A stretch of DNA of 64,000 bases, taken from positions 19,633,537-19,697,536 of the forward strand of contig NC_134428.1 of assembly GCF_030867145.1 (NCBI RefSeq), given 5' to 3'. The notes beneath the pieces are model-generated. The model was not told where the DNA came from, searched no databases, and was given only the letters and a program-made list of their open reading frames with translations. Position numbers and translations under genes: made by a program. How positions within the stretch are numbered: position 1 is the first letter of the stretch; every line of letters begins with the position of its first letter. This DNA is from Opisthocomus hoazin (lineage: Eukaryota; Chordata; Aves; Opisthocomiformes; Opisthocomidae). Shown here one piece after another: positions 1 through 64,000 of this stretch.

Positions 1-3000
1 GTGCATTCTATTCAATGGTAACTAGCGACAGCGATACTGATAGCAATGCTCTATATGTTTTACTCTTGGTTGGCTAGGTAGTGATACTACACTAATGCAG
101 GGAAATGGTGATACAGAAACAGCAGAAAACAGCACAGTGGTCAATGGCTACACTTGCAGGGATTGCAGCATGCTTTCTGAACGGAAGGAGGTTCTGACAG
201 CATACTCGCCTTCTCATGTGCCATCTTCCAGAATTTACTCCAGGGATAGGAGCCAGAAACATGCATCCAGTAAGTTACTTTCTCTTTTTTTTTTTTTTTT
301 TCATGTGGATGGCAGAATGGTGTACAGTTCAGTTGATGCTTTTTTCATGTAGTGTTCTTTAAGTACTCTTCCTGCCCTGCTAGATTTATCAATATCCAAA
401 TTCTAGATATCAGCTTACAAGGAATACCTTCCTCTGTTTCATTTGAAACTTTGCGTACTTGTTGGCTTCTGATATCTAATCATCAGCTTTTCTTTTTCGG
501 TGCTACTGTAGGACTTACACGGTTTTCGAATACGTGTCTATTTCTAAGGTTTTGGTAAGGGTTTTCAGATGAAACTGCTTCTGTATGGTCCAGATTTTTG
601 ATGCTTTTTTTTATTCTTACGTGAACTTTCAAAATTGAGCAGAACAGTTACTTTGCAGTGCTTCTGTTATGCAAGAAGTTGGAGAGATGCTGTCCTACTT
701 TGCTTTGGGTTTTTTCTCCTCATTTAACCGTGCAGCTTATTAGAGTGTTTTTAGAAGCTAAACCTCAAGTCCTTGAAAAATGGAATTCCAAAGGGGAAAA
801 CTGATTCCAGATAGACTCCCTGGTGACCATATTCCTAAAGCTCAAAACCAAATGAATCTGCTGTAAACAAGGTTCTGCCTTTTCAAGGCAATCTCCATTA
901 TAGGGATGCTTGTCCTCAGTGTCCTGACTGCATCTGCCTGCCTCTTGTATACCATCTGTAATTTCTTGATGGTTGGTAGTCCTCAGTTCTCAGGAAGTTG
1001 TTTCGTGAGTGGCCTTGAATTAGGAACCGATTTTGGAATTCTGTCAGTGTGTTATTCTTGAATGAAGTATGTTCTCAGTAGCAAGAAATCCGTTAGTTCG
1101 GACTGTGAGGTGTGACTTCAAGTGCTTTGGGGCAAGTATATCTTTTTGGTAAATCAGTATCACAGGTAGGAATTCTGTTGGCTTAGCGTCATGAATTACA
1201 AGGGACACTGTATGAAACCTACTTTCTGTGCTCCTGAGTTTGTATTCACGCAGGAGAATTCTACAAGGAACTCATCTTTGCACATGCATTTGAACTTGAA
1301 CTGAGTAGTTTGGGTTCAGCTTCGGGAGGGCGGGGGAAGAGGCACACAGTCATGGCAGGTTTTGGGAATGTGGCTGATTCTAGGAGAGCAGCAGTATGGA
1401 GGACTGCCGCTTTGTTCCCGTGGCTCTGCAGAAGTGTGTGTCTCTAGCACTTGAGACAGACCGCTGCAGGAACTTCCTGCAATGCAGAGGCAGAGGAGGA
1501 GGTGAGAAGTCCTCACCCTTTCCAATCCGCAAGAAGGATGCAGTTTGTCGCTTTGGAGCTATAACCCACAAAATCAGTATCAACAGCTCACATCATCCTT
1601 GGGAAATCCTGAGTAGTGTAAGCAAGGAATTCATTGCTATGTAGAGTTCTTAATTCTGATGAAGAAAGGTATTCTTGCTGAAGTCATAGATTCCGTCTTG
1701 AAGGTGTTTTCCTTAGGATGTGTAGTTCTTCCAAAAGCTCTGCTCTAATACCTAGTGCATCCAGCCTTTTCAAACCACGCTTGCTTAAGTTTCACACTCC
1801 TGGCTAAACAAAGGCTTTCCATGCTTTTTCCTCACTCTTCGACAAGTTAGCGGTCACCAGAGGACAGAAGTACATCTTTAGGTAGGTGAACAATTTGTAT
1901 TCACACTGTTTTTTCCAACAGGAGGAGCCTGTTTCTACATGAGTAAGATTCTGCGATTGGTCAAACACACTGCAGCATCTTTTGCATCACTGTTAGTGCA
2001 ACTATTTCAAATGGTTTTGCTGAAGCTGGGTTGTGAATTAAAAGGTACCTTTTCAGTTGTCTTCCTTGGTCTCCACAAAAAGCTGGAGTGTGTCTGTTGG
2101 GTTTTTTTCTTATGGACTTCATCTTTGGCACTACGGTGTTCTTTTTCTATAGTCTTTTGGCTGGCTCCTGTCTTTCTTTTCAGTTGTGCTACCCTTTTCC
2201 TACTTTCCCCCTGTTTTGGAAGGATCAGGATTCACATGTGAGATACGTGTTACAGTTAAGATTCACATGTTGATTTTGACTAGGAAGTGGTAGAAGGTAA
2301 TGTTTAAATTGAGAAACTGAAGTTGATTTTTTTTTTTTTTAAACTGTTTGCTGTGAGAGTGTCAAATCCTAACTCTTCAATGTCTGTAGGTTTGGACTGT
2401 CTTCATACCCTTAAGCCCACTGTGCCATTAAAGCTTGATGAGATCTGTCTTGCAAAACTAAAACTGCCATCATCACTCCGCACTACTCTAAAGCACATCT
2501 TGTTTTCCCCGAAAATGTTCCATTCTTCTTTAGTGCTTTCTCTTCTGTAACGCCTGCTCTGTGAGTGAAGTGAAATTGCCATAGGCAGAAGGTAACTGAT
2601 TTCTGTGTGTGAATAAAACTTTGCGCTCTCCTGTTCTCTCTGCCTCAGTGCCTTGTAACTTGCTAACGCTCTCTTCTCAGTCTTCTAAGATCTCCGGTAA
2701 AACCTGTACAAAGAGGTATTGCTTGGCCTGTTTGACAGGATGATGGGAATAGGAGCTGAAGATTTGAGGAGATGAAGATTTGAGGAGTTGTTATTTGGGG
2801 ACTTTTGTACTAACTTTGCTATCTGAAAAGAAGCAAGAAAGGTTTTTGAATGAAAAGGCGCCCTGTTATTTAAAGAAGGAAAAAAAAGAAGTTTGCACAG
2901 AGTAGGCTGCTGCTTTGGTTGTTTTTCAGTTTTTCTGTGACTAACCTGGCTTTAGTAGTGAACCAAGCCAGTTTAGCTGAAATCTGTATCCATGATAGCT

Positions 3001-6000
3001 CAAATGCGCATATGTGAAAGGCTTTGAACTTGAGTTACATTCCATGTATGCTGTTTGAATGCGTTGCAGCTCACTCAGACTACTGTGGAAGCATGAATGT
3101 GAAGGAGTTTTACAGAGAAGATGGCCATCTTGGTGTAAATGAGGAATCAATATGTAAGTAGAATGACTGATGTTGTCTTTCAGCCTTGGGCTGTACACCA
3201 GGTTGTTGCTGTAACAGTAATATCAGATGGCCCCTGACTCTAGGGAAGCTGCAAAGTCAACGATTGTTTGGCAACTTGAACGTAGGGGCAAGAATGGCGA
3301 TTGCCTGGTGTACTGTAAGATTTCCCCAAGCAAGATTGACTCTGCTGTAGTTTGCTTAGTGGTTTTTGGTTTGATAACTGGTGTGATGACACAGACTTGT
3401 TCAAGTTTTCTTGTAACAATCTTGATTTGATCCTGGCTTTGTCCCATTAATCGACTGTTACCACAACCAACAGGTGATGACTGTAAGGGGAAGAAACCTC
3501 TTGAACTGTACGCCACAGACCACATGCAATCTTTACGGGCTAAAAGGGTAGCAAGGACCATTTGGCACACCTTTTCTTATGCAGGTTGACTTGGACCTTT
3601 TTTTTTCTTTTGTTTTTGTTTTGAATCGCAATCTCACAATGTTAATCCTACATATTGTTTTGTGTTTGTTTTCTTATCTTCATCTATCAAAGTAGATGAA
3701 AAGTGTAAAGTGTCTAGAAAATTAATGAACAGCTCTTCTGTTTGATTCTTGCTCTGATACTGGCTTTCGTACAAGCTTGGCGCGCTGCTTAGCTATTAGG
3801 AAAAACAAGGTGTAGGGACAGCATACACCTTGTATGTTCGAAAGAAGAAGTCATATTGTTAATTGATTCCACTTTGGGGCAGTTGGTACACTTGACAGGT
3901 TGAAAAGCTGCCTTGAAAAGAAAGCAAGGTGTGAGGTATTGGTGTGCAGATGATTTGAATAAAGGGGTTTTAACATTTTATTTTTGTTCTAGTGAGAGTC
4001 AATTTTTCCAGGAGTCTTCTAGAGGGATAGCATCTTCCCTGTGAGATGAGCATTTGCTAGCTTGAATGACAGAGGCATCAAGAATCTGTGGAGTGCCCTT
4101 TATTCAGCAAAGGAAAATGATTTGAGACACTTCAGTCACCTAGATGTTTTGCAAAATATTGGGTTGGTAGATCTATAGTCCCTCAGATGAAGCCAGACAT
4201 ATCTGCTAATCTAAAAATGTAGGATTATTTTCTCAATTTGTACTACGTAGTATGTTCTGTAGAACGAGCAGTCCTAGTCTTGGAAATAGTAATTGTTGGC
4301 TTGGATGGAAGCAAAAACTGATGCTGCTAATCTGTGCATTTCTTGAAACATCTTGAACTGTCTTCATTGTGTGGTAACTTCGATTCAAACATTGACTTCT
4401 GGCAAGATAGCGTTGTTCTAACAAATGAGCATTTCATATTTTTGCGTGGCTGTTGGTTTTGTTGAGTAGCTGGTGTTACAATGCTGTCATGCTTGTGCTA
4501 TCTGGATGTTAATAAGCTGCATGCATTGCCTGTGCTCACGCATTTCTCTGCTCCGCAAAGCATTCTTGGCCACAGTTGCATGTCCCTCTGCTTGGTTCCT
4601 TTGAACACGTGCCGCAGTAATGACATTTCGCGCTACCACTTTTTGTCTTCTAGGGAGGGCAGCTTCTGGCATGTACCGGTTACTTAGAACTGGATGGTAT
4701 CAGCTTGCTGCTCTTGATGTCTTTGCTCAAGGTGTTTCTTCTAAAGAGGTGTGTATCCTTTGAGAAAAGTGTTTTGTGAGCAAATGATTTACCCAGTTAT
4801 AAAACAATACAAGAGGAGAAATGTGTTGTTTCATGTGAACTTTCCTCTCTCTTTCTCTAGATGCCTTCCAAAGACCTACAAGCTGTTCCTGTTTCTTCTC
4901 CCGCTCCTGTTTCTACTAGGTACGTGAATCGCTTAGTTATGACACAGACCGGTGTATGCTTACTGCAGCCGTTCCAAGAGAGCGTTTTTAGTTGAACTCT
5001 CGGTTTATGAAGAAGACGCAGAAGCAAAAAAGAGCAAGTTTGTTTGTGACTAGGGCAGCAATTCAAGCTTTCAAAGTACTGACAAGTCAGTAGCCTTCCC
5101 CTTGCCGTGAAAGGAATACCCTCGATTTAATTTCATAGAGCTCTTTAGAAAGTGAGAGTGGGTGAGTAAATGCACTGAAGTCCTTTTTTCTTCACCTCCC
5201 TTGATAAGAATAGCAGTGAGGTCACAAAGAGCAGGTTGTGTACCGATTGCTTTGATTGTTGTTAATCTCCGTAAAAGTGGGGTTAGGTTCTTTGAGCAAC
5301 TCATCCGAAGTCTTTCCCTTGCTCTGGACCATCCTTGAGTTGCTTAAAATACTGCTGTTTAGACTGGTTAGTTGACAGTATTCCAGGCCAGCTGTCTTCT
5401 TTGAAATAAACAAACTCAGTTTCGAACACTTGCTGAAAGTGGTGGGCTGTTTCTGAAAAGCAGGTTCATGTCTTCGCATGTCCTAAAAACTTTAGAAACT
5501 ACTCTGGGGAGAAGATGAAGCTTCGCAGAAACTTACAGTCAGGATTGAAAATCCTCTCTACTAGGGAGAATAAGAAAGGAAGAACTTCCCTACCCTGTGT
5601 AGAAAGTGCTGCTACTTCTTGCTAAGACAGTGCAAAAACAAGCGTCATGTTTGTGAACTGCGAGATTGCCTAATATCTAACAAAAGTTGGAAGAAACTTG
5701 GGCTTCCGTGGAAACAATGTGGTATGTAGTACGTAGGGTACAGGGCAAGATATTTTCCATGGAGATAAAAAGCAGTTTTTTACATCTGCCTTCAGTGAGC
5801 ATGGCCTGTCTTAATTGGTAAATGAGATCTAGGTCCCAGGGACGCAGTAGTATGAGATTGAGGATATACCATGAGACATAAGCGCAAGCTGCCTGCCATA
5901 CAACGGTGTGAGCGGTACTGATGGATGTTCCCCAGTGTGCTTGAGTGCTTGGCTTCACAGTTTGAAAGCTGGCTCATACTGATTTTTGTTCAGACTGGAG

Positions 6001-9000
6001 TAGTGTGCGCTGTGTGACGTCTAGCTTGCAAACTTAAGGTAGCTTGTGTCACGAAGTAGGAAGACGACCTGTAGATCTAAGCAGTCTTCAGGGGGAATTC
6101 TCTTGAACACTCTTTTTGCCTTTTGTTTGGGATCTAGGTATATGGTTCTGGGGGTTTGATGGCTGCTTCTTACTATTACCTTCGTTGAACTGGATCAAAA
6201 TTGATAGAATACAGAGAACAGAGGACTCTCTCCGTGTTCGTGAACCGCAGGCTGATTCTTTGCACTCTGTGCAACCTCCAGAGGTAAGGGAGAACAGTCT
6301 AGGGAAGAACTCTGATGTCTTGGAAGACTTCTTAACTGCCATGCCTTCAATATTTGGCAAGAACTACTTGACACACAAGGCTAATGTGAATAAATGTCTT
6401 GATCTTTACATATATAAAACAAAATTCTGTATACCTTAGGGTACCATCAACATCTTTGCTTCTGGTCGTGAAAGTGAAAGTGAGCTGGAAAAGCAAATGG
6501 CCTTTCTGTCTGAGAGATACCATCACCTTGATGAAAAATATAGCAAAGTGATGCTTCTACTCCAGAACCTTCAAGATCAGGTTGCCCAGAAAAGTGACAA
6601 AAGCAAAACATTGACGCTAATAAGAAATATGATGGGTCAACATCCTCAAGATGCGAGACTGGAGCAAAAGGTAAGATAGTCAGTTGTTGCTGCTTTCTGG
6701 TGCTGATCGACGTATCCTGTTTTAGTAACGCAGATTACTAGCCATTTGATTCAGGCTTGCGTCCAATTTTGTGAGCAAAAGTGATTTGCAGCCTTTTCTG
6801 CGGGATCTAGAGTTGCAGATCCTCCAGAAGATCACTCTCCATATGTCTGTGACAAGCCAAAAGCTAACATCTGCAGTAGTAACAAAGGCTGTGACTAATG
6901 CAGGGGTTCGTGGAATCACAGAAGCGGTGAGTGAGTTGAAGTTCTCGCAAGTTCAACTAAAACCGTCAGGAGTCCTTTTCTAGGCATTTTTTGGAGCATC
7001 GCAGTCAATATAAACGTCAGTGACTTGAAGAGATGTTTAGAACATGAATTGAAATGGGGAGAACTACAGAAAATGCTTGATGAAGCGTACACTTACAGCA
7101 TTGCTTGTTGCCTGTTGCAAATGTTGTTTTTTTTTTCCAAAGTATGCTATCTTGAAAATTGCAGAATTCCCAAAAAACAGCTATACCAAAGCAATGCAGC
7201 TCAGGGTCTTGGGAAGGTGGGGGAAAGAATGCAACTTTTGAAGAAAGCACCAGTCAATATGCAGTATGAATTTGTATTTTAAGCCAAAAAACCATGCACT
7301 AAAAATGGCCTCTGTCTTGAGAGAGGCTTTCAAAGACTTGCGATGGAGTGCAGCATCTCAAAAAGATGCTTATTCTACATGTATACAGATGTGTATAGAT
7401 CAATTACTTTATCAGTTGATATTATTAAATTCTTCCCTTTCTCCTCTTCTATGTGTATATCTGTAGCAAGCCCAGACTATTGTAAACAATGCCCTGAAAC
7501 TTTTCTCTCAAGACAAGACTGGTATGGTGGATTTCGCCTTGGAATCTGCAGGTAAATAGTGGAGGAAACTCCACTTTCACGATTCATGTTATTTATAGTA
7601 TCTACTAAAAATGTCGAAAGATCTGCTTGCGTGGGGTGTATGCACCACTGAACTCGCTAGGGAAAATGTGTATGTTTTAGCCCTCTGAGGTGAAAAGCCT
7701 TGAACATTCTGAAAAGAACACTGTACTTGATAGAAGCATTGTATCCCCAGCCAATGACTAGACTTGAACAGTATCTTTACTAGTTGGTTTTGAGGAAAAG
7801 AACTGGTATGTTCACGAAGCTTTGTACAAATCTCTGGCTGAAAAGTCTTCAGGAAGAAATGAGTAATTATTTCGGCTAACCTGATACATCTTTTTTAAGG
7901 TGGCAGCATTCTGAGTACTCGCTGTTCTGAAACCTATGACACCAAACCAGCAGTGATCAGCCTCTTTGGAATTCCTCTGTGGTACCTCTCTCAGCCTCCA
8001 AGGGCGGTGATTCAGGTAATTAAAGGCCGAGTGAAGAAATTCAGCAATGTTATTTTGTGCTGAGGGGTTTGGATTGTTTCTTGGATGCTGGATGTTTCTG
8101 TCTGCAGCACACTGTGGGGCACGGGTCCTTTGAACGATGTTCCCAAGAGTGCCATTCTTCTGGTAGTTCCTGGGCGCTGCTCAAGTCGTCTTCTAGCAAA
8201 ACAAAGACCCTGCTAGGAGGCTTGGGTGGTACACTGGACTTCTGCAGAGTGTGAGCACTGGGAGGGTTCCTGTTGTGAAGTAGTCTCCAGGCGGATCTTC
8301 AAAACGCTGCTGGCTGTTTGGGTGGATGTGCTGTCTCCCTGAAGAATGCTACCAAATAGATTATATTCTGCCACTTACTCTCTAAGACTGTCCCTAATAA
8401 TTCAGAATTCGCCACAACTCTTTCTGGCAAAATGCTTGTGGCTGCAGGTTTTGTTGTTGCTGTTGTGTTCCATCCTGTTCTCTCCCCTTTCCTCCTGTCT
8501 AGCCGGACATGTATCCAGGAAACTGCTGGGCTTTCAAAGGATCACAGGGGTATCTCGTAGTTCGACTTTCAAGGAAGATCTATCCGACTGCCTTTACGTT
8601 GGAACACATCCCAAAAGCACTTTCACCAACAGGAGAGATCTCCAGTGCTCTGAGGAGCTTTGCAGTATATGTAAGTCTGTCTGTGAACTTCAGAGGATAT
8701 TTGTATGCATAAAGAATATTTGTGGCGCAGATCTTGGAAAATAAGGACTGAAGGGAGGACAGCTAAGGAGAGAAACTGTTTGCTTTTAAAATTGCTGTTT
8801 TTGTAATCAGCTTTGAGACTAGGAATAAGAAGTGTTACAGCTAATTTTGAGGGAGCTGTTTCTTTTTTTCCTGCTTTATACAGTAGTAAACATTTTTGGA
8901 GGGAGGTGACTGTTTTTGATTTGGTATCGTTCTTTCAGGCACTCAAATTGTTCCATCCTTCCACCACTCCTACTGCTTACCCTCTCCCTCCCCAGTGTTG

Positions 9001-10171
9001 GCTTTGCACCTTGTCTGTGATGTGCCTTCAGTGTGTTTTAAATTGATTTTAACTAGCACCACAGCTGCTTAGGCAGGACTGCAGAACAGAAGACCACAGG
9101 CTACATCAGAGAGTAGCTGTGATACCTGAGAACATTTGTCTAGCTCCATTAAATGCTGAAGCCGCCGTCTGCAAGCATCTGAATCTTGGCTTCCGTCTTG
9201 TTTGTGATGTTGCTGTTTTCTCATTCTTGTTTGTCCTGAGCAGTTTACATTGTCCACTGCGATCTTGGTTGTGCCATGGAAATGATGGGGTTTGACCATG
9301 AAAACAGCAACATACAAACATAGCACAGCTCTTTGCAGTTCAGGAAAGTCAAATGCAGAGCTGTGGCTGAAGAAGCATGAAGTTCCACGGGAAGTATTCT
9401 GACCTCGGTTTCAGAGACTTGCGTTGACAGGCAGTTAGGTAGGCATGCTTCTGTCTTTGGTTTGACTTGAAATGTGATGGAAGCAAACGTCTTTCTCCTG
9501 TTGTTGTAGGGTCTAGATAATGAATATCAAGAAGGCGGCAAGCTTCTAGGACAGTATGTCTACGACCAAGACGGAGAACCACTGCAGACCTTTCCAGTGA
9601 TGGTAAGTCTGGATGAGAAGATTTCAAGTGGCAGAAGAAGCACACGCATATTTTCTAGGGTAGTGCACAATGAGCAGTGAAGGAAAAAGGCTTCATTCTC
9701 TGTTGGGCACCGTAGAAACTGAGGTGGAAAGTAGCTACTGATCTGCCTCAAAACCTAAGGTTCGGATAGTTTAGAGGGGAGGAAAGTTTTGTGCCAGGTG
9801 GACACAAGTGGTGTGAAGATACCGAACGTATGAGGAGTCTGCTTCATGCTGCTTCTGACTCCCTTCACAAAAAAAAAACCAACAAACCGGTTGTAAGGCA
9901 AAGAAGGTTCTGTTCCAAGTGGCAGAAGGTTCCCAAGGCATCACTCAGTTATTAATCAAAGTTGGTAGTTGCAGGAATGAAGGAAAGCGCCTTCAGTTGC
10001 ACCTGTTTATACTCCAAACCGAACTCTGGTTTGTGTGTTTGTTTTTTCCTTCTGCAGGAGAAAAGTGAAAACGCATTCCAAATAGTGGAACTGAGAGTGT
10101 TTTCTGACTGGGGACATCCGGAATATACCTGCCTTTATCGGTTCAGAGTGCATGGGAAACTTGCCGAATAA
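1..10171 (+). pseudogene. SUN1: SUN1 copy A, 5' end outside window, probably non-functional
   Basis: SUN1 is an inner-nuclear-membrane protein whose SUN domain binds KASH peptides in the perinuclear space (family knowledge). Exons seen: E4 78-269, E4b 3070-3153, E5 3474-3584, E7 4654-4748, E8 4861-4919, E9 6138-6283, E10 6440-6670, E14 remnant 6756-6926, E15 7467-7551, E16 7900-8015, E17 8503-8670, E18 9510-9602, E19 10058-10171. All have AG/GT borders except the E14 remnant. E15-E19 encode an intact SUN domain (FALESAGGSIL, RCSETYDT, HPEYTCLYRFRVHG). Lesions: E6 is gone in a deletion near 4302; E7 has one extra base, which leads to TGA at 6159-6161; E11-E13 and half of E14 are deleted. The deletion joins an intronic CAG to E14 at 6755, and splicing there reads into TGA at 6782. 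An SUN-only transcript from a downstream start cannot be excluded. Confidence 0.85.
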
Positions 10172-10260
10172 TCTCCAGCACTTCAGCTTGGACTGGTTTT
10201 ACGGTTGTGCATTTTGTTCTCGATTTTTGTATATGCCGGAAAGCCTAGAAGACTGGAATC

Positions 10261-11205
10261 TTGCCTTTTTCTTCGTGGAGGCAGTCGTGATGCGTGGGGC
10301 TGACTGCCTAGGTCTGGGCAAGCCCGTGCGTGGGCCTTCGTCCGCCTCGTCATTTGCCTGCCCCTCCGGTTCCATTGCCTCATACCTATTGCGTCAGGGC
10401 ACCTGGTGTGGAGAGGGAGGCCAGGAGGGGATTCGCCTGCCGCCCCGAGCAGGGACCCGTTTCCATTCCCCGCTGTCTCTCTGGTGCTCTCCTTCAGCCT
10501 GGTGGCGAGAGGGCAGGGGATCTTCTGCTTCTTGTGGAACGTCCATCCTGTGCGCTTGTTTCGGGGGTGGCAGGTCATGGCTCCACCAGTCTATTTCCCC
10601 CTCGCACTCCCTGATGCTCCTGAACCTTTCTGCCTCCTCTTTGAGCTCTGCCACCAGGACGAGCAGATCATCCACCTGGTCACAGCGCACGCAGGCGTTC
10701 TGCCTGCTGCCCTCCCATACCAGTGACAGGCTCGGGCACTCCCTGCAGCCAGAGACCTGCACAGCTGCCTGTTTATGCGGGAGCTCTGTCTGGGTCGCCG
10801 TATTCCGCCTGGTGACGGCTTTCAGGCGAGTGGAGACCATAGCTACTAGCTGAGCAAGTGATGACCAGCGGCTGAATTTACCCCGATAGCTGGCCGAGCC
10901 TCGGGGCCCTGCCTGCACCAGCTGCCGTGCCAACTGCCGTGGCAGGCCCTGTTTGCCTATCCTGGTCGCCGCACTGTGGGTCGCTCGTGCTCCCTCGGGG
11001 CTGCTTTTGTGAGGGGGGAGGGTGCCGTCGTCACTCTTGACCCCGCTCTTCTTTGGGGGAGGAGGATTTGGGGGGGCACGCTCTCTCTCGCCGGGCGCCT
11101 GTCTCGGCTGTTCTGCCGCTGAGAAAATGTTTCCCCGGTGCGATCCCTCGCTCCGGAGCCCTTCACTGTGCGGTCTGTTCTTCTCTGCTGCCTCCAAACT
11201 GACAA
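10261..11205 (-). mobile_element. CR1 LINE, inverted 5' segment (5'UTR and ORF1 N-terminus), unit A
   Basis: Read on the minus strand, this is the 5' end of a CR1 LINE: a G/C-rich 5'UTR (about 11205-10841), then ORF1 from ATG at 10840 (MVSTRLKAVTRRNTATQTEL), a CX2C-type region (CRECPS, CVRCDQVDDLL), and an acidic/basic stretch up to a TGA at 10394-10396. Homology continues in frame past the stop (RNRYEAMEPEGQ) to about 10261, just before where the esterase domain would start. The stop is in the same place in units B and C. With the forward segment at 11206-12930 it forms one 5'-inverted insertion, the usual product of twin priming. It lies about 90 bp after the SUN1 stop codon. Confidence 0.8.
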
Positions 11206-12930
11206 AATGCTGTTGAGAGGATGCAGAGAAGGCTGAGCTACTGAATGCCTTCTTTGCTTCAGTCTTCAGTGCCAAGGCAGGCCCTCAGGAATCCCAGGCC
11301 CCGGAGGTAAGAGAGGAAGCCTACAGAGAGGATGACTTTCCCTTGGTCGAGGAGGACTGTGTGAGGGATCGCTTAAGCGATCTGGATGTCCACAAATCCA
11401 TGGGCCCCGATGGAATGCACCCACGAGTGCTGAGGGAGCTGGTGGATGTCATTGCTGAGCCACTCTCCATCATCTTTGAGAGGTCCTGGAGGACAGGAGA
11501 GGTGCCGGAGGACTGGAGAAAGGCCAATGTCACTCCAGTCTTCAACAAGGGCAAGAAGGAGGACGCAGGGAACTACAGGCCGGTCAGCCTCACCTCCATC
11601 CCGGGAAAGGTGATGGAGCAGCTTATCCTGGAGGTCATCAACAAGCAAGTGGAAGAAAAGAAGGTTATCAGGAGTAGTCAGCGTGGATTCACCAAGGGGA
11701 AATCATGCTTGACCAATCTTACAGCTTTCTACGATGAGATGACTGGCGGGGTAGATGAAGGGAGAGCCATAGATGTTGTCTACCTAGACTTCAGCAAGGC
11801 TTTCGACACAGTCTCCCATAATATCCTCCTAGGGAAGCTCAGGAAGTATGGGCTGGAAGAGTGGTCGGTGAGGTGGATTGAGAACTGGCTGAATGGCAGA
11901 ACTCAGAGGGTTGTACTCAGCAGCGCTGAGTCTAGTTGGAGGCTGGTAACTAGTGGTGTCCCCCAGGGGTCAGTACTGGGCCCAGCCTTGTTCAACTTCT
12001 TCATCAATGACCTGGATGAAGAGTTAGAGTGTACCCTCAGCAAGTTTGCTGATGACACCAAACTGGGAGGAGTGGTAGATACACCAGCAGGCTGTGCTGC
12101 CATTCAGCGTGACCTGGACAGGCTGGAAAGTTGGGCAGAGAGGAACCTGATGAGGTTCAACAAAGGCAAATGCAGGGTCCTGCACATGGGGAGGAACAAC
12201 CCCAGGCATCAGTACAGGCTTGGGGCGGACCTGCTGGAGAGCAGCTGTGTGGAGAGGGACCTGGGCGTCCTGGTGGACGACAGGTTAACCATGAGCCAGC
12301 AGTGTGCACTGGCTGCCAAGAAGGCCAATGGCATTCTGGGATGCATCAAAAGGAGTGTGGCCAGCAGGTCGAGGGAGGTTCTCCTTCCCCTCTACACTGC
12401 CCTAGTGAGGCCTCATCTGGAGTACTGTGTCCAGTTCTGGGCTCCCCAGTTCAAGAAAGATGAGGAGCTACTGGAGAGAGTCCAGCGGAGGGCTACAAGG
12501 ATGGTGAGGGGACTGGAACATCTCTGCTATGAGGAGAGGCTGAGGGAGCTGGCCTTGTTCAGCCTGAAGAAGAGAAGGCTGCGAGGGGACCTTACAAATG
12601 CTTACAAATATCTGAAGGGTGGGTGTCAGGAGGATGGTGCCAAGCTCTTTTCAGTGGTGCCCAGTGACAGGACAAGGGGCAATGAGCACAAACTGAAGCA
12701 CAGGAAGTTCCGTCTGAATATGAGGAAGAATTTCTTCCCTCTGAGGGTGACGGAGCACTGGAACAGGCTGCCCAGGGAGGTTGTGGAGTCTCCTTCTCTG
12801 GAGATATTCAACACCTGCCTGGACAAGTTCCTCTACAACCTACTGTAGGTGACCCTGCTTCGGCAGGAGGGTTGGGCTAGATGACCCACAGAGGTCCCTT
12901 CCAACCCCTACCATTCTGTGATTCTGTGAG
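11206..12930 (+). mobile_element. CR1 LINE, forward 3' segment with ORF2 reverse transcriptase, unit A
   Basis: The frame is open from about 11217 to the stop at 12846-12848, covering the reverse transcriptase and C-terminal part of CR1 ORF2. Motifs: [62 protein letters not shown] (motif A), [27 protein letters not shown] (catalytic motif C). The N-terminal endonuclease domain and the ORF2 start are missing because of the 5' inversion, so it is not autonomous. The tail carries the CR1 3' end (gatgacccacagaggtccct) and ATTCTGTG octamers at 12912-12929. No target-site duplication is evident. Confidence 0.93.
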
Positions 12931-12959
12931 ATGTTTAAAGAAAAGAGTTTTAATTTTTG

Positions 12960-13228
12960 AAAGCGCGCGTAATGCTTGAAAGAAGAAATCAAAGTTTCTT
13001 TCCTGTATTTTTGATCACCTGCTGCAATCGCTACGCCAGTAAAACCCAAGGAGTGCCCCTTGCCCGAGGGGCAGGCGCAGGGGCTTTGTTGCCAAATGCC
13101 TTCTCCCCCTTCCTCTCTCCCCCCGGCTGGGTCTCAGCGGTCTGCAATACCCTCTCCCCAGTTCGTGCCTGAGATGTTGGGGCTTGGGTTCATTCCGCTC
13201 TCTGAGCCCCCTTCCCTCAGCTGCGTCG
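12960..13228 (+). promoter_or_regulatory. GET4 5' flank in unit A, CpG-rich putative promoter
   Basis: The DNA between the CR1 tail and the GET4 ATG turns C/G-rich from about 13040, with pyrimidine runs, and continues as a CpG-dense stretch through exon 1. That is the usual form of a housekeeping promoter. No TATA box is visible and no transcription start can be fixed from sequence. In the array this is the nearest CpG-type promoter upstream of SUN1 copy B. Confidence 0.45.
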
Positions 13229-13736
13229 ATGGCGGCCGCGATGATGGCGGCGGAGCAGGAAGCCGTCAAAGGCGGCGGCAGGAACCGCGGCGGCGTGCAG
13301 CGCGTGGAGGGCAAGCTGCGCGCCAGCGTCGAGAAGGGCGACTGCTACGAGGCGCACCAGATGTACCGGACGCTCTTCCTCAGGTGGGGCCCGGCCCGCC
13401 GCCCTGCCCCTCCCCACCCGGCCTTCCAGAGCCTGCCCACGCACCCAGCGTAACCACATCTGTTTTGCTTTCCTGGAAGCTTCTCTTCTGATGCCATCAA
13501 ATGACTATAACTTTTGTGTAAGGGAATGCTGAGACGTGATACTGTGCCTTAGCTGTGGATGTTGATGAAAAGACTAAATCTACAAAATTCTGGTTGATGT
13601 TTTCTTTTCTGTACCGATATGTTCATCACTAGCAGCATCTGTCTGTTTTGTAGCAAAAACAGTGCTGCTGATGTGTCCGTGCTGGGTTTGGAGTCTTTGG
13701 AGAAATCGGATGCAAAAGTAGCAGAGGACCTTTTAG
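13229..13736 (+). pseudogene. GET4: GET4 5' fragment in unit A: exon 1 and exon 3 relic
   Basis: GET4 (TRC35) works with BAG6 and UBL4A to hand tail-anchored proteins to the ER targeting ATPase (family knowledge). Exon 1, 13229-13383, starts [17 protein letters not shown] and contains [20 protein letters not shown], a near match to vertebrate GET4 as I remember it, ending at a good AG/GTGGGG donor. A second exon at 13654-13736 (NSAADVSVLGLESLEKSDAK) matches the next conserved helix region. The intervening exon that normally encodes the ARELMYSGALLFF-type helix is not visible, and nothing after exon 3 is recognisable. Exon 1 to exon 3 would still splice in frame. It lies about 300 bp after the CR1 end and 1.6 kb before SUN1 copy B. 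On its own it cannot make GET4, but it may act as a promoter and 5' exon for the next SUN1 copy. Confidence 0.85.
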
Positions 13737-15341
13737 GTGAGGTGACTTTTGCGCTCGCTTTGACGTTGCTCAGATGTGCTTTGAGTTGGAGACTGGTAAC
13801 AACAGTCACTGTGCAACCTGAAATGCTTTTTGTATGCCCTCCCAGATGGCTAAGGGTTACCTTTGTGGGCATGCTTAGAACAATCGTTGCTGTCAGGTTG
13901 TGCCTGGGGAGGTTTAGAGGAGATACTGGGATAGATATCTTCACTGAAAGGGTTGTCAAGCGTTGGCACAGGCTGCCCAGGGAGGCGGCTGAGTCGCCAT
14001 CCCTGGAGGTATTTAAAAGACTTGTAGATGTGGTGCTTAGGGACATGGTTTAGTGGTGGACTTGGCGGTGTTATGTTTATGGTTGGACTTGATGATCTTC
14101 AAGGTCTTTTCCAACCTAAATGATCCCGTGATTCTACAATACAAATGACATTATTACTTTGTAATGTTCTGGGGTCTTTAACGCTTGTGTTTTTGTTTAG
14201 GATTTTGGGGAGAAGGAGCTGCTTTCATTGACAATATTGTGCTCAGCTCTTTTTTTTTTATTATTTTTTTAGAAACAAAAGCCCCAGGAACGTTGGAAAT
14301 AACGTGTCATATCTCTGTACATCGCTGTGGCCCAAGAAGGGACAGACGCCTTAAGAAAGCTAGCCTAGAACACTCGAGAAAAGCACTGGAGCGTTTAGAT
14401 TCTTGGGTCACAATGCTGGGTGGTTCTAGAAGCTGGTCTTCTGCTGCGCAGTGCCCTGTAGCAAGGAGCTCAGCTCAGCTACGCAGCAGTGTTTCCTTCG
14501 AGTGTAAGTATGAGGCTTCTGCTTGAGGCTAAACTTCTGTTTTAGTACGTTTCTTTCCTGCCGATTCCTCTGTTTAATCTGTTAGTGATTGCCTTGTGTT
14601 GCTGATTTGCCTTGATTGTAAGTTTTCCTGGGGGTTCTGAGAGAATCAAATGTCGAAGTGCGGAGTAGAGTTCCTGGGGTAATGATGGGAAGCTTGTCTG
14701 CCTGTAAACTTGCCTCTGTAGGATAAACCAGAGAAAAATGGATAAAAGACAAAACCATTTTTTGATTTGTACAGAGTTAAAGGTTTGTAATGATTGAGAG
14801 ATGAAGAAATCTTTTAAAACCACTTGGGTTTTTTTTTAAACTCATGGTAGTTAAACTAGTGTACCTAAAGTAGGGAGATCTTGAAGTGTCTTCAAGTGGG
14901 GAAGTTCTTACTTGCTGGGAGATGGAAACTTGGAGTAGTGTGGCATATGGATCTTTGGTTCTCCAAGCAAGGAACGGGCAACCAAAATGTTTAAAATATC
15001 AGCTTTGGCTCTAAATGAGTCTTTACCTTGAAACTGAGAGTGCATCCTGATTTTGAATTTGTGGCTCAGTGTGGCAAAGAAACTGTCCTGAATGGCTTCC
15101 TCTCTCCACTTGGTCCCCACAGAACTGTGTGTCTAAAGCTGTACAACGAATGCTTGCTCTGGTTTGACTTCAAACATGGGTTTCCATGGTGGTTGTTTCT
15201 TTCTAAGTAGCATTAGCTTTCAGTTGCTCAACTTGCAATGTGAAGTGCTGAGGAGAACCCTGACTATCGACGTACTTCTAAGCTGTATTATGTGGCGTGT
15301 CTTGTAGGAGTTGCTCCATAACCCCGGATAAACTGCTTTGA
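13737..15341. other. Spacer between unit A GET4 relic and SUN1 copy B
   Basis: Contains the old CR1 tail (13885-14138), an exon-like open stretch at 14273-14503, and A/T-rich DNA with no recognised gene. The duplication joint between GET4 and SUN1 intron sequence must lie in this interval, but I cannot place it. A 60-codon frame at 15028-15210 recurs in every unit and resembles no family I know. Confidence 0.6.
13885..14138 (+). mobile_element. Older CR1 3' end fragment, unit A
   Basis: The fragment encodes the extreme C-terminus of a CR1 ORF2 (FTERVVKRWHRLPREAAESP, then LVDVVLRDMV) followed by a CR1-like 3'UTR (gatcttcaaggtcttttcca) and a degenerate octamer (cgtgattctac). Its sequence differs from the larger CR1 nearby, so it is a separate and more diverged insertion. 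It lies between the GET4 exon-3 relic and the next SUN1 copy. Confidence 0.75.
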
Positions 15342-18300
15342 ATGGAAACTCAGACTAGCTTGAAGGGCGTGTTTGTTACGAGGGGAATTTTCTCTTCACC
15401 TCAGGTAACTTTGCTCTTCATGTTTTGCTGCAGTTCGAGTTATTCTTCGTCTGCTTTGGATTTTGAGACTGAAAATAAAATAGATCCAGTATTTGATTCG
15501 CCAAGAATGTCGCGGCGTAGCTTACGGTTATCTGCTGCGGCATTGAAGAAATCCAGTGTTGCACCAAAGGATACCCATCCTGACAGCTCTTATGCTGGAA
15601 ACCTGTCCTTCAGAGAGCAGTCTTCCAAGTAAGCACTTTTTGTCGTCACAAGTTAATTTTTTGGTTGGACTCTTGAGACTTTGCAAAAGCATAGATGTTG
15701 GAGGACTTTCTTTTAAACCTGATTTGAGCCGTTTAGTCATGTCAGTTTTAACATACCCTGCCTTTCTTTTTCCTTTAAAGTGAGAGACAAAGAGAAATTT
15801 GCATCTTTCGTGCTGTATCGTATGTGTCTTTGCTCTGTTTCGTAGGGTGCTGAAGCACCGCCCAAGTGTGAATAAGAAATCTGGCAGTGCAAGACACACA
15901 CCAAGGAAGAATCTGTCCCGCTCTTGCATTGTCTGCCAAAGCAGTTTCAATAGCCATGCCAGTGATGTATCAATTGTATCCAGTGCATTGGGTGAATCCC
16001 GGATTCGAGAGCAGAGAGAAGTTAATAATTTCTGGGGTAGGTAATCATTGCCATTGCTTGTATCGGACTGTGAAAGCTGCTTCTGGGTTGGCGTGTATGA
16101 ACGTGTGTCCTCATCTTCCCTCTTTCCCCATCCATGTTTCCGTTCTGCCCTCAGCCGTGTGCACGTACTCACTCTTTTGTTTTAGTTGTCTGCCTGCTGG
16201 AAATTCACAGTCCAGTGAGTAAACTTGATTTACTGGTGTGGTCAGCAGCAGGACACGTTGCACAGTCAAGTGAATGTGCCAGGCAAACGTATATGTGATG
16301 CAGCACCGTAGATTGCATAGATGTAATTCTCTGTTGTCATCTGTGCATAGAGTACTGTATTTGAAGAATGGTAAACACGTAGCTTGTCTTTGCAAAGCCA
16401 AAGGAAAAGCTTTCTCTTGTTTGTGCGTAGCCAGAAGTATTTTTCAACTTAACTTACCTTCACCTGACAGTTTCAAATTCGTGGCACTGCAGTCTTTCCT
16501 GAGGGGGTTTTTGTCTGTGGCTGGCTGGTTTGTTTTTGCAAGGAGGTACAAGTATGCTTTTCTGGAACCTACTTTTTTCATTGAAGAGGAGAATACTTTA
16601 CGTAGACAGTACTCCAGGTGTTGTGTAGGAGAAGATCAACAAATGACTATATCATAGAATCATAGAATCGTACATTGGAAAAGACCTCTAAGATCATCAA
16701 GTCCCACCATCAACGACTATTTGTTTCCAGTCAGTGTGCCTGTGCCCTTGAGTTGTTTCAATCTCAGTAGAATGCGTTCTAAACTGTCAAATACCTGGCT
16801 CTTCAAACAGAATCTTAAAATACGGTAGTACCGAAGTAGTTACCAAGCAACAGAAACGGCATAAGCTTGTAATTAGCTGCTTTCAAGTCAGATGGGAGGT
16901 AAGAAAAGGTGCAGTTGTCATTCATGTTTAGTCTGCTGCTCCCGTGGCAGAATGCTTTTCACTGTCTGTTACCCTACTACAACGATGTCTGAATGTATGG
17001 ATCTGTTTCTGTTCATGTAGTGACTGCAAAATATGTTAAATACCAATCATAAAGTGGCTTTTCTTTGCAGTATTAAAATCAGTGGGACTTTCACTTGGAG
17101 TTCTTGTCAGATATCATAGTTGATTGTGGGACTTCCTTACTTTTGGGACCAAATTTTTTTTTTTTTTTCTCTTGAAGGTCTTGATGATGAAGGCGACCCT
17201 AAAGGTAACTATGGTTTCGTTTTCTTTCCGAGTGCATTCTATTCAACGGTAACTAGCGACGGCGATACTGATAGGAATGCTCTATATGTTTTACTCTTGG
17301 TTGGCTAGGTAGTGATACTACACTAATGCAGGGAAATGGTGATACAGAAACAGCAGAAAACAGCACAGTGGTCAATGGCTACACTTGCAGGGATTACAGG
17401 ATGCTTTCTAAACGGAAGGAGGTTCTGACAGCATACTCGCCTTCTCATGTGCCATCTTCCAGAATTTACTCCAGGGATAGGAGCCAGAAACATGCATCCA
17501 GTAAGTTACTTTCTCTTTTTTTTTTTTTTTTTTCATGTGGTTGGCAGAATGGTGTACAGTTCAGTTGATGCTTTTTTCATGTAGTGTTCTTTAAGTACTC
17601 TTCCTGCCCTGCTAAATTTATCAATATCCAAATTCTAGATATCAGCTTACAAGGAATACCTTCCTCTGTTTCATTTGAAACTTTGCGTACTTGTTGGCTT
17701 CTGATATCTAATCATCAGCTTTTCTTTTTCGGTGCTACTGTAGGACTTACACGGTTTTCGAATACGTGTCTATTTCTAAGGTTTTGGTAAGGGTTTTCAG
17801 ATGAAACTGCTTCTGTATGGTCCAGATTTTTGATGCTTTTTTTTATTCTTACGTGAACTTTCAAAATTGAGCAGAACAGTTACTTTGCAGTGCTTCTGTT
17901 ATGCAAGAAATTGGAGAGATGCTGTCCTACTTTGCTTTGGGTTTTTTCTCCTCATTTAACCGTGCAGCTTATTAGAGTGTTTTTAGAAGCTAAACCTCAA
18001 GTCCTTGAAAAATGGAACTCCAAAGGGGAAAACTGATTCCAGATAGACTCCCTGGTGACCATATTCCTAAAGCTCAAAACCAAATGAATCTGCTGTAAAC
18101 AAGGTTCTGCCTTTTCAAGGCAATCTCCATTATAGGGATGCTTGTCCTCAGTGTCCTGACTGCATCTGCCTGCCTCTTGTATACCATCTGTAATTTCTTG
18201 ATGGTTGGTAGTCCTCAGTTCTCAGGAAGTTGTTCCGTGAGTGGCCTTGAATTAGGAACCGATTTTGGAATTCTGTCAGTGTGTTGTTATTCTTGAATGA

Positions 18301-21300
18301 AGTATGTTCTCAGTAGCAAGAAATCCGTTAGTTCGGACTGTGAGGTGTGACTTCAAGTGCTTTGGGGCAAGTATATCTTTTTGGTAAATCGGTATCACAG
18401 GTAGGAATTCTGTTGGCTTAGCGTCATGAATTACAAGGGACACTGTATGAAACCTACTTTCTGTGCTCCTGAGTTTGTATTCACGCAGGAGAATTCTACA
18501 AGGAACTCATCTTTGCACATGCATTTGAACTTGAACTGAGTAGTTTGGGTTCAACTTCGGGAGGGCGGGGGAAGAGGCACACAGTCATGGCAGGTTTTGG
18601 GAATGTGGCTGATTCTAGGAGAGCAGCAGTATGGAGGACTGCCGCTTTGTTCCCGTGGCTCTGCAGAAGTGTGTGTCTCTAGCACTTGAGACAGACCGCT
18701 GCAGGAACTTCCTGCAATGCAGAGGCAGAGGAGGAGGTGAGAAGTCCTCACCCTTTCCAATCCACAAGAAGGATGCAGTTTGTCGCTTTGGAGCTGTAAC
18801 CCACAAAATCAGTATCAACAGCTCACATCATCCTTGGGAAATCCTGAGTTGTGTAAGCAAGGAATTCATTGCTATGTAGAGTTCTTAATTCCCTTAATGC
18901 CCTTTATTCAGCAAAGGAAAATGATTTGAGACACTTCAGTCACCTAAATGCTTTGCAAAATATTGGGTTGGTAGATCTATAGTCCCTCAGATGAAGCCAG
19001 ACATATCTGCTAATCTAAAAATGTAGGATTATTTTCTCAATTTGTACTACGTAGTATGTTCTGTAGAACGAGCAGTCCTAGTCTTGGAAATAGTAATTGT
19101 TGGCTTCAGTGGGCTTCAAGTCACAGCACTTTGTTCTAGTCTGTTGGGGTTTGTTGTTGTTGTTGGTTTTGTTCTTTCTAAGAGCCTCAAAATTGACCTG
19201 CTGAAGATCCTTGGGAACATTCAGTTTATTGAACGTTTACTGCTTGTAACTTTTAGTAGGGAATATTTTCTATTATTTGTGAGTATTTCTCAGGCATCAT
19301 TAATTCTTTCACTAGGATTTAAAACTTTTAATTGTTCCTTCTTCTGCACATGAACCCAGACAATGAACTTGATGTAGAACTCAGAACAAATCAGATGCTT
19401 TTAAAGTAATGATGTGCTTAAAACTTGTTTTTGTGGTACTACTTTTTTACTCTTCTTCTACACTTAGCATGACATTGTTAGATAAACGTGCTGGAAAAGG
19501 TAAACTTTGATTTTTGGAAAAGTGATACGCTACACAGATGCTGTTGATCATTCTGTTGATCTCTGTAGATGAAAATTGTGTTTCTAAATTGGCTTGCTTT
19601 TACTTGGCTTCGTATCTATTAGTGGCTTGCTTTGCTTCTAAACAGTGAAGAACCAAGTCTGTAGATTATTGAAAGGTATGGTTTAAAATATTGCGGAACG
19701 TGTAATGTGCAGGGGATCGCATCTGTTTTACTGCATGTGCTGGGAAAGAAGATTAAGCGCATATATGTATGTTACCACAAGAAGTGAATTTGTTGTAATC
19801 TAGGTTACTTTATGCTTGACGTGTTGCAAACAGTGGGAGCAACAGGATGGCTTGTGTCTCAGAAGGTGGTGTCTCTACTTTGGCTGGCCGTTCTTTCTCC
19901 AGGTGACTGTCTCAGTCTCTGTGTGTGTGTGTGTGTGCGCGCATTGCCCGTTCCTTTTGACAAACTAGGACTCTGCAGGACATGGCGTACACTAATTCAA
20001 CTATGCTTATGCTGTAGCTTTGGTGTCTTGAAATGCATGTGCTGCTTTTCTTTATTGACCAAAATATGCGTAATGAGAGGGTATATTTCTGTTCGCAGGC
20101 ATAATGGGAGACTAAGCGGACCGCTTCATGCGGGAACAAGTGTGTGAATAGCACAGAATATGGGGTGCCAAGAATAACGGGGCATGTTTTGGTTTGGTAG
20201 TCACTGCCCATGTTGGTATTCCTCTTAGCAAAAACTGATGCTGCTAATCTGTGCATTTCTTGAAACATCTTGAACTGTCTTCATTGTGTGGTAACTTCGA
20301 TTCAAACATTGACTTCTGGCAAGATAGCGTTGTTCTAACAAATGAGCATTTCATATTTTTGCGTGGCTGTTGGTTTTGTTGAGTTTCTGGTGTTACAATG
20401 CTGTCGTGCTTGTGCTATCTAGATGTTAATAAGCTGCATGCATTGCCTGTGCTCACGCATTTCTCTGCTCCGCAAAGCATTCTTGGCCACAGTTGCATGT
20501 CCCTCTGCTTGGTTCCTTTGAACATGTGCCGCAGTAATGACATTTCGCGCTACCACTTTTTGTCTTCTAGGGAGGGCAGCTTCTGGCATGTACAGGTTAC
20601 TTAGAACTGGATGGTATCAACTTGCTACTCTGATGTCTTTGCTCAAGGTGTTTCTTCTAAAGAGGTGTGTATCCTTTGAGAAAAGTGTTTTGTGAGCAAA
20701 TGATTTACCCAGTTATAAAACAATACAAGAGGAGAAATGTGTTGTTTCATGTGAACTTTCCTCTCTCTTTCTCTAGATGCCTTCCAAAGACCTACAAGCT
20801 GTTCCTGTTTCTTCTCCCGCTCCTGTTTCTACTAGGTACGTGAATCGCTTAGTTATCCAAAGTCTTTCCCTTGCTCTGGACCATCCTTGAGTTGCTTAAA
20901 ATACTGCTGTTTAGACTGGTTAGTTGACAGTATTCCAGGCCAGCTGTCTACTTTGAAATAAACAAACTCAGTTTCAAACACTTGCCAAAAGTGGTGGGCT
21001 GTTTCTGAAAAGCAGGTTCATGTCTTTCATGTCCTAAAAACTTTAGAAACTACTCTGGGGAGAAGATGAAGCTTTGCAGAAACTTACAGTCAGGATTTAA
21101 AATCCTCTGTACTAGGGAGAATAAGAAAGGAAGAACTTCCCTACCCTGTGTAGAAAGTGCTGCTACTTCTTGCTAAGACAGTGCAAAAACAAGCGTCATG
21201 TTTGTGAAATGCGAGATTGTTTCCAGGGAAGCCCAAGTTTCTTCCAACTTTTGTTAGATATGCGAAGTGGTATATAGTAAGTAGGGCATAGGGCAAGATA

Positions 21301-24300
21301 TTTTCCATGGAGATAAAAAGCAGTTTTTACATCTGCCTTCAGTGAGCATGGCCTGTCTTAATTGGTAAATGAGATCTAGGTCCCAGGGACGCAGTAGTAT
21401 GAGATTGAGGATATACCATGAGACATAAGCGCAAGCTGCCTGCCATACAACGGTGTGAGCGGTACTGATGGATGTTCCCCAGTGTGCTTGAGTGCTTGAC
21501 TTCACAGTTTGAAAGCTGGCTCATACTGATTTTTGTTTAGACTGGAGTAGTGTGCGCTGTGTGACGTCTACCTTGCAAACTTAAGGTAGCTTGTGTCACA
21601 AAGTAGGAAGACGACCTGTAGATCTAAGCGGTCTTCAGGGGGAATTCTCTTGAACACCCTTTTTGCCTTTTGTTTGTGATCTAGGTATATGGTTCTGGGG
21701 GTTTGATGGCTGCTTCTCACTAATACCTTCGTTGAACTGGATCAAAATTGATAGAATACAGAGAACAGAGGACTCTCTCCGTGTTCGTGAACCGCAGGCT
21801 GATTCTTTGCACTCTGTGCAACCTCCAGAGGTAAGGGAGAACAGTCTAGGGAAGAACTCTGGTATCTTGGAAGACTTCTTAACTGCCATGCCTTCAATAT
21901 TTGGCAAGAACTACTTGACACACAAGGCTAATGTGAATAAATGTCTTGATCTTTACATATATAAAAAAAAATTCTGTATACCTTAGGGTACCATCAACAT
22001 CTTTGCTTCTGGTCGTGAAAGTGAGCTGGAAAAGCAAATGGTCTTTCTGTCTGAGAGATACCATCACCTTGATGAAAAATATAGCAAAGTGATGCTTCTA
22101 CTCCAGAACCTTCAAGATCAGGTTGCCCAGAAAAGTGACAAAAGCGAAACATTGACGCTAATAAGAAATACGATGAATCAGCATCTTCAAGATATGAAAC
22201 GGGAGGAAAAGGTAAGATAGTCAGTTGTTGGTGCTTTCTGGTGCTGATCGACATATCCTGTTTCAGTAATGCAGATTACTAGCCGTTTGATTCAGGGTTC
22301 TTTCTGTTGCAGAATTAGCTGGTAGGTAGTAAATGCCAGGGAGTAGTCGCTGGCATTTGTTCCTCCTTTGTTATTGCTGACAAAGATTTCCAGATATTTG
22401 GTCTAAAGTAGAATCTTCAGTTGCTGAAAGTCGGTTGGATTTATCTTGTTTTCATACAGAGAAAGAAGACTGTAGAAAGGACTAGTGACAAAGAAGGGGT
22501 TTTGTGGTAAACTTCCCTGTGTGTAATGCGTACTACTGCTGAATCAGGCCATTATATTTATTACAGATTCTATCGTTTCTCACAGTAGCTGCAGGATAAG
22601 TCACTTAAACACAGAACGAAATAAAAATTATGCTTGGTAGAAAACCTCAGTTATGCTATTTGTACTCAGCAAGAAAATACACCCCTTTTTTCTTTCCTCT
22701 CTTTTAAGAGTGACTTCCTGGCTTTACGTCAAGAACATGAGTTGCGTATCCTGACACTGGAAGACCTTCTTCAAAAACTCTCTGCTGAATATAAGGTATT
22801 TGAAAGTTAACTTTGTTACCTTGCTGTAATTGTAACCCTCTGGTAAAACAGACTTAGTTTTTTGTTGGCTATCGTAAGCCCCAGTTTGCTTTACTCTAGC
22901 TGTCACAGTTGTTTAAGTCTCAAAAGTTGTTTGTATTCTTGCTCCCCGTTCTTGGAGAGCATTTCAGTCCATCAATTAAATATTATTCACTTGACCGAAG
23001 GCGCAGGTTTTTTTAATAAAGATCTTATTATACAGAGGCACAAACACAAGTATGGAGACAGTCCTGTATAGGTGGTGCTAAAATGTGTCATTTTCATTTC
23101 ACATTCTTTATCCTCTTTCTGTCAGTTGTGTTTCTTTGTATATGTTAAAACTAACTTCTGTATTCTGTAGGCCATCCAGAAGGAGCTTGATGTAGCCAAA
23201 GCAAAACCAATGAGGTATAAGCACATTTCAAATAATTTTCATTTTTCGATCCTGATGCTAACTGATGGTGATATACGTGTTATTCTTTGAAATACAACAG
23301 TACTTTGTGTCCTTTAACTGACTGTAAGAGTTTGTGTCATCAGCAAGAGTACTGCTGTCTTATAGTGGGCTTTAACTGTGATGCCGAACATCAGCACAAG
23401 GCCGACTTCCAGTATGTGAGCAGTCCTACAACTACATTTTGTACTAGAGAAATCTGTGAATGTACAGGAGGAGAACGAGTGACTTCTCATCCTATTATAA
23501 ATGCATTAGAATATTTCCTCAGATTATGTAGTGATGTATACAGTAACTGCTTTTGATAGGCTTTATATTTAAATTCTTAATTGTATCAGTTCTAACCTTT
23601 TGTTTCTGTTTTGGTTTGTCAGCGATACTACTTTCCACTCACGTACTGTGTAATACCAAAATAAAAATTGCGGCACTTCATGAAGCAGTTTCCCCGTTGG
23701 GAAGAGGAAAAGACACGCTTCTTTACTGAATCTGAATTGTTGTTTACATTGGTTCTAAATGTAAAACGGCTTTAAAGCAATGGCTGATAGTTTTTTCCAC
23801 AGCATGCACTAAACACTGAACTATATTGGTAATATGTGACCTGCTTAACTTAAGCTTAGCTTGACATCTGCCTCTAAAGCTATTCTGGTTTAAGTAAGGT
23901 AACCTGAAACTCGCTCTAACCAATGGCAAATTCATGCAAATAACGTTTGACTGGTTTGCCAGAAACCTTAAATCACATAAAATCTATATATGTTTGACTT
24001 ACAGTCGATCTGGTGATGTTCTAAAGTCATCACTGCTGGATTTTGTTCACAACTTCAAAATACTTTGCTTTGAATATATTAATCCTAAGTATGCCTTAAA
24101 TGCCATCTTCATGGAACTGCAAGCTCGCAGTGTCTACCATGGTGAATAACTGAGCTAGGAAAGCACTTTGTATTGGACAAGTAGGTTCTCGCACCTTTGG
24201 AATTTGATGGAATGATTCAAACTACTCTTTCCTAACTATTGACTCCTTGTTTTTGTCAGAGATGATGATGAACATAACCAACTTCTGTCCAAAATTAAAA

Positions 24301-27300
24301 AGATAGAACTAGAGTTGTCTCAGATGAAATCGGAGTTGTTAACTGCAGAAAGTCTGAAGAAAAGTTGTGAGAAAATAGAGGTCATTCATGAAAAAGTAGG
24401 TTCCGTAACTTCTGTAACTGTCCCAGTAAAACTTCGTAGTACTTGATTTTGTTCACTAACTTTCTTGAAATGCACTGCAGTAAGTAATGTGGGGGTAGTG
24501 TTCATGTTAAAGAATGGTTGTGTTCTATGTAGTGGTACTATAAATTCTTTCCATTAGCACGTAACATTTCACTCAACTAGTTTATGGCTTGTTTCCTACA
24601 GCAGCAGGGTTTTTTGCATTTAAGACACGATGCAGTAGCAGGATGCAATAGCAGTTCTGTATACAGTACTTACCAATGCGTTATGCCTAACCCATGGAAA
24701 TATGGAACAAAAACTCATGTAAAACAAGTTAGGTTTGTGATCCGAGGGATGTTTTTAAAAAAATCGGGCTTAATTTCTTTTGAAGCCTTTTATACAATCT
24801 GACTAGAATGTAGCCAACAAAATACAACAGCAAGTATTAGTGCAGGATTATCAGCTTTGACTAAACTATTGTCTTGTGACAGTGCTCAAATATGATCTAC
24901 CTATTGTGTACGGAATCAAAGCATACCATAAGGAAGTAATTAAGCAACTTGCTTAAGTAGGCCGAACAAGTACCCTGCTCCTCTTAGAGTTGCCCCGGTG
25001 CCTTCTTTGAAATGTTGCAGCCAACGTTTTTATTCTGAAGCGTTGAACCCCTAGTGTAAACTACACACTTTCCTAGGGCTTTAAGTGTGTCGTGTCCACC
25101 AAACCAGTGCGGCACCCGGATTTCACATATGTTCTTCTGCACACCTGACTGGTCTGTTACTGCAGTGTTAGTCAACGTAGTTAAAATAGGCGTGAAAGCT
25201 AGACTGCTATGTAGTATCGAATGTAGGTATTGATTTCACATATGTCTATTAGATATGGTGTTACTTGGTTTATAAAGATTAATCATTTTGGTTACAACTG
25301 TTAATGGCTTCTACTAGGTAAATGCCCAAGTCAAGGAATCTGTCAAGCTAATGCTTTTTGGTGATCAACAAGAAGACTTCCCCGAATCGCTTCTTCAATG
25401 GCTTGCATCCAATTTTGTGAGCAAAAGTGATCTGCACACTTTTCTGCAGGATCTAGAGTCGCAGATCCTCCAGAAGATCACTCTCCATATGTCTGTGACA
25501 AACCAAAAGCTAACATCTGCAGTAGTAACAAAGGCTGTGACTAATGCAGGGGTTCATGGAATCACAGAAGCGGTGAGTGAGTTGAAGTTTTCGCAAGTTG
25601 AACTAAAACTGTAAGGCGTCCTTTTCTAGGCATTTTGTGGAGCATCGCAGTCAATATAAACGTGAGTGGCTTGAAGAGATGTTTAGAACATGAATTGAAA
25701 TGGGGAGAACTACAGAAAATGCTTGATGAAGCGTACACTTACAGCATTGCTTGTTGCCTGTTGCGAATGTTTGTTGTTTGTTTTTATTTTGTTTTTTTTT
25801 TTTTTTCCAAAGCATGCTATCTTGAAAATTGCAGAATTCCCATAAAACAGCTATACCAAAGCAATGCAGCTCAGGGTCTTGGGAAGGTGGGGGAAAGAAT
25901 GCAACTTTTGAAGAAAGCACCAGTCAATATGCAGTATGAATTTGTATTTTAAGCCAAAAAACCATGCACTAAAAATGGCCTCTGTCTTGAGAGAGGCTTT
26001 CAAAGACTTGCGATGGAGCGCAGCATCTCAAAAAGATGCTTATTCTACATGTATACAGATGTGTATGGATCAATTACATTATCAGTTGATATTATTAAGT
26101 TCTTCCCTTTCTCCTCCTCTATGTGTATATCTGTAGCAAGCCCAGACTATTGTAAACAATGCCCTGAAACTTTTCTCTCAAGACAAGACTGGTATGGTGG
26201 ATTTCGCCTTGGAATCTGCAGGTAAATAGTGGACGAAACTCCACTTTCACAATTCGTGTTATTTATAGTATCTACTAAAAATGTCAAAAGATCTGCTTGC
26301 GTGGGGTGTACGCACCACTGAACTCGCTAGGGAAAATGTGTATGTTTTAGCCCTCTGAGGTGAAAAACCTTGAACATACTGAAAAGAACACTGTACTTGA
26401 TAGAAGTATTGTATCCCCAGCCAATGACTAGACTTGAACAGTATCTTTACTAGTTGGTTTTGAGGAAAAGAACTGGTAATACGTTCACGAAGCTTTCTAC
26501 AAATCTCTGGCTGAAAAGTCTTCAGGAAGAAATGAGTAATTATTTCGGCTAACGTGATACATCTTTTTTAAGGTGGCAGCATTCTGAGTGCTCGCTGTTC
26601 TGAAACCTATGACAGCAAAACAACAGTGATCAGCCTCTTTGGAATTCCTCTGTGGTACGTCTCTCAGCCTCCAAGTGCGGTGATTCAGGTAATTAAAGGC
26701 CGAGTAAAGAAATTCAGCAATGTTATTTTGTGCTGAGGGGTTTGGATTGTTTCTTGGATGCTGGATGTTTCTGTCTGCAACACACTGTGGGGCACGGGTC
26801 CTTTGAACGATGTTCCCAAGAGTGCCATTCTTCTGGTAGTTCCTGGGCGCTGCTCAAGTCGTCTTCTAGCAAAACAAAGACCCTGCTAGGAGGCTTGGGT
26901 GGTACACTGGACTTCTGCAGAGTGTGAGCACTGGGAGGGTTCCTGTTGTGAAGTAGTCTCCAGGCGGATCTTCAAAACGCTGCTGGCTGTTCGGGTGGAT
27001 ATGCTGTCTCCCTGAAGAATGCTACCAAATAGATTATATTCTGCCACTTACTCTCTAAGACTGTCCCTAATAATTCAGAATTCGCCACAACTCTTTCTGG
27101 CAAAATGCTTGTGGCTGCAGGTTTTGTTGTTGCTGTTGTGTTCCATCCTGTTCTCTCCCCTTTCCTCCTGTCTAGCCGGACGTGTATCCAGGAAACTGCT
27201 GGGCTTTCAAAGGATCACAGGGGTATCTCGTAGTTCGACTTTCAAGGAAGATCTATCCGACTGCCTTTACGTTGGAACACATCCCAAAAGCACTTTCAGC

Positions 27301-28844
27301 AACAGGAGAGATCTCCAGTGCTCTGAGGAGCTTTGCAGTATATGTAAGTCTGTCTCTGAACTTCAGAGGATATTTGTATGCATAAAGAATATTTGTGGCG
27401 CAGATCTTGGAAAATAAGGACTGAAGGGAGGACAGCTAAGGAGAGAAACTGCTTGCTTTTAAAATTGCTGTTCTTGTAATCAGCTTTGAGATTAGGAATA
27501 AGAAGTGTTACAGCTAATTTTGAGGGAGCTGTTTCTTTTCTTCCTGCTTTACACAGTAGTAAATATTTTTGGAGGGAGGTGATTGTTTTTGATTTGGTAT
27601 CGTTCTTTCGGACACTCGAAATGTTCCATCCTTCCACCACTCCTACTGCTTACCCTCTCCCTCCCCAGTGTTGGCTTTGCACCTTGTCTGTGATGTGCCT
27701 TCAGTGTGTTTTAAATTGATTTTAACTAGCACCACAGCTGCTTAGGCAGGACTGCAGAACAGAAGACCACAGGCTACATCAGAGCGTAGCTGTGATACCT
27801 GAGAACATTTGTCTAGCTCCATTAAATGCTGAAGCCGCCGTCTGCAAGCATCTGAATCTTGGCTTCCGTCTTGTTTGTGATGTTGCTGTTTTCTCATTCT
27901 TGTTTGTCCTGAGCAGTTTACATTGTCCACTGCGATCTTGGTTGTGCCATGGAAATGATGGGGTTTGACCATGAAAACAGCAACATACAAACATAGCACA
28001 GCTCTTTGCAGTTCAGGAAAGTCAAATGCAGAGCTGTGGCTGAAGAAGCATGAAGTTCCACGGGAAGTATTCTGACCTCGGTTTCAGAGACTTGCGTTGA
28101 CAGGCAGTTAGGTAGGCATGCTTCTGGCTTTGGTTTGACTTGAAATGTGATGGAAGCAAACGTCTTTCTCCTGTTGTTGTAGGGTCTAGATAATGAATAT
28201 CAAGAAGGCGGCAAGCTTCTAGGACAGTATGTCTACGACCAAGACGGAGAACCACTGCAGACCTTTCCAGTGATGGTAAGTCTGGATGAGAAGATTTCAA
28301 GTGTCAGAAGAAGCACACGCATATTTTCTAGGGTAGTGCACAATGAGCAGTGAAGGAAAAAGGCTTCATTCTCTGTTGGGCACCGTAGAAACTGAGGTGG
28401 AAAGTAGCTACTGATCTGCCTCAAAACCTAAGGTTCGGATAGTTTAGAGGGGAGGAAAGTTTTGTGCCAGGTGGACACAAGTGGTGTGAAGATACCGAAC
28501 GTATGAGGAGTCTGCTTCATGCTGCTTCTGACTCCCTTCACAACAAAAAACCCAACAAAACGGTTGTAAGGCAAAGAAGGTTCTGTTCCAAGTGGCAGAA
28601 GGTTCCCAAGGCATCACTCAGTTATTAATCAAAGTTGGTAGTTGCAGGAATGAAAGAAAGCACCTTCAGTTGCACCTGTTTATACTCAAAACCAAACTCT
28701 GGTTTGTCTGTTTGTTTTTTCCTTCTGCAGGAGAAAAGTGAAAACGCATTCCAAATAGTGGAACTGAGAGTGTTTTCTAACTGGGGACATCCGGAATATA
28801 CCTGCCTTTATCGGTTCAGAGTGCATGGGAAACTTGCCGAATAA
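15342..28844 (+). CDS. SUN1: SUN1 copy B, best-preserved copy, open from E1 to stop
   Basis: Eighteen exons with matching phases: E1 15434-15628, E2 15846-16036, E3 17178-17204, E4 17309-17500, E6 19804-19902, E7 20571-20664, E8 20777-20835, E9 21685-21830, E10 21987-22211, E11 22709-22795, E12 23171-23214, E13 24260-24395, E14 25318-25572, E15 26137-26221, E16 26573-26688, E17 27176-27343, E18 28183-28275, E19 28731-28844. In order they encode a nucleoplasmic N-terminus (FETENKIDPVFDSPRM), hydrophobic segments (GYFMLDV in E6, KLFLFLLPLLFLLG in E8), a coiled coil (E10-E14) and a SUN domain (E15-E19). Length, about 775 codons, is near that of vertebrate SUN1. E4b and E5 are missing through a 2.4-kb deletion at about 18890; both are multiples of three, so the frame survives. 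The usual first coding exon is not found. Candidate starts are ATG 15342, in frame into E1 and preceded directly by TGA, or splicing from GET4 exon 1 at 13383. Confidence 0.85.
16651..16716 (-). mobile_element. Short CR1 3' tail, reverse orientation, SUN1 copy B intron 2
   Basis: The plus strand reads catagaatcatagaatcg then ggaaaagacctctaagatca, the reverse complement of a CR1 3'UTR with its terminal octamers. Only about 66 bp remain. The same fragment is at 38760-38825 and 57098-57164. Confidence 0.7.
19921..19942. repeat. (GT)n microsatellite after SUN1 E6
   Basis: About eight GT units followed by GCGCGC, 18 bases into the intron after E6. The same tract occurs in copies C (44446-44467) and D (61947-61969). 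Copy A has lost it with E6. Confidence 0.8.
21219..21261 (-). other. 43-bp micro-inversion in SUN1 copy B intron 8
   Basis: The sequence is the reverse complement, with one mismatch, of 5673-5715 in copy A; copies C (from about 46113) and D (from about 63614) are in the copy A orientation. The flanks are collinear apart from a few bases. It lies within an intron. Confidence 0.85.
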
Positions 28845-28933
28845 TCTCCAGCACTTCAGCTTGGACTGGTTTTACGGTTGTGCATTTTGTTCTCGATTTT
28901 TGTATATGCCGGAAAGCCTAGAAGACTGGAATC

Positions 28934-29834
28934 TTGCCTTTTTCTTCGTGGAGGCAGTCGTGATGCGTGGGGCTGACTGCCTAGGTCTGGGCAACCCGTG
29001 CGTGGGCCTTCGTCCGCCTCGTCATTTGCCTGCCCCTCCGGTTCCATTGCCTCATACCTATTGCGTCAGGGCACCTGGGGTGGAGAGGGAGGCCGGGAGG
29101 GGATTCGCCTGCCGCCCCGAGCAGGGACCCGTTTCCATTCCCTGCTGTCTCTCAGGTGCTCTCCTTCAGCCTGGTGGCGAGAGGGCAGGGGATCTTCTGC
29201 TTCTTGCGGAACGTCCATCCTCTGCGCTTGTTTCGGGGGTGGCAGGGCATGGCTCCACCAGTCTATTTCCCCCTCGCACTCCCTGATGCTCCTGAACCTT
29301 TCTGCCTCCTCTTTGAGCTCTGCCACCAGGACGAGCAGATCATCCACCTGGTCACAGCGCACGCAGGCATTCTGCCTGCTGCCCTCCCATACCAGTGACA
29401 GGCTCGGGCACTCCCTGCAGCCAGAGACCTGCACAGCTGCCTGTTTATGCGGGAGCTCTGTCTGGGTCGCCGTATTCCGCCTGGTGACGGCTTTCAGGCG
29501 AGTGGAGACCCTAGCTACTAGCTGAGCAAGTGATAACCACCGGCTGAATTTACCCCGGTAGCTGGCCGAGCCTCGGGGCCCTGCCTGCGCCAGCTGCCGT
29601 GCCAACTGCCGTGGCAGGCCCTGTTTGCCTGTCCTGGTCGCCGCACTGCGGGTCGCTCGTGCTCCCTCGGGGCTGCTTTTGTGAGGGGGGAGGGTGCCGC
29701 CGTCACTCTTGACCCCGCTCTTCTTTGGGGGGGGGGGGGGTTGAGGGGGAGGCACGCTCTCTCTCACCGGGCGTCTGTCTCGGCTGTTGGGCCGCTGAGA
29801 AAAGTTTTACCCAGCGCAATCCCTCGCTCCGGAG
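28934..29834 (-). mobile_element. CR1 LINE, inverted 5' segment, unit B (forward half deleted)
   Basis: Orthologous to 10261-11205. On the minus strand it holds CR1 5'UTR and ORF1 N-terminus with the same internal TGA. The ORF1 start codon is lost here: the ATG at 10840 in unit A corresponds to AGG at about 29513. A poly-G run has grown at 29726-29740. The segment stops at about 29834 and joins the GET4 exon-1 remnant, so the forward half with the reverse transcriptase is absent. Confidence 0.8.
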
Positions 29835-29836
29835 CG

Positions 29837-29862
29837 CAGATGTACCGGACGCTCTTCTTCAC
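29837..29862 (+). pseudogene. GET4: GET4 exon 1 tail remnant in unit B
   Basis: Only the last 26 bases of GET4 exon 1 survive (QMYRTLFF), followed by the same GC-rich intron start as in units A and C. Upstream it joins directly to the inverted CR1 segment, so a deletion of about 2.2 kb has removed the forward CR1 half, the GET4 promoter and most of exon 1. The last exon base is changed, giving CAC/GT instead of CAG/GT at the donor. This unit cannot supply the GET4 start codon. Confidence 0.75.
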
Positions 29863-29924
29863 GTGGGGCCCGGCGCGCCGCCCTGCCCCTCCCCGCCCGT
29901 CCTTCCAGAGCCTTCCCATGCACA

Positions 29925-30288
29925 CTGGCCTTCTGCTGCCCGCCACGCCAGCGCCCGCTCGTAATTGGCCAGCGCTTCTGCCGATCTCGACCTCCTGTGC
30001 CCTCATTGGGCTGCGGGGCGGCGGGGCGGGTACGTGCCGCGGAGGGTAGGGCTAGCGGCGCCAGCCCAAGCTGGCGGCGGGCCCGGCCTGAGATCAGCGC
30101 GGGGCCCGCGGGTCACTGCGGCCCGGCCCGGCCCGGCCGTGCGAGATGGTCTGCGTGATGGGCAGCGCTGAGTTTCGCCCCCCAGTCCCCAAGCGTCCCT
30201 TGGCAGCCCCAGGAGGGGATGGCCCGGGCCTGCCCCCCCGCCAACGTACAGTGTCCCCCGGGGACTCGGACCTGGGCCCTGCCGCACT
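29925..30288. promoter_or_regulatory. CpG-rich unique segment in unit B, probable promoter from an unidentified gene
   Basis: This is the most G/C- and CpG-rich stretch in the window. It has CCAAT-like boxes (gtaattggccag, cctcattgggct), Sp1-type GC boxes (gggcggcggggcggg) and a ggcccggcccggcccggcc run. It is absent from units A and C. A frame opens at ATG 30146 (MVCVMGSAEFRPPVPKRP) and runs to the right-hand junction, where it enters a displaced SUN1 intron piece and soon stops. I do not recognise the peptide. It could be a 5' exon of a neighbouring gene or the original SUN1 promoter region. Confidence 0.5.
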
Positions 30289-30618
30289 TAAAATACTGCT
30301 ATTTAGACTGGTTAGTTGACAGTATTCCAGGCCAGCTGTCTACTTTGAAATAAACAAACTCAGTTTCAAACACTTGCTGAAAGTGGTGGGCTGTTTCTGA
30401 AAAGCAGGTTCATGTCTTCGCATGTCCTACAAACTTCAGAAACTACTTTGGGGAGAAGATGAAGCTTTGCAGAAACGTACAGTCAGGATTGAAAATCCTC
30501 TCTACTAGGGAGAATAAGAAAGGAAGAACTTCCCTACCCTGTGTAGAAAGTGCTGCTACTTCTTGCTAAGACAGTGCAAAAACAAGCGTCATGTTTGTGA
30601 ACTGCGAGATTGCATAAT
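30289..30618 (+). repeat. Displaced copy of SUN1 intron 8 sequence
   Basis: Matches 20897-21217 (intron between E8 and E9 of copy B) and its equivalents in A, C and D, beginning aaaatactgctatttagact and ending near gcgagattgcataat. It sits outside any SUN1 gene, between the CpG-rich segment and the spacer before copy C. In details such as ttgctgaaagtgg it matches copies A and D better than copy B. Confidence 0.8.
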
Positions 30619-31084
30619 ATGTATCTAGGATAAATCAGAGAAAAACGGATGAAAGACAAAACCATTTTTTGATTTGTTCAGAGTTAAAGATTTGTAATGA
30701 TTAAGAGATGAAGAAATCTTTTAAAAACACTTGGGGTTTTTCTTAACTCATGGTAGTTAAACTAGTGTAGCTAAAGTAGGGAGGTCTTGAAGTATCTTCA
30801 AGTGGGGAAGTTCTTACTTGCTGGGAAGTGGAAACTTGGAGTAGTGTGGCATATGGATCTTTGGTTCTGCAAGCAAGGAACTGGCAACCAAAATGTTTAA
30901 AATATCAGCTTTGGCTCTAAATGAGTCTTTACCTTGAAACTCAGAGTGCATCCTGATTTTGAATTTGTGGCTCAGCGTGGCAAAGAAACTGTCCTGAATG
31001 GCTTCCTCTCTCCACTTGGTCCCCACAGAACTGTGTGTCTAAAGCTGTACAACGAATGCTTGCTCTGGTTTGACTTCAAACATG
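30619..31084. other. Spacer left of the provirus, unit B to C
   Basis: Homologous to about 14722-15177 in unit A. No gene recognised. The provirus interrupts it after catgggtttc, and the rest of the spacer resumes at 37175. Confidence 0.7.
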
Positions 31085-31090
31085 GGTTTC

Positions 31091-31485
31091 TGCCGCGATT
31101 GAGAGACGGGACACCGCTTGATGCAAGCAGGATGATCGTTTTATTGTTCTTACACACATACATTTATACAGATCAGAAGGCAGCGTCTTTTAAACTGATT
31201 GGTTAAGTTTCAAACTAGGCACCTATTGATTGGTTAACACAGTTGCTAATACAGACACATTCTTTTCCTAAGCTCATCTAAACTAAGGCCATGCAGACAC
31301 ATTCTTTTCTTATCTTATCCAAGGCCTTGCTTCCTCCCTCAGGATGGCTCGGCACTATCTCTCTTCTTCTCAGGGTCAGGATGGCTAGGCACTAACTCCC
31401 TTCTTCCCAGGGTTTATGGCCCACAAGTTCCAACACATCCTCCCTCATCAATTGCACCGCGCTGGGGGCCCTGCTGAGGCCCACA
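31091..31485 (-). repeat. 3' LTR of the provirus
   Basis: A 395-bp LTR bounded by TG and CA. On the minus strand, a TATA-like TGTATAAATG (about 31161-31170) lies some 20 bases upstream of AATAAA (31140-31145), implying a very short R region. It differs from the other LTR at four visible positions. Confidence 0.92.
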
Positions 31486-31498
31486 TCTCCCCCTTCCT
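31486..31498 (-). other. Polypurine tract
   Basis: The minus strand reads AGGAAGGGGGAGA directly before the 3' LTR, the standard place for plus-strand priming. Confidence 0.85.
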
Positions 31499-31651
31499 GT
31501 TGTACAAAAAGAATTCCTTTTACTGAGTGTGTTATTAGTTTTTGTAAACACTGCAACAGGCATGGAAGGAGTAATAACAGAAAAATAAAAACAGCTAAAG
31601 CATACACTGCTGTCTTTATAGCATGTACACAAAACCCATGGTTTGCAAGTG

Positions 31652-32392
31652 TTACAGAAAAGACACGAGACTTTCGTGACTGGTGTTTCTATATGCTGGT
31701 TCATACAGTCCTTCTATGTTTATGATTCTACCGTCCTGATTGTCCCGGTCCTCTGGAGGAGGTTCACCAACTTGCTGCTCTGAAGGTTGGTCCCGGGTGC
31801 GATCCGATTCGTCCTCAGACGGTTGTGGCAACGATTCACGGAAAGGCCGCACGCTTTTTGCTGGAATCCATCGGGGGCCTCTTTCTATGGAAACACAAGC
31901 ATAACCTCTGCCCCACGTGATAAGGGGGTAGGGTCCCATGATCTTACCTGTTTCAGGATCTCGAATCAATACTGGGGCCTTGATTGTTGCTTCAAACGAA
32001 GCGTTTGTATTAAAATGACGAACTATCGGAGGGTTGCTGTCTAACAGAGAACAATTTAAAAAATTAAAAACATGTAAGGCTTTCTGTAGACGCTCCTCAG
32101 GGGTAGCAGTCCCTACTCCCCCTTTTTGTTGTTGTAACAAGCGTTTCAGAGATTGATGAGAGCGTTCAATTAAGGATTGGCCTGTAGGGGAGTGAGGAAT
32201 GCCAGTAACGTGAGTAATACCCCAGGAGTTAAAAAAGGCTTTTGTTGCGGCGGACACGTAGGCAGGGCCGTTGTCCGTCTTGATTTGAGAGGGTATACCT
32301 AAAGTGGCAAAGGCACGCATTAAATGTTTTTGAACATCACGTGTCTTCTCCTGTGTGGCAGGAGGCAAATAGGGCACCAGAAAAGGTATCAA
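31652..32392 (-). pseudogene. pol: ERV pol, integrase core and C-terminus
   Basis: This block completes the integrase core with the second Asp (IKTDNGPAYVS) and the Glu (HSPTGQSLIERSHQSLKRL), then the DNA-binding C-terminal domain (GPRWIPAKSVRPF) and an acidic tail ending 154 bp before the polypurine tract. It is back in the frame of the reverse transcriptase, so a second indel near 32.34-32.39 kb compensates the first. No env gene follows. Confidence 0.88.
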
Positions 32393-33224
32393 TGGAAGAG
32401 TGAATACATTTTAGATGACCAAATTCTGAAAAGTGGGTTACATCGGTTTGCCACAGTTGTAAGCTCTGCAGTCCCCTAGGATTAACCCCTCCCGCTACCG
32501 ACGGAAAGGAGTGTTTTTGACAGTTAGGACACACGGCGATAATGTTAGTCGCTTGCTGGGTAGTGAGGTCAAATTGGCGTTTAAGACCTCCAGCATTCTG
32601 GTGAAAAAAAGAATGGCTGAGTTTAGCCTGTGCTATGCGATCCGGTAATACTTGCACTGGTAACGTAAGCATATCAGCTCGTCGATTCCCTTCTGCAATA
32701 AAATCAGGTAAAACAGTATGTGCCCTGACGTGCATGACAAAATAGGGATGAGGGCGCGAGTCCAGGAGGAAAATAAGTTCCTGCAATAAAGCAAACAATT
32801 CAGAATGTGAGACATCACGTAACACAGATGCTTCAGCCCGTTCAACAATTCCTGCAACATAAGCTGAGTCAGTAATTATGTTAAGCGGTGTGGACCATCT
32901 TTGAAAGAGTCGAACAACTGCGGTCAGTTCTACTATTTGAGGAGAACCAGGCACAGTCTCTATATCCGAGTTCCATTGTCCACACTGGTCATCCCACCAT
33001 AGGATGACCGATTTATGCGACTTTCCAGAGCCGTCCATAAACACGGTGAGGGCCTGCAAGGGTTGGTCGCTTCTTTTTGGCCCGGACAGAAGACGAAAGT
33101 CAGCATTGAGTAGCTTATGAGATGGCGGGTGAGAAGTAAGTTGTCCTGTATAGCCAGCTATTGCTATACTGAAGGCATCGGATTGTTGGTGGAGCCACTG
33201 TAAGTAAGTACTTGCCACAGGCAA
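32337..33224 (-). pseudogene. pol: ERV pol, RNase H and integrase N-terminus, shifted frame
   Basis: RNase H acidic residues are visible (VFMDGSGKS, QIVELTAV, ITDSAYV), followed by the integrase zinc domain (HSFFHQNAGGLKRQ ... CPNC) and the first catalytic Asp (LWQTDVTHFSEFG). This block is in a different frame from the reverse transcriptase, so an indel lies between about 33.23 and 33.41 kb. It ends in a stop at 32337. Confidence 0.88.
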
Positions 33225-33412
33225 ACAGATGCAGCAAAGTCCATTCCTGATAGTGTCAGCAAACGTTACTGGGCTCTAATGATTAAAGATGCAAACATCT
33301 CGTGCTGTGTTGAAATAGTCTTTGCAGATTGATTGGGTAAGAAAATCCATTCAATAATTAGCAGTGGGTCTGATTTCTGAGAATCCCACTGAAATATTAG
33401 CGCATGAGGTTG

Positions 33413-34459
33413 TCAAGCGGGGTTCAAAATAATCAGAAAAAAGGGTAGTTCGGGAGCCCATCGATGTGCTTGTCGGAGACTAATTGCTGTAGCAACTTTT
33501 TGCAGGGAAGTAGTGGCTTCAGGGTCAAGACTGCGGGGGGAGCGCAAGTCAGTGTCCCCTTTTAGCAGTCTAAATAAAGGACTTAGGTCCGCATTAGAAA
33601 TCCCCCACAGTGGTTGAACCCAATTGATTGTTCCCAACAATTTTTGTGCATCATGTAAATTTTGTATGTCTGTCTGTATCTGCAGAGGTTGGGGAGTTAT
33701 AGTTTGGGCCCTGATGCGCCAACCTAAGTATTTCCATGGAGATATTTTTTGAATTTTTTCCGGCGCAATACAGAGGCCTGCCGAGTTAACGGCAGCCATG
33801 ACAAGAGCTACAGCTTCCTCCATGACCTCATGGAGTTGTGCAGCCACCAGGATGTCATCCATATAGTGATACAACAAGACACTAGGCATTGTAGTTCTAA
33901 CAGGGGTAAGTACTTTAGCTACCTACCACTGACAAATCGTAGGACTATTCTTCATTCCCTGTGGCAGCACAGCCCACTGGTATCTTTGCAATGGGGCTTG
34001 CATGTTGACGCTTAGAACTGAAAAGGCAAATTTAGGAGTATCGTCTGGATGCAGTGGGATATTAAAAAAGCAGTCTTTGAGGTCAATAACAGTGAAGTGC
34101 CAGTCTCGAGGGATCATAGTAGGGGATGGGAGTCCTGGTTGAAGGGCTCCCATATCTTCCATAGCGTCATTAATTTTTCTAAGGTCATGGAGTAAGCGCC
34201 ACTTGCCAGTTTGTTTCTCGATGACAAAGACAGGTGAATTCCAAGGGCTAGTGGAGGGCACGATGTGCCCTCTTGTTAACTGCTCCGTGACTAATTCCTG
34301 GAGGGCGCGAAGCTTTTCCAGAGGGAGGGGCCATTGATCTACCCAAATAGGGTCATTGGTTTTCCAAGTTAATTTCAGGGTGTCGCGCACTTCAATGGCC
34401 CCACCTAAAAATGGGTCCGAATAGACATTCCCCACTGAGACAGTACGTCGCGCCCCCAC
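33413..34459 (-). pseudogene. pol: ERV pol, reverse transcriptase domain with in-frame stop
   Basis: Fingers and palm lie at 34459-33926 ([36 protein letters not shown]), then a TAG at 33923-33925 interrupts the frame. The same frame resumes with the catalytic YMDD (LLYHYMDDILVAAQ) and thumb/connection (ISPWKYLGWRI, LLGTINW) to a stop at 33413. It is -1 relative to pro. Without readthrough the enzyme would be cut before its YMDD. Confidence 0.9.
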
Positions 34460-35142
34460 AGAACCATAGGAACAGGTAACACAAAAGGCTTAACAGAAGC
34501 TGTATGCCCTTCCGGACCTTGGATTTGGATTAATTCTACGCTTTGGTGACTTTTACCAGTTCCCCCAATTCCAGCTAATGTCTGGGAAACGTTAGCCAGA
34601 GGCCATTGTGGAGGCCACTTGGCCTGGGATATTACTGTGACATCAGCTCCAGTATCAATAATCCCATTTAATATTACTTTTTGCCCCCCACGAATAAGGG
34701 TACATTGGTACACAGGTCGTTTCTGAGAAATAGACTGTACCCATAAAATTTGTGGGTCCCCCGTAGATTTAAACCCTCTCTGCCTTTGTTGAGGCTGGTT
34801 AGGAATTGGGGAGTCCGTCACTGTGGGAATCAATATCAATTGTGTTATACGGCTGCCTTCTGGTACCGTGCAAGGAGGAAACGGGGTCCATGCCATGATT
34901 TTAATTTCATCAGTACTGTCAGAATCAATAACCTCTGGTAGTACAAAAAGTCCTGACAAGGTGGTAGATGATCTTCCTAACAAAAGCGCTTGGGTTTTTG
35001 GGGGTAGGGGCCCCGAAACATTTGTTAACAATAAGTGAACCGAGGAATCGAGCAACGTTACTGTGTGGGAGGTTGCCAGGTCCAATCCGGCACTACCAGC
35101 TGCTGTTGGGTGGAGACTTGAGACACTGCTGGTTCCCTCCAT
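34405..35142 (-). CDS. pro: ERV dUTPase-protease (pro) frame, open
   Basis: A 246-codon open frame in the -1 frame relative to the end of gag. The N-terminal half is a dUTPase ([11 protein letters not shown] motif; [10 protein letters not shown] near its end). The C-terminal half is a retroviral aspartic protease with active site [12 protein letters not shown] and the GRDVLSQWG motif. A dUTPase fused before the protease is a betaretroviral hallmark. Motif III reads [14 protein letters not shown], with Ser where these enzymes usually have the base-stacking Tyr, so the dUTPase is probably inactive. No stop interrupts the frame. No convincing slippery heptamer was identified in the gag overlap. 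Confidence 0.85.
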
Positions 35143-35734
35143 AGGGGTTGAAACGTCGGCTGCGGTACTTGTGTCTGCGCGTGTCGCTGCCCCGCACTCC
35201 GCGATCGGTTTCCCTGTATCGGTTGACCCTGGAAATCATACTTAGACCGACATTGATTAGCATAATGACACCCTTTTCGGCATCTAAGGCAGACCCCAAG
35301 GGCCTGGCACCAGCATTGGTAGCCAAACAGTTCCTTTTCAAATGACCTGGTTTGCCGCAACCATAACAATTCCTGGGCCCCCCAGAGCTGTGCATGGCCG
35401 CGAAAGCAGCAGCCATGGCTTCAAATTTATGATCCATAGTGCCAATTCTATTACAAGCTTCTACCATTTCCACCAGTGTGGGGTTTGGATTTGGGAGAGA
35501 TTTCAGTAACTTTTTACAATCCACATTAGCATTTTCTACAGCCAATTTTAACAACAAAATCTCCTGCACTTCTGTGTTGTCTGTCTGACGCTCCAGAGCT
35601 TGCTTCAGCCTGTCAATAAACTGCATATAAGGTTTCCGGGGGTCCTGGGTAATCGTAGTGAAGGTTTTTTGCGGTTTTTGTGAGTCAGGGACTTTAAAAA
35701 GGGCCTTGTTTAGCTTTTTCATGAATCGCTTCAA
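35058..35734 (-). pseudogene. gag: ERV gag, capsid C-terminus and nucleocapsid zinc knuckles, frameshifted
   Basis: Capsid C-terminus (DPRKPYMQFIDRLKQAL) and the first CCHC knuckle (CYGCGKPGHLKRNC) lie in one frame (35734-35093). The second knuckle (CLRCRKGCHYANQC) is in another (35369-35058), so an indel sits between them near 35.30-35.34 kb. By position modulo three, this second shift returns the frame to that of the gag start, so the two gag indels compensate. A Gln/Pro-rich tail follows and overlaps the dUTPase-protease frame. Confidence 0.82.
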
Positions 35735-36626
35735 GAGCTTCCCGTGGGATATCCCGGGCTTGAGCCACCGGATCAGAATACTGACCCGTGCCAGTAAGGT
35801 GCTCGATAGTCAGCGCAGCTATAGCTGCATTGCCATGACCCACGTAAGTCGTGAGAAGTGCCTGGAGTCCCCCCCTCCAGTGTGACTCCCACAGGGAGTA
35901 CTGTGTCGGAGTCAGTAACAGTTGCGCTAAAGATTTTAAATCATGCGGAGTCATAACATAAGTGTCGAAAACAGAAGACAGCAAACTTGCAAAATACGGA
36001 GACGAAAGCCCGTGCTCAGTAACAGTACGACGCAGTTCCTTAATTACCGAGAAAGATAAAGCCTCCCACTGAGCCCCCCGACCGTGATAGATCACGGGGG
36101 CTACAATTGTTTTAGCGATTTCTAACTCCCCCTCCTTCAAGGCTTGGCGTTTTATATTAGCCCACACATCGTGCGGGTTATGGGGGTAGAGATCCGGTTC
36201 TTTTTCAGGATCCACCGGACCTGGGTCAAAAGGATCCCCCCCTGGGGGGTATCCTGCAGCACACACTCTTAAGGGTTTGTTCTCCGGCAGCACCGGAGGC
36301 GCCGTGGGAGAGTTATCCTCCTCCCCTGCTTTGTCTTTATGATTTTTCTCTTGCGCTTTTAAAGTCTCAAAAACACTCCTCCACCAGGGGAGCATACGCT
36401 GGGCTTCGGCGTTCCCTGTCGTTGCCGCGTCCCATAGTTTCACCCCCACATCATCCCAAAGTTCCCACGTAAAGATAGTAGACGCAGTTACGGTGGGCAT
36501 CTTCACTTGTACCCATTTAAGCATCAGTTTAAGATCATGCCTGGAAATATTCTTTCCATGTCTTTTAAGGAGAGCTTTCATAAGCTCATATACATCTCTC
36601 TCTGGGGAAGACGTCTGACTTCCCAT
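35694..36626 (-). pseudogene. gag: ERV gag, matrix to capsid portion
   Basis: The frame starts at ATG 36626 with Met-Gly (MGSQTSSPERD), a likely N-myristoylation signal, and runs about 310 codons to a stop at 35694. It covers a matrix-like N-terminus, a Pro-rich linker (TAPPVLPENKP, then AAGYPPGGDPFDPGPVDP) and most of a capsid (KELRRTVTEHGL, LLLTPTQYSLWESHW). Near 35.70-35.73 kb the capsid homology moves to another frame, so the reading frame is broken there. Structural proteins of the virion core are the expected products in an intact relative. Confidence 0.85.
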
Positions 36627-36752
36627 GTTTCCCACAGCTCACCTCTCAGCTCCAGAGGGATTGTTTAAGCCGGCTCCTGCTTCCTTTCAGCAGCTCATTC
36701 AACGTCCTGTGGGACTCGCAGCATGCCACGCAGATAGGTGGTTTTTCTCCGA

Positions 36753-36770
36753 ATCACATCGGGGTCACCA
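36753..36770 (-). other. Primer binding site, tRNA-Trp type
   Basis: The plus strand reads atcacatcggggtcacca, which resembles the 3' end of tRNA-Trp including CCA, with one mismatch to the vertebrate tRNA as I remember it (ACATC for ACGTC). It begins three bases inside the 5' LTR. Use of tRNA-Trp is characteristic of avian alpharetroviruses. Confidence 0.85.
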
Positions 36771-36773
36771 ATT

Positions 36774-37168
36774 TGCCGCAATTGAGAGACGGGACACTGC
36801 TTGATGCAAGCAGGATGATCGTTTTATTGTTCTTACACACATACATTTATACAGATCAGAAGGCAGCGTGTTTTAAACTGATTGGTTAAGTTTCAAACTA
36901 GGCACCTATTGATTGGTTAACACAGTTGCTAATACAGACACATTCTTTTCCTAAGCTCATCTAAACTAAGGCCATGCAGACACATTCTTTGCTTATCTTA
37001 TCCAAGGCCTTGCTTCCTCCCTCAGGATGGCTCGGCACTATCTCTCTTCTTCTCAGGGTCAGGATGGCTAGGCACTAACTCCCTTCTTCCCAGGGTTTAT
37101 GGCCCACAAGTTCCAACACATCCTCCCTCATCAATTGCACCGCGCTGGGGGCCCTGCTGAGGCCCACA
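36774..37168 (-). repeat. 5' LTR of the provirus
   Basis: A 395-bp LTR, the same length as the 3' LTR. The four differences are g/a early (TGCCGCG versus TGCCGCA), c/t in gacaccgc/gacactgc, c/g in gcgtctttt/gcgtgtttt, and t/g in cattctttt/cattctttg. The TATA-like and AATAAA signals are both kept. Confidence 0.92.
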
Positions 37169-37335
37169 GGTTTCCATGGTGGTTGTTTCTTTCTAACTAG
37201 CATTTGCTTTCAGTTGTTCAACTTGCAATGTGAATTGCTGAAGAGAACCTTGACTATCGATGTACTTCCAAGCTGTTTGTATTATGTGGCGTGTCTTGTA
37301 GGAGTTGCTCCATAACCCCGGATAAACTGCTTTGA

Positions 37336-40300
37336 ATGGAAACTCAGACTAGCTTGAAGGGCGTGTTTGTTACGAGGGGAATTTTCTCTTCACCTCAGGT
37401 AACTTTGCTCTTCATGTTTTGCTGCAGTTCGAGTTATTCTTCGTCTGCTTTGGATTTTGAGACTGAAAATAAAATAGATCCAGTATTTGATTCGCCAAGA
37501 ATGTTGCGGCGTAGCTTACGGTTATCTGCTGTGGCATTGAAGAAATCCAGTGTTGCACCAAAGGATACCCATCCTGACAGCTCTTATGCTGGAAACCTGT
37601 CCTTCAGAGAGCAGTCTTCCAAGTAAGCACTTTTTGTCGTCACAAGTTAATTTTTTGGTTGGAGTCTTGAGACTTGCTGTTTGAACATGACAGTACAAAC
37701 CTAGTTTCCCGGCTGCTTCATTCTTTGTTCTCGGCATTGACTGCCATACTCTGAGAATTATGCTCAGTGTGTGGTTTGCAGTGAAGTCTTTGCAAAAGCG
37801 TAGATGTTGGAGGACTTTCTTTTAAACCTGATTTGAGCCGTTTAGTCATGTCAGTTTTAACATACCCTGCCTTTTTTTTTCATTTAAAGTGAGAGAGAAA
37901 GAGAAATTTACATCTTTCGTGCTGTATCGTATGTGTCTTTGCTCTGTTTCGTAGGGTGCTGAAGCACTGCCCAAGTGTGAATAAGAAATCTGGCAGTGCA
38001 AGACACACACCAAGGAAGAATCTGTCCCGCTCTTCCATTGTCAGCCAAAGCAGTTTCAATAGCCATGCCAGTGATGCATCAATTGTTTCCAGTGCATTGG
38101 GTGAATCCCGGATTCGAGAGCAGAGAGAAGTTAATAATTTCTGGGGTAGGTAATCATTGCCATTGCTTGTATCGGACTGTGAAAACTGCTTCTGGGTTGG
38201 CGTGTATGAACGTGTGTCCTCATCTTCCCTCTTTCCCCATCCATGTTTCCGTTCTGCCCTCAGACGTGTGCACGTACTCACTCTTCTGCTGTAGATGTCT
38301 GCCTGCTGGAAATTCACAGTCCAGTGAGTAAACTTGATTTACTGGTGTGGTCAGCATCAGGACGCGTTGAACAGTCAAGTGAATGTGCCAGGCAAACGTA
38401 TATGTGATGCAGCACCGTAGATTGCATAGATGTAATTCTCTGTTGTCATCTGTGCATAGAGTACTGTATTTGAAGAATGGTAAACACGTAGCTTGTCTTT
38501 GCAAAGCCAAAGGAAAAGCTTTCTCTTGTTTGTGTGTAGCCAGAAGTGTGTTTCAACTTAACATACCTTCATCTGACAGTTTCAAATTCGTGGCACTGCA
38601 GTCTTTCCTGAGGGGGTTTTTGTCTGTGGCTGGCTGGTTTGTTTTTGCAAGGAGGTACAAGTATGCTTTTCTGGAACCTACTTTTTTCATTGAAGAGGAG
38701 AATACTTTACGTAGACAGTACTCCAGGTGTTGTGTAGGAGAAGATCAACAAATGACTATATCATAGAATCATAGAATCGTACATTGGAAAAGACCTCTAA
38801 GATCATCAAGTCCCACCATCAACGACTATTTGTTTCCAGTCAGTGTGCCTGTGCCCTTGAGTTGTTTCAATCTCAGTAGAATGCGTTCTAAACTGTCAAA
38901 TACCTGGCTCTTCAAACAGAATCTTAAAATACGGTAGTACCGAAGTAGTTACCAAGCAACAGAAACGGCATAAGCTTGTAATTAGCTGCTTTCAAGTCAG
39001 ATGGGAGGTAAGAAAAGGTGCAGTTGTCATTCATGTTTAGTCTGCTGCTCCCGTGGCAGAATGCTTTTCACTGTCTGTTACCCTACTACAACGATGTCTG
39101 AATGTATGGATCTGTTTCTGTTCATGTAGTGACTGCAAAATATGTTAAATACCAATCATAAAGTGGCTTTTCTTTGCAGTATTAAAATCAGTGGGACTTT
39201 CACTTGGAGTTCTTGTCAGATATCGTAGTTGATTGTGGGACTTCCTTACTCTTGGGACCAAATTTTTTTTTTTTTTCCCTTTGAAGGTCTTGATGATGAA
39301 GGCGACCCTAAAGGTAACTATGGTTTCGTTTTCTTTCCGAGTGCATTCTATTCAACGGTAACTAGCGACGGCGATACTGATAGCAGTGCTCTATATGTTT
39401 TACTCTTGGTTGGCTAGGTAGTGATACTACACTAATGCAGGGAAATGGTGATACAGAAACAGCAGAAAACAGCACAGTGGTCAATGGCTACACTTGCAGG
39501 GATTGCAGCATGCTTTCTAAACGGAAGGAGGTTCTGACAGCATACTCGCCTTCTCATGTGCCATCTTCCAGAATTTACTCCAGGGATAGGAGCCAGAAAC
39601 ATGCATCCAGTAAGTTACTTTCTCTTTTTTTTTTTTTTCATGTGGATGGCAGAATGGTGTACAGTTCAGTTGATTCTTTTTTAATGTAGTGTTCTTTAAG
39701 TACTCTTCCTGCCCTGCTAAATTTATCAATATCCAAATTCTAGATATCAGCTTACAAGGAATACCTTCCTCTGTTTCATTTGAAACTTTGCGTACTTGTT
39801 GGCTTTTGATATCTAATGCTCAGCTTTTCTTTTTCAGTGCTACTGTAGGACTTACACGGTTTTCGAATACGAGTCTATTTCTAAGGTTTTGGTAAGGGTT
39901 TTCAGATGAAACTGCTTCTGTATGGTCCAGATTTTTGATGCTTTTTTTTATTGTTACGTGAACTTTCAAAATTGAGCAGAACAGTTACTTTGCAGTGCTT
40001 CTGTTATGCAAGAAATTGGAGAGATACTGTCCTACTTTGCTTTGGGTTTTTTCTCCTCATTTAACCGTGCAGCTTATTAGAGTGTTTTTAGAAGCTAAAC
40101 CTCAAGTCCTTGAAAAATGGAACTCCAAAGGGGAAAACTGATTCCAGATAGACTCCCTGGTGACCATATTCCTAAAGCTCAAAACCAAATGAATCTGCTG
40201 TAAACAAGGTTCTGCCTTTTCAAGGCAATCTCCATTATAGGGATGCTTGTCCTCAGTGTCCTGACTGCATCTGCCTGCCTCTTGTATACCATCTGTAATT

Positions 40301-43300
40301 TCTTGATGGTTGGTAGTCCTCAGTTCTCAGGAAGTTGTTTCGTGAGTGGCCTTGAATTAGGAACCGATTTTGGAATTCTGTCAGTGTGGTATTCTTGAAT
40401 GAAGTATGTTCTCAGTAGCAAGAAATCCGTTAGTTCGGACTGTGAGGTGTGACTTCAAGTGCTTTGGGGCAAGTATATCTTTTTGGTAAATCAGTATCAC
40501 AGGTAGGAATTCTGTTGGCTTAGCGTCATGAATTACAAGGGACACTGTATGAAACCTACTTTCTGTGCTCCTGAGTTTGTATTCACGCAGGAGAATTCTA
40601 CAAGGAACTCATCTTTGCACATGCATTTGAACTTGAACTGAGTAGTTTGGGTTCAACTTCGGGAGGGCGGGGGAAGAGGCACACAGTCATGGCAGGTTTT
40701 GGGAATGTGGCTGATTCTAGGAGAGCAGCAGTATGGAGGACTGCCGCTTTGTTCCCGTGGCTCTGCAGAAGTGTGTGTCTCTAGCACTTGAGACAGACCG
40801 CTGCAGGAACTTCCTGCAATGCAGAGGCAGAGGAGGAGGTGAGAAGTCCTCACCCTTTCCAATCCACAAGAAGGATGCAGTTTGTCGCTTTGGAGCTGTA
40901 ACCCACAAAATCAGTATCAACAGCTCACGTCACCCTTGGGAAATCCTGAGTAGTGTAAGCAAGGAATTCATTGCTGTGTAGAGTTCTTAATTCTGATGAA
41001 GAAAAGGTATTCTTGCTGAAGTCATAGATTCTGTCTTGAAGGTGTTTTCCCTAGGATGTGTAGTTCTTCCAAAAGCTCTGCTCTAATACCCAGTGCATCC
41101 AGCCTTTTCAAACCATGCTTGCTTAAGTTTCACACTCCTGGCTAAACAAAGGCTTTCCATGCTTGTTGCTCACTCTTCGACAAGTTAGCGGTCACCAGAG
41201 GACAGAAATACATCTTTAGGTAGGTGAACAATTTGTATTCACACTGTTTTTTCCAACAGGAGCAACCTGTTTCTACATGAGTAAGATTCTGCGATTGATG
41301 CAAAAGATGCTGCAGTGTGTTTGACCACTGTTAGTGCAACTGTTTCAAATGGTTTTGCTGAAGCTGGGTTGTGAATTAAAAGGTACCTTTTCAGTTGTCT
41401 TCCTTGGTCTCCACAAAAAGCTGGAGTGTGTCTGTTGGGTTTTTTTCTTATGGACTTCATCTTTGGCACTACGGTGTTTTTTTTCTATAGTCTTTTGGCT
41501 GGCTCCTGTCTTTCTCTCTTTTCAGTTGTGCTACCCTTTTCCTACTTTCCCCCTGTTTTGGAAGTATCAGGATTCACATATGTGAGATATGTGTTACAGT
41601 TAAGATTCACATGTTGATTTTGACTAGGAAGTGGTAGAAGGCAATGTTTAAATTGAGAAACTGAAGTTGATTTTTTTTTTTTTTAAACTGTTTGCTGTGA
41701 GAGTGTCAAATCCTAACTCTTCAATGTCTGTAGGTTTGGACTGTCTTCGTACCCTTCAGCCCACTGTGCCATTAAAGCTTGATGAGATCTGTCTTGCAAA
41801 ACTAAAACTGCCATCATCACTCCGCACTACTCTAAAGCACATCTTGTTTTCCCCGAAAATGTTCCATTCTTCTTTAGTGCTTTCTCTTCTGTAACGCCTG
41901 CTCTGTGAGTGAAGTGAAATTGCCATAGGCAGAAGGTAACCGATTTCTGTGTGTGAATAAAACTTTGCGCTCTCCTGTTCTCTCTGCCTCAGTGCCTTGT
42001 AACTTGCTAACGCTCTCTTCTCAGTCTTCTAAGATCTCCGGTAAAACCTGTACAAAGAGGTATTGCTTCGCCTGTATTTGGAGGATGATGGGAACAGGAG
42101 CTGAAGATTTGAGGAGTTGTTACTTGGGGACTTTTGTACTAACTTTGCTATCTGAAAAGAAGCAAGAAAGGTTTTTGAATGAAAAGGCCCCCTGTTATTT
42201 ACAGAAGGAAAAAAAAGAAGTTTGCACAGAGTAGGCTGCTGCTTTGGTTGTTTTTCAGTTTTTCTGTGACTAACCTGGCTTTAGTAGTGAACCAAGCCAG
42301 TTCAGCTGAAATCTGTATCCATGATAGCTCAAATGCGCATATGTGAAAGGCTTTGAACTTGAGTTACATTCCATGTATGCTGTTTGAATGCGTTGCAGCT
42401 CACTCAGACTACTGTGGAAGCATGAATGTGAAGGAGTTTTACAGAGAAGATGGCCATCTTGGTGTAAATGAGGAATCAATATGTAAGTAGAATGACTGAT
42501 GTTGTCTTTCAGCCTTGGGCTGTACACCAGGTTGTTGCTGTAACAGTAATATCAGATGGCCCCTGACTCTAGGGAAGCTGCAAAGTCAACGATTGTTTGG
42601 CAACTTGAACGTAGGGGCAAGAATGGCGATTGCCTGGTGTACTGTAAGATTTCCCCAAGCAAGATTGACTCTGCTGTAGTTTGCTTAGTGGTTTTTGGTT
42701 TGATAACTGGTGTGATGACATAGACTTGTTCAAGTTTTCTTGTAACAATCTTGATTTGATCCTGGCTTTGTCCCATTAATCGACTGTTACCACAACCAAC
42801 AGGTGATGACTGTAAGGGGAAGAAACCTCTTGAACTGTACGCCACAGACCACATGCAATCTTTACGGGCTAAAAGGGTAGCAAGGACCATTTGGCACACC
42901 TTTTCTTATGCAGGTTGACTTGGACCTTTTTTTTTCTTTTGTTTTTGTTTTGAATCGCAATCTCACAATGTTAATCCTACATATTGTTTTGTGTTTGTTT
43001 TCTTATCTTCATCTATCAAAGTAGATGAAAAGTGTAAAGTGTCTAGAAAATTAATGAACAGCTCTTCTGTTTGATTCTTGCTCTGATACTGGCTTTCGTA
43101 CAAGCTTGGCGTGCTGCTTACCTATTAGGAAAAACAAGGTGTAGGGACAGCATACACCTTGTATGTTAGAAAGAAGAAGTCATATTGTTAATTGATTCCA
43201 CTTTGGGGCAGTTGGTACACTTGACAGGTTGAAAAGCTGCCTTGAAAAGAAAGCAAGGTATGAGGTATTGGTGTGCAGATGATTTGGATAAAGGGGTTTT

Positions 43301-46300
43301 AACATTTTATTTTTGTTCTAGTGAGAGTCAGTTTTTCCAGGAGTCTTCTAGAGGGATAGCATCTTCCCTGTGAGATGAGCGTTTGCTAGCTTGAATGACA
43401 GAGGCATCAAGAATCTGTGGAGTGCCCTTTATTCAGCAAAGGAAAATGATTTGAGACACTTCAGTCACCTAAATGTTTTGCAAAATATTGGGTTGGTAGA
43501 TCTATAGTCCCTCAGATGAAGCCAGACATATCTGCTAATCTAAAAATGTAGGATTATTTTCTCAATTTGTACTACGTAGTATGTTCTGTAGAACGAGCAG
43601 TCCTAGTCTTGGAAATAGTAATTGTTGGCTTCAGTGGGCTTCAAGTCACAGCACTTTGTTCTAGTCTGTTGGGGTTTGTTGTTGTTGTTGGTTTTGTTCT
43701 TTCTAAGAGCCTCAAAATTGACCTGCTGAAGATCCTTGGGAACATTCAGTTTATTGAACGTTTACTGCTTGTAACTTTTAGTAGGGAATATTTTCTATTA
43801 TTTGTGAGTATTTCTCAGGCATCATTAATTCTTTCACTAGGATTTAAAACATTTAATTGTTCCTTCTTCTGCACATGAACCCAGACAATGAACTTGATGT
43901 AGAACTCAGAACAAATCAGATGCTTTTAAAGTAATGATGTGCTTAAAACTTGTTTTTGTGGTACTACTTTTTTACTCTTCTTCTACACTTAGCATGACAT
44001 TGTTAGATAAACAAGCTGCAAAAGGTAAACTTTGATTTTTGGAAAAGTGATACGCTACACAGATGCTGTTGATCATTCTGTTGATCTCTGTAGATGAAAA
44101 TTGTGTTTCTAAATTGGCTTGCTTTTACTTGGCTTCATATTTATTAGTGGCTTGCTTTGCTTCTAAACAGTGAAGAACCAAGTCTGTAGATTACTGGAAG
44201 GTATGGTTTAAAATATTGCGGAACGTGTGATGTGCAGGGGATCGCATCTGTTTTACTGCATGTGCTGGGAAAGAACATTAAGCACATATATGTATGTTAC
44301 CACAAGAAGTGAATTTGTTGTAATCTAGGTTACTTTATGCTTGACGTGTTGCAAACAGTGGGAGCAACAGGATGGCTTGTGTCTCAGAAGGTGGTGTCTC
44401 TACTTTGGCTGGCCGTTCTTTCTCCAGGTGACTGTCTCAGTCTCTGTGTGTGTGTGTGTGTGCGCGCATTGCCCGTTCCTTTTGACAAACTAGGACTCTG
44501 CAGGACGTGGCGTACACTAATTCGACTATGCTTATGCTGTAGCTTTGGTGTCTTGAAATGCATGTGCTGCTTTTCTTTATTGACCAAAATATGCGTAATG
44601 AGAGGGTATATTTCTGTTCGCAGGCATAATGGGAGACTAAGCGGACCGTTTCATGCGGGAACAAGTGTGTGAATAGCACAGAATATGGGGTGCCAAGAAT
44701 AACGGGGCATGTTTTGGTTTGGTAGTCACTGCCCATCTTGGTATTCTTCTTATCAAAAACTCATGCTGCTAATCTGTGCATTTCTTGAAACATCTTGAAC
44801 TGTCTTCATTGTGTGGTAACTTCGATTCAAACATTGACTTCTGGCAAGATAGCGTTGTTCTAACAAATGAGCATTTCATATTTTTGCGTGGCTGTTGGTT
44901 TTGTTGAGTTTCTGGTGTTACAATGCTGTCGTGCTTGTGCTATCTAGATGTTAATAAGCTGCATGCATTGCCTGTGCTCACGCATTTCTCTGCTCCGCAA
45001 AGCATTCTTGGCCACAGTTGCATGTCCCTCTGCTTGGTTCCTTTGAACATGTGCCGCAGTAATGACATTTCGCGCTACCACTTTTTGTCTTCTAGGGAGG
45101 GCAGCTTCTGGCATGTACCGGTTACTTAGAACTGGATGGTATCAACTTGCTACTCTGATGTCTTTTCTCAAGGTGTTTCTTCTAAAGAGGTGTGTATCCT
45201 TTGAGAAAAGTGTTTTGTGAGCAAATGATTTACCCAGTTATAAAACAATACAAGAGGAGAAATGTGTTGTTTCATGTGAACTTTCCTCTCTCTTTCTCTA
45301 GATGCCTTCCAAAGACCTACCAGCTGTTCCTGTTTCTTCTCCCGCTCCTGTTTCGACTAGGTACGTGAATCGCTTAGTTATGACACAGACCGGTGTATGC
45401 TTACTGCAGCCATTCCAAGAGAGCATTTTTAGTTGAGCTCTCGGTTTATGAAGAAGACGCAGAAGCAAAAAAGAGCAAGTTTGTTTGTGACTAGGGCAGC
45501 AATTCAAGCTTTCAAAGTACTGACAAGTCAGTAGCCTTCCCCTTGCCGTGAAAGGAATACCCTCGATTTAATTTCATAGAGCTCTTTAGAAAGTGAGAGT
45601 GGGTGCGTAAATGCACTGAAGTCCTTTTTTCTTCACCTCCCTTGATAAGAATAGCAGTGAGGTCACAAAGAGCAGGTTGTGTACCGATTGCTTTGATTGT
45701 TGTTAATCTCCGTAAAAGTGGGGTTAGGTTCTTTGAGCAACTCATCCAAAGTCTTTCCCTTGCTCTGGACCATCCTTGAGTTGCTTAAAATACTGCTGTT
45801 TAGACTGGTTAGCTGACAGTATTCCAGGCCAGCTGTCTTCTTTGAAATAAACAAACTCAGTTTCAAACACTTGCCAAAAGTGGTGGGCTGTTTCTGAAAA
45901 GCAGGTTCATGTCTTTCATGTCCTAAAAACTTTAGAAACTACTCTGGGGAGAAGATGAAGCTTTGCAGAAACTTACAGTCAGGATTGAAAATCCTCTGTA
46001 CTAGGGAGAATAAGAAAGGAAGAACTTCGCTACCCTGTGTAGAAAGTGCTGCTACTTCTTGCTAAGATAGTGCGAAAACAAGCGTCATGTTTGTGAACTG
46101 TGAGATTGCCTAATATGTAACAAAAGTTGGAAGAAACTTGGGCTTCCGTGGAAACAATGTGGTAAGTAGTACGTAGGGTACAGGGCAAGATATTTTCCAT
46201 GGAGATAAAAAGCAGTTTTTACATCTGCCTTCAGTGAGCATGGCCTGTCTTAATTGGTAAATGAGATCTAGGTCCCAGGGACGCAGTAGTATGAGACTGA

Positions 46301-49300
46301 GGATATACCATGAGACATAAGCGCAAGCTGCCTGCCATACAACGGTGTGAGCGGTACTGATGGATGTTCCCCAATGTGCTTGAGTGCTTGACTTCACAGT
46401 TTGACAGCTGGCTCATACTGATTTTTGTTTAGACTGGAGTAGTGTGCGCTGTGTGACGTCTACCTTGCAAACTTAAGGTAGCTTGTGTCACGAAGTAGGA
46501 AGACGACCTGTAGATCTAAGCAGTCTTCAGGGGGAATTCTATTGAACACCCTTTTTGCCTTTTGTTTGTGATCTAGGTATATGGTTCTGTGGGTTTGATG
46601 GCTTCTTCTTACTATTACCTTCGTTGAACTGGATCAAAATTGATAGAATACAGAGAACAGAGGACTCTCTCCGTGTTCGTGAACCGCAGGCTGATTCTTT
46701 GCACTCTGTGCAACCTCCAGAGGTAAGGGAGAACAGTCTAGGGAAGAACTCTGATGTCTTGGAAGACTTCTGAGCTGCCATGCCTTCAATATTTGGCAAG
46801 AACTACTTGACACACAAGGCTAATGTGAATAAATCTCTTGATCTTTACATATATTAAAAAAAAAATTCTGTATAACTTAGGGTACCATCAACATCTCTGC
46901 TTCTGGTCGTGAAAGTGAAAGTGAGCTGGAAAAGCAAATGGCCTTTCTGTCTGAGAGATACCATCACCTTGATGAAATATATAGCCCAGGTTGCCCAGAA
47001 AAGTGACAAAAGCAAAACATTGACGCTAATAAGAAATATGATGAGTCAACATTCTCAAGATGTGAGACTGGAGCAAAAGGTAAGATAGTCAGTTGTTGGT
47101 GCTTTCTGGTGCTGATCGACGTATCCTGTTTTAGTAATACAGATTACTAGCCATTTGATTCAGGCTTGCATCCAATTTTGTGAGCAAAAGTGATCTGCAG
47201 CCTTTTCTGCGGGATCTAGAGTTGCAGATCCTCCAGAAGATCGCTCTCCATATGTCTGTGACAAACCAAAAAGCTAACATCTGCAGTAGTAACAAAGGCT
47301 GTGACTAATGCAGGGGTTCATGGAATCACAGAAGCGGTGAGTGAGTTGAAGTTCTCGCAAGTTCAACTAAAACTGTAAGGAGTCCTTTTCTAGGTTATTT
47401 TTTGTGGAGCATCGCAGTCAATATAAATGTCAGTGACTTGAAGAGATGTTTAGAACATGAATTGAAATGGGGAGAACTACAGAAAATGCTTGATGAAGCG
47501 TACGCTTACAGCATTGCTTGTTGCCTGTTGCGAATGTTGGTTTTTTATTCCAAAGTATGCTATCTTGAAAATTGCAGAATTCCCAAAAAACAGCTATACC
47601 AAAGCAATGCAGCTCAGGGTCTTGGGAAGGTGGGGGAAAGAATGCAACTTTTGAAGAAGGCACCAGTCAATATGCAGTATGAATTTGTATTTTAAGCCAA
47701 AAAACCATGCACTAAAAATGGCCTCTGTCTTGAGAGAGGCTTTCAAAGACTTGCGATGGAGTGCAGCATCTCAAAAAGATGCTTATTCTACATGTATACA
47801 GATGTGTATAGATCAATTACTTTATCAGTTGATATTATTAAATTCTTCCCTTTCTCCTCTTCTATGTGTATATCTGTAGCAAGCCCAGACTATTGTAAAC
47901 AATGCCCTGAAACTTTTCTCTCAAGACAAGACTGGTATGGTGGATTTCGCCTTGGAATCGGGAGGTAAATAGTGGAGGAAACTCCACTTTCACGATTCGT
48001 GTTATTTTATAGTGTCTACTAAAAATGTCGAAAGATCTGCTTGCGTGGGGTGTATGCACCACTGAACTCGCTAGGGAAAATGTGTATGTTTTAGCCCTCT
48101 GAGGTGAAAAGCCTTGAACATTCTGAAAAGAACACTGTACTTGATAGAAGCATTGTATCCCCAGCCAATGACTAGACTTGAACAGTATCTTTACTAGTTG
48201 GTTTTGAGGAAAAGAACTGGTATGTTCACGAAGCTTTGTACAAATCTCTGGCTGAAAAGTCTTCAGGAAGAAATGAGTAATTATTTCAGCTAACCTGATA
48301 CCTCTTTTTTAATTTGGCAGCATTCTGAGTACTCGCTGTTCTGAAACCTATGACACCAAACCAGCAGTGATCAGTCTCTTTGGAATTCCTCTGTGGTACT
48401 TCTCTCAGCCTCCAAGGGCGGTGATTCAGGTAATTAAAGGCCGAGTAAAGAAATTCAGCAATGTTATTTTGTGCTGAGGGGTTTGGATTGTTTCTTGGAT
48501 GCTGGATGTTTCTGTCTGCAACACACTGTGGGGCACGGGTCCTTTGAACGATGTTCCCAAGAGTGCCATTCTTCTGGTAGTTCCTGGGCACTGCTCAAGT
48601 CGTCTTCTAGCAAAACGAAGACCCTGCTAGGAGGCTTGGGTGGTACACTGGACTTCTGCAGAGTGTGAGCACTGGGAGGGTTCCTGTTGTGAAGTAGTCT
48701 CCAGGCGGATCTTCAAAACGCTGCTGGCTGTTCGGGAGGATGTGCTGTCTCCCTGAAGGATGCTACCAAATAGATAATATTCTGCCACTTACTCTCTAAG
48801 ACTGTCCCTAATAATTCAGAATTTGCCACAACTCTTTCTGGCAAAATGCTTGTGGCTGCAGGTTTTGTTGTTGCTGTTGTGTTCCATCCTGTTCTCTCCC
48901 CTTTCCTCCTGTCTAGCCGGACGTGTATCCAGGAAACTGCTGGGCTTTCAAAGGATCACAGGGGTATCTCGTAGTTCGACTTTCAAGGAAGATCTATCCG
49001 ACTGCCTTTACGTTGGAACACATCCCAAAAGCACTTTCACCAACAGGAGAGATCTCCAGTGCTCTGAGGAGCTTTGCAGTATATGTAAGTCTGTCTGTGA
49101 ACTTCAGAGGATATTTGTATGCATAAAGAATATTTGTGGCGCAGATCTTGGAAAATAAGGACTGAAGGGAGGACAGCTAAGGAGAGAAACTGCTTGCTTT
49201 TAAAATTGCTGTTCTTGTAATCAGCTTTGAGATTAGGAATAAGAAGTGTTGCAGCTAATTTTGAGGGAGCTGTTTCTTTTTTTCCTGCTTTATACAGTAG

Positions 49301-50585
49301 TAAACATTTTTGGAGGGAGGTGATTGTTTTTGATTTGGTATCGTTCTTTCAGGCACTCAAATTGTTCCATCCTTCCACCACTCCTACTGCTTACCCTCTC
49401 CCTCCCCAGTGTTGGCTTTGCACCTTGTCTGTGATGTGCCTTCAGTGTGTTTTAAATTGATTTTAACTAGCACCACAGCTGCTTAGGCAGGACTGCAGAA
49501 CAGAAGACCACAGGCTACATCAGAGTGCAGCTGTGATACCTGAGAACATTTGTCTAGCTCCATTAAATGCTGAAGCCGCCGTCTGCAAGCATCTGAATCT
49601 TGGCTTCCGTCTTGTTTGTGATGTTGCTGTTTTCTCATTCTTGTTTGTCCTGAGCAGTTTACATTGTACACTGCGATGTTGGTTGTGCCATGGAAATGAT
49701 GGGGTTTGACCATGAAAATAGCAACATACAAACATAGCACAGCTCTTTGCAGTTCAGGAAAGTCAAATGCAGAGCTGTGGCTGAAGAAGCATGAAGTTCC
49801 ACGGGAAGTATTCTGACCTCGGTTTCAGAGACTTGCGTTGACAGGCAGTTAGGTAGGCATGCTTCTGGCTTTGGTTTGACTTGAAATGTGATGGAAGCAA
49901 ACGTCTTTCTCCTGTTGTTGTAGGGTCTAGATAATGAATATCAAGAAGGCGGCAAGCTTCTAGGACAGTATGTCTACGACCAAGACGGAGAACCACTGCA
50001 GACCTTTCCAGTGATGGTAAGTCTGGATGAGAAGATTTCAAGTGTCAGAAGAAGCACACGCATATTTTCTAGGGTAGTGCACAATGAGCAGTGAAGGAAA
50101 AAGGCTTCATTCTCTGTTGGGCACCGTAGAAACTGAGGTGGAAAGTAGCTACTGATCTGCCTCAAAACCTAAGGTTCGGATAGTTTAGAGGGGAGGAAAG
50201 TTTTGTGCCAGGTGGACACAAGTGGTGTGAAGATACCGAACGTATGAGGAGTCTGCTTCATGCTGCTTCTGACTCCCTTCACAACAAAAAACCCAACAAA
50301 ACGGTTGTAAGGCAAAGAAGGTTCTGTTCCAAGTGGCAGAAGGTTCCCAAGGCATCACTCAGTTATTAATCAAAGTTGGTAGTTGCAGGAATGAAAGAAA
50401 GCACCTTCAGTTGCACCTGTTTATACTCAAAACCAAACTCTGGTTTGTCTGTTTGTTTTTTCCTTCTGCAGGAGAAAAGTGAAAACGCATTCCAAATAGT
50501 GGAACTGAGAGTGTTTTCTAACTGGGGACATCCGGAATATACCTGCCTTTATCGGTTCAGAGTGCATGGGAAACTTGCCGAATAA
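37336..50585 (+). pseudogene. SUN1: SUN1 copy C, N-terminal half open, C-terminal half broken
   Basis: Exons: E1 37428-37622, E2 37955-38145, E3 39287-39313, E4 39418-39609, E4b 42399-42482, E5 42803-42913, E6 44329-44427, E7 45096-45189, E8 45302-45360, E9 46577-46722, E10 46881-47079, E14 remnant about 47166-47338, E15 47880-47964, E16 48314-48429, E17 48917-49084, E18 49924-50016, E19 50472-50585. E1-E9 are open and include the Cys motif CDDCKGKK (E4b/E5 join) and the membrane segments. E10 is 32 bases shorter than in copy A and terminates at TGA 47004-47006. E11-E13 and part of E14 are deleted at the same breakpoints as in copy A, the E14 remnant has one extra A, and the E16 acceptor is changed from aag to aat. 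A truncated membrane protein lacking coiled coil and SUN domain is the most it could make from the usual start. In-frame ATG 37336 precedes E1 as in copies B and D. Confidence 0.85.
38760..38825 (-). mobile_element. Short CR1 3' tail, reverse orientation, SUN1 copy C intron 2
   Basis: Identical in position and almost in sequence to the fragment at 16651-16716; it was duplicated with the unit. Confidence 0.7.
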
Positions 50586-50674
50586 TCTCCAACACTTCAG
50601 CTTGGACTGGTTTTACGGTTGTGCATTTTGTTCTCGATTTTTGTATATGCCGGAAAGCCTAGAAGACTGGAATC

Positions 50675-51636
50675 TTGCCTTTTTCTTCGTGGAGGCAGTC
50701 GTGATGCGTGGGGCTGACTGCCTAGGTCTGGGCAAGCCCATGCGTGGGCCTTCGTCCGCCTCGTCATTTGCCTGCCCCTCCGGTTCCATTGCCTCATACC
50801 TATTGCGTCAGGGCACCTGGGGTGGAGAGGGAGGCCGGGAGGGGATTCGCCTGCCGCCCCGAGCAGGGACCCGTTTCCATTCCCCGCTGTCTCTCAGGTG
50901 CTCTCCTTCAGCCTGGTGGCGAGAGGGCAGGGGATCTTCTGCTTCTTGCGGAACGTCCATCCTGTGCGCTTGTTTCGGGGGTGGCAGGGCATGGCTCCAC
51001 CAGTCTATTTCCCCCTCGCACTCCCTGATGCTCCTGAACCTTTCTGCCTCCTCTTTGAGCTCTGCCACCAGGACGAGCAGATCATCCACCTGGTCACAGC
51101 GCACGCAGGCGTTCTGCCTGCTGCCCTCCCATACCAGTGACAGGCTCGGGCACTCCCTGCAGCCAGAGACCTGCACAGCTGCCTGTTTATGCGGGAGCTC
51201 TGTCTGGGTCGCCGTATTCCGCCTGGTGACGGCTTTCAGGCGAGTGGAGACCATAGCTACTAGCTGAGCAAGTGATGACCACCGGCTGAATTTACCCCGG
51301 TAGCTGGCCGAGCCTCGGGGCCCTGCCTGCGCCAGCTGCCTGCGCCAGCTGCTGTGCCAACTGCCGTGGCAGGCCCTGTTTGCCTGTCCTGGTCGCCGCA
51401 CTGCGGGTCGCTCGCGCTCCCTCGGGGCTGCTTTTGTGAGGGGGGAGGGTGCCGCCATCACTCTTGACCCCGCTCTTCTTTGGGGGGGCAGGGGTTTGGG
51501 GGGGGGGCACGCTCTCTCTCGCCGGGCGCCTGTCTCGGCTGTTGTGCCGCTGAGAAAAGGTTTCCCCGGTGCGATCCCTCGCTCCGGACCCCTTCACCAC
51601 ACGGTCTGTTCTTCTCTGCTGCCTCCAAACTGACAA
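50675..51636 (-). mobile_element. CR1 LINE, inverted 5' segment, unit C
   Basis: Orthologous to 10261-11205 in unit A, with the same TGA interrupting ORF1, and ORF1 ATG kept at 51254. A short tandem duplication (gccagctgcctgcgccagct) near 51327-51352 lengthens the 5'UTR-like part. It is followed directly by the forward CR1 segment. Confidence 0.8.
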
Positions 51637-53360
51637 GATGCTGTTGAGAGGATGCAGAGAAGGCAGAGCTACTGAATGCCTTCTTTGCTTCAGTCTTCAG
51701 TGCCAAGGCAGGCCCTCAGGAATCCCAGGCCCCGGAGGTAAGAGAGGAAGCCTACAGAGAGGATGACTTTCCCTTGGTCGAGGAGGACTGTGTGAGGGAT
51801 CGCTTAAGCGATCTGGATGTCCACAAATCCATGGGCCCCGATGGAATGCACCCACGAGTGCTGAGGGAGCTGGCGGATGTTATTGCTGAGCCACTCTCCA
51901 TCATCTTTGAGAGGTCCTGGAGGACAGGAGAGGTGCCGGAGGACTGGAGAAAGGCCAATGTCACTCCAGTCTTCAACAAGGGCAAGAAGGAGGACCCAGG
52001 GAACTACAGGCCGGTCAGCCTCACCTCCATCCCGGGAAAGGTGATGGAGCAGCTTATCCTGGAGGTCATCAACAAGCAAGTGGAGGAAAAGAAGGTTATC
52101 AGGAGTAGTCAGCGTGGATTCACCAAGGGGAAATCATGCTTGACCAATCTGATAGCTTTCTACGATGACATGACTGGCTGGGCAGATGAAGGGAGAGCCA
52201 TGGATGTTGTCTACCTAGACTTCAGCAAGGCTTTCCACACAGTCTCCCATAATATCCTCCTAGGGAAGCTCAGGAAGTATGGGCTGGATGAGTGGTCGGT
52301 GAGGTGGATTGAGAACTGGCTGAATGGCAGAACTCAGAGGGTTGTCATCAGCGGCGTTGAGTCTAGTTGGAGGCCGGTAACTAGTGGTGTCCCCCAGGGG
52401 TCAGTACTGGGCCCAGCCTTGTTCAACTTCTTCATCAATGACCTGGATGAAGAGTTAGAGTGTACCCTCAGCAAGTTTGCTGATGACACCAAACTGGGAG
52501 GAGTGGTAGATACACCAGCAGGCTGTGCTGCCATTCAGCGTGACCTGGACAGGCTGGAAAGTTGGGCAGAGAGGAACCTGATGAGGTTCAACAAAGCCAA
52601 ATGCAGGGTCCTGCACATGGGGAGAAACAACCCCAGGCATCAGTACAGGCTTGGGGCGGACCTGCTGGAGAGCAGCTGTGCGGAGAGGGACCTGGGCGTC
52701 CTGGTGGACGACAGGTTAACCATGAGCCAGCAGTGTGCCCTGGCTGCCAAGAAGGCCAATGGCATTCTGGGATGCATCAAGAGGAGTGTGGCCGGCAGGT
52801 CGAGGGAGGTTCTCCTTCCCCTTTACACTGCCCTAGTGAGGCCTCATCTGGAGTACTGTGTCCAGTTCTGGGCTCCCCAGTTCAAGAAAGATGAGGAGCT
52901 ACTGGAGAGAGTCCAGCGGAGGGCTACAAGGATGGTGAGGGGACTGGAACATCTCTGCTATGAGGAGAGGCTGAGGGAGCTGGCCTTGTTCAGCCTGAAG
53001 AAGAGAAGGCTGCGAGGGGACCTAATAAATGCTTACAAATATCTGAAGGGTGGGTGTCAGGAGGATGGTGCCAAGCTCTTTTCAGTGGTGCCCAGTGACA
53101 GGACAAGGGGCAATGAGCACAAACTGAAGCACAGGAAGTTCCGTCTGAATATAAGGAAGAATTTCTTCCCTCTGAGGGTGACGGAGCACTGGAACCGGCT
53201 GCCCAGGGAGGTTGTGGAGTCTCCTTCTCTGGAGATATTCAACACCCGCCTGGACAAGGTCCTCTACAACCTACTGTAGGTGACCCTGCTCCAGCAGGAG
53301 GGCTGGGCTAGATGACCCACAGAGGTCCCTTCCAACCCCTACCATTCTGTGATTCTGTGA
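51637..53360 (+). mobile_element. CR1 LINE, forward 3' segment with ORF2 reverse transcriptase, unit C
   Basis: The reverse transcriptase part of ORF2 is open from about 51648 to the stop at 53277-53279, the same length as in unit A. Motif A reads [16 protein letters not shown], with His where unit A has Asp after AF; motif C (FADDTKL) is intact. Scattered replacements (for example VLSSAESS in A, VISGVESS in C) show the copies have diverged slightly since duplication. The 3' end carries the same ATTCTGTG octamers at about 53343-53360. Endonuclease domain absent, as in unit A. Confidence 0.93.
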
Positions 53361-53390
53361 GATGTTTAAAGAAAAGAGTTTTAATTTTTG

Positions 53391-53659
53391 AAAGCGCACG
53401 TAATGCTTGAAAGAAGAAATCAAAGTTTCTTTCCTGTATTTTTGATCACCTGCTGCAATCGCTACGCCAGTAAAACCCAAGGAGTGCCCCTTGCCCGAGG
53501 GGCAGGCGCAGGGGCTTTGTTGCCAAATGCCTTCTCCCCCTTCCTCTCTCCCCCCGGCTGGGTCTCAGCGGTCTGCAATACCCTCTCCCCAGTTCGTGCC
53601 TGAGATGTTGGGGCTTGGGTTCATTCCGCTCTCTGAGCCCCCTTCCCTCAGCTGCGTCG
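53391..53659 (+). promoter_or_regulatory. GET4 5' flank in unit C, CpG-rich putative promoter
   Basis: This is an almost base-for-base copy of the unit A flank at 12960-13228, again ending at the GET4 ATG. It is the nearest CpG-type promoter upstream of SUN1 copy D. No start site is visible. Confidence 0.45.
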
Positions 53660-54182
53660 ATGGCGGCCGCGATGATGGCGGCCGCGATGATGGCGGCGGA
53701 GCAGGAAGCCGTCAAAGGCGGCGGCAGGAACTGCGGCGGCGTGCAGCACGTGGAGGGCAAGCTGCGCGCCAGTGTCAAGAAGGGCGACTGCTACGAGGCG
53801 CATCAGATGTACCGGATGCTCTTCTTCAGGTGGGGCCTGGCCCGCCGCCCTGCCCCTCCCCGCCCGGCCTTCCAGAGCCTTCCCACGCACCCAGCGTAAC
53901 CACATCTGTTTTGCTTTCCTGGAAGCTTCTCTTCTGATGCCATCAAATGACTATAACTTTTGTGTAAGGGAATGCTGAGACTTGATACTGTGCCTTAGCT
54001 GTGGATGTTGATGAAAAGACTAAATCTACAAAATTCTGGTTGATGTTTTCTTTTCTGTACCGATATGTTCATCACTAGCAGCATCTGTCTGTTTTGTAGC
54101 AAAAACAGTGCTGCTGATGTGTCCGTGCTGGGTTTGGAGTCTTTGGAGAAATCGGATGCAAAAGTAGCAGAGGACCTTTTAG
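53660..54182 (+). pseudogene. GET4: GET4 5' fragment in unit C: exon 1 and exon 3 relic
   Basis: Same arrangement as in unit A: exon 1 at 53660-53829 and exon 3 relic at 54100-54182, with the second exon missing. Exon 1 is 170 nt instead of 155 because 15 bases (five codons, giving [15 protein letters not shown]) are tandemly duplicated near the start. It also carries substitutions relative to unit A: NRGG to NCGG, QRVEG to QHVEG, SVEKG to SVKKG and YRTLF to YRMLF. The donor and the open frame are kept. It sits 1.7 kb upstream of SUN1 copy D, and its exon-1 donor phase is compatible with SUN1 E1 at 55882. The replacements at positions I believe are conserved suggest relaxed constraint on the GET4 sequence itself. 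Confidence 0.83.
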
Positions 54183-55789
54183 GTGAGGTGACTTTTGCGC
54201 TCGCTTTGACGTTGCTCAGATGTGCTTTGAGTTGAAGACTGGTAACAACAGTCACTGTGCAACCTGAAATGCTTTTTGTATGCCCTCCCAGATGGCTAAG
54301 GGTTACCTTTGTGGGCATGCTTAGAACAATCTTTGCTGTCAGGTTGTGCCAGGGGAGGTTTAGAGGAGATACTGGGATAGATATCTTCACTGAAAGGGTT
54401 GTCAAGCGTTGGCACAGGCTGCCCAGGGAAGCGGCTGAGTCGCCATCCGTGGAGGTATTTAAAAGACTTGTAGATGTGGTGCTTAGGGACATGGTTTAGT
54501 GGTGGACTTGGCAGTGTTATGTTTATGGTTGGACTTGATGATCTTCAAGGTCTTTTCCAACCTAAATGATTCCATGATTCTACAATACAAATGACATTAT
54601 TACTTTGTAATGTTCTGGGGTCTTTAACGCTTGTGTTTTTGTTTAGGATTTTGGGGAGAAGGAGCTGCTTTCATTGACAATATTGTGCTCAGCTCTTTTT
54701 TTTTATTATTATTTTAGAAACAAAAGCCCCAGGAACGTTGGAAATAACGTGTCACATCTCTGTACATCGCTGTGGCCCAAGAAGGGACAGACGCCTTAAG
54801 AAAGCTAGCCTAGAACACTCGAGAAAAGCACTGGAGCATTTAGATTCTTGGGTCACAATGCTGGGTGGTTCTAGAAGCTGGTCTTCTGCTGCGCAGTGCC
54901 CTGTAGCAAGGAGCTTGGCTCAGCTACGCAGCAGTGTTTCCTTCGAGTGTAAGTATGAGGCTTCTGCTTGAGGCTAAACTTCTGTTTTAGTACGTTTCTT
55001 TCCTGCCGATTCCTCTGTTTAATCTGTTAGTGATTGCCTTGTGTTGCTGATTTGCCTTGATTGTAAGTTTTCCTGGGGGTTCTGAGAGAATCAAATGTCA
55101 AAGTGCGGAGTAGAGTTCCTGGGGTAATGATGGGAAGCTTGTCTGCCTGTAAACTTGCCTCTGTAGGATAAACCAGAGAAAAACGGATGAAAGACAAAAC
55201 CATTTTTTGATTGTACAGAGTTAAAGGTTTGTAATGATTGAGAGATGAAGAAATCTTTTAAAACCACTTGGGTTTTTTTTTTAACTCATGGTAGTTAAAC
55301 TAGTGTAGCTAAAGTAGGGAGGTCTTGAAGTGTCTTCAAGTGGGGAAGTTCTTACTTGCTGGGAGATGGAAACTTGGAGTAGTGTGGCATATGGATCTTT
55401 GGTTCTCCAAGCAAGGAACGGGCAACCAAAATGTTTAAAATATCAGCTTTGGCTCTAAATGAGTCTTTACCTTGAAACTGAGAGTGCATCCTGATTTTGA
55501 ATTTGTGGCTCAGCGTGGCAAAGAAACTGTCCTGAATGACTTCCTCTCTCCACTTGGTCCCCACAGAACTGTGTGTCTAAAGCTGTACAACGAATGCTTG
55601 CTCTGGTTTGATTTCAAACATGGGTTTCCATGGTGGTTGTTTCTTTCTAACTAGCATTAGCTTTCAGTTGTTCAACTTGTAATGTGAATTGCTGAAGAGA
55701 ACCTTGACTATCGACGTACTTCTAAGCTGTTTGTATTATGTGGCGTGTCTTGTAGGAGTTGCTCCATAACCCCGGATAAACTGCTTTGA
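54183..55789. other. Spacer between unit C GET4 relic and SUN1 copy D
   Basis: Duplicate of 13737-15341. It holds the old CR1 tail (54334-54582), the exon-like stretch at about 54717-54949 and otherwise anonymous A/T-rich sequence. Confidence 0.6.
54334..54582 (+). mobile_element. Older CR1 3' end fragment, unit C
   Basis: This is the duplicate of the unit A fragment at 13885-14138, with the same ORF2 C-terminal peptide and 3'UTR. The octamer reads tccatgattctac. Its presence in the same place in both units shows it was in the ancestral segment. Confidence 0.75.
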
Positions 55790-58700
55790 ATGGAAACTCA
55801 GACTAGCTTGAAGGGCGTGTTTGTTACGAGGGGAATTTTCTCTTCACCTCAGGTAACTTTGCTCTTCATGTTTTGCTGCAGTTCGAGTTATTCTTCGTCT
55901 GCTTTGGATTTTGAGACTGAAAATAAAATAGATCCAGTATTTGATTCGCCAAGAATGTTGCGGCGTAGCTTACGGTTATCTGCTGTGGCATTGAAGAAAT
56001 CCAGTGTTGCACCAAAGGATACCCATCCTGACGGCTCTTATGCTGGAAACCTGTCCTTCAGAGAGCAGTCTTCCAAGTAAGCACTTTTTGTCGTCACAAG
56101 TTAATTTTTTGGTTGGACTCTTGAGACTTTGCAAAAACATAGATGTTGGAGGACTTTCTTTTAAACCTGATTTGAGCCGTTTAGTCATGTCAGTTTTAAC
56201 ATACCCTGCCTTTTTTTTCATTTAAAGTGAGAGACAAAGAGAAATTTGCATCTTTCGTGCTGTATCGTATGTGTCTTTGCTCTGTTTCGTAGGGTGCTGA
56301 AGCACCGCACAAGTGTGAATAAGAAATTTGGCAGTGCAAGACACACACCAAGGAAGAATCTGTCCCGCTCTTCCATTGTCTGCCAAAGCAGTTTCAATAG
56401 CCATGCCAGTGATGCATCAATTGTTTCCAGTGCATTGGGTGAATCCCGGATTCGAGAGCAGAGAGAAGTTAATCATTTCTGGGGTAGGTAATCATTGCCA
56501 TTGCTTGTATCGGACTGTGAAAGTTGCTTCTGGGTTGGCGTGTATGAACGTGTGTCCTCATCTTCCCTCTTTCCCCATCCATGTTTCCGTTCTGCCCTCA
56601 GCCGTGTGCACGTACTCACTCTTTTGTTTTAGATGTCTGCCTGCTGGAAATTCACAGTCCAGTGAGTAAACTTGATTTACTGGTGTGGTCAGCATCAGGA
56701 CGCGTTGAACAGTCAAGTGAATGTGCCAGGCAAACGTATATGTGATGCAGCACCGTAGATTGCATAGATGTAATTCTCTGTTGTCATCTGTGCATAGAGT
56801 ACTGTATTTGAAGAATGGTAAACACGTAGCTTGTCTTTGCAAAGCCAAAGGAAAAGCTTTCTCTTGTTTGTGTGTAGCCAGAAGTGTGTTTCAACTTAAC
56901 ATACCTTCATCTGACAGTTTCAAATTCGTGGCACTGCAGTCTTTCCTGAGGAGGTTTTTGTCTGTGGCTGGCTGGTTTGTTTTTGCAAGGAGGTACAAGT
57001 ATGCTTTTCTGGAACCTACTTTTTTCGTTGAAGAGGAGAATACTTTACGTAGACAGTACTCCAGGTGTTGTGTAGGAGAAGATCAACAAATGACTATATC
57101 ATAGAATCATAGCATCATAGGTTGGAAAAGACCTCTAAGATCATCAAGTCCAACCATCAACGACTATTTGTTTCCAGTCAGTGTGCCTGTGCCCTGGAGT
57201 TGTTTCAATCTCAGTAGAATGCGTTCTAAACTGTCAAATACCTGGCTCTTCAAACAGAATCTTAAAATACGGTAGTACCAAAGTAGTTACCAAGCAACAG
57301 AAACGGCATAAGCTTGTAATTAGCTGCTTTCAAGTCAGATGGGAGGTAAGAAAAGGTGCAGTTGTCATTCATATTTAGTCTGCTGCTCCCATGGTAGAAT
57401 GCTTTTCACTGTCTGTTACCCTGCTACATTGACGTCTGAATGTATGGATCTGTTTCTGTTCATGTAGTGGACTGCAAAATGCATTCAATACCAATCATAA
57501 AGTGGCTTTTCTTTGCAGTATTAAAATCAGTGTGAATTTCACTTGGAGTTCTTGTCAGATATCGTAGTTGATTGTGGGACTTCCTTACTCTTGGGACCAA
57601 AATTTTTTTTTTTTTCCCTTTGAGGGTCTTGATGATGAAGTCGACCCTAAAGGTAACTATGGTTTCGTTTTCTTTCCGAGTGCATTCTATTCAATGGTAA
57701 CTAGCGACGGCGATACTGATAGCAGTGCTCTATATGTTTTACTCTTGGTTGGCTAGGTAGTGATACTACACTAATGCAGGGAAATGGTGATACAGAAACA
57801 GCAGAAAACAGCACAGTGGTCAATGGCTACACTTGCAGGGATTGCAGCATGCTTTCTAAACGGAAGGAGGTTCTGACAGCATACTCGCCTTCTCATGTGC
57901 CATCTTCCAGAATTTACTCCAGGGATAGGAGCCAGAAACATGCATCCAGTAAGTTACTTTCTCTTTTTTTTTTTTTTCATGTGGATGGCAGAATGGTGTA
58001 CAGTTCTGTTGATGCTTTTTTCATGTAGTGTTCTTTAAGTACTCTTCCTGCCCTGCTAAATTTATCAATATCCAAATTCTAGATATCAGCTTACAAGGAA
58101 TACCTTCCTCTGTTTCATTTGAAACTTTGCGTACTTGTTGGCTTCTGATATCTAATGATCAGCTTTTCTTTTTCAGTGCTACTGTAGGACTTACACGGTT
58201 TTCGAATACGTGTCTATTTCTAAGGTTTTGGTAAGGGTTTTCAGATGAAACTGCTTCTGTATGGTCCAGATTTTTGATGCTTTTTTTTATTCTTATGTGA
58301 ACTTTCAAAATTGAGCAGAACAGTTACTTTGCAGTGCTTCTGTTATGCAAGAAATTGGAGAGATACTGTCCTACTTTGCTTTGGGTTTTTTCTCCTCATT
58401 TAACCGTGCAGCTTATTAGAGTGTTTTTAGAAGCTAAACCTTAAGTCCTTGAAAAATGGAACTCCAAAGGGGAAAACTGATTCCAAATAGACTCCCTGGT
58501 GACCATATTCCTAAAGCTCAAAACCAAATGAATCTGCTGTAAACAAGGTTCTGCCTTTTCAAGGCAATCTCCATTATAGGGATGCTTGTCCTCAGTGTCC
58601 TGACTGCATCTGCCTGCCTCTTGTATACCATCTGTAATTTCTTGATGGTTGGTAGTCCTCAGTTCTCAGGAAGTTGTTTCATGAGCGGCCTTGAATTAGG

Positions 58701-61700
58701 AACCGATTTTGGAATTCTGTCAGTGTGCTATTCTTGAATGAAGTATGTTCTCAGTAGCAAGAAATCCGTTAGTTTCTACATGAGTAAGATTCTGCGATTG
58801 GTCAAACACACTGCAGCATCTTTTGCATCACTGTTAGTGCAACTATTTCAAATGGTTTTGCTGAAGCTGGGTTGTGAATTAAAAGGTACCTTTTCAGTTG
58901 TCTTCCTTGGTCTCCACAATAAGCTGGAGTGTCTGTTGGGTTTTTTTCTTATGGACTTCATCTTTGGCACTACGGTGTTCTTTTTCTATAGTCTTTTGGC
59001 TGGCTCCTGTCTTTCTCTCTTTTCAGTTGTGCTACCCTTTTCCTACTTTCCCCCTGTTTTGGAAGGATCAGGATTCACATATGTGAGATATGTGTTACAG
59101 TTAAGATTCACATGTTGATTTTTACAAGGAAGTGGTAGAAGGTAATGTTTAAATTGAGAAAGTGAAGTTGATTTTTTTTTTTTTTAAACTGTTTGCTGTG
59201 AGAGTGTCAAATCCTAACTCTTCAATGTCTGTAGGTTTGGACTGTCTTCATACCCTTAAGCCCACTGTGCCATTAAAGCTTGATGAGATCTGTCTTGCAA
59301 AACTAAAACTGCCATCATCACTCCGCACTACTCTAAAGCACATCTTGTTTTCCCCGAAAATGTTCCATTCTTCTTTAGTGCTTTCTCTTCTGTAACGCCT
59401 GCTCTGTGAGTGAAGTGAAATTGCCATAGGCAGAAGGTAACTGATTTCTGTGTGTGAATAAAACTTTGCACTCTCCTGTTCTCTCTGCCTCAGTGCCTTG
59501 TAACTTGCTAACGCTCTCTTCTCAGTCTTCTAAGATCTCCGGTAAAACCTGTACAAAGAGGTATTGCTTCGCCTGTATTTGGAGGATGATGGGAACAGGA
59601 GCTGAAGATTTGAGGAGTTGTTACTTGGGGACTTTTGTACTAACTTTGCTATCTGAAAAGAAGCAAGAAAGGTTTTTGAATGAAAAGGCCCCCTGTTATT
59701 TACAGAAGGAAAAAAAAGAAGTTTGCACAGAGTAGGCTGCTGCTTTGGTTGTTTTTCAGTTTTTCTGTGACTAACCTGGCTTTAGTAGTGAACCAAGCCA
59801 GTTCAGCTGAAATCTGTATACACGATAGCTCAAATGCGCATATGTGAAAGGCTTTGAACTTGAGTTACATTCCATGTATGCTGTTTGAATGCGTTGCAGC
59901 TCACTCAGACTACTGTGGAAGCATGAATGTGAAGGAGTTTTACAGAGAAGATGGCCATCTTGGTGTAAATGAGGAATCAATATGTAAGTAGAATGACTGA
60001 TGTTGTCTTTCAGCATTGGGCTGTACACCAGGTTGTTGCTGTAACAGTAATATCAGATGGCCCCTGACTCTAGGGAAGCTGCAAAGTCAACGATTGTTTG
60101 GCAACTTGAACGTAGGGGCAAGAATGGCGATTGCCTGGTGTACTGTAAGATTTCCCCAAGCAAGATTGACTCTGCTGTAGTTTGCTTAGTGGTTTTTGGT
60201 TTGATAACTGGTGTGATGACATAGACTTGTTCAAGTTTTCTTGTAACAATCTTGATTTGATCCTGGCTTTGTCCCATTAATCGACTGTTACCACCACCAA
60301 CAGGTGATGACTGTAAGGGGAAGAAACCTCTTGAACTGTACGCCACAGACCACATGCAATCTTTACGGGCTAAAAGGGTAGCAAGGACCATTTGGCACAC
60401 CTTTTCTTATGCAGGTTGACTTGGACCTTTTTTTTTCTTTTGTTTTTGTTTTGAATCGCAATCTCACAATGTTAATCCTACATATTGTTTTGCGTTTGTT
60501 TTCTTATCTTCATCTATCAAAGTAGATGAAAAGTGTAAAGTGTCTAGAAAATTAATGAACAGCTCTTCTGTTTGATTGTTGCTCTGATACTGGCTTTCGT
60601 ACAAGCTTGGCGCGCTGCTTAGCTATTAGGAAAAACAAGGTGTAGGGACAGCATACACCTTGTATGTTCGAAAGAAGAAGTCATATTGTTAATTGATTCC
60701 ACTTTGGGGCAGTTGGTACACTTGACAGGTTGAAAAGCTGCCTTGAAAAGAAAGCAAGGTATGAGGTATTGGTGTGCAGATGATTTGAATAAAGGGGTTT
60801 TAACATTTTATTTTTGTTCTAGTGAGAGTCAGTTTTTCCAGGAGTCTTCTAGAGGGATAGCATCTTCCCTGTGAGATGAGCGTTTGCTAGCTTGAATGAC
60901 AGAGGCATCAAGAATCTGTGGAGTGCCCTTTATTCAGCAAAGGAAAATGATTTGAGACACTTCAGTCACCTAAATGCTTTGCAAAATATTGGGTTGGTAG
61001 ATCTATAGTCCCTCAGATGAAGCCAGACATATCTGCTAATCTAAAAATGTAGGATTATTTTCTCAATTTGTACTACGTAGTATGTTCTGTAGAACGAGCA
61101 GTCCTAGTCTTGGAAATAGTAATTGTTGGCTTCAGTGGGCTTCAAGTCACAGCACTTTGTTCTAGTCTGTTGGGGTTTGTTGTTGTTGTTGGTATTGTTC
61201 TTTCTAAGAGCCTCAAAATTGACCTGCTGAAGATCCTTGGGAACAGTCAGTGTATTGAACATTTACTGCTTGTAACTTTTAGTAGGGAATATTTCCTATT
61301 ATTTGTGAGTATTTCTCAGGCATCATTAATTCTTTCACTAGGATTTAAAACTTCTAATTGTTCCTTCTTCTACACATGAACCCAGACAATGAACTTGATG
61401 TAGAACTCAGAACAAATCAGATGCTTTTAAAGTAATGATGTGCTTAAAACTTGTTTTCGTGGTACTACTTTTTTACTCTTCTTCTACACTTAGCATGACA
61501 TTGTTAGATAAACATGCTGCAAAAGGTAAACTTTGATTTTTGGAAAAGTGATACGCTACACAGATGCTGTTGATCATTCTGTTGATCTCTGTAGATGAAA
61601 ATTGTGTTTCTAAATTGGCTTGCTTTTACTTGGCTTCATATTTATTAGTGGCTTGCTTTGCTTCTAAACAGTGAAGAACCAAGTCTGTAGATTACTGGAA

Positions 61701-64000
61701 GGTATGGTTTAAAATATTGCGGAACGTGTGATGTGCAGGGGATCGCATCTGTTTTTACTGCATGTGCTGGGAAAGAAGATTAAGCGCATATATGTATGTT
61801 ACCACAAGAAGTGAATTTGTTGTAATCTAGGTTACTTTATGCTTGACGTGTTGCAAACAGTGGGAGCAACAGGATGGCTTGTGTCTCAGAAGGTGGTGTC
61901 TCTACTTTGGCTGGCCGTTCTTTCTCCAGGTGACTGTCTCAGTCTCTGTGTGTGTGTGTGTGTGCGCGCATTGCCTGTTCCTTTTGACAAACTAGGACTC
62001 TGCAGGACGTGGCGTACACTAATTCAACTATGCTTATGCTGTAGCTTTGGTGTCTTGAAATGCATGTGCTGCTTTTCTTTATTGACCAAAATATGCGTAA
62101 TGAGAGGGTATATTTCTGTTCGCAGGCATAATGGGAGACTAAGCAGACCGTTTCATGCGGGAACAAGTGTGTGAATAGCACAGAATATGGGGTGCCAAGA
62201 ATAACGGGGCATGTTTTGGTTTGGTAGTCACTGCCCATCTTGGTATTCTTCTTATCAAAAACTCATGCTGCTAATCTGTGCATTTCTTGAAACATCTTGA
62301 ACTGTCTTCATTGTGTGGTAACTTCGATTCAAACATTGACTTCTGGCAAGATAGCGTTGTTCTAACAAATGAGCATTTCATATTTTTGCGTGGCTGTTGG
62401 TTTTGTTGAGTAGCTGGTGTTACAATGCTGTCGTGCTTGTGCTATCTAGATGTTAATAAGCTGCATGCATTGCCTGTGCTCACGCATTTCTCTGCTCCGC
62501 AAAGTGTTCTTGGCCACAGTTGCATGTCCCTCTGCTTGGTTCCTTTGAACATGTGCCGCAGTAATGACATTTCGCGCTACCACTTTTTGTCTTCTAGGGA
62601 GGGCAGCTTCTGGCATGTACCGGTTACTTAGAACTGGATGGTATCAACTTGCTACTCTGATGTCTTTGCTCAAGGTGTTTCTTCTAAAGAGGTGTGTATC
62701 CTTTGAGAAAAGTGTTTTGTGAGCAAATGATTTACCCAGTTATAAAACAATACAAGAGGAGAAATGTGTTGTTTCATGTGAACTTTCCTCTCTCTTTCTC
62801 TAGATGCCTTCCAAAGACCTACAAGCTGTTCCTGTTTCTTCTCCCGCTCCTGTTTCTACTAGGTACGTGAATCGCTTAGTTATGACACAGACCGGTGTAT
62901 GCTTACTGCAGCCGTTCCAAGAGAGCGTTTTTAGTTGAGCTCTCGGTTTATGAAGAAGACGCAGAAGCAAAAAAGAGCAAGTTTGTTTGTGACTAGGACA
63001 GCAATTCAAGCTTTCAAAGTACTGACAAGTCAGTAGCCTTCCCCTTGCCGTGAAAGGAATACCCTCGATTAAATTTCATAGAGCTCTTTAGAAAGTGAGA
63101 GTGGGTGAGTAAATGCACTGAAGTCCTTTTTTCTTCACCTCCCTTGATAAGAATAGCAGTGAGGTCACAAAGAGCAGGTTGTGTACCGATTGCTTTGATT
63201 GTTGTTAATCTCCGTAAAAGTGGGGTTAGGTTCTTTGAGCAACTCATCGAAAGTCTTTCCCTTGCTCTGGACCATCCTTGAGTTGCTTAAAATACTGCTG
63301 TTTAGACTGGTTAGTTGACAGTATTCCAGGCCAGCTGTCTACTTTGAAATAAACAAACTCAGTTTCAAACACTTGCTGAAAGTGGTGGGCTCTTTCTGAA
63401 AAGCAGGTTCATGTCTTCGCATGTCCTAAAAACTTTAGAAACTACTCTGGGGAGAAGATGAAGCTTCGCAGAAACTTACAGTCAGGATTCAAAATCCTCT
63501 CTACTAGGGAGAATAAGAAAGGAAGAACTTCCCTACCCTGTGTAGAAAGTGCTGCTACTTCTTGCTAAGACAGTGCAAAAACAAGCGTCATGTTTGTGAA
63601 CTGCGAGATTGCCTAATATCTAACAAAAGTTGGAAGAAACTTGGGCTTCCGTGGAAACAATGTGGTATGTAGTATGTAGGGTACAGGGCAAGATATTTTC
63701 CATGGAGATAAAAAGCAGTTTTTACATCTGCCTTCAGTGAGCATGGCCTGTCTTCATTGGTAAATGAGATCTAGGTCCCAGGGACGCAGTAGTATGAGAC
63801 CGAGGATATACCATGAGACATAAGCGCAAGCTGCCTGCCATACAACGGTGTGAGCGGTACTGATGGATGTTCCCCAATGTGCTTGAGTGCTTGACTTCAC
63901 AGTTTGAAAGCTGGCTCATACTGATTTTTGTTTAGACTGGAGTAGTGTGCGCTGTGTGACGTCTACCTTGCAAACTTAAGGTAGCTTGTGTTGCGAAGTA
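55790..64000 (+). CDS. SUN1: SUN1 copy D, 5' part only, runs off the window
   Basis: Exons: E1 55882-56076, E2 56293-56483, E3 about 57626-57652, E4 57757-57948, E4b 59900-59983, E5 60304-60414, E6 61831-61929, E7 62598-62691, E8 62804-62862; the window ends in the intron before E9. All are open and phase-compatible, covering the N-terminal nucleoplasmic region, the Cys motif (E4b/E5) and the membrane-spanning exons. The one visible lesion is the E3 acceptor: tgaag in the other copies is tgagg here, so the nearest AG lies one base upstream and would shift the frame. Skipping E3 (27 nt, symmetrical phase) joins E2 to E4 in frame, so the copy may still be expressed. About 0.84 kb of the intron between E4 and E4b is missing relative to copies A and C, with the junction near 58772. 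The coiled coil and SUN domain lie outside, so overall integrity is unknown. ATG 55790 is the in-frame start candidate. Confidence 0.75.
57098..57164 (-). mobile_element. Short CR1 3' tail, reverse orientation, SUN1 copy D intron 2
   Basis: Duplicate of 16651-16716. Here the sequence reads catcataggttggaaaagac and gtccaaccatc, closer to what I recall of a CR1 consensus than the copy B and C versions. Confidence 0.7.

Follow-up and report, generated by a model that had tools for sequence, protein, structure and literature searches.

A SUN1-GET4 segment amplified in tandem probably underlies the GET4 pieces that head SUN1 copies in the hoazin (Opisthocomus hoazin), with the default GET4-started product being frame-shifted and any chimera being mostly a by-product of the amplification. 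On sequence grounds, the window (the whole 64,000-nt stretch of DNA that was analysed) covers part of a tandem array in the hoazin neighbourhood of SUN1 and GET4, which we take to be neighbouring genes in birds. Four tandem SUN1 copies (A-D), in blocks that are 92-99% identical, are found in the window:

1..10171, + strand: SUN1 copy A (part, E4-E21); E4-E7 match the hoazin model P0217 exactly
15434..28844, + strand: SUN1 copy B, 18 exons, frame unbroken to the SUN1 stop
15434..15628, + strand: SUN1 E1 of copy B, placed by exon mapping to P0217, with AG/GT borders
37428..50585, + strand: SUN1 copy C, with E5 damaged, E16 shifted and the E18 acceptor changed from AG to AT
55882..64000, + strand: SUN1 copy D, cut by the window end, with altered acceptors at E3 and E5

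Lesions are thus present in three of the four copies (A, C and D). In copy A there is a +1 shift in E9 and E16 is only partial, while E8 and E13-E15 were not found in the copy A region of the window; E13-E15 were not found in the copy C region either. The E1-E3 exons and 5' end of copy A lie outside the window. Compared with the usual SUN1, copy B retains the SUN domain but is missing E5-E7 as well as the usual first coding exon. The losses of A (E8 and E13-E15, with E9 shifted) and B (E5-E7) are complementary. Copy B has the SUN domain and the SUN1-type exon order of a SUN1 in-paralogue: its SUN domain has 5ywz_A as best PDB match (E 1.5e-112), and a stretch of copy B matches the SUN1 chain in 7e34 (E 7.9e-9). 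In copy A, E19 gives a Sad1_UNC match.

Tandem arrays are difficult to assemble, and the arrangement could in principle be an assembly artefact. However, the blocks differ by about 1-8% and have private exon losses, and a private retroelement flanked by GGTTTC has inserted in joint J2, making an artefact very improbable. Two mobile elements lie near the joints:

11217..12848, + strand: open reverse-transcriptase frame 5' of the GET4 exon 1 of joint J1 (Pfam RVT_1, E 2.2e-32), presumably CR1-like
31091..37168, - strand: LTR retroelement inserted in J2, with 395-bp LTRs that are 98.99% identical

The J2 element has GGTTTC on both sides and encodes Gag_p24, dUTPase, RVP, RVT_1, RNase_H and rve domains in separate frames.

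The first-pass annotation had described SUN1 units that lack their usual first coding exon and are preceded by GET4 exon 1 with its CpG promoter. The arrangement of the parts holds: neither the native first coding exon (MDFSRLHT...ALS) nor the alternative first exon of some other birds (MCFCLRP...) has a credible match within the window, and GET4 exon 1 with a GC-rich stretch before it is present at J1. GET4 exon 3 (13654-13736 and 54100-54182), the lack of a credible GET4 exon 2 match, J2 and the lesions in A, C and D are elements beyond that annotation. The GET4 pieces are as follows:

13030..13228, + strand: GC-rich stretch 5' of GET4 exon 1, a putative promoter
13229..13383, + strand: GET4 exon 1 at J1, 51 codons plus two bases, matching PDB 7ru9_C
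13654..13736, + strand: GET4 exon 3 remnant at J1, 83 nt, found by phmmer and tblastn
29837..29862, + strand: last part of a GET4 exon 1 at J2, lacking the usual start codon
53660..53829, + strand: GET4 exon 1 at joint J3, 170 nt, 15 nt longer near the start
54100..54182, + strand: GET4 exon 3 remnant at J3, identical to the J1 remnant

At both J1 and J3, the GC-rich region and GET4 exons 1 and 3 precede a SUN1 copy without the usual first coding exon. The J1 exon 1 matches 7ru9_C, 'Golgi to ER traffic protein 4 homolog', with an E value of 4.6e-22, has the donor CAG|GTGGGG (score 4.7) and encodes exactly the peptide with which P0121, P0122 and P0222 begin. From 13030 to 13430 the GC content is 0.68 and the CpG o/e 0.77, and in the sequence upstream of exon 1, J1 (12980-13228) and J3 (53426-53674) agree at all 234 aligned bases. 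The two exons 1 differ by 7 substitutions in 155 positions, of which five fall at CpG sites and five alter the protein. The J1 exon 3 matches the GET4 chains 6au8_A and 7ru9_C by phmmer (E 0.0012-0.0013), is also found by tblastn with residues 79-105 of the bird GET4 P0126, and has acceptor and donor scores of 3.0 and 5.7. The GET4 exon order 1-4 is not seen in the window: exons 1 and 3 are present, and exons 2 and 4 have no credible match within it. The repeated segment would begin somewhere in a SUN1 intron that precedes E1 and end somewhere beyond GET4 exon 3.

A GET4-SUN1 fusion gene, formed by splicing directly from 13383 to 15434, had been proposed on the basis of matching frames, and the match itself is correct at J1 and J3. 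GET4 exon 1 is 155 nt long, leaves two codon bases (AG) over and thus ends in phase 2, and SUN1 E1 takes phase 2, supplying the one base needed; the direct junction followed by the 18 exons of copy B gives an open frame of 825 aa, and the direct junction at J3 (53829 to 55882) is also in frame. Since about one third of random joints keep the frame by chance and J1 and J3 share ancestry, the frame match counts once. The fusion is borne out insofar as the 825-aa frame is open and GET4-headed public models exist, but not with the direct splice as its expected product: exon 3, which has good splice sites, intervenes, and 0 of the 3 GET4-headed models use the 13383-15434 junction. If the GET4 start fires, default splicing would probably join exon 1 to exon 3 to SUN1 E1, as the splice scores suggest. 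This joining shifts the frame, and the product would end with a stop at codon 96; exon 3 would have to be skipped for the in-frame GET4-SUN1 protein of 825 aa to arise. The scores derive from a simple matrix, which is unreliable alone because it rates the AG at 15405 (8.4) above the E1 acceptor at 15434 (1.4).

GET4 exon 1 and SUN1 are already combined in P0121, P0122 and P0222, 3 of the 336 listed proteins and all from hoazin, which stand for 19 member sequences, although the same protein may have been counted from more than one source. Each of the three, like the hoazin models P0001 and P0217, is listed with a longest contig of 26,829,410 bases. These models start with exon 1, end in SUN1 in frame and bypass exon 3 through exons with mostly weak splice sites, two of which are implied by P0222:

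13846..13896, + strand: bridging exon N1, located by tblastn; acceptor 2.7, donor -3.2
15039..15161, + strand: second bridging exon N2, located by tblastn; acceptor -6.5, donor -2.0

It is possible that an in-frame GET4-SUN1 protein is made under the GET4 promoter, via exon 3 skipping or via N1 and N2, as the three models and the open frames of copy B, at both 825 aa and 883 aa, would permit. We consider this rather unlikely, since the N1 donor, N2 acceptor and N2 donor are poor, scoring below the range of the SUN1 exons of copy B, and P0121 and P0122 differ from P0222 in where they leave N1 and contain peptide segments that fall in SUN1 introns, which looks like transcript-free prediction. 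Moreover, five residues differ between the exons 1 of J3 and J1, and the copies show no visible constraint. Public models that begin with GET4 exon 1 should be verified against RNA: if RNA supports them, three hoazin models that reach SUN1 in frame from GET4 exon 1 would count against the splicing that we favour, as does the unbroken 18-exon frame of copy B.

Another start lies closer to E1:

15342..15449, + strand: ATG followed by an open frame (METQTSLK...) that runs on into E1, a possible alternative start (P0001, P0328)

Transcription of the SUN1 copies may begin within the SUN1 intron that they retain; the N-terminus would then be METQTSLK..., and GET4 would play no part. The frame is open from 15342 into E1 in copy B and recurs at 37336 and 55790 in copies C and D, the hoazin model P0001 uses this start, and the N-terminus resembles that of P0328, SUN1 isoform X3 of Camarhynchus parvulus (66.7%). 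Nevertheless, the scenario draws on gene models, the frame runs through the usual E1 acceptor, and P0001 has four residues more than the window sequence, so that we regard such a start as unlikely.

A different route to SUN1 is implied by P0217 (905 aa, native MDFSRLHT start), whose residues 165-905 correspond to E4-E7 of copy A plus E8-E21 of copy B at 741 of 741 positions. E4 distinguishes copy A from the other three copies, and E18 distinguishes B from A and C. The model thus skips J1 and E1-E4 of copy B. Working SUN1 could begin at a native first exon to the left of the window, continue through E1-E7 of copy A and pass, by a splice of ~16 kb (3584 to 19804), into E8-E21 of copy B, with the GET4 piece as intron, a scenario that also suits the complementary exon losses and that we hold to be a reasonable possibility, if not the probable one. 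Should the sole intact SUN1 reading prove to be split in this way between two tandem copies, the gene structure would itself be unusual. However, a gene predictor can stitch adjacent copies, and E1-E3 of copy A fall outside the window. Furthermore, over E17-E21 copy B did not prove to be better preserved than A or C; there B departs most from conserved bird residues (24/175, versus 20/175 in A and 18/175 in C), contrary to what a preserved functional half should show. Such two-copy splicing is compatible with the amplification that we favour, as it concerns the use of the 3' half of copy B.

Exons and introns of the copies differ to a similar extent (B-C 9/605 versus 47/3013; B-D 12/605 versus 57/2464; B-A 9/576 versus 49/2582; 3' part of B-C 11/576 versus 49/2582). 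No purifying signal was seen in any of the six copy pairs, the N/S counts, small and non-independent, fitting neutrality; the pair A-D has a pN/pS of 0.59, on three changes. These counts exclude E12 in C and E16 in A and C, which failed the alignment cut-off, and the damaged E5 of C. Judged from its sequence, array-type SUN1 is evolving fast, and 43 of 377 sites that are invariant in 24 other birds are changed in it. The fusion claim is weakened because exon 3 intervenes, P0217 bypasses J1, exons diverge about as much as introns, and A, C and D carry lesions. Chimeric transcripts could genuinely originate from J1, but the joint is probably for the most part an amplification by-product. It is distinctly improbable that the array constitutes an expressed, fast-evolving, hoazin-specific GET4-SUN1 family with a GET4 N-terminus and a housekeeping promoter, with ordinary SUN1 being spliced copy-to-copy across the joint.

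The array invites comparison with the Sdic cluster of Drosophila melanogaster, an AnnX-Cdic chimera in tandem copies for which expression and a sperm-tail product are reported in the account drawn on here (PMC3395120). As far as that account goes, in both cases duplication and deletions fuse a piece of one of two neighbour genes to the body of the other, several tandem copies and a new N-terminus result, and a retrotransposable element lies upstream, in Sdic of each copy. The hoazin array would thus share with Sdic parts of two genes at a duplication joint, tandem copies and a possible chimeric open frame. In contrast, the Sdic coding region is described there as coming from Cdic alone, with AnnX giving promoter material, whereas the hoazin array keeps GET4 coding exons; and unlike Sdic with its reported expression, the hoazin array is known from sequence and gene models, with three of four copies lesioned. 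Tandem duplications in Drosophila yakuba, where chimeric genes were studied in a population sample with RNA-seq, indicate that duplication joints can shuffle regulatory elements and exons and alter expression (PMC5460883), whereas the hoazin case is a multi-copy array known from DNA and gene models. An amplified, fast-changing bird SUN1 array with neighbour pieces would provide a vertebrate counterpart of Sdic in which the beginnings and failures of chimeric genes could be studied.

For a germline-restricted or W-chromosome origin no support was found in the papers searched, the SUN1 passages located being concerned with mammals, in whose meiosis SUN1 helps to tie telomeres to the nuclear envelope according to one of them (PMC10687773). 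Estimating array size from the SUN1-bearing contig (26.8 Mb versus ~20 Mb in several birds) was dropped because SUN1 contigs of other birds also measure 26-29 Mb.

Blocks of 92-99% identity are repeated throughout the window, and exon mapping resolves four tandem SUN1 copies (exons E1-E21), with duplication joints that carry pieces of GET4 lying before copy B (J1), copy C (J2) and copy D (J3).

SUN1 copies in the window, from exon mapping
left edge to 10171, copy A
15434-28844, copy B
37428-50585, copy C
from 55882, copy D, truncated by the window end

E8 and E13-E15 are missing from copy A, which also carries a +1 shift in E9, and copy B is without E5-E7. In copy C, E5 is damaged and contains a stop, E16 is shifted and the acceptor of E18 is lost, and in copy D the acceptors of E3 and E5 are altered. 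No hoazin SUN1-GET4 array was found in open-licence PMC full text, as judged mostly from listings. The closest known case is Sdic (AnnX-Cdic) of Drosophila, and the tandem-duplication chimeras of Drosophila yakuba bear a general likeness to the hoazin joint.

The first-pass annotation had proposed that direct splicing from 13383 to 15434 may create an in-frame GET4-SUN1 fusion.

GET4 and SUN1 exons at the joints
13229-13383, GET4 exon 1 at J1, 155 nt, two codon bases left at the 3' end
13654-13736, GET4 exon 3 at J1, between GET4 exon 1 and SUN1 E1
15434-15628, SUN1 E1 of copy B, one base needed to complete the codon
54100-54182, GET4 exon 3 at J3

The phase fit is as had been claimed, the two bases left by the 155-nt exon being completed by the one that E1 needs, and splicing GET4 exon 1 to 18 copy B exons in silico gives 825 residues to the SUN1 stop. 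In the public hoazin model P0217, the native first coding exon joins E1 at ...ALS|SSYSS in the same phase, so that GET4 exon 1 can stand in for the native exon in frame. At J3 the frame is likewise kept through E1 and E2, with a GET4 exon 1 that is 15 nt longer than at J1. A random joint keeps frame with a chance of about 1/3, and J1 and J3 are copies of a single event.

GET4 exon 3 is identified by matches to PDB chains of GET4 (E 0.0012) and to residues 79-105 of bird GET4; exons 2 and 4 have no credible match in the window. With a crude scoring matrix, by which an AG at 15405 (8.4) outscores the E1 acceptor (1.4), the exon 1 donor stands at 4.7, the acceptor of exon 3 at 3.0 and its donor at 5.7; these three sites and the E1 acceptor are all inside the range of the SUN1 exons of copy B. 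Inclusion of exon 3 shifts the frame to a stop at codon 96, or at codon 82 with both bridging exons implied by the public model P0222 (N1, 13846-13896; N2, 15039-15161) and at codon 97 with N2. Among seven splice forms, all four without exon 3 are open and none of the three with it is. The joint and its frame are real and a chimera is possible. What the GET4 start would most likely yield is a frame-shifted transcript, and the public chimeric models take another route than the proposed junction.

A search with exon 1 matched 96 proteins, two of which (P0121 and P0122) have SUN1 domains, the rest being GET4-type or unlabelled; GET4 exon 1 and SUN1 motifs occur together in 3 of 336 proteins among the matches listed (P0121, P0122, P0222), which comprise 1, 15 and 3 member sequences, a tally in which the same protein may recur. 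Their peptides run from exon 1 into RWLRVTFV, using an acceptor at 13846 and not 15434, and P0222 continues through N2 into E1 in frame. Where the exon 1 motif is complete, in 79 of the listed proteins, C39 and L51 are unique to the three, the others having Y and F. Since N1 has a weak donor (-3.2; its acceptor is fair, at 2.7), N2 is weak at both its acceptor (-6.5) and its donor (-2.0), and some peptides of P0121 and P0122 map to SUN1 introns, the GET4-headed models look like predictions without transcripts. The GET4-SUN1 chimera is a possible candidate that public models reach by a route other than the direct junction.

Splicing E4-E7 of copy A (78-3584) to E8-E21 of copy B (19804-28844) reproduces residues 165-905 of P0217, so this model sits on the window with the GET4 joint within a 16.2-kb intron, which suggests a native SUN1 first exon left of the window. 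Copy exons that differ from P0217 are E16, E18, E19 and E21 in A, E1, E2 and E4 in both B and D, and E1, E2, E4, E9, E10 and E17-E19 in C; E6-E7 are the same in A, C and D. A SUN1 gene spread over two copies, with the start half of copy A spliced across the joint, gains weight because the match is exact (741/741 residues), and the exon losses of A and B are complementary; yet E17-E21 of copy B depart from conserved bird residues at 24 of 175 (20 in A, 18 in C), and a gene predictor has perhaps stitched neighbouring copies together, so we hold this explanation to be tentative and somewhat improbable. The top match to a query of GET4 exon 1 plus SUN1, best among 120 listed of 216, is the hoazin SUN1-like P0001; P0121, P0122, P0217 and P0222 were likewise matched. 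P0001 has an unusual N-terminus, METQTSLKGVFVTRG, encoded at 15342, 37336 and 55790. Because the reading from 15342 into E1 stays open in copies B, C and D and this N-terminus resembles that of Camarhynchus parvulus isoform X3 (P0328), the SUN1 copies may start within that frame, GET4 being perhaps dispensable. Some of these explanations are mutually compatible.

Over a longer history, compared with 24 other birds that we picked from 120 listed (743 shared columns), P0217 is changed at 43 of 377 sites invariant in them, the next most for any bird, each left out in turn, being 17 of 394. Its branch is 0.19 versus 0.10 for the longest other terminal branch in a poorly supported tree, where its placement with Buceros (support 0.32) is not to be trusted. 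Judged from these comparisons, the array-type SUN1 (15434-28844) is fast-evolving. An ordinary hoazin SUN1 may lie in a separate 90% cluster. Since variable sites are still changed (81/366) roughly twice as often as invariant ones, and copy B has no stops where a neutral estimate, itself rough and based on assumed rates, expects 6-10, the array ancestor was probably coding during much of this period. The fast change may reflect relaxed constraint or positive selection.

Among the copies, exons and introns differ alike (B-C 9/605 vs 47/3013; B-D 12/605 vs 57/2464; B-A 9/576 vs 49/2582; 3' part of B-C 11/576 vs 49/2582). For C, E5 had been dropped beforehand, and so had three exons that fell below the cut-off, E12 in C and E16 in both A and C. 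Nonsynonymous shares are compatible with neutrality in all six copy pairs, which are non-independent and have small counts. GET4 exon 1 differs between J1 and J3 at 7 of 155 sites, all C (J1) to T (J3) or G to A, five at CpG and five nonsynonymous; the flanks show no differences in 234 aligned bases upstream and 32 in 2,048 downstream (1.56%).

A recurring piece of about 337 bp, either intronic SUN1 sequence or a dispersed repeat, occurs at J2 as well, pointing to an additional rearrangement there.

Recurring piece of about 337 bp
5343-5679
20895-21219
30287-30623, at J2
45784-46119
63286-63622

The tract 29540-30290 at J2, in which GET4 exon 1 is represented by its tail alone, is CpG-rich (72% GC, 74 CpG, observed/expected 0.77), and since its translation resembles, by eye, the intron reading of the listed protein P0128, the GET4 CpG island may be partly left at J2. 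An open reverse-transcriptase frame of 543 codons (11217-12848), which we take to be CR1-like, precedes GET4 exon 1 by about 380 bp; similar DNA stands upstream of J3, within the long repeat block. An LTR retroelement occupies 31091-37168 on the minus strand, with 395-bp LTRs 98.99% identical, GGTTTC flanks and matches to gag, dUTPase, protease, reverse transcriptase, RNase H and integrase, each in separate frames.
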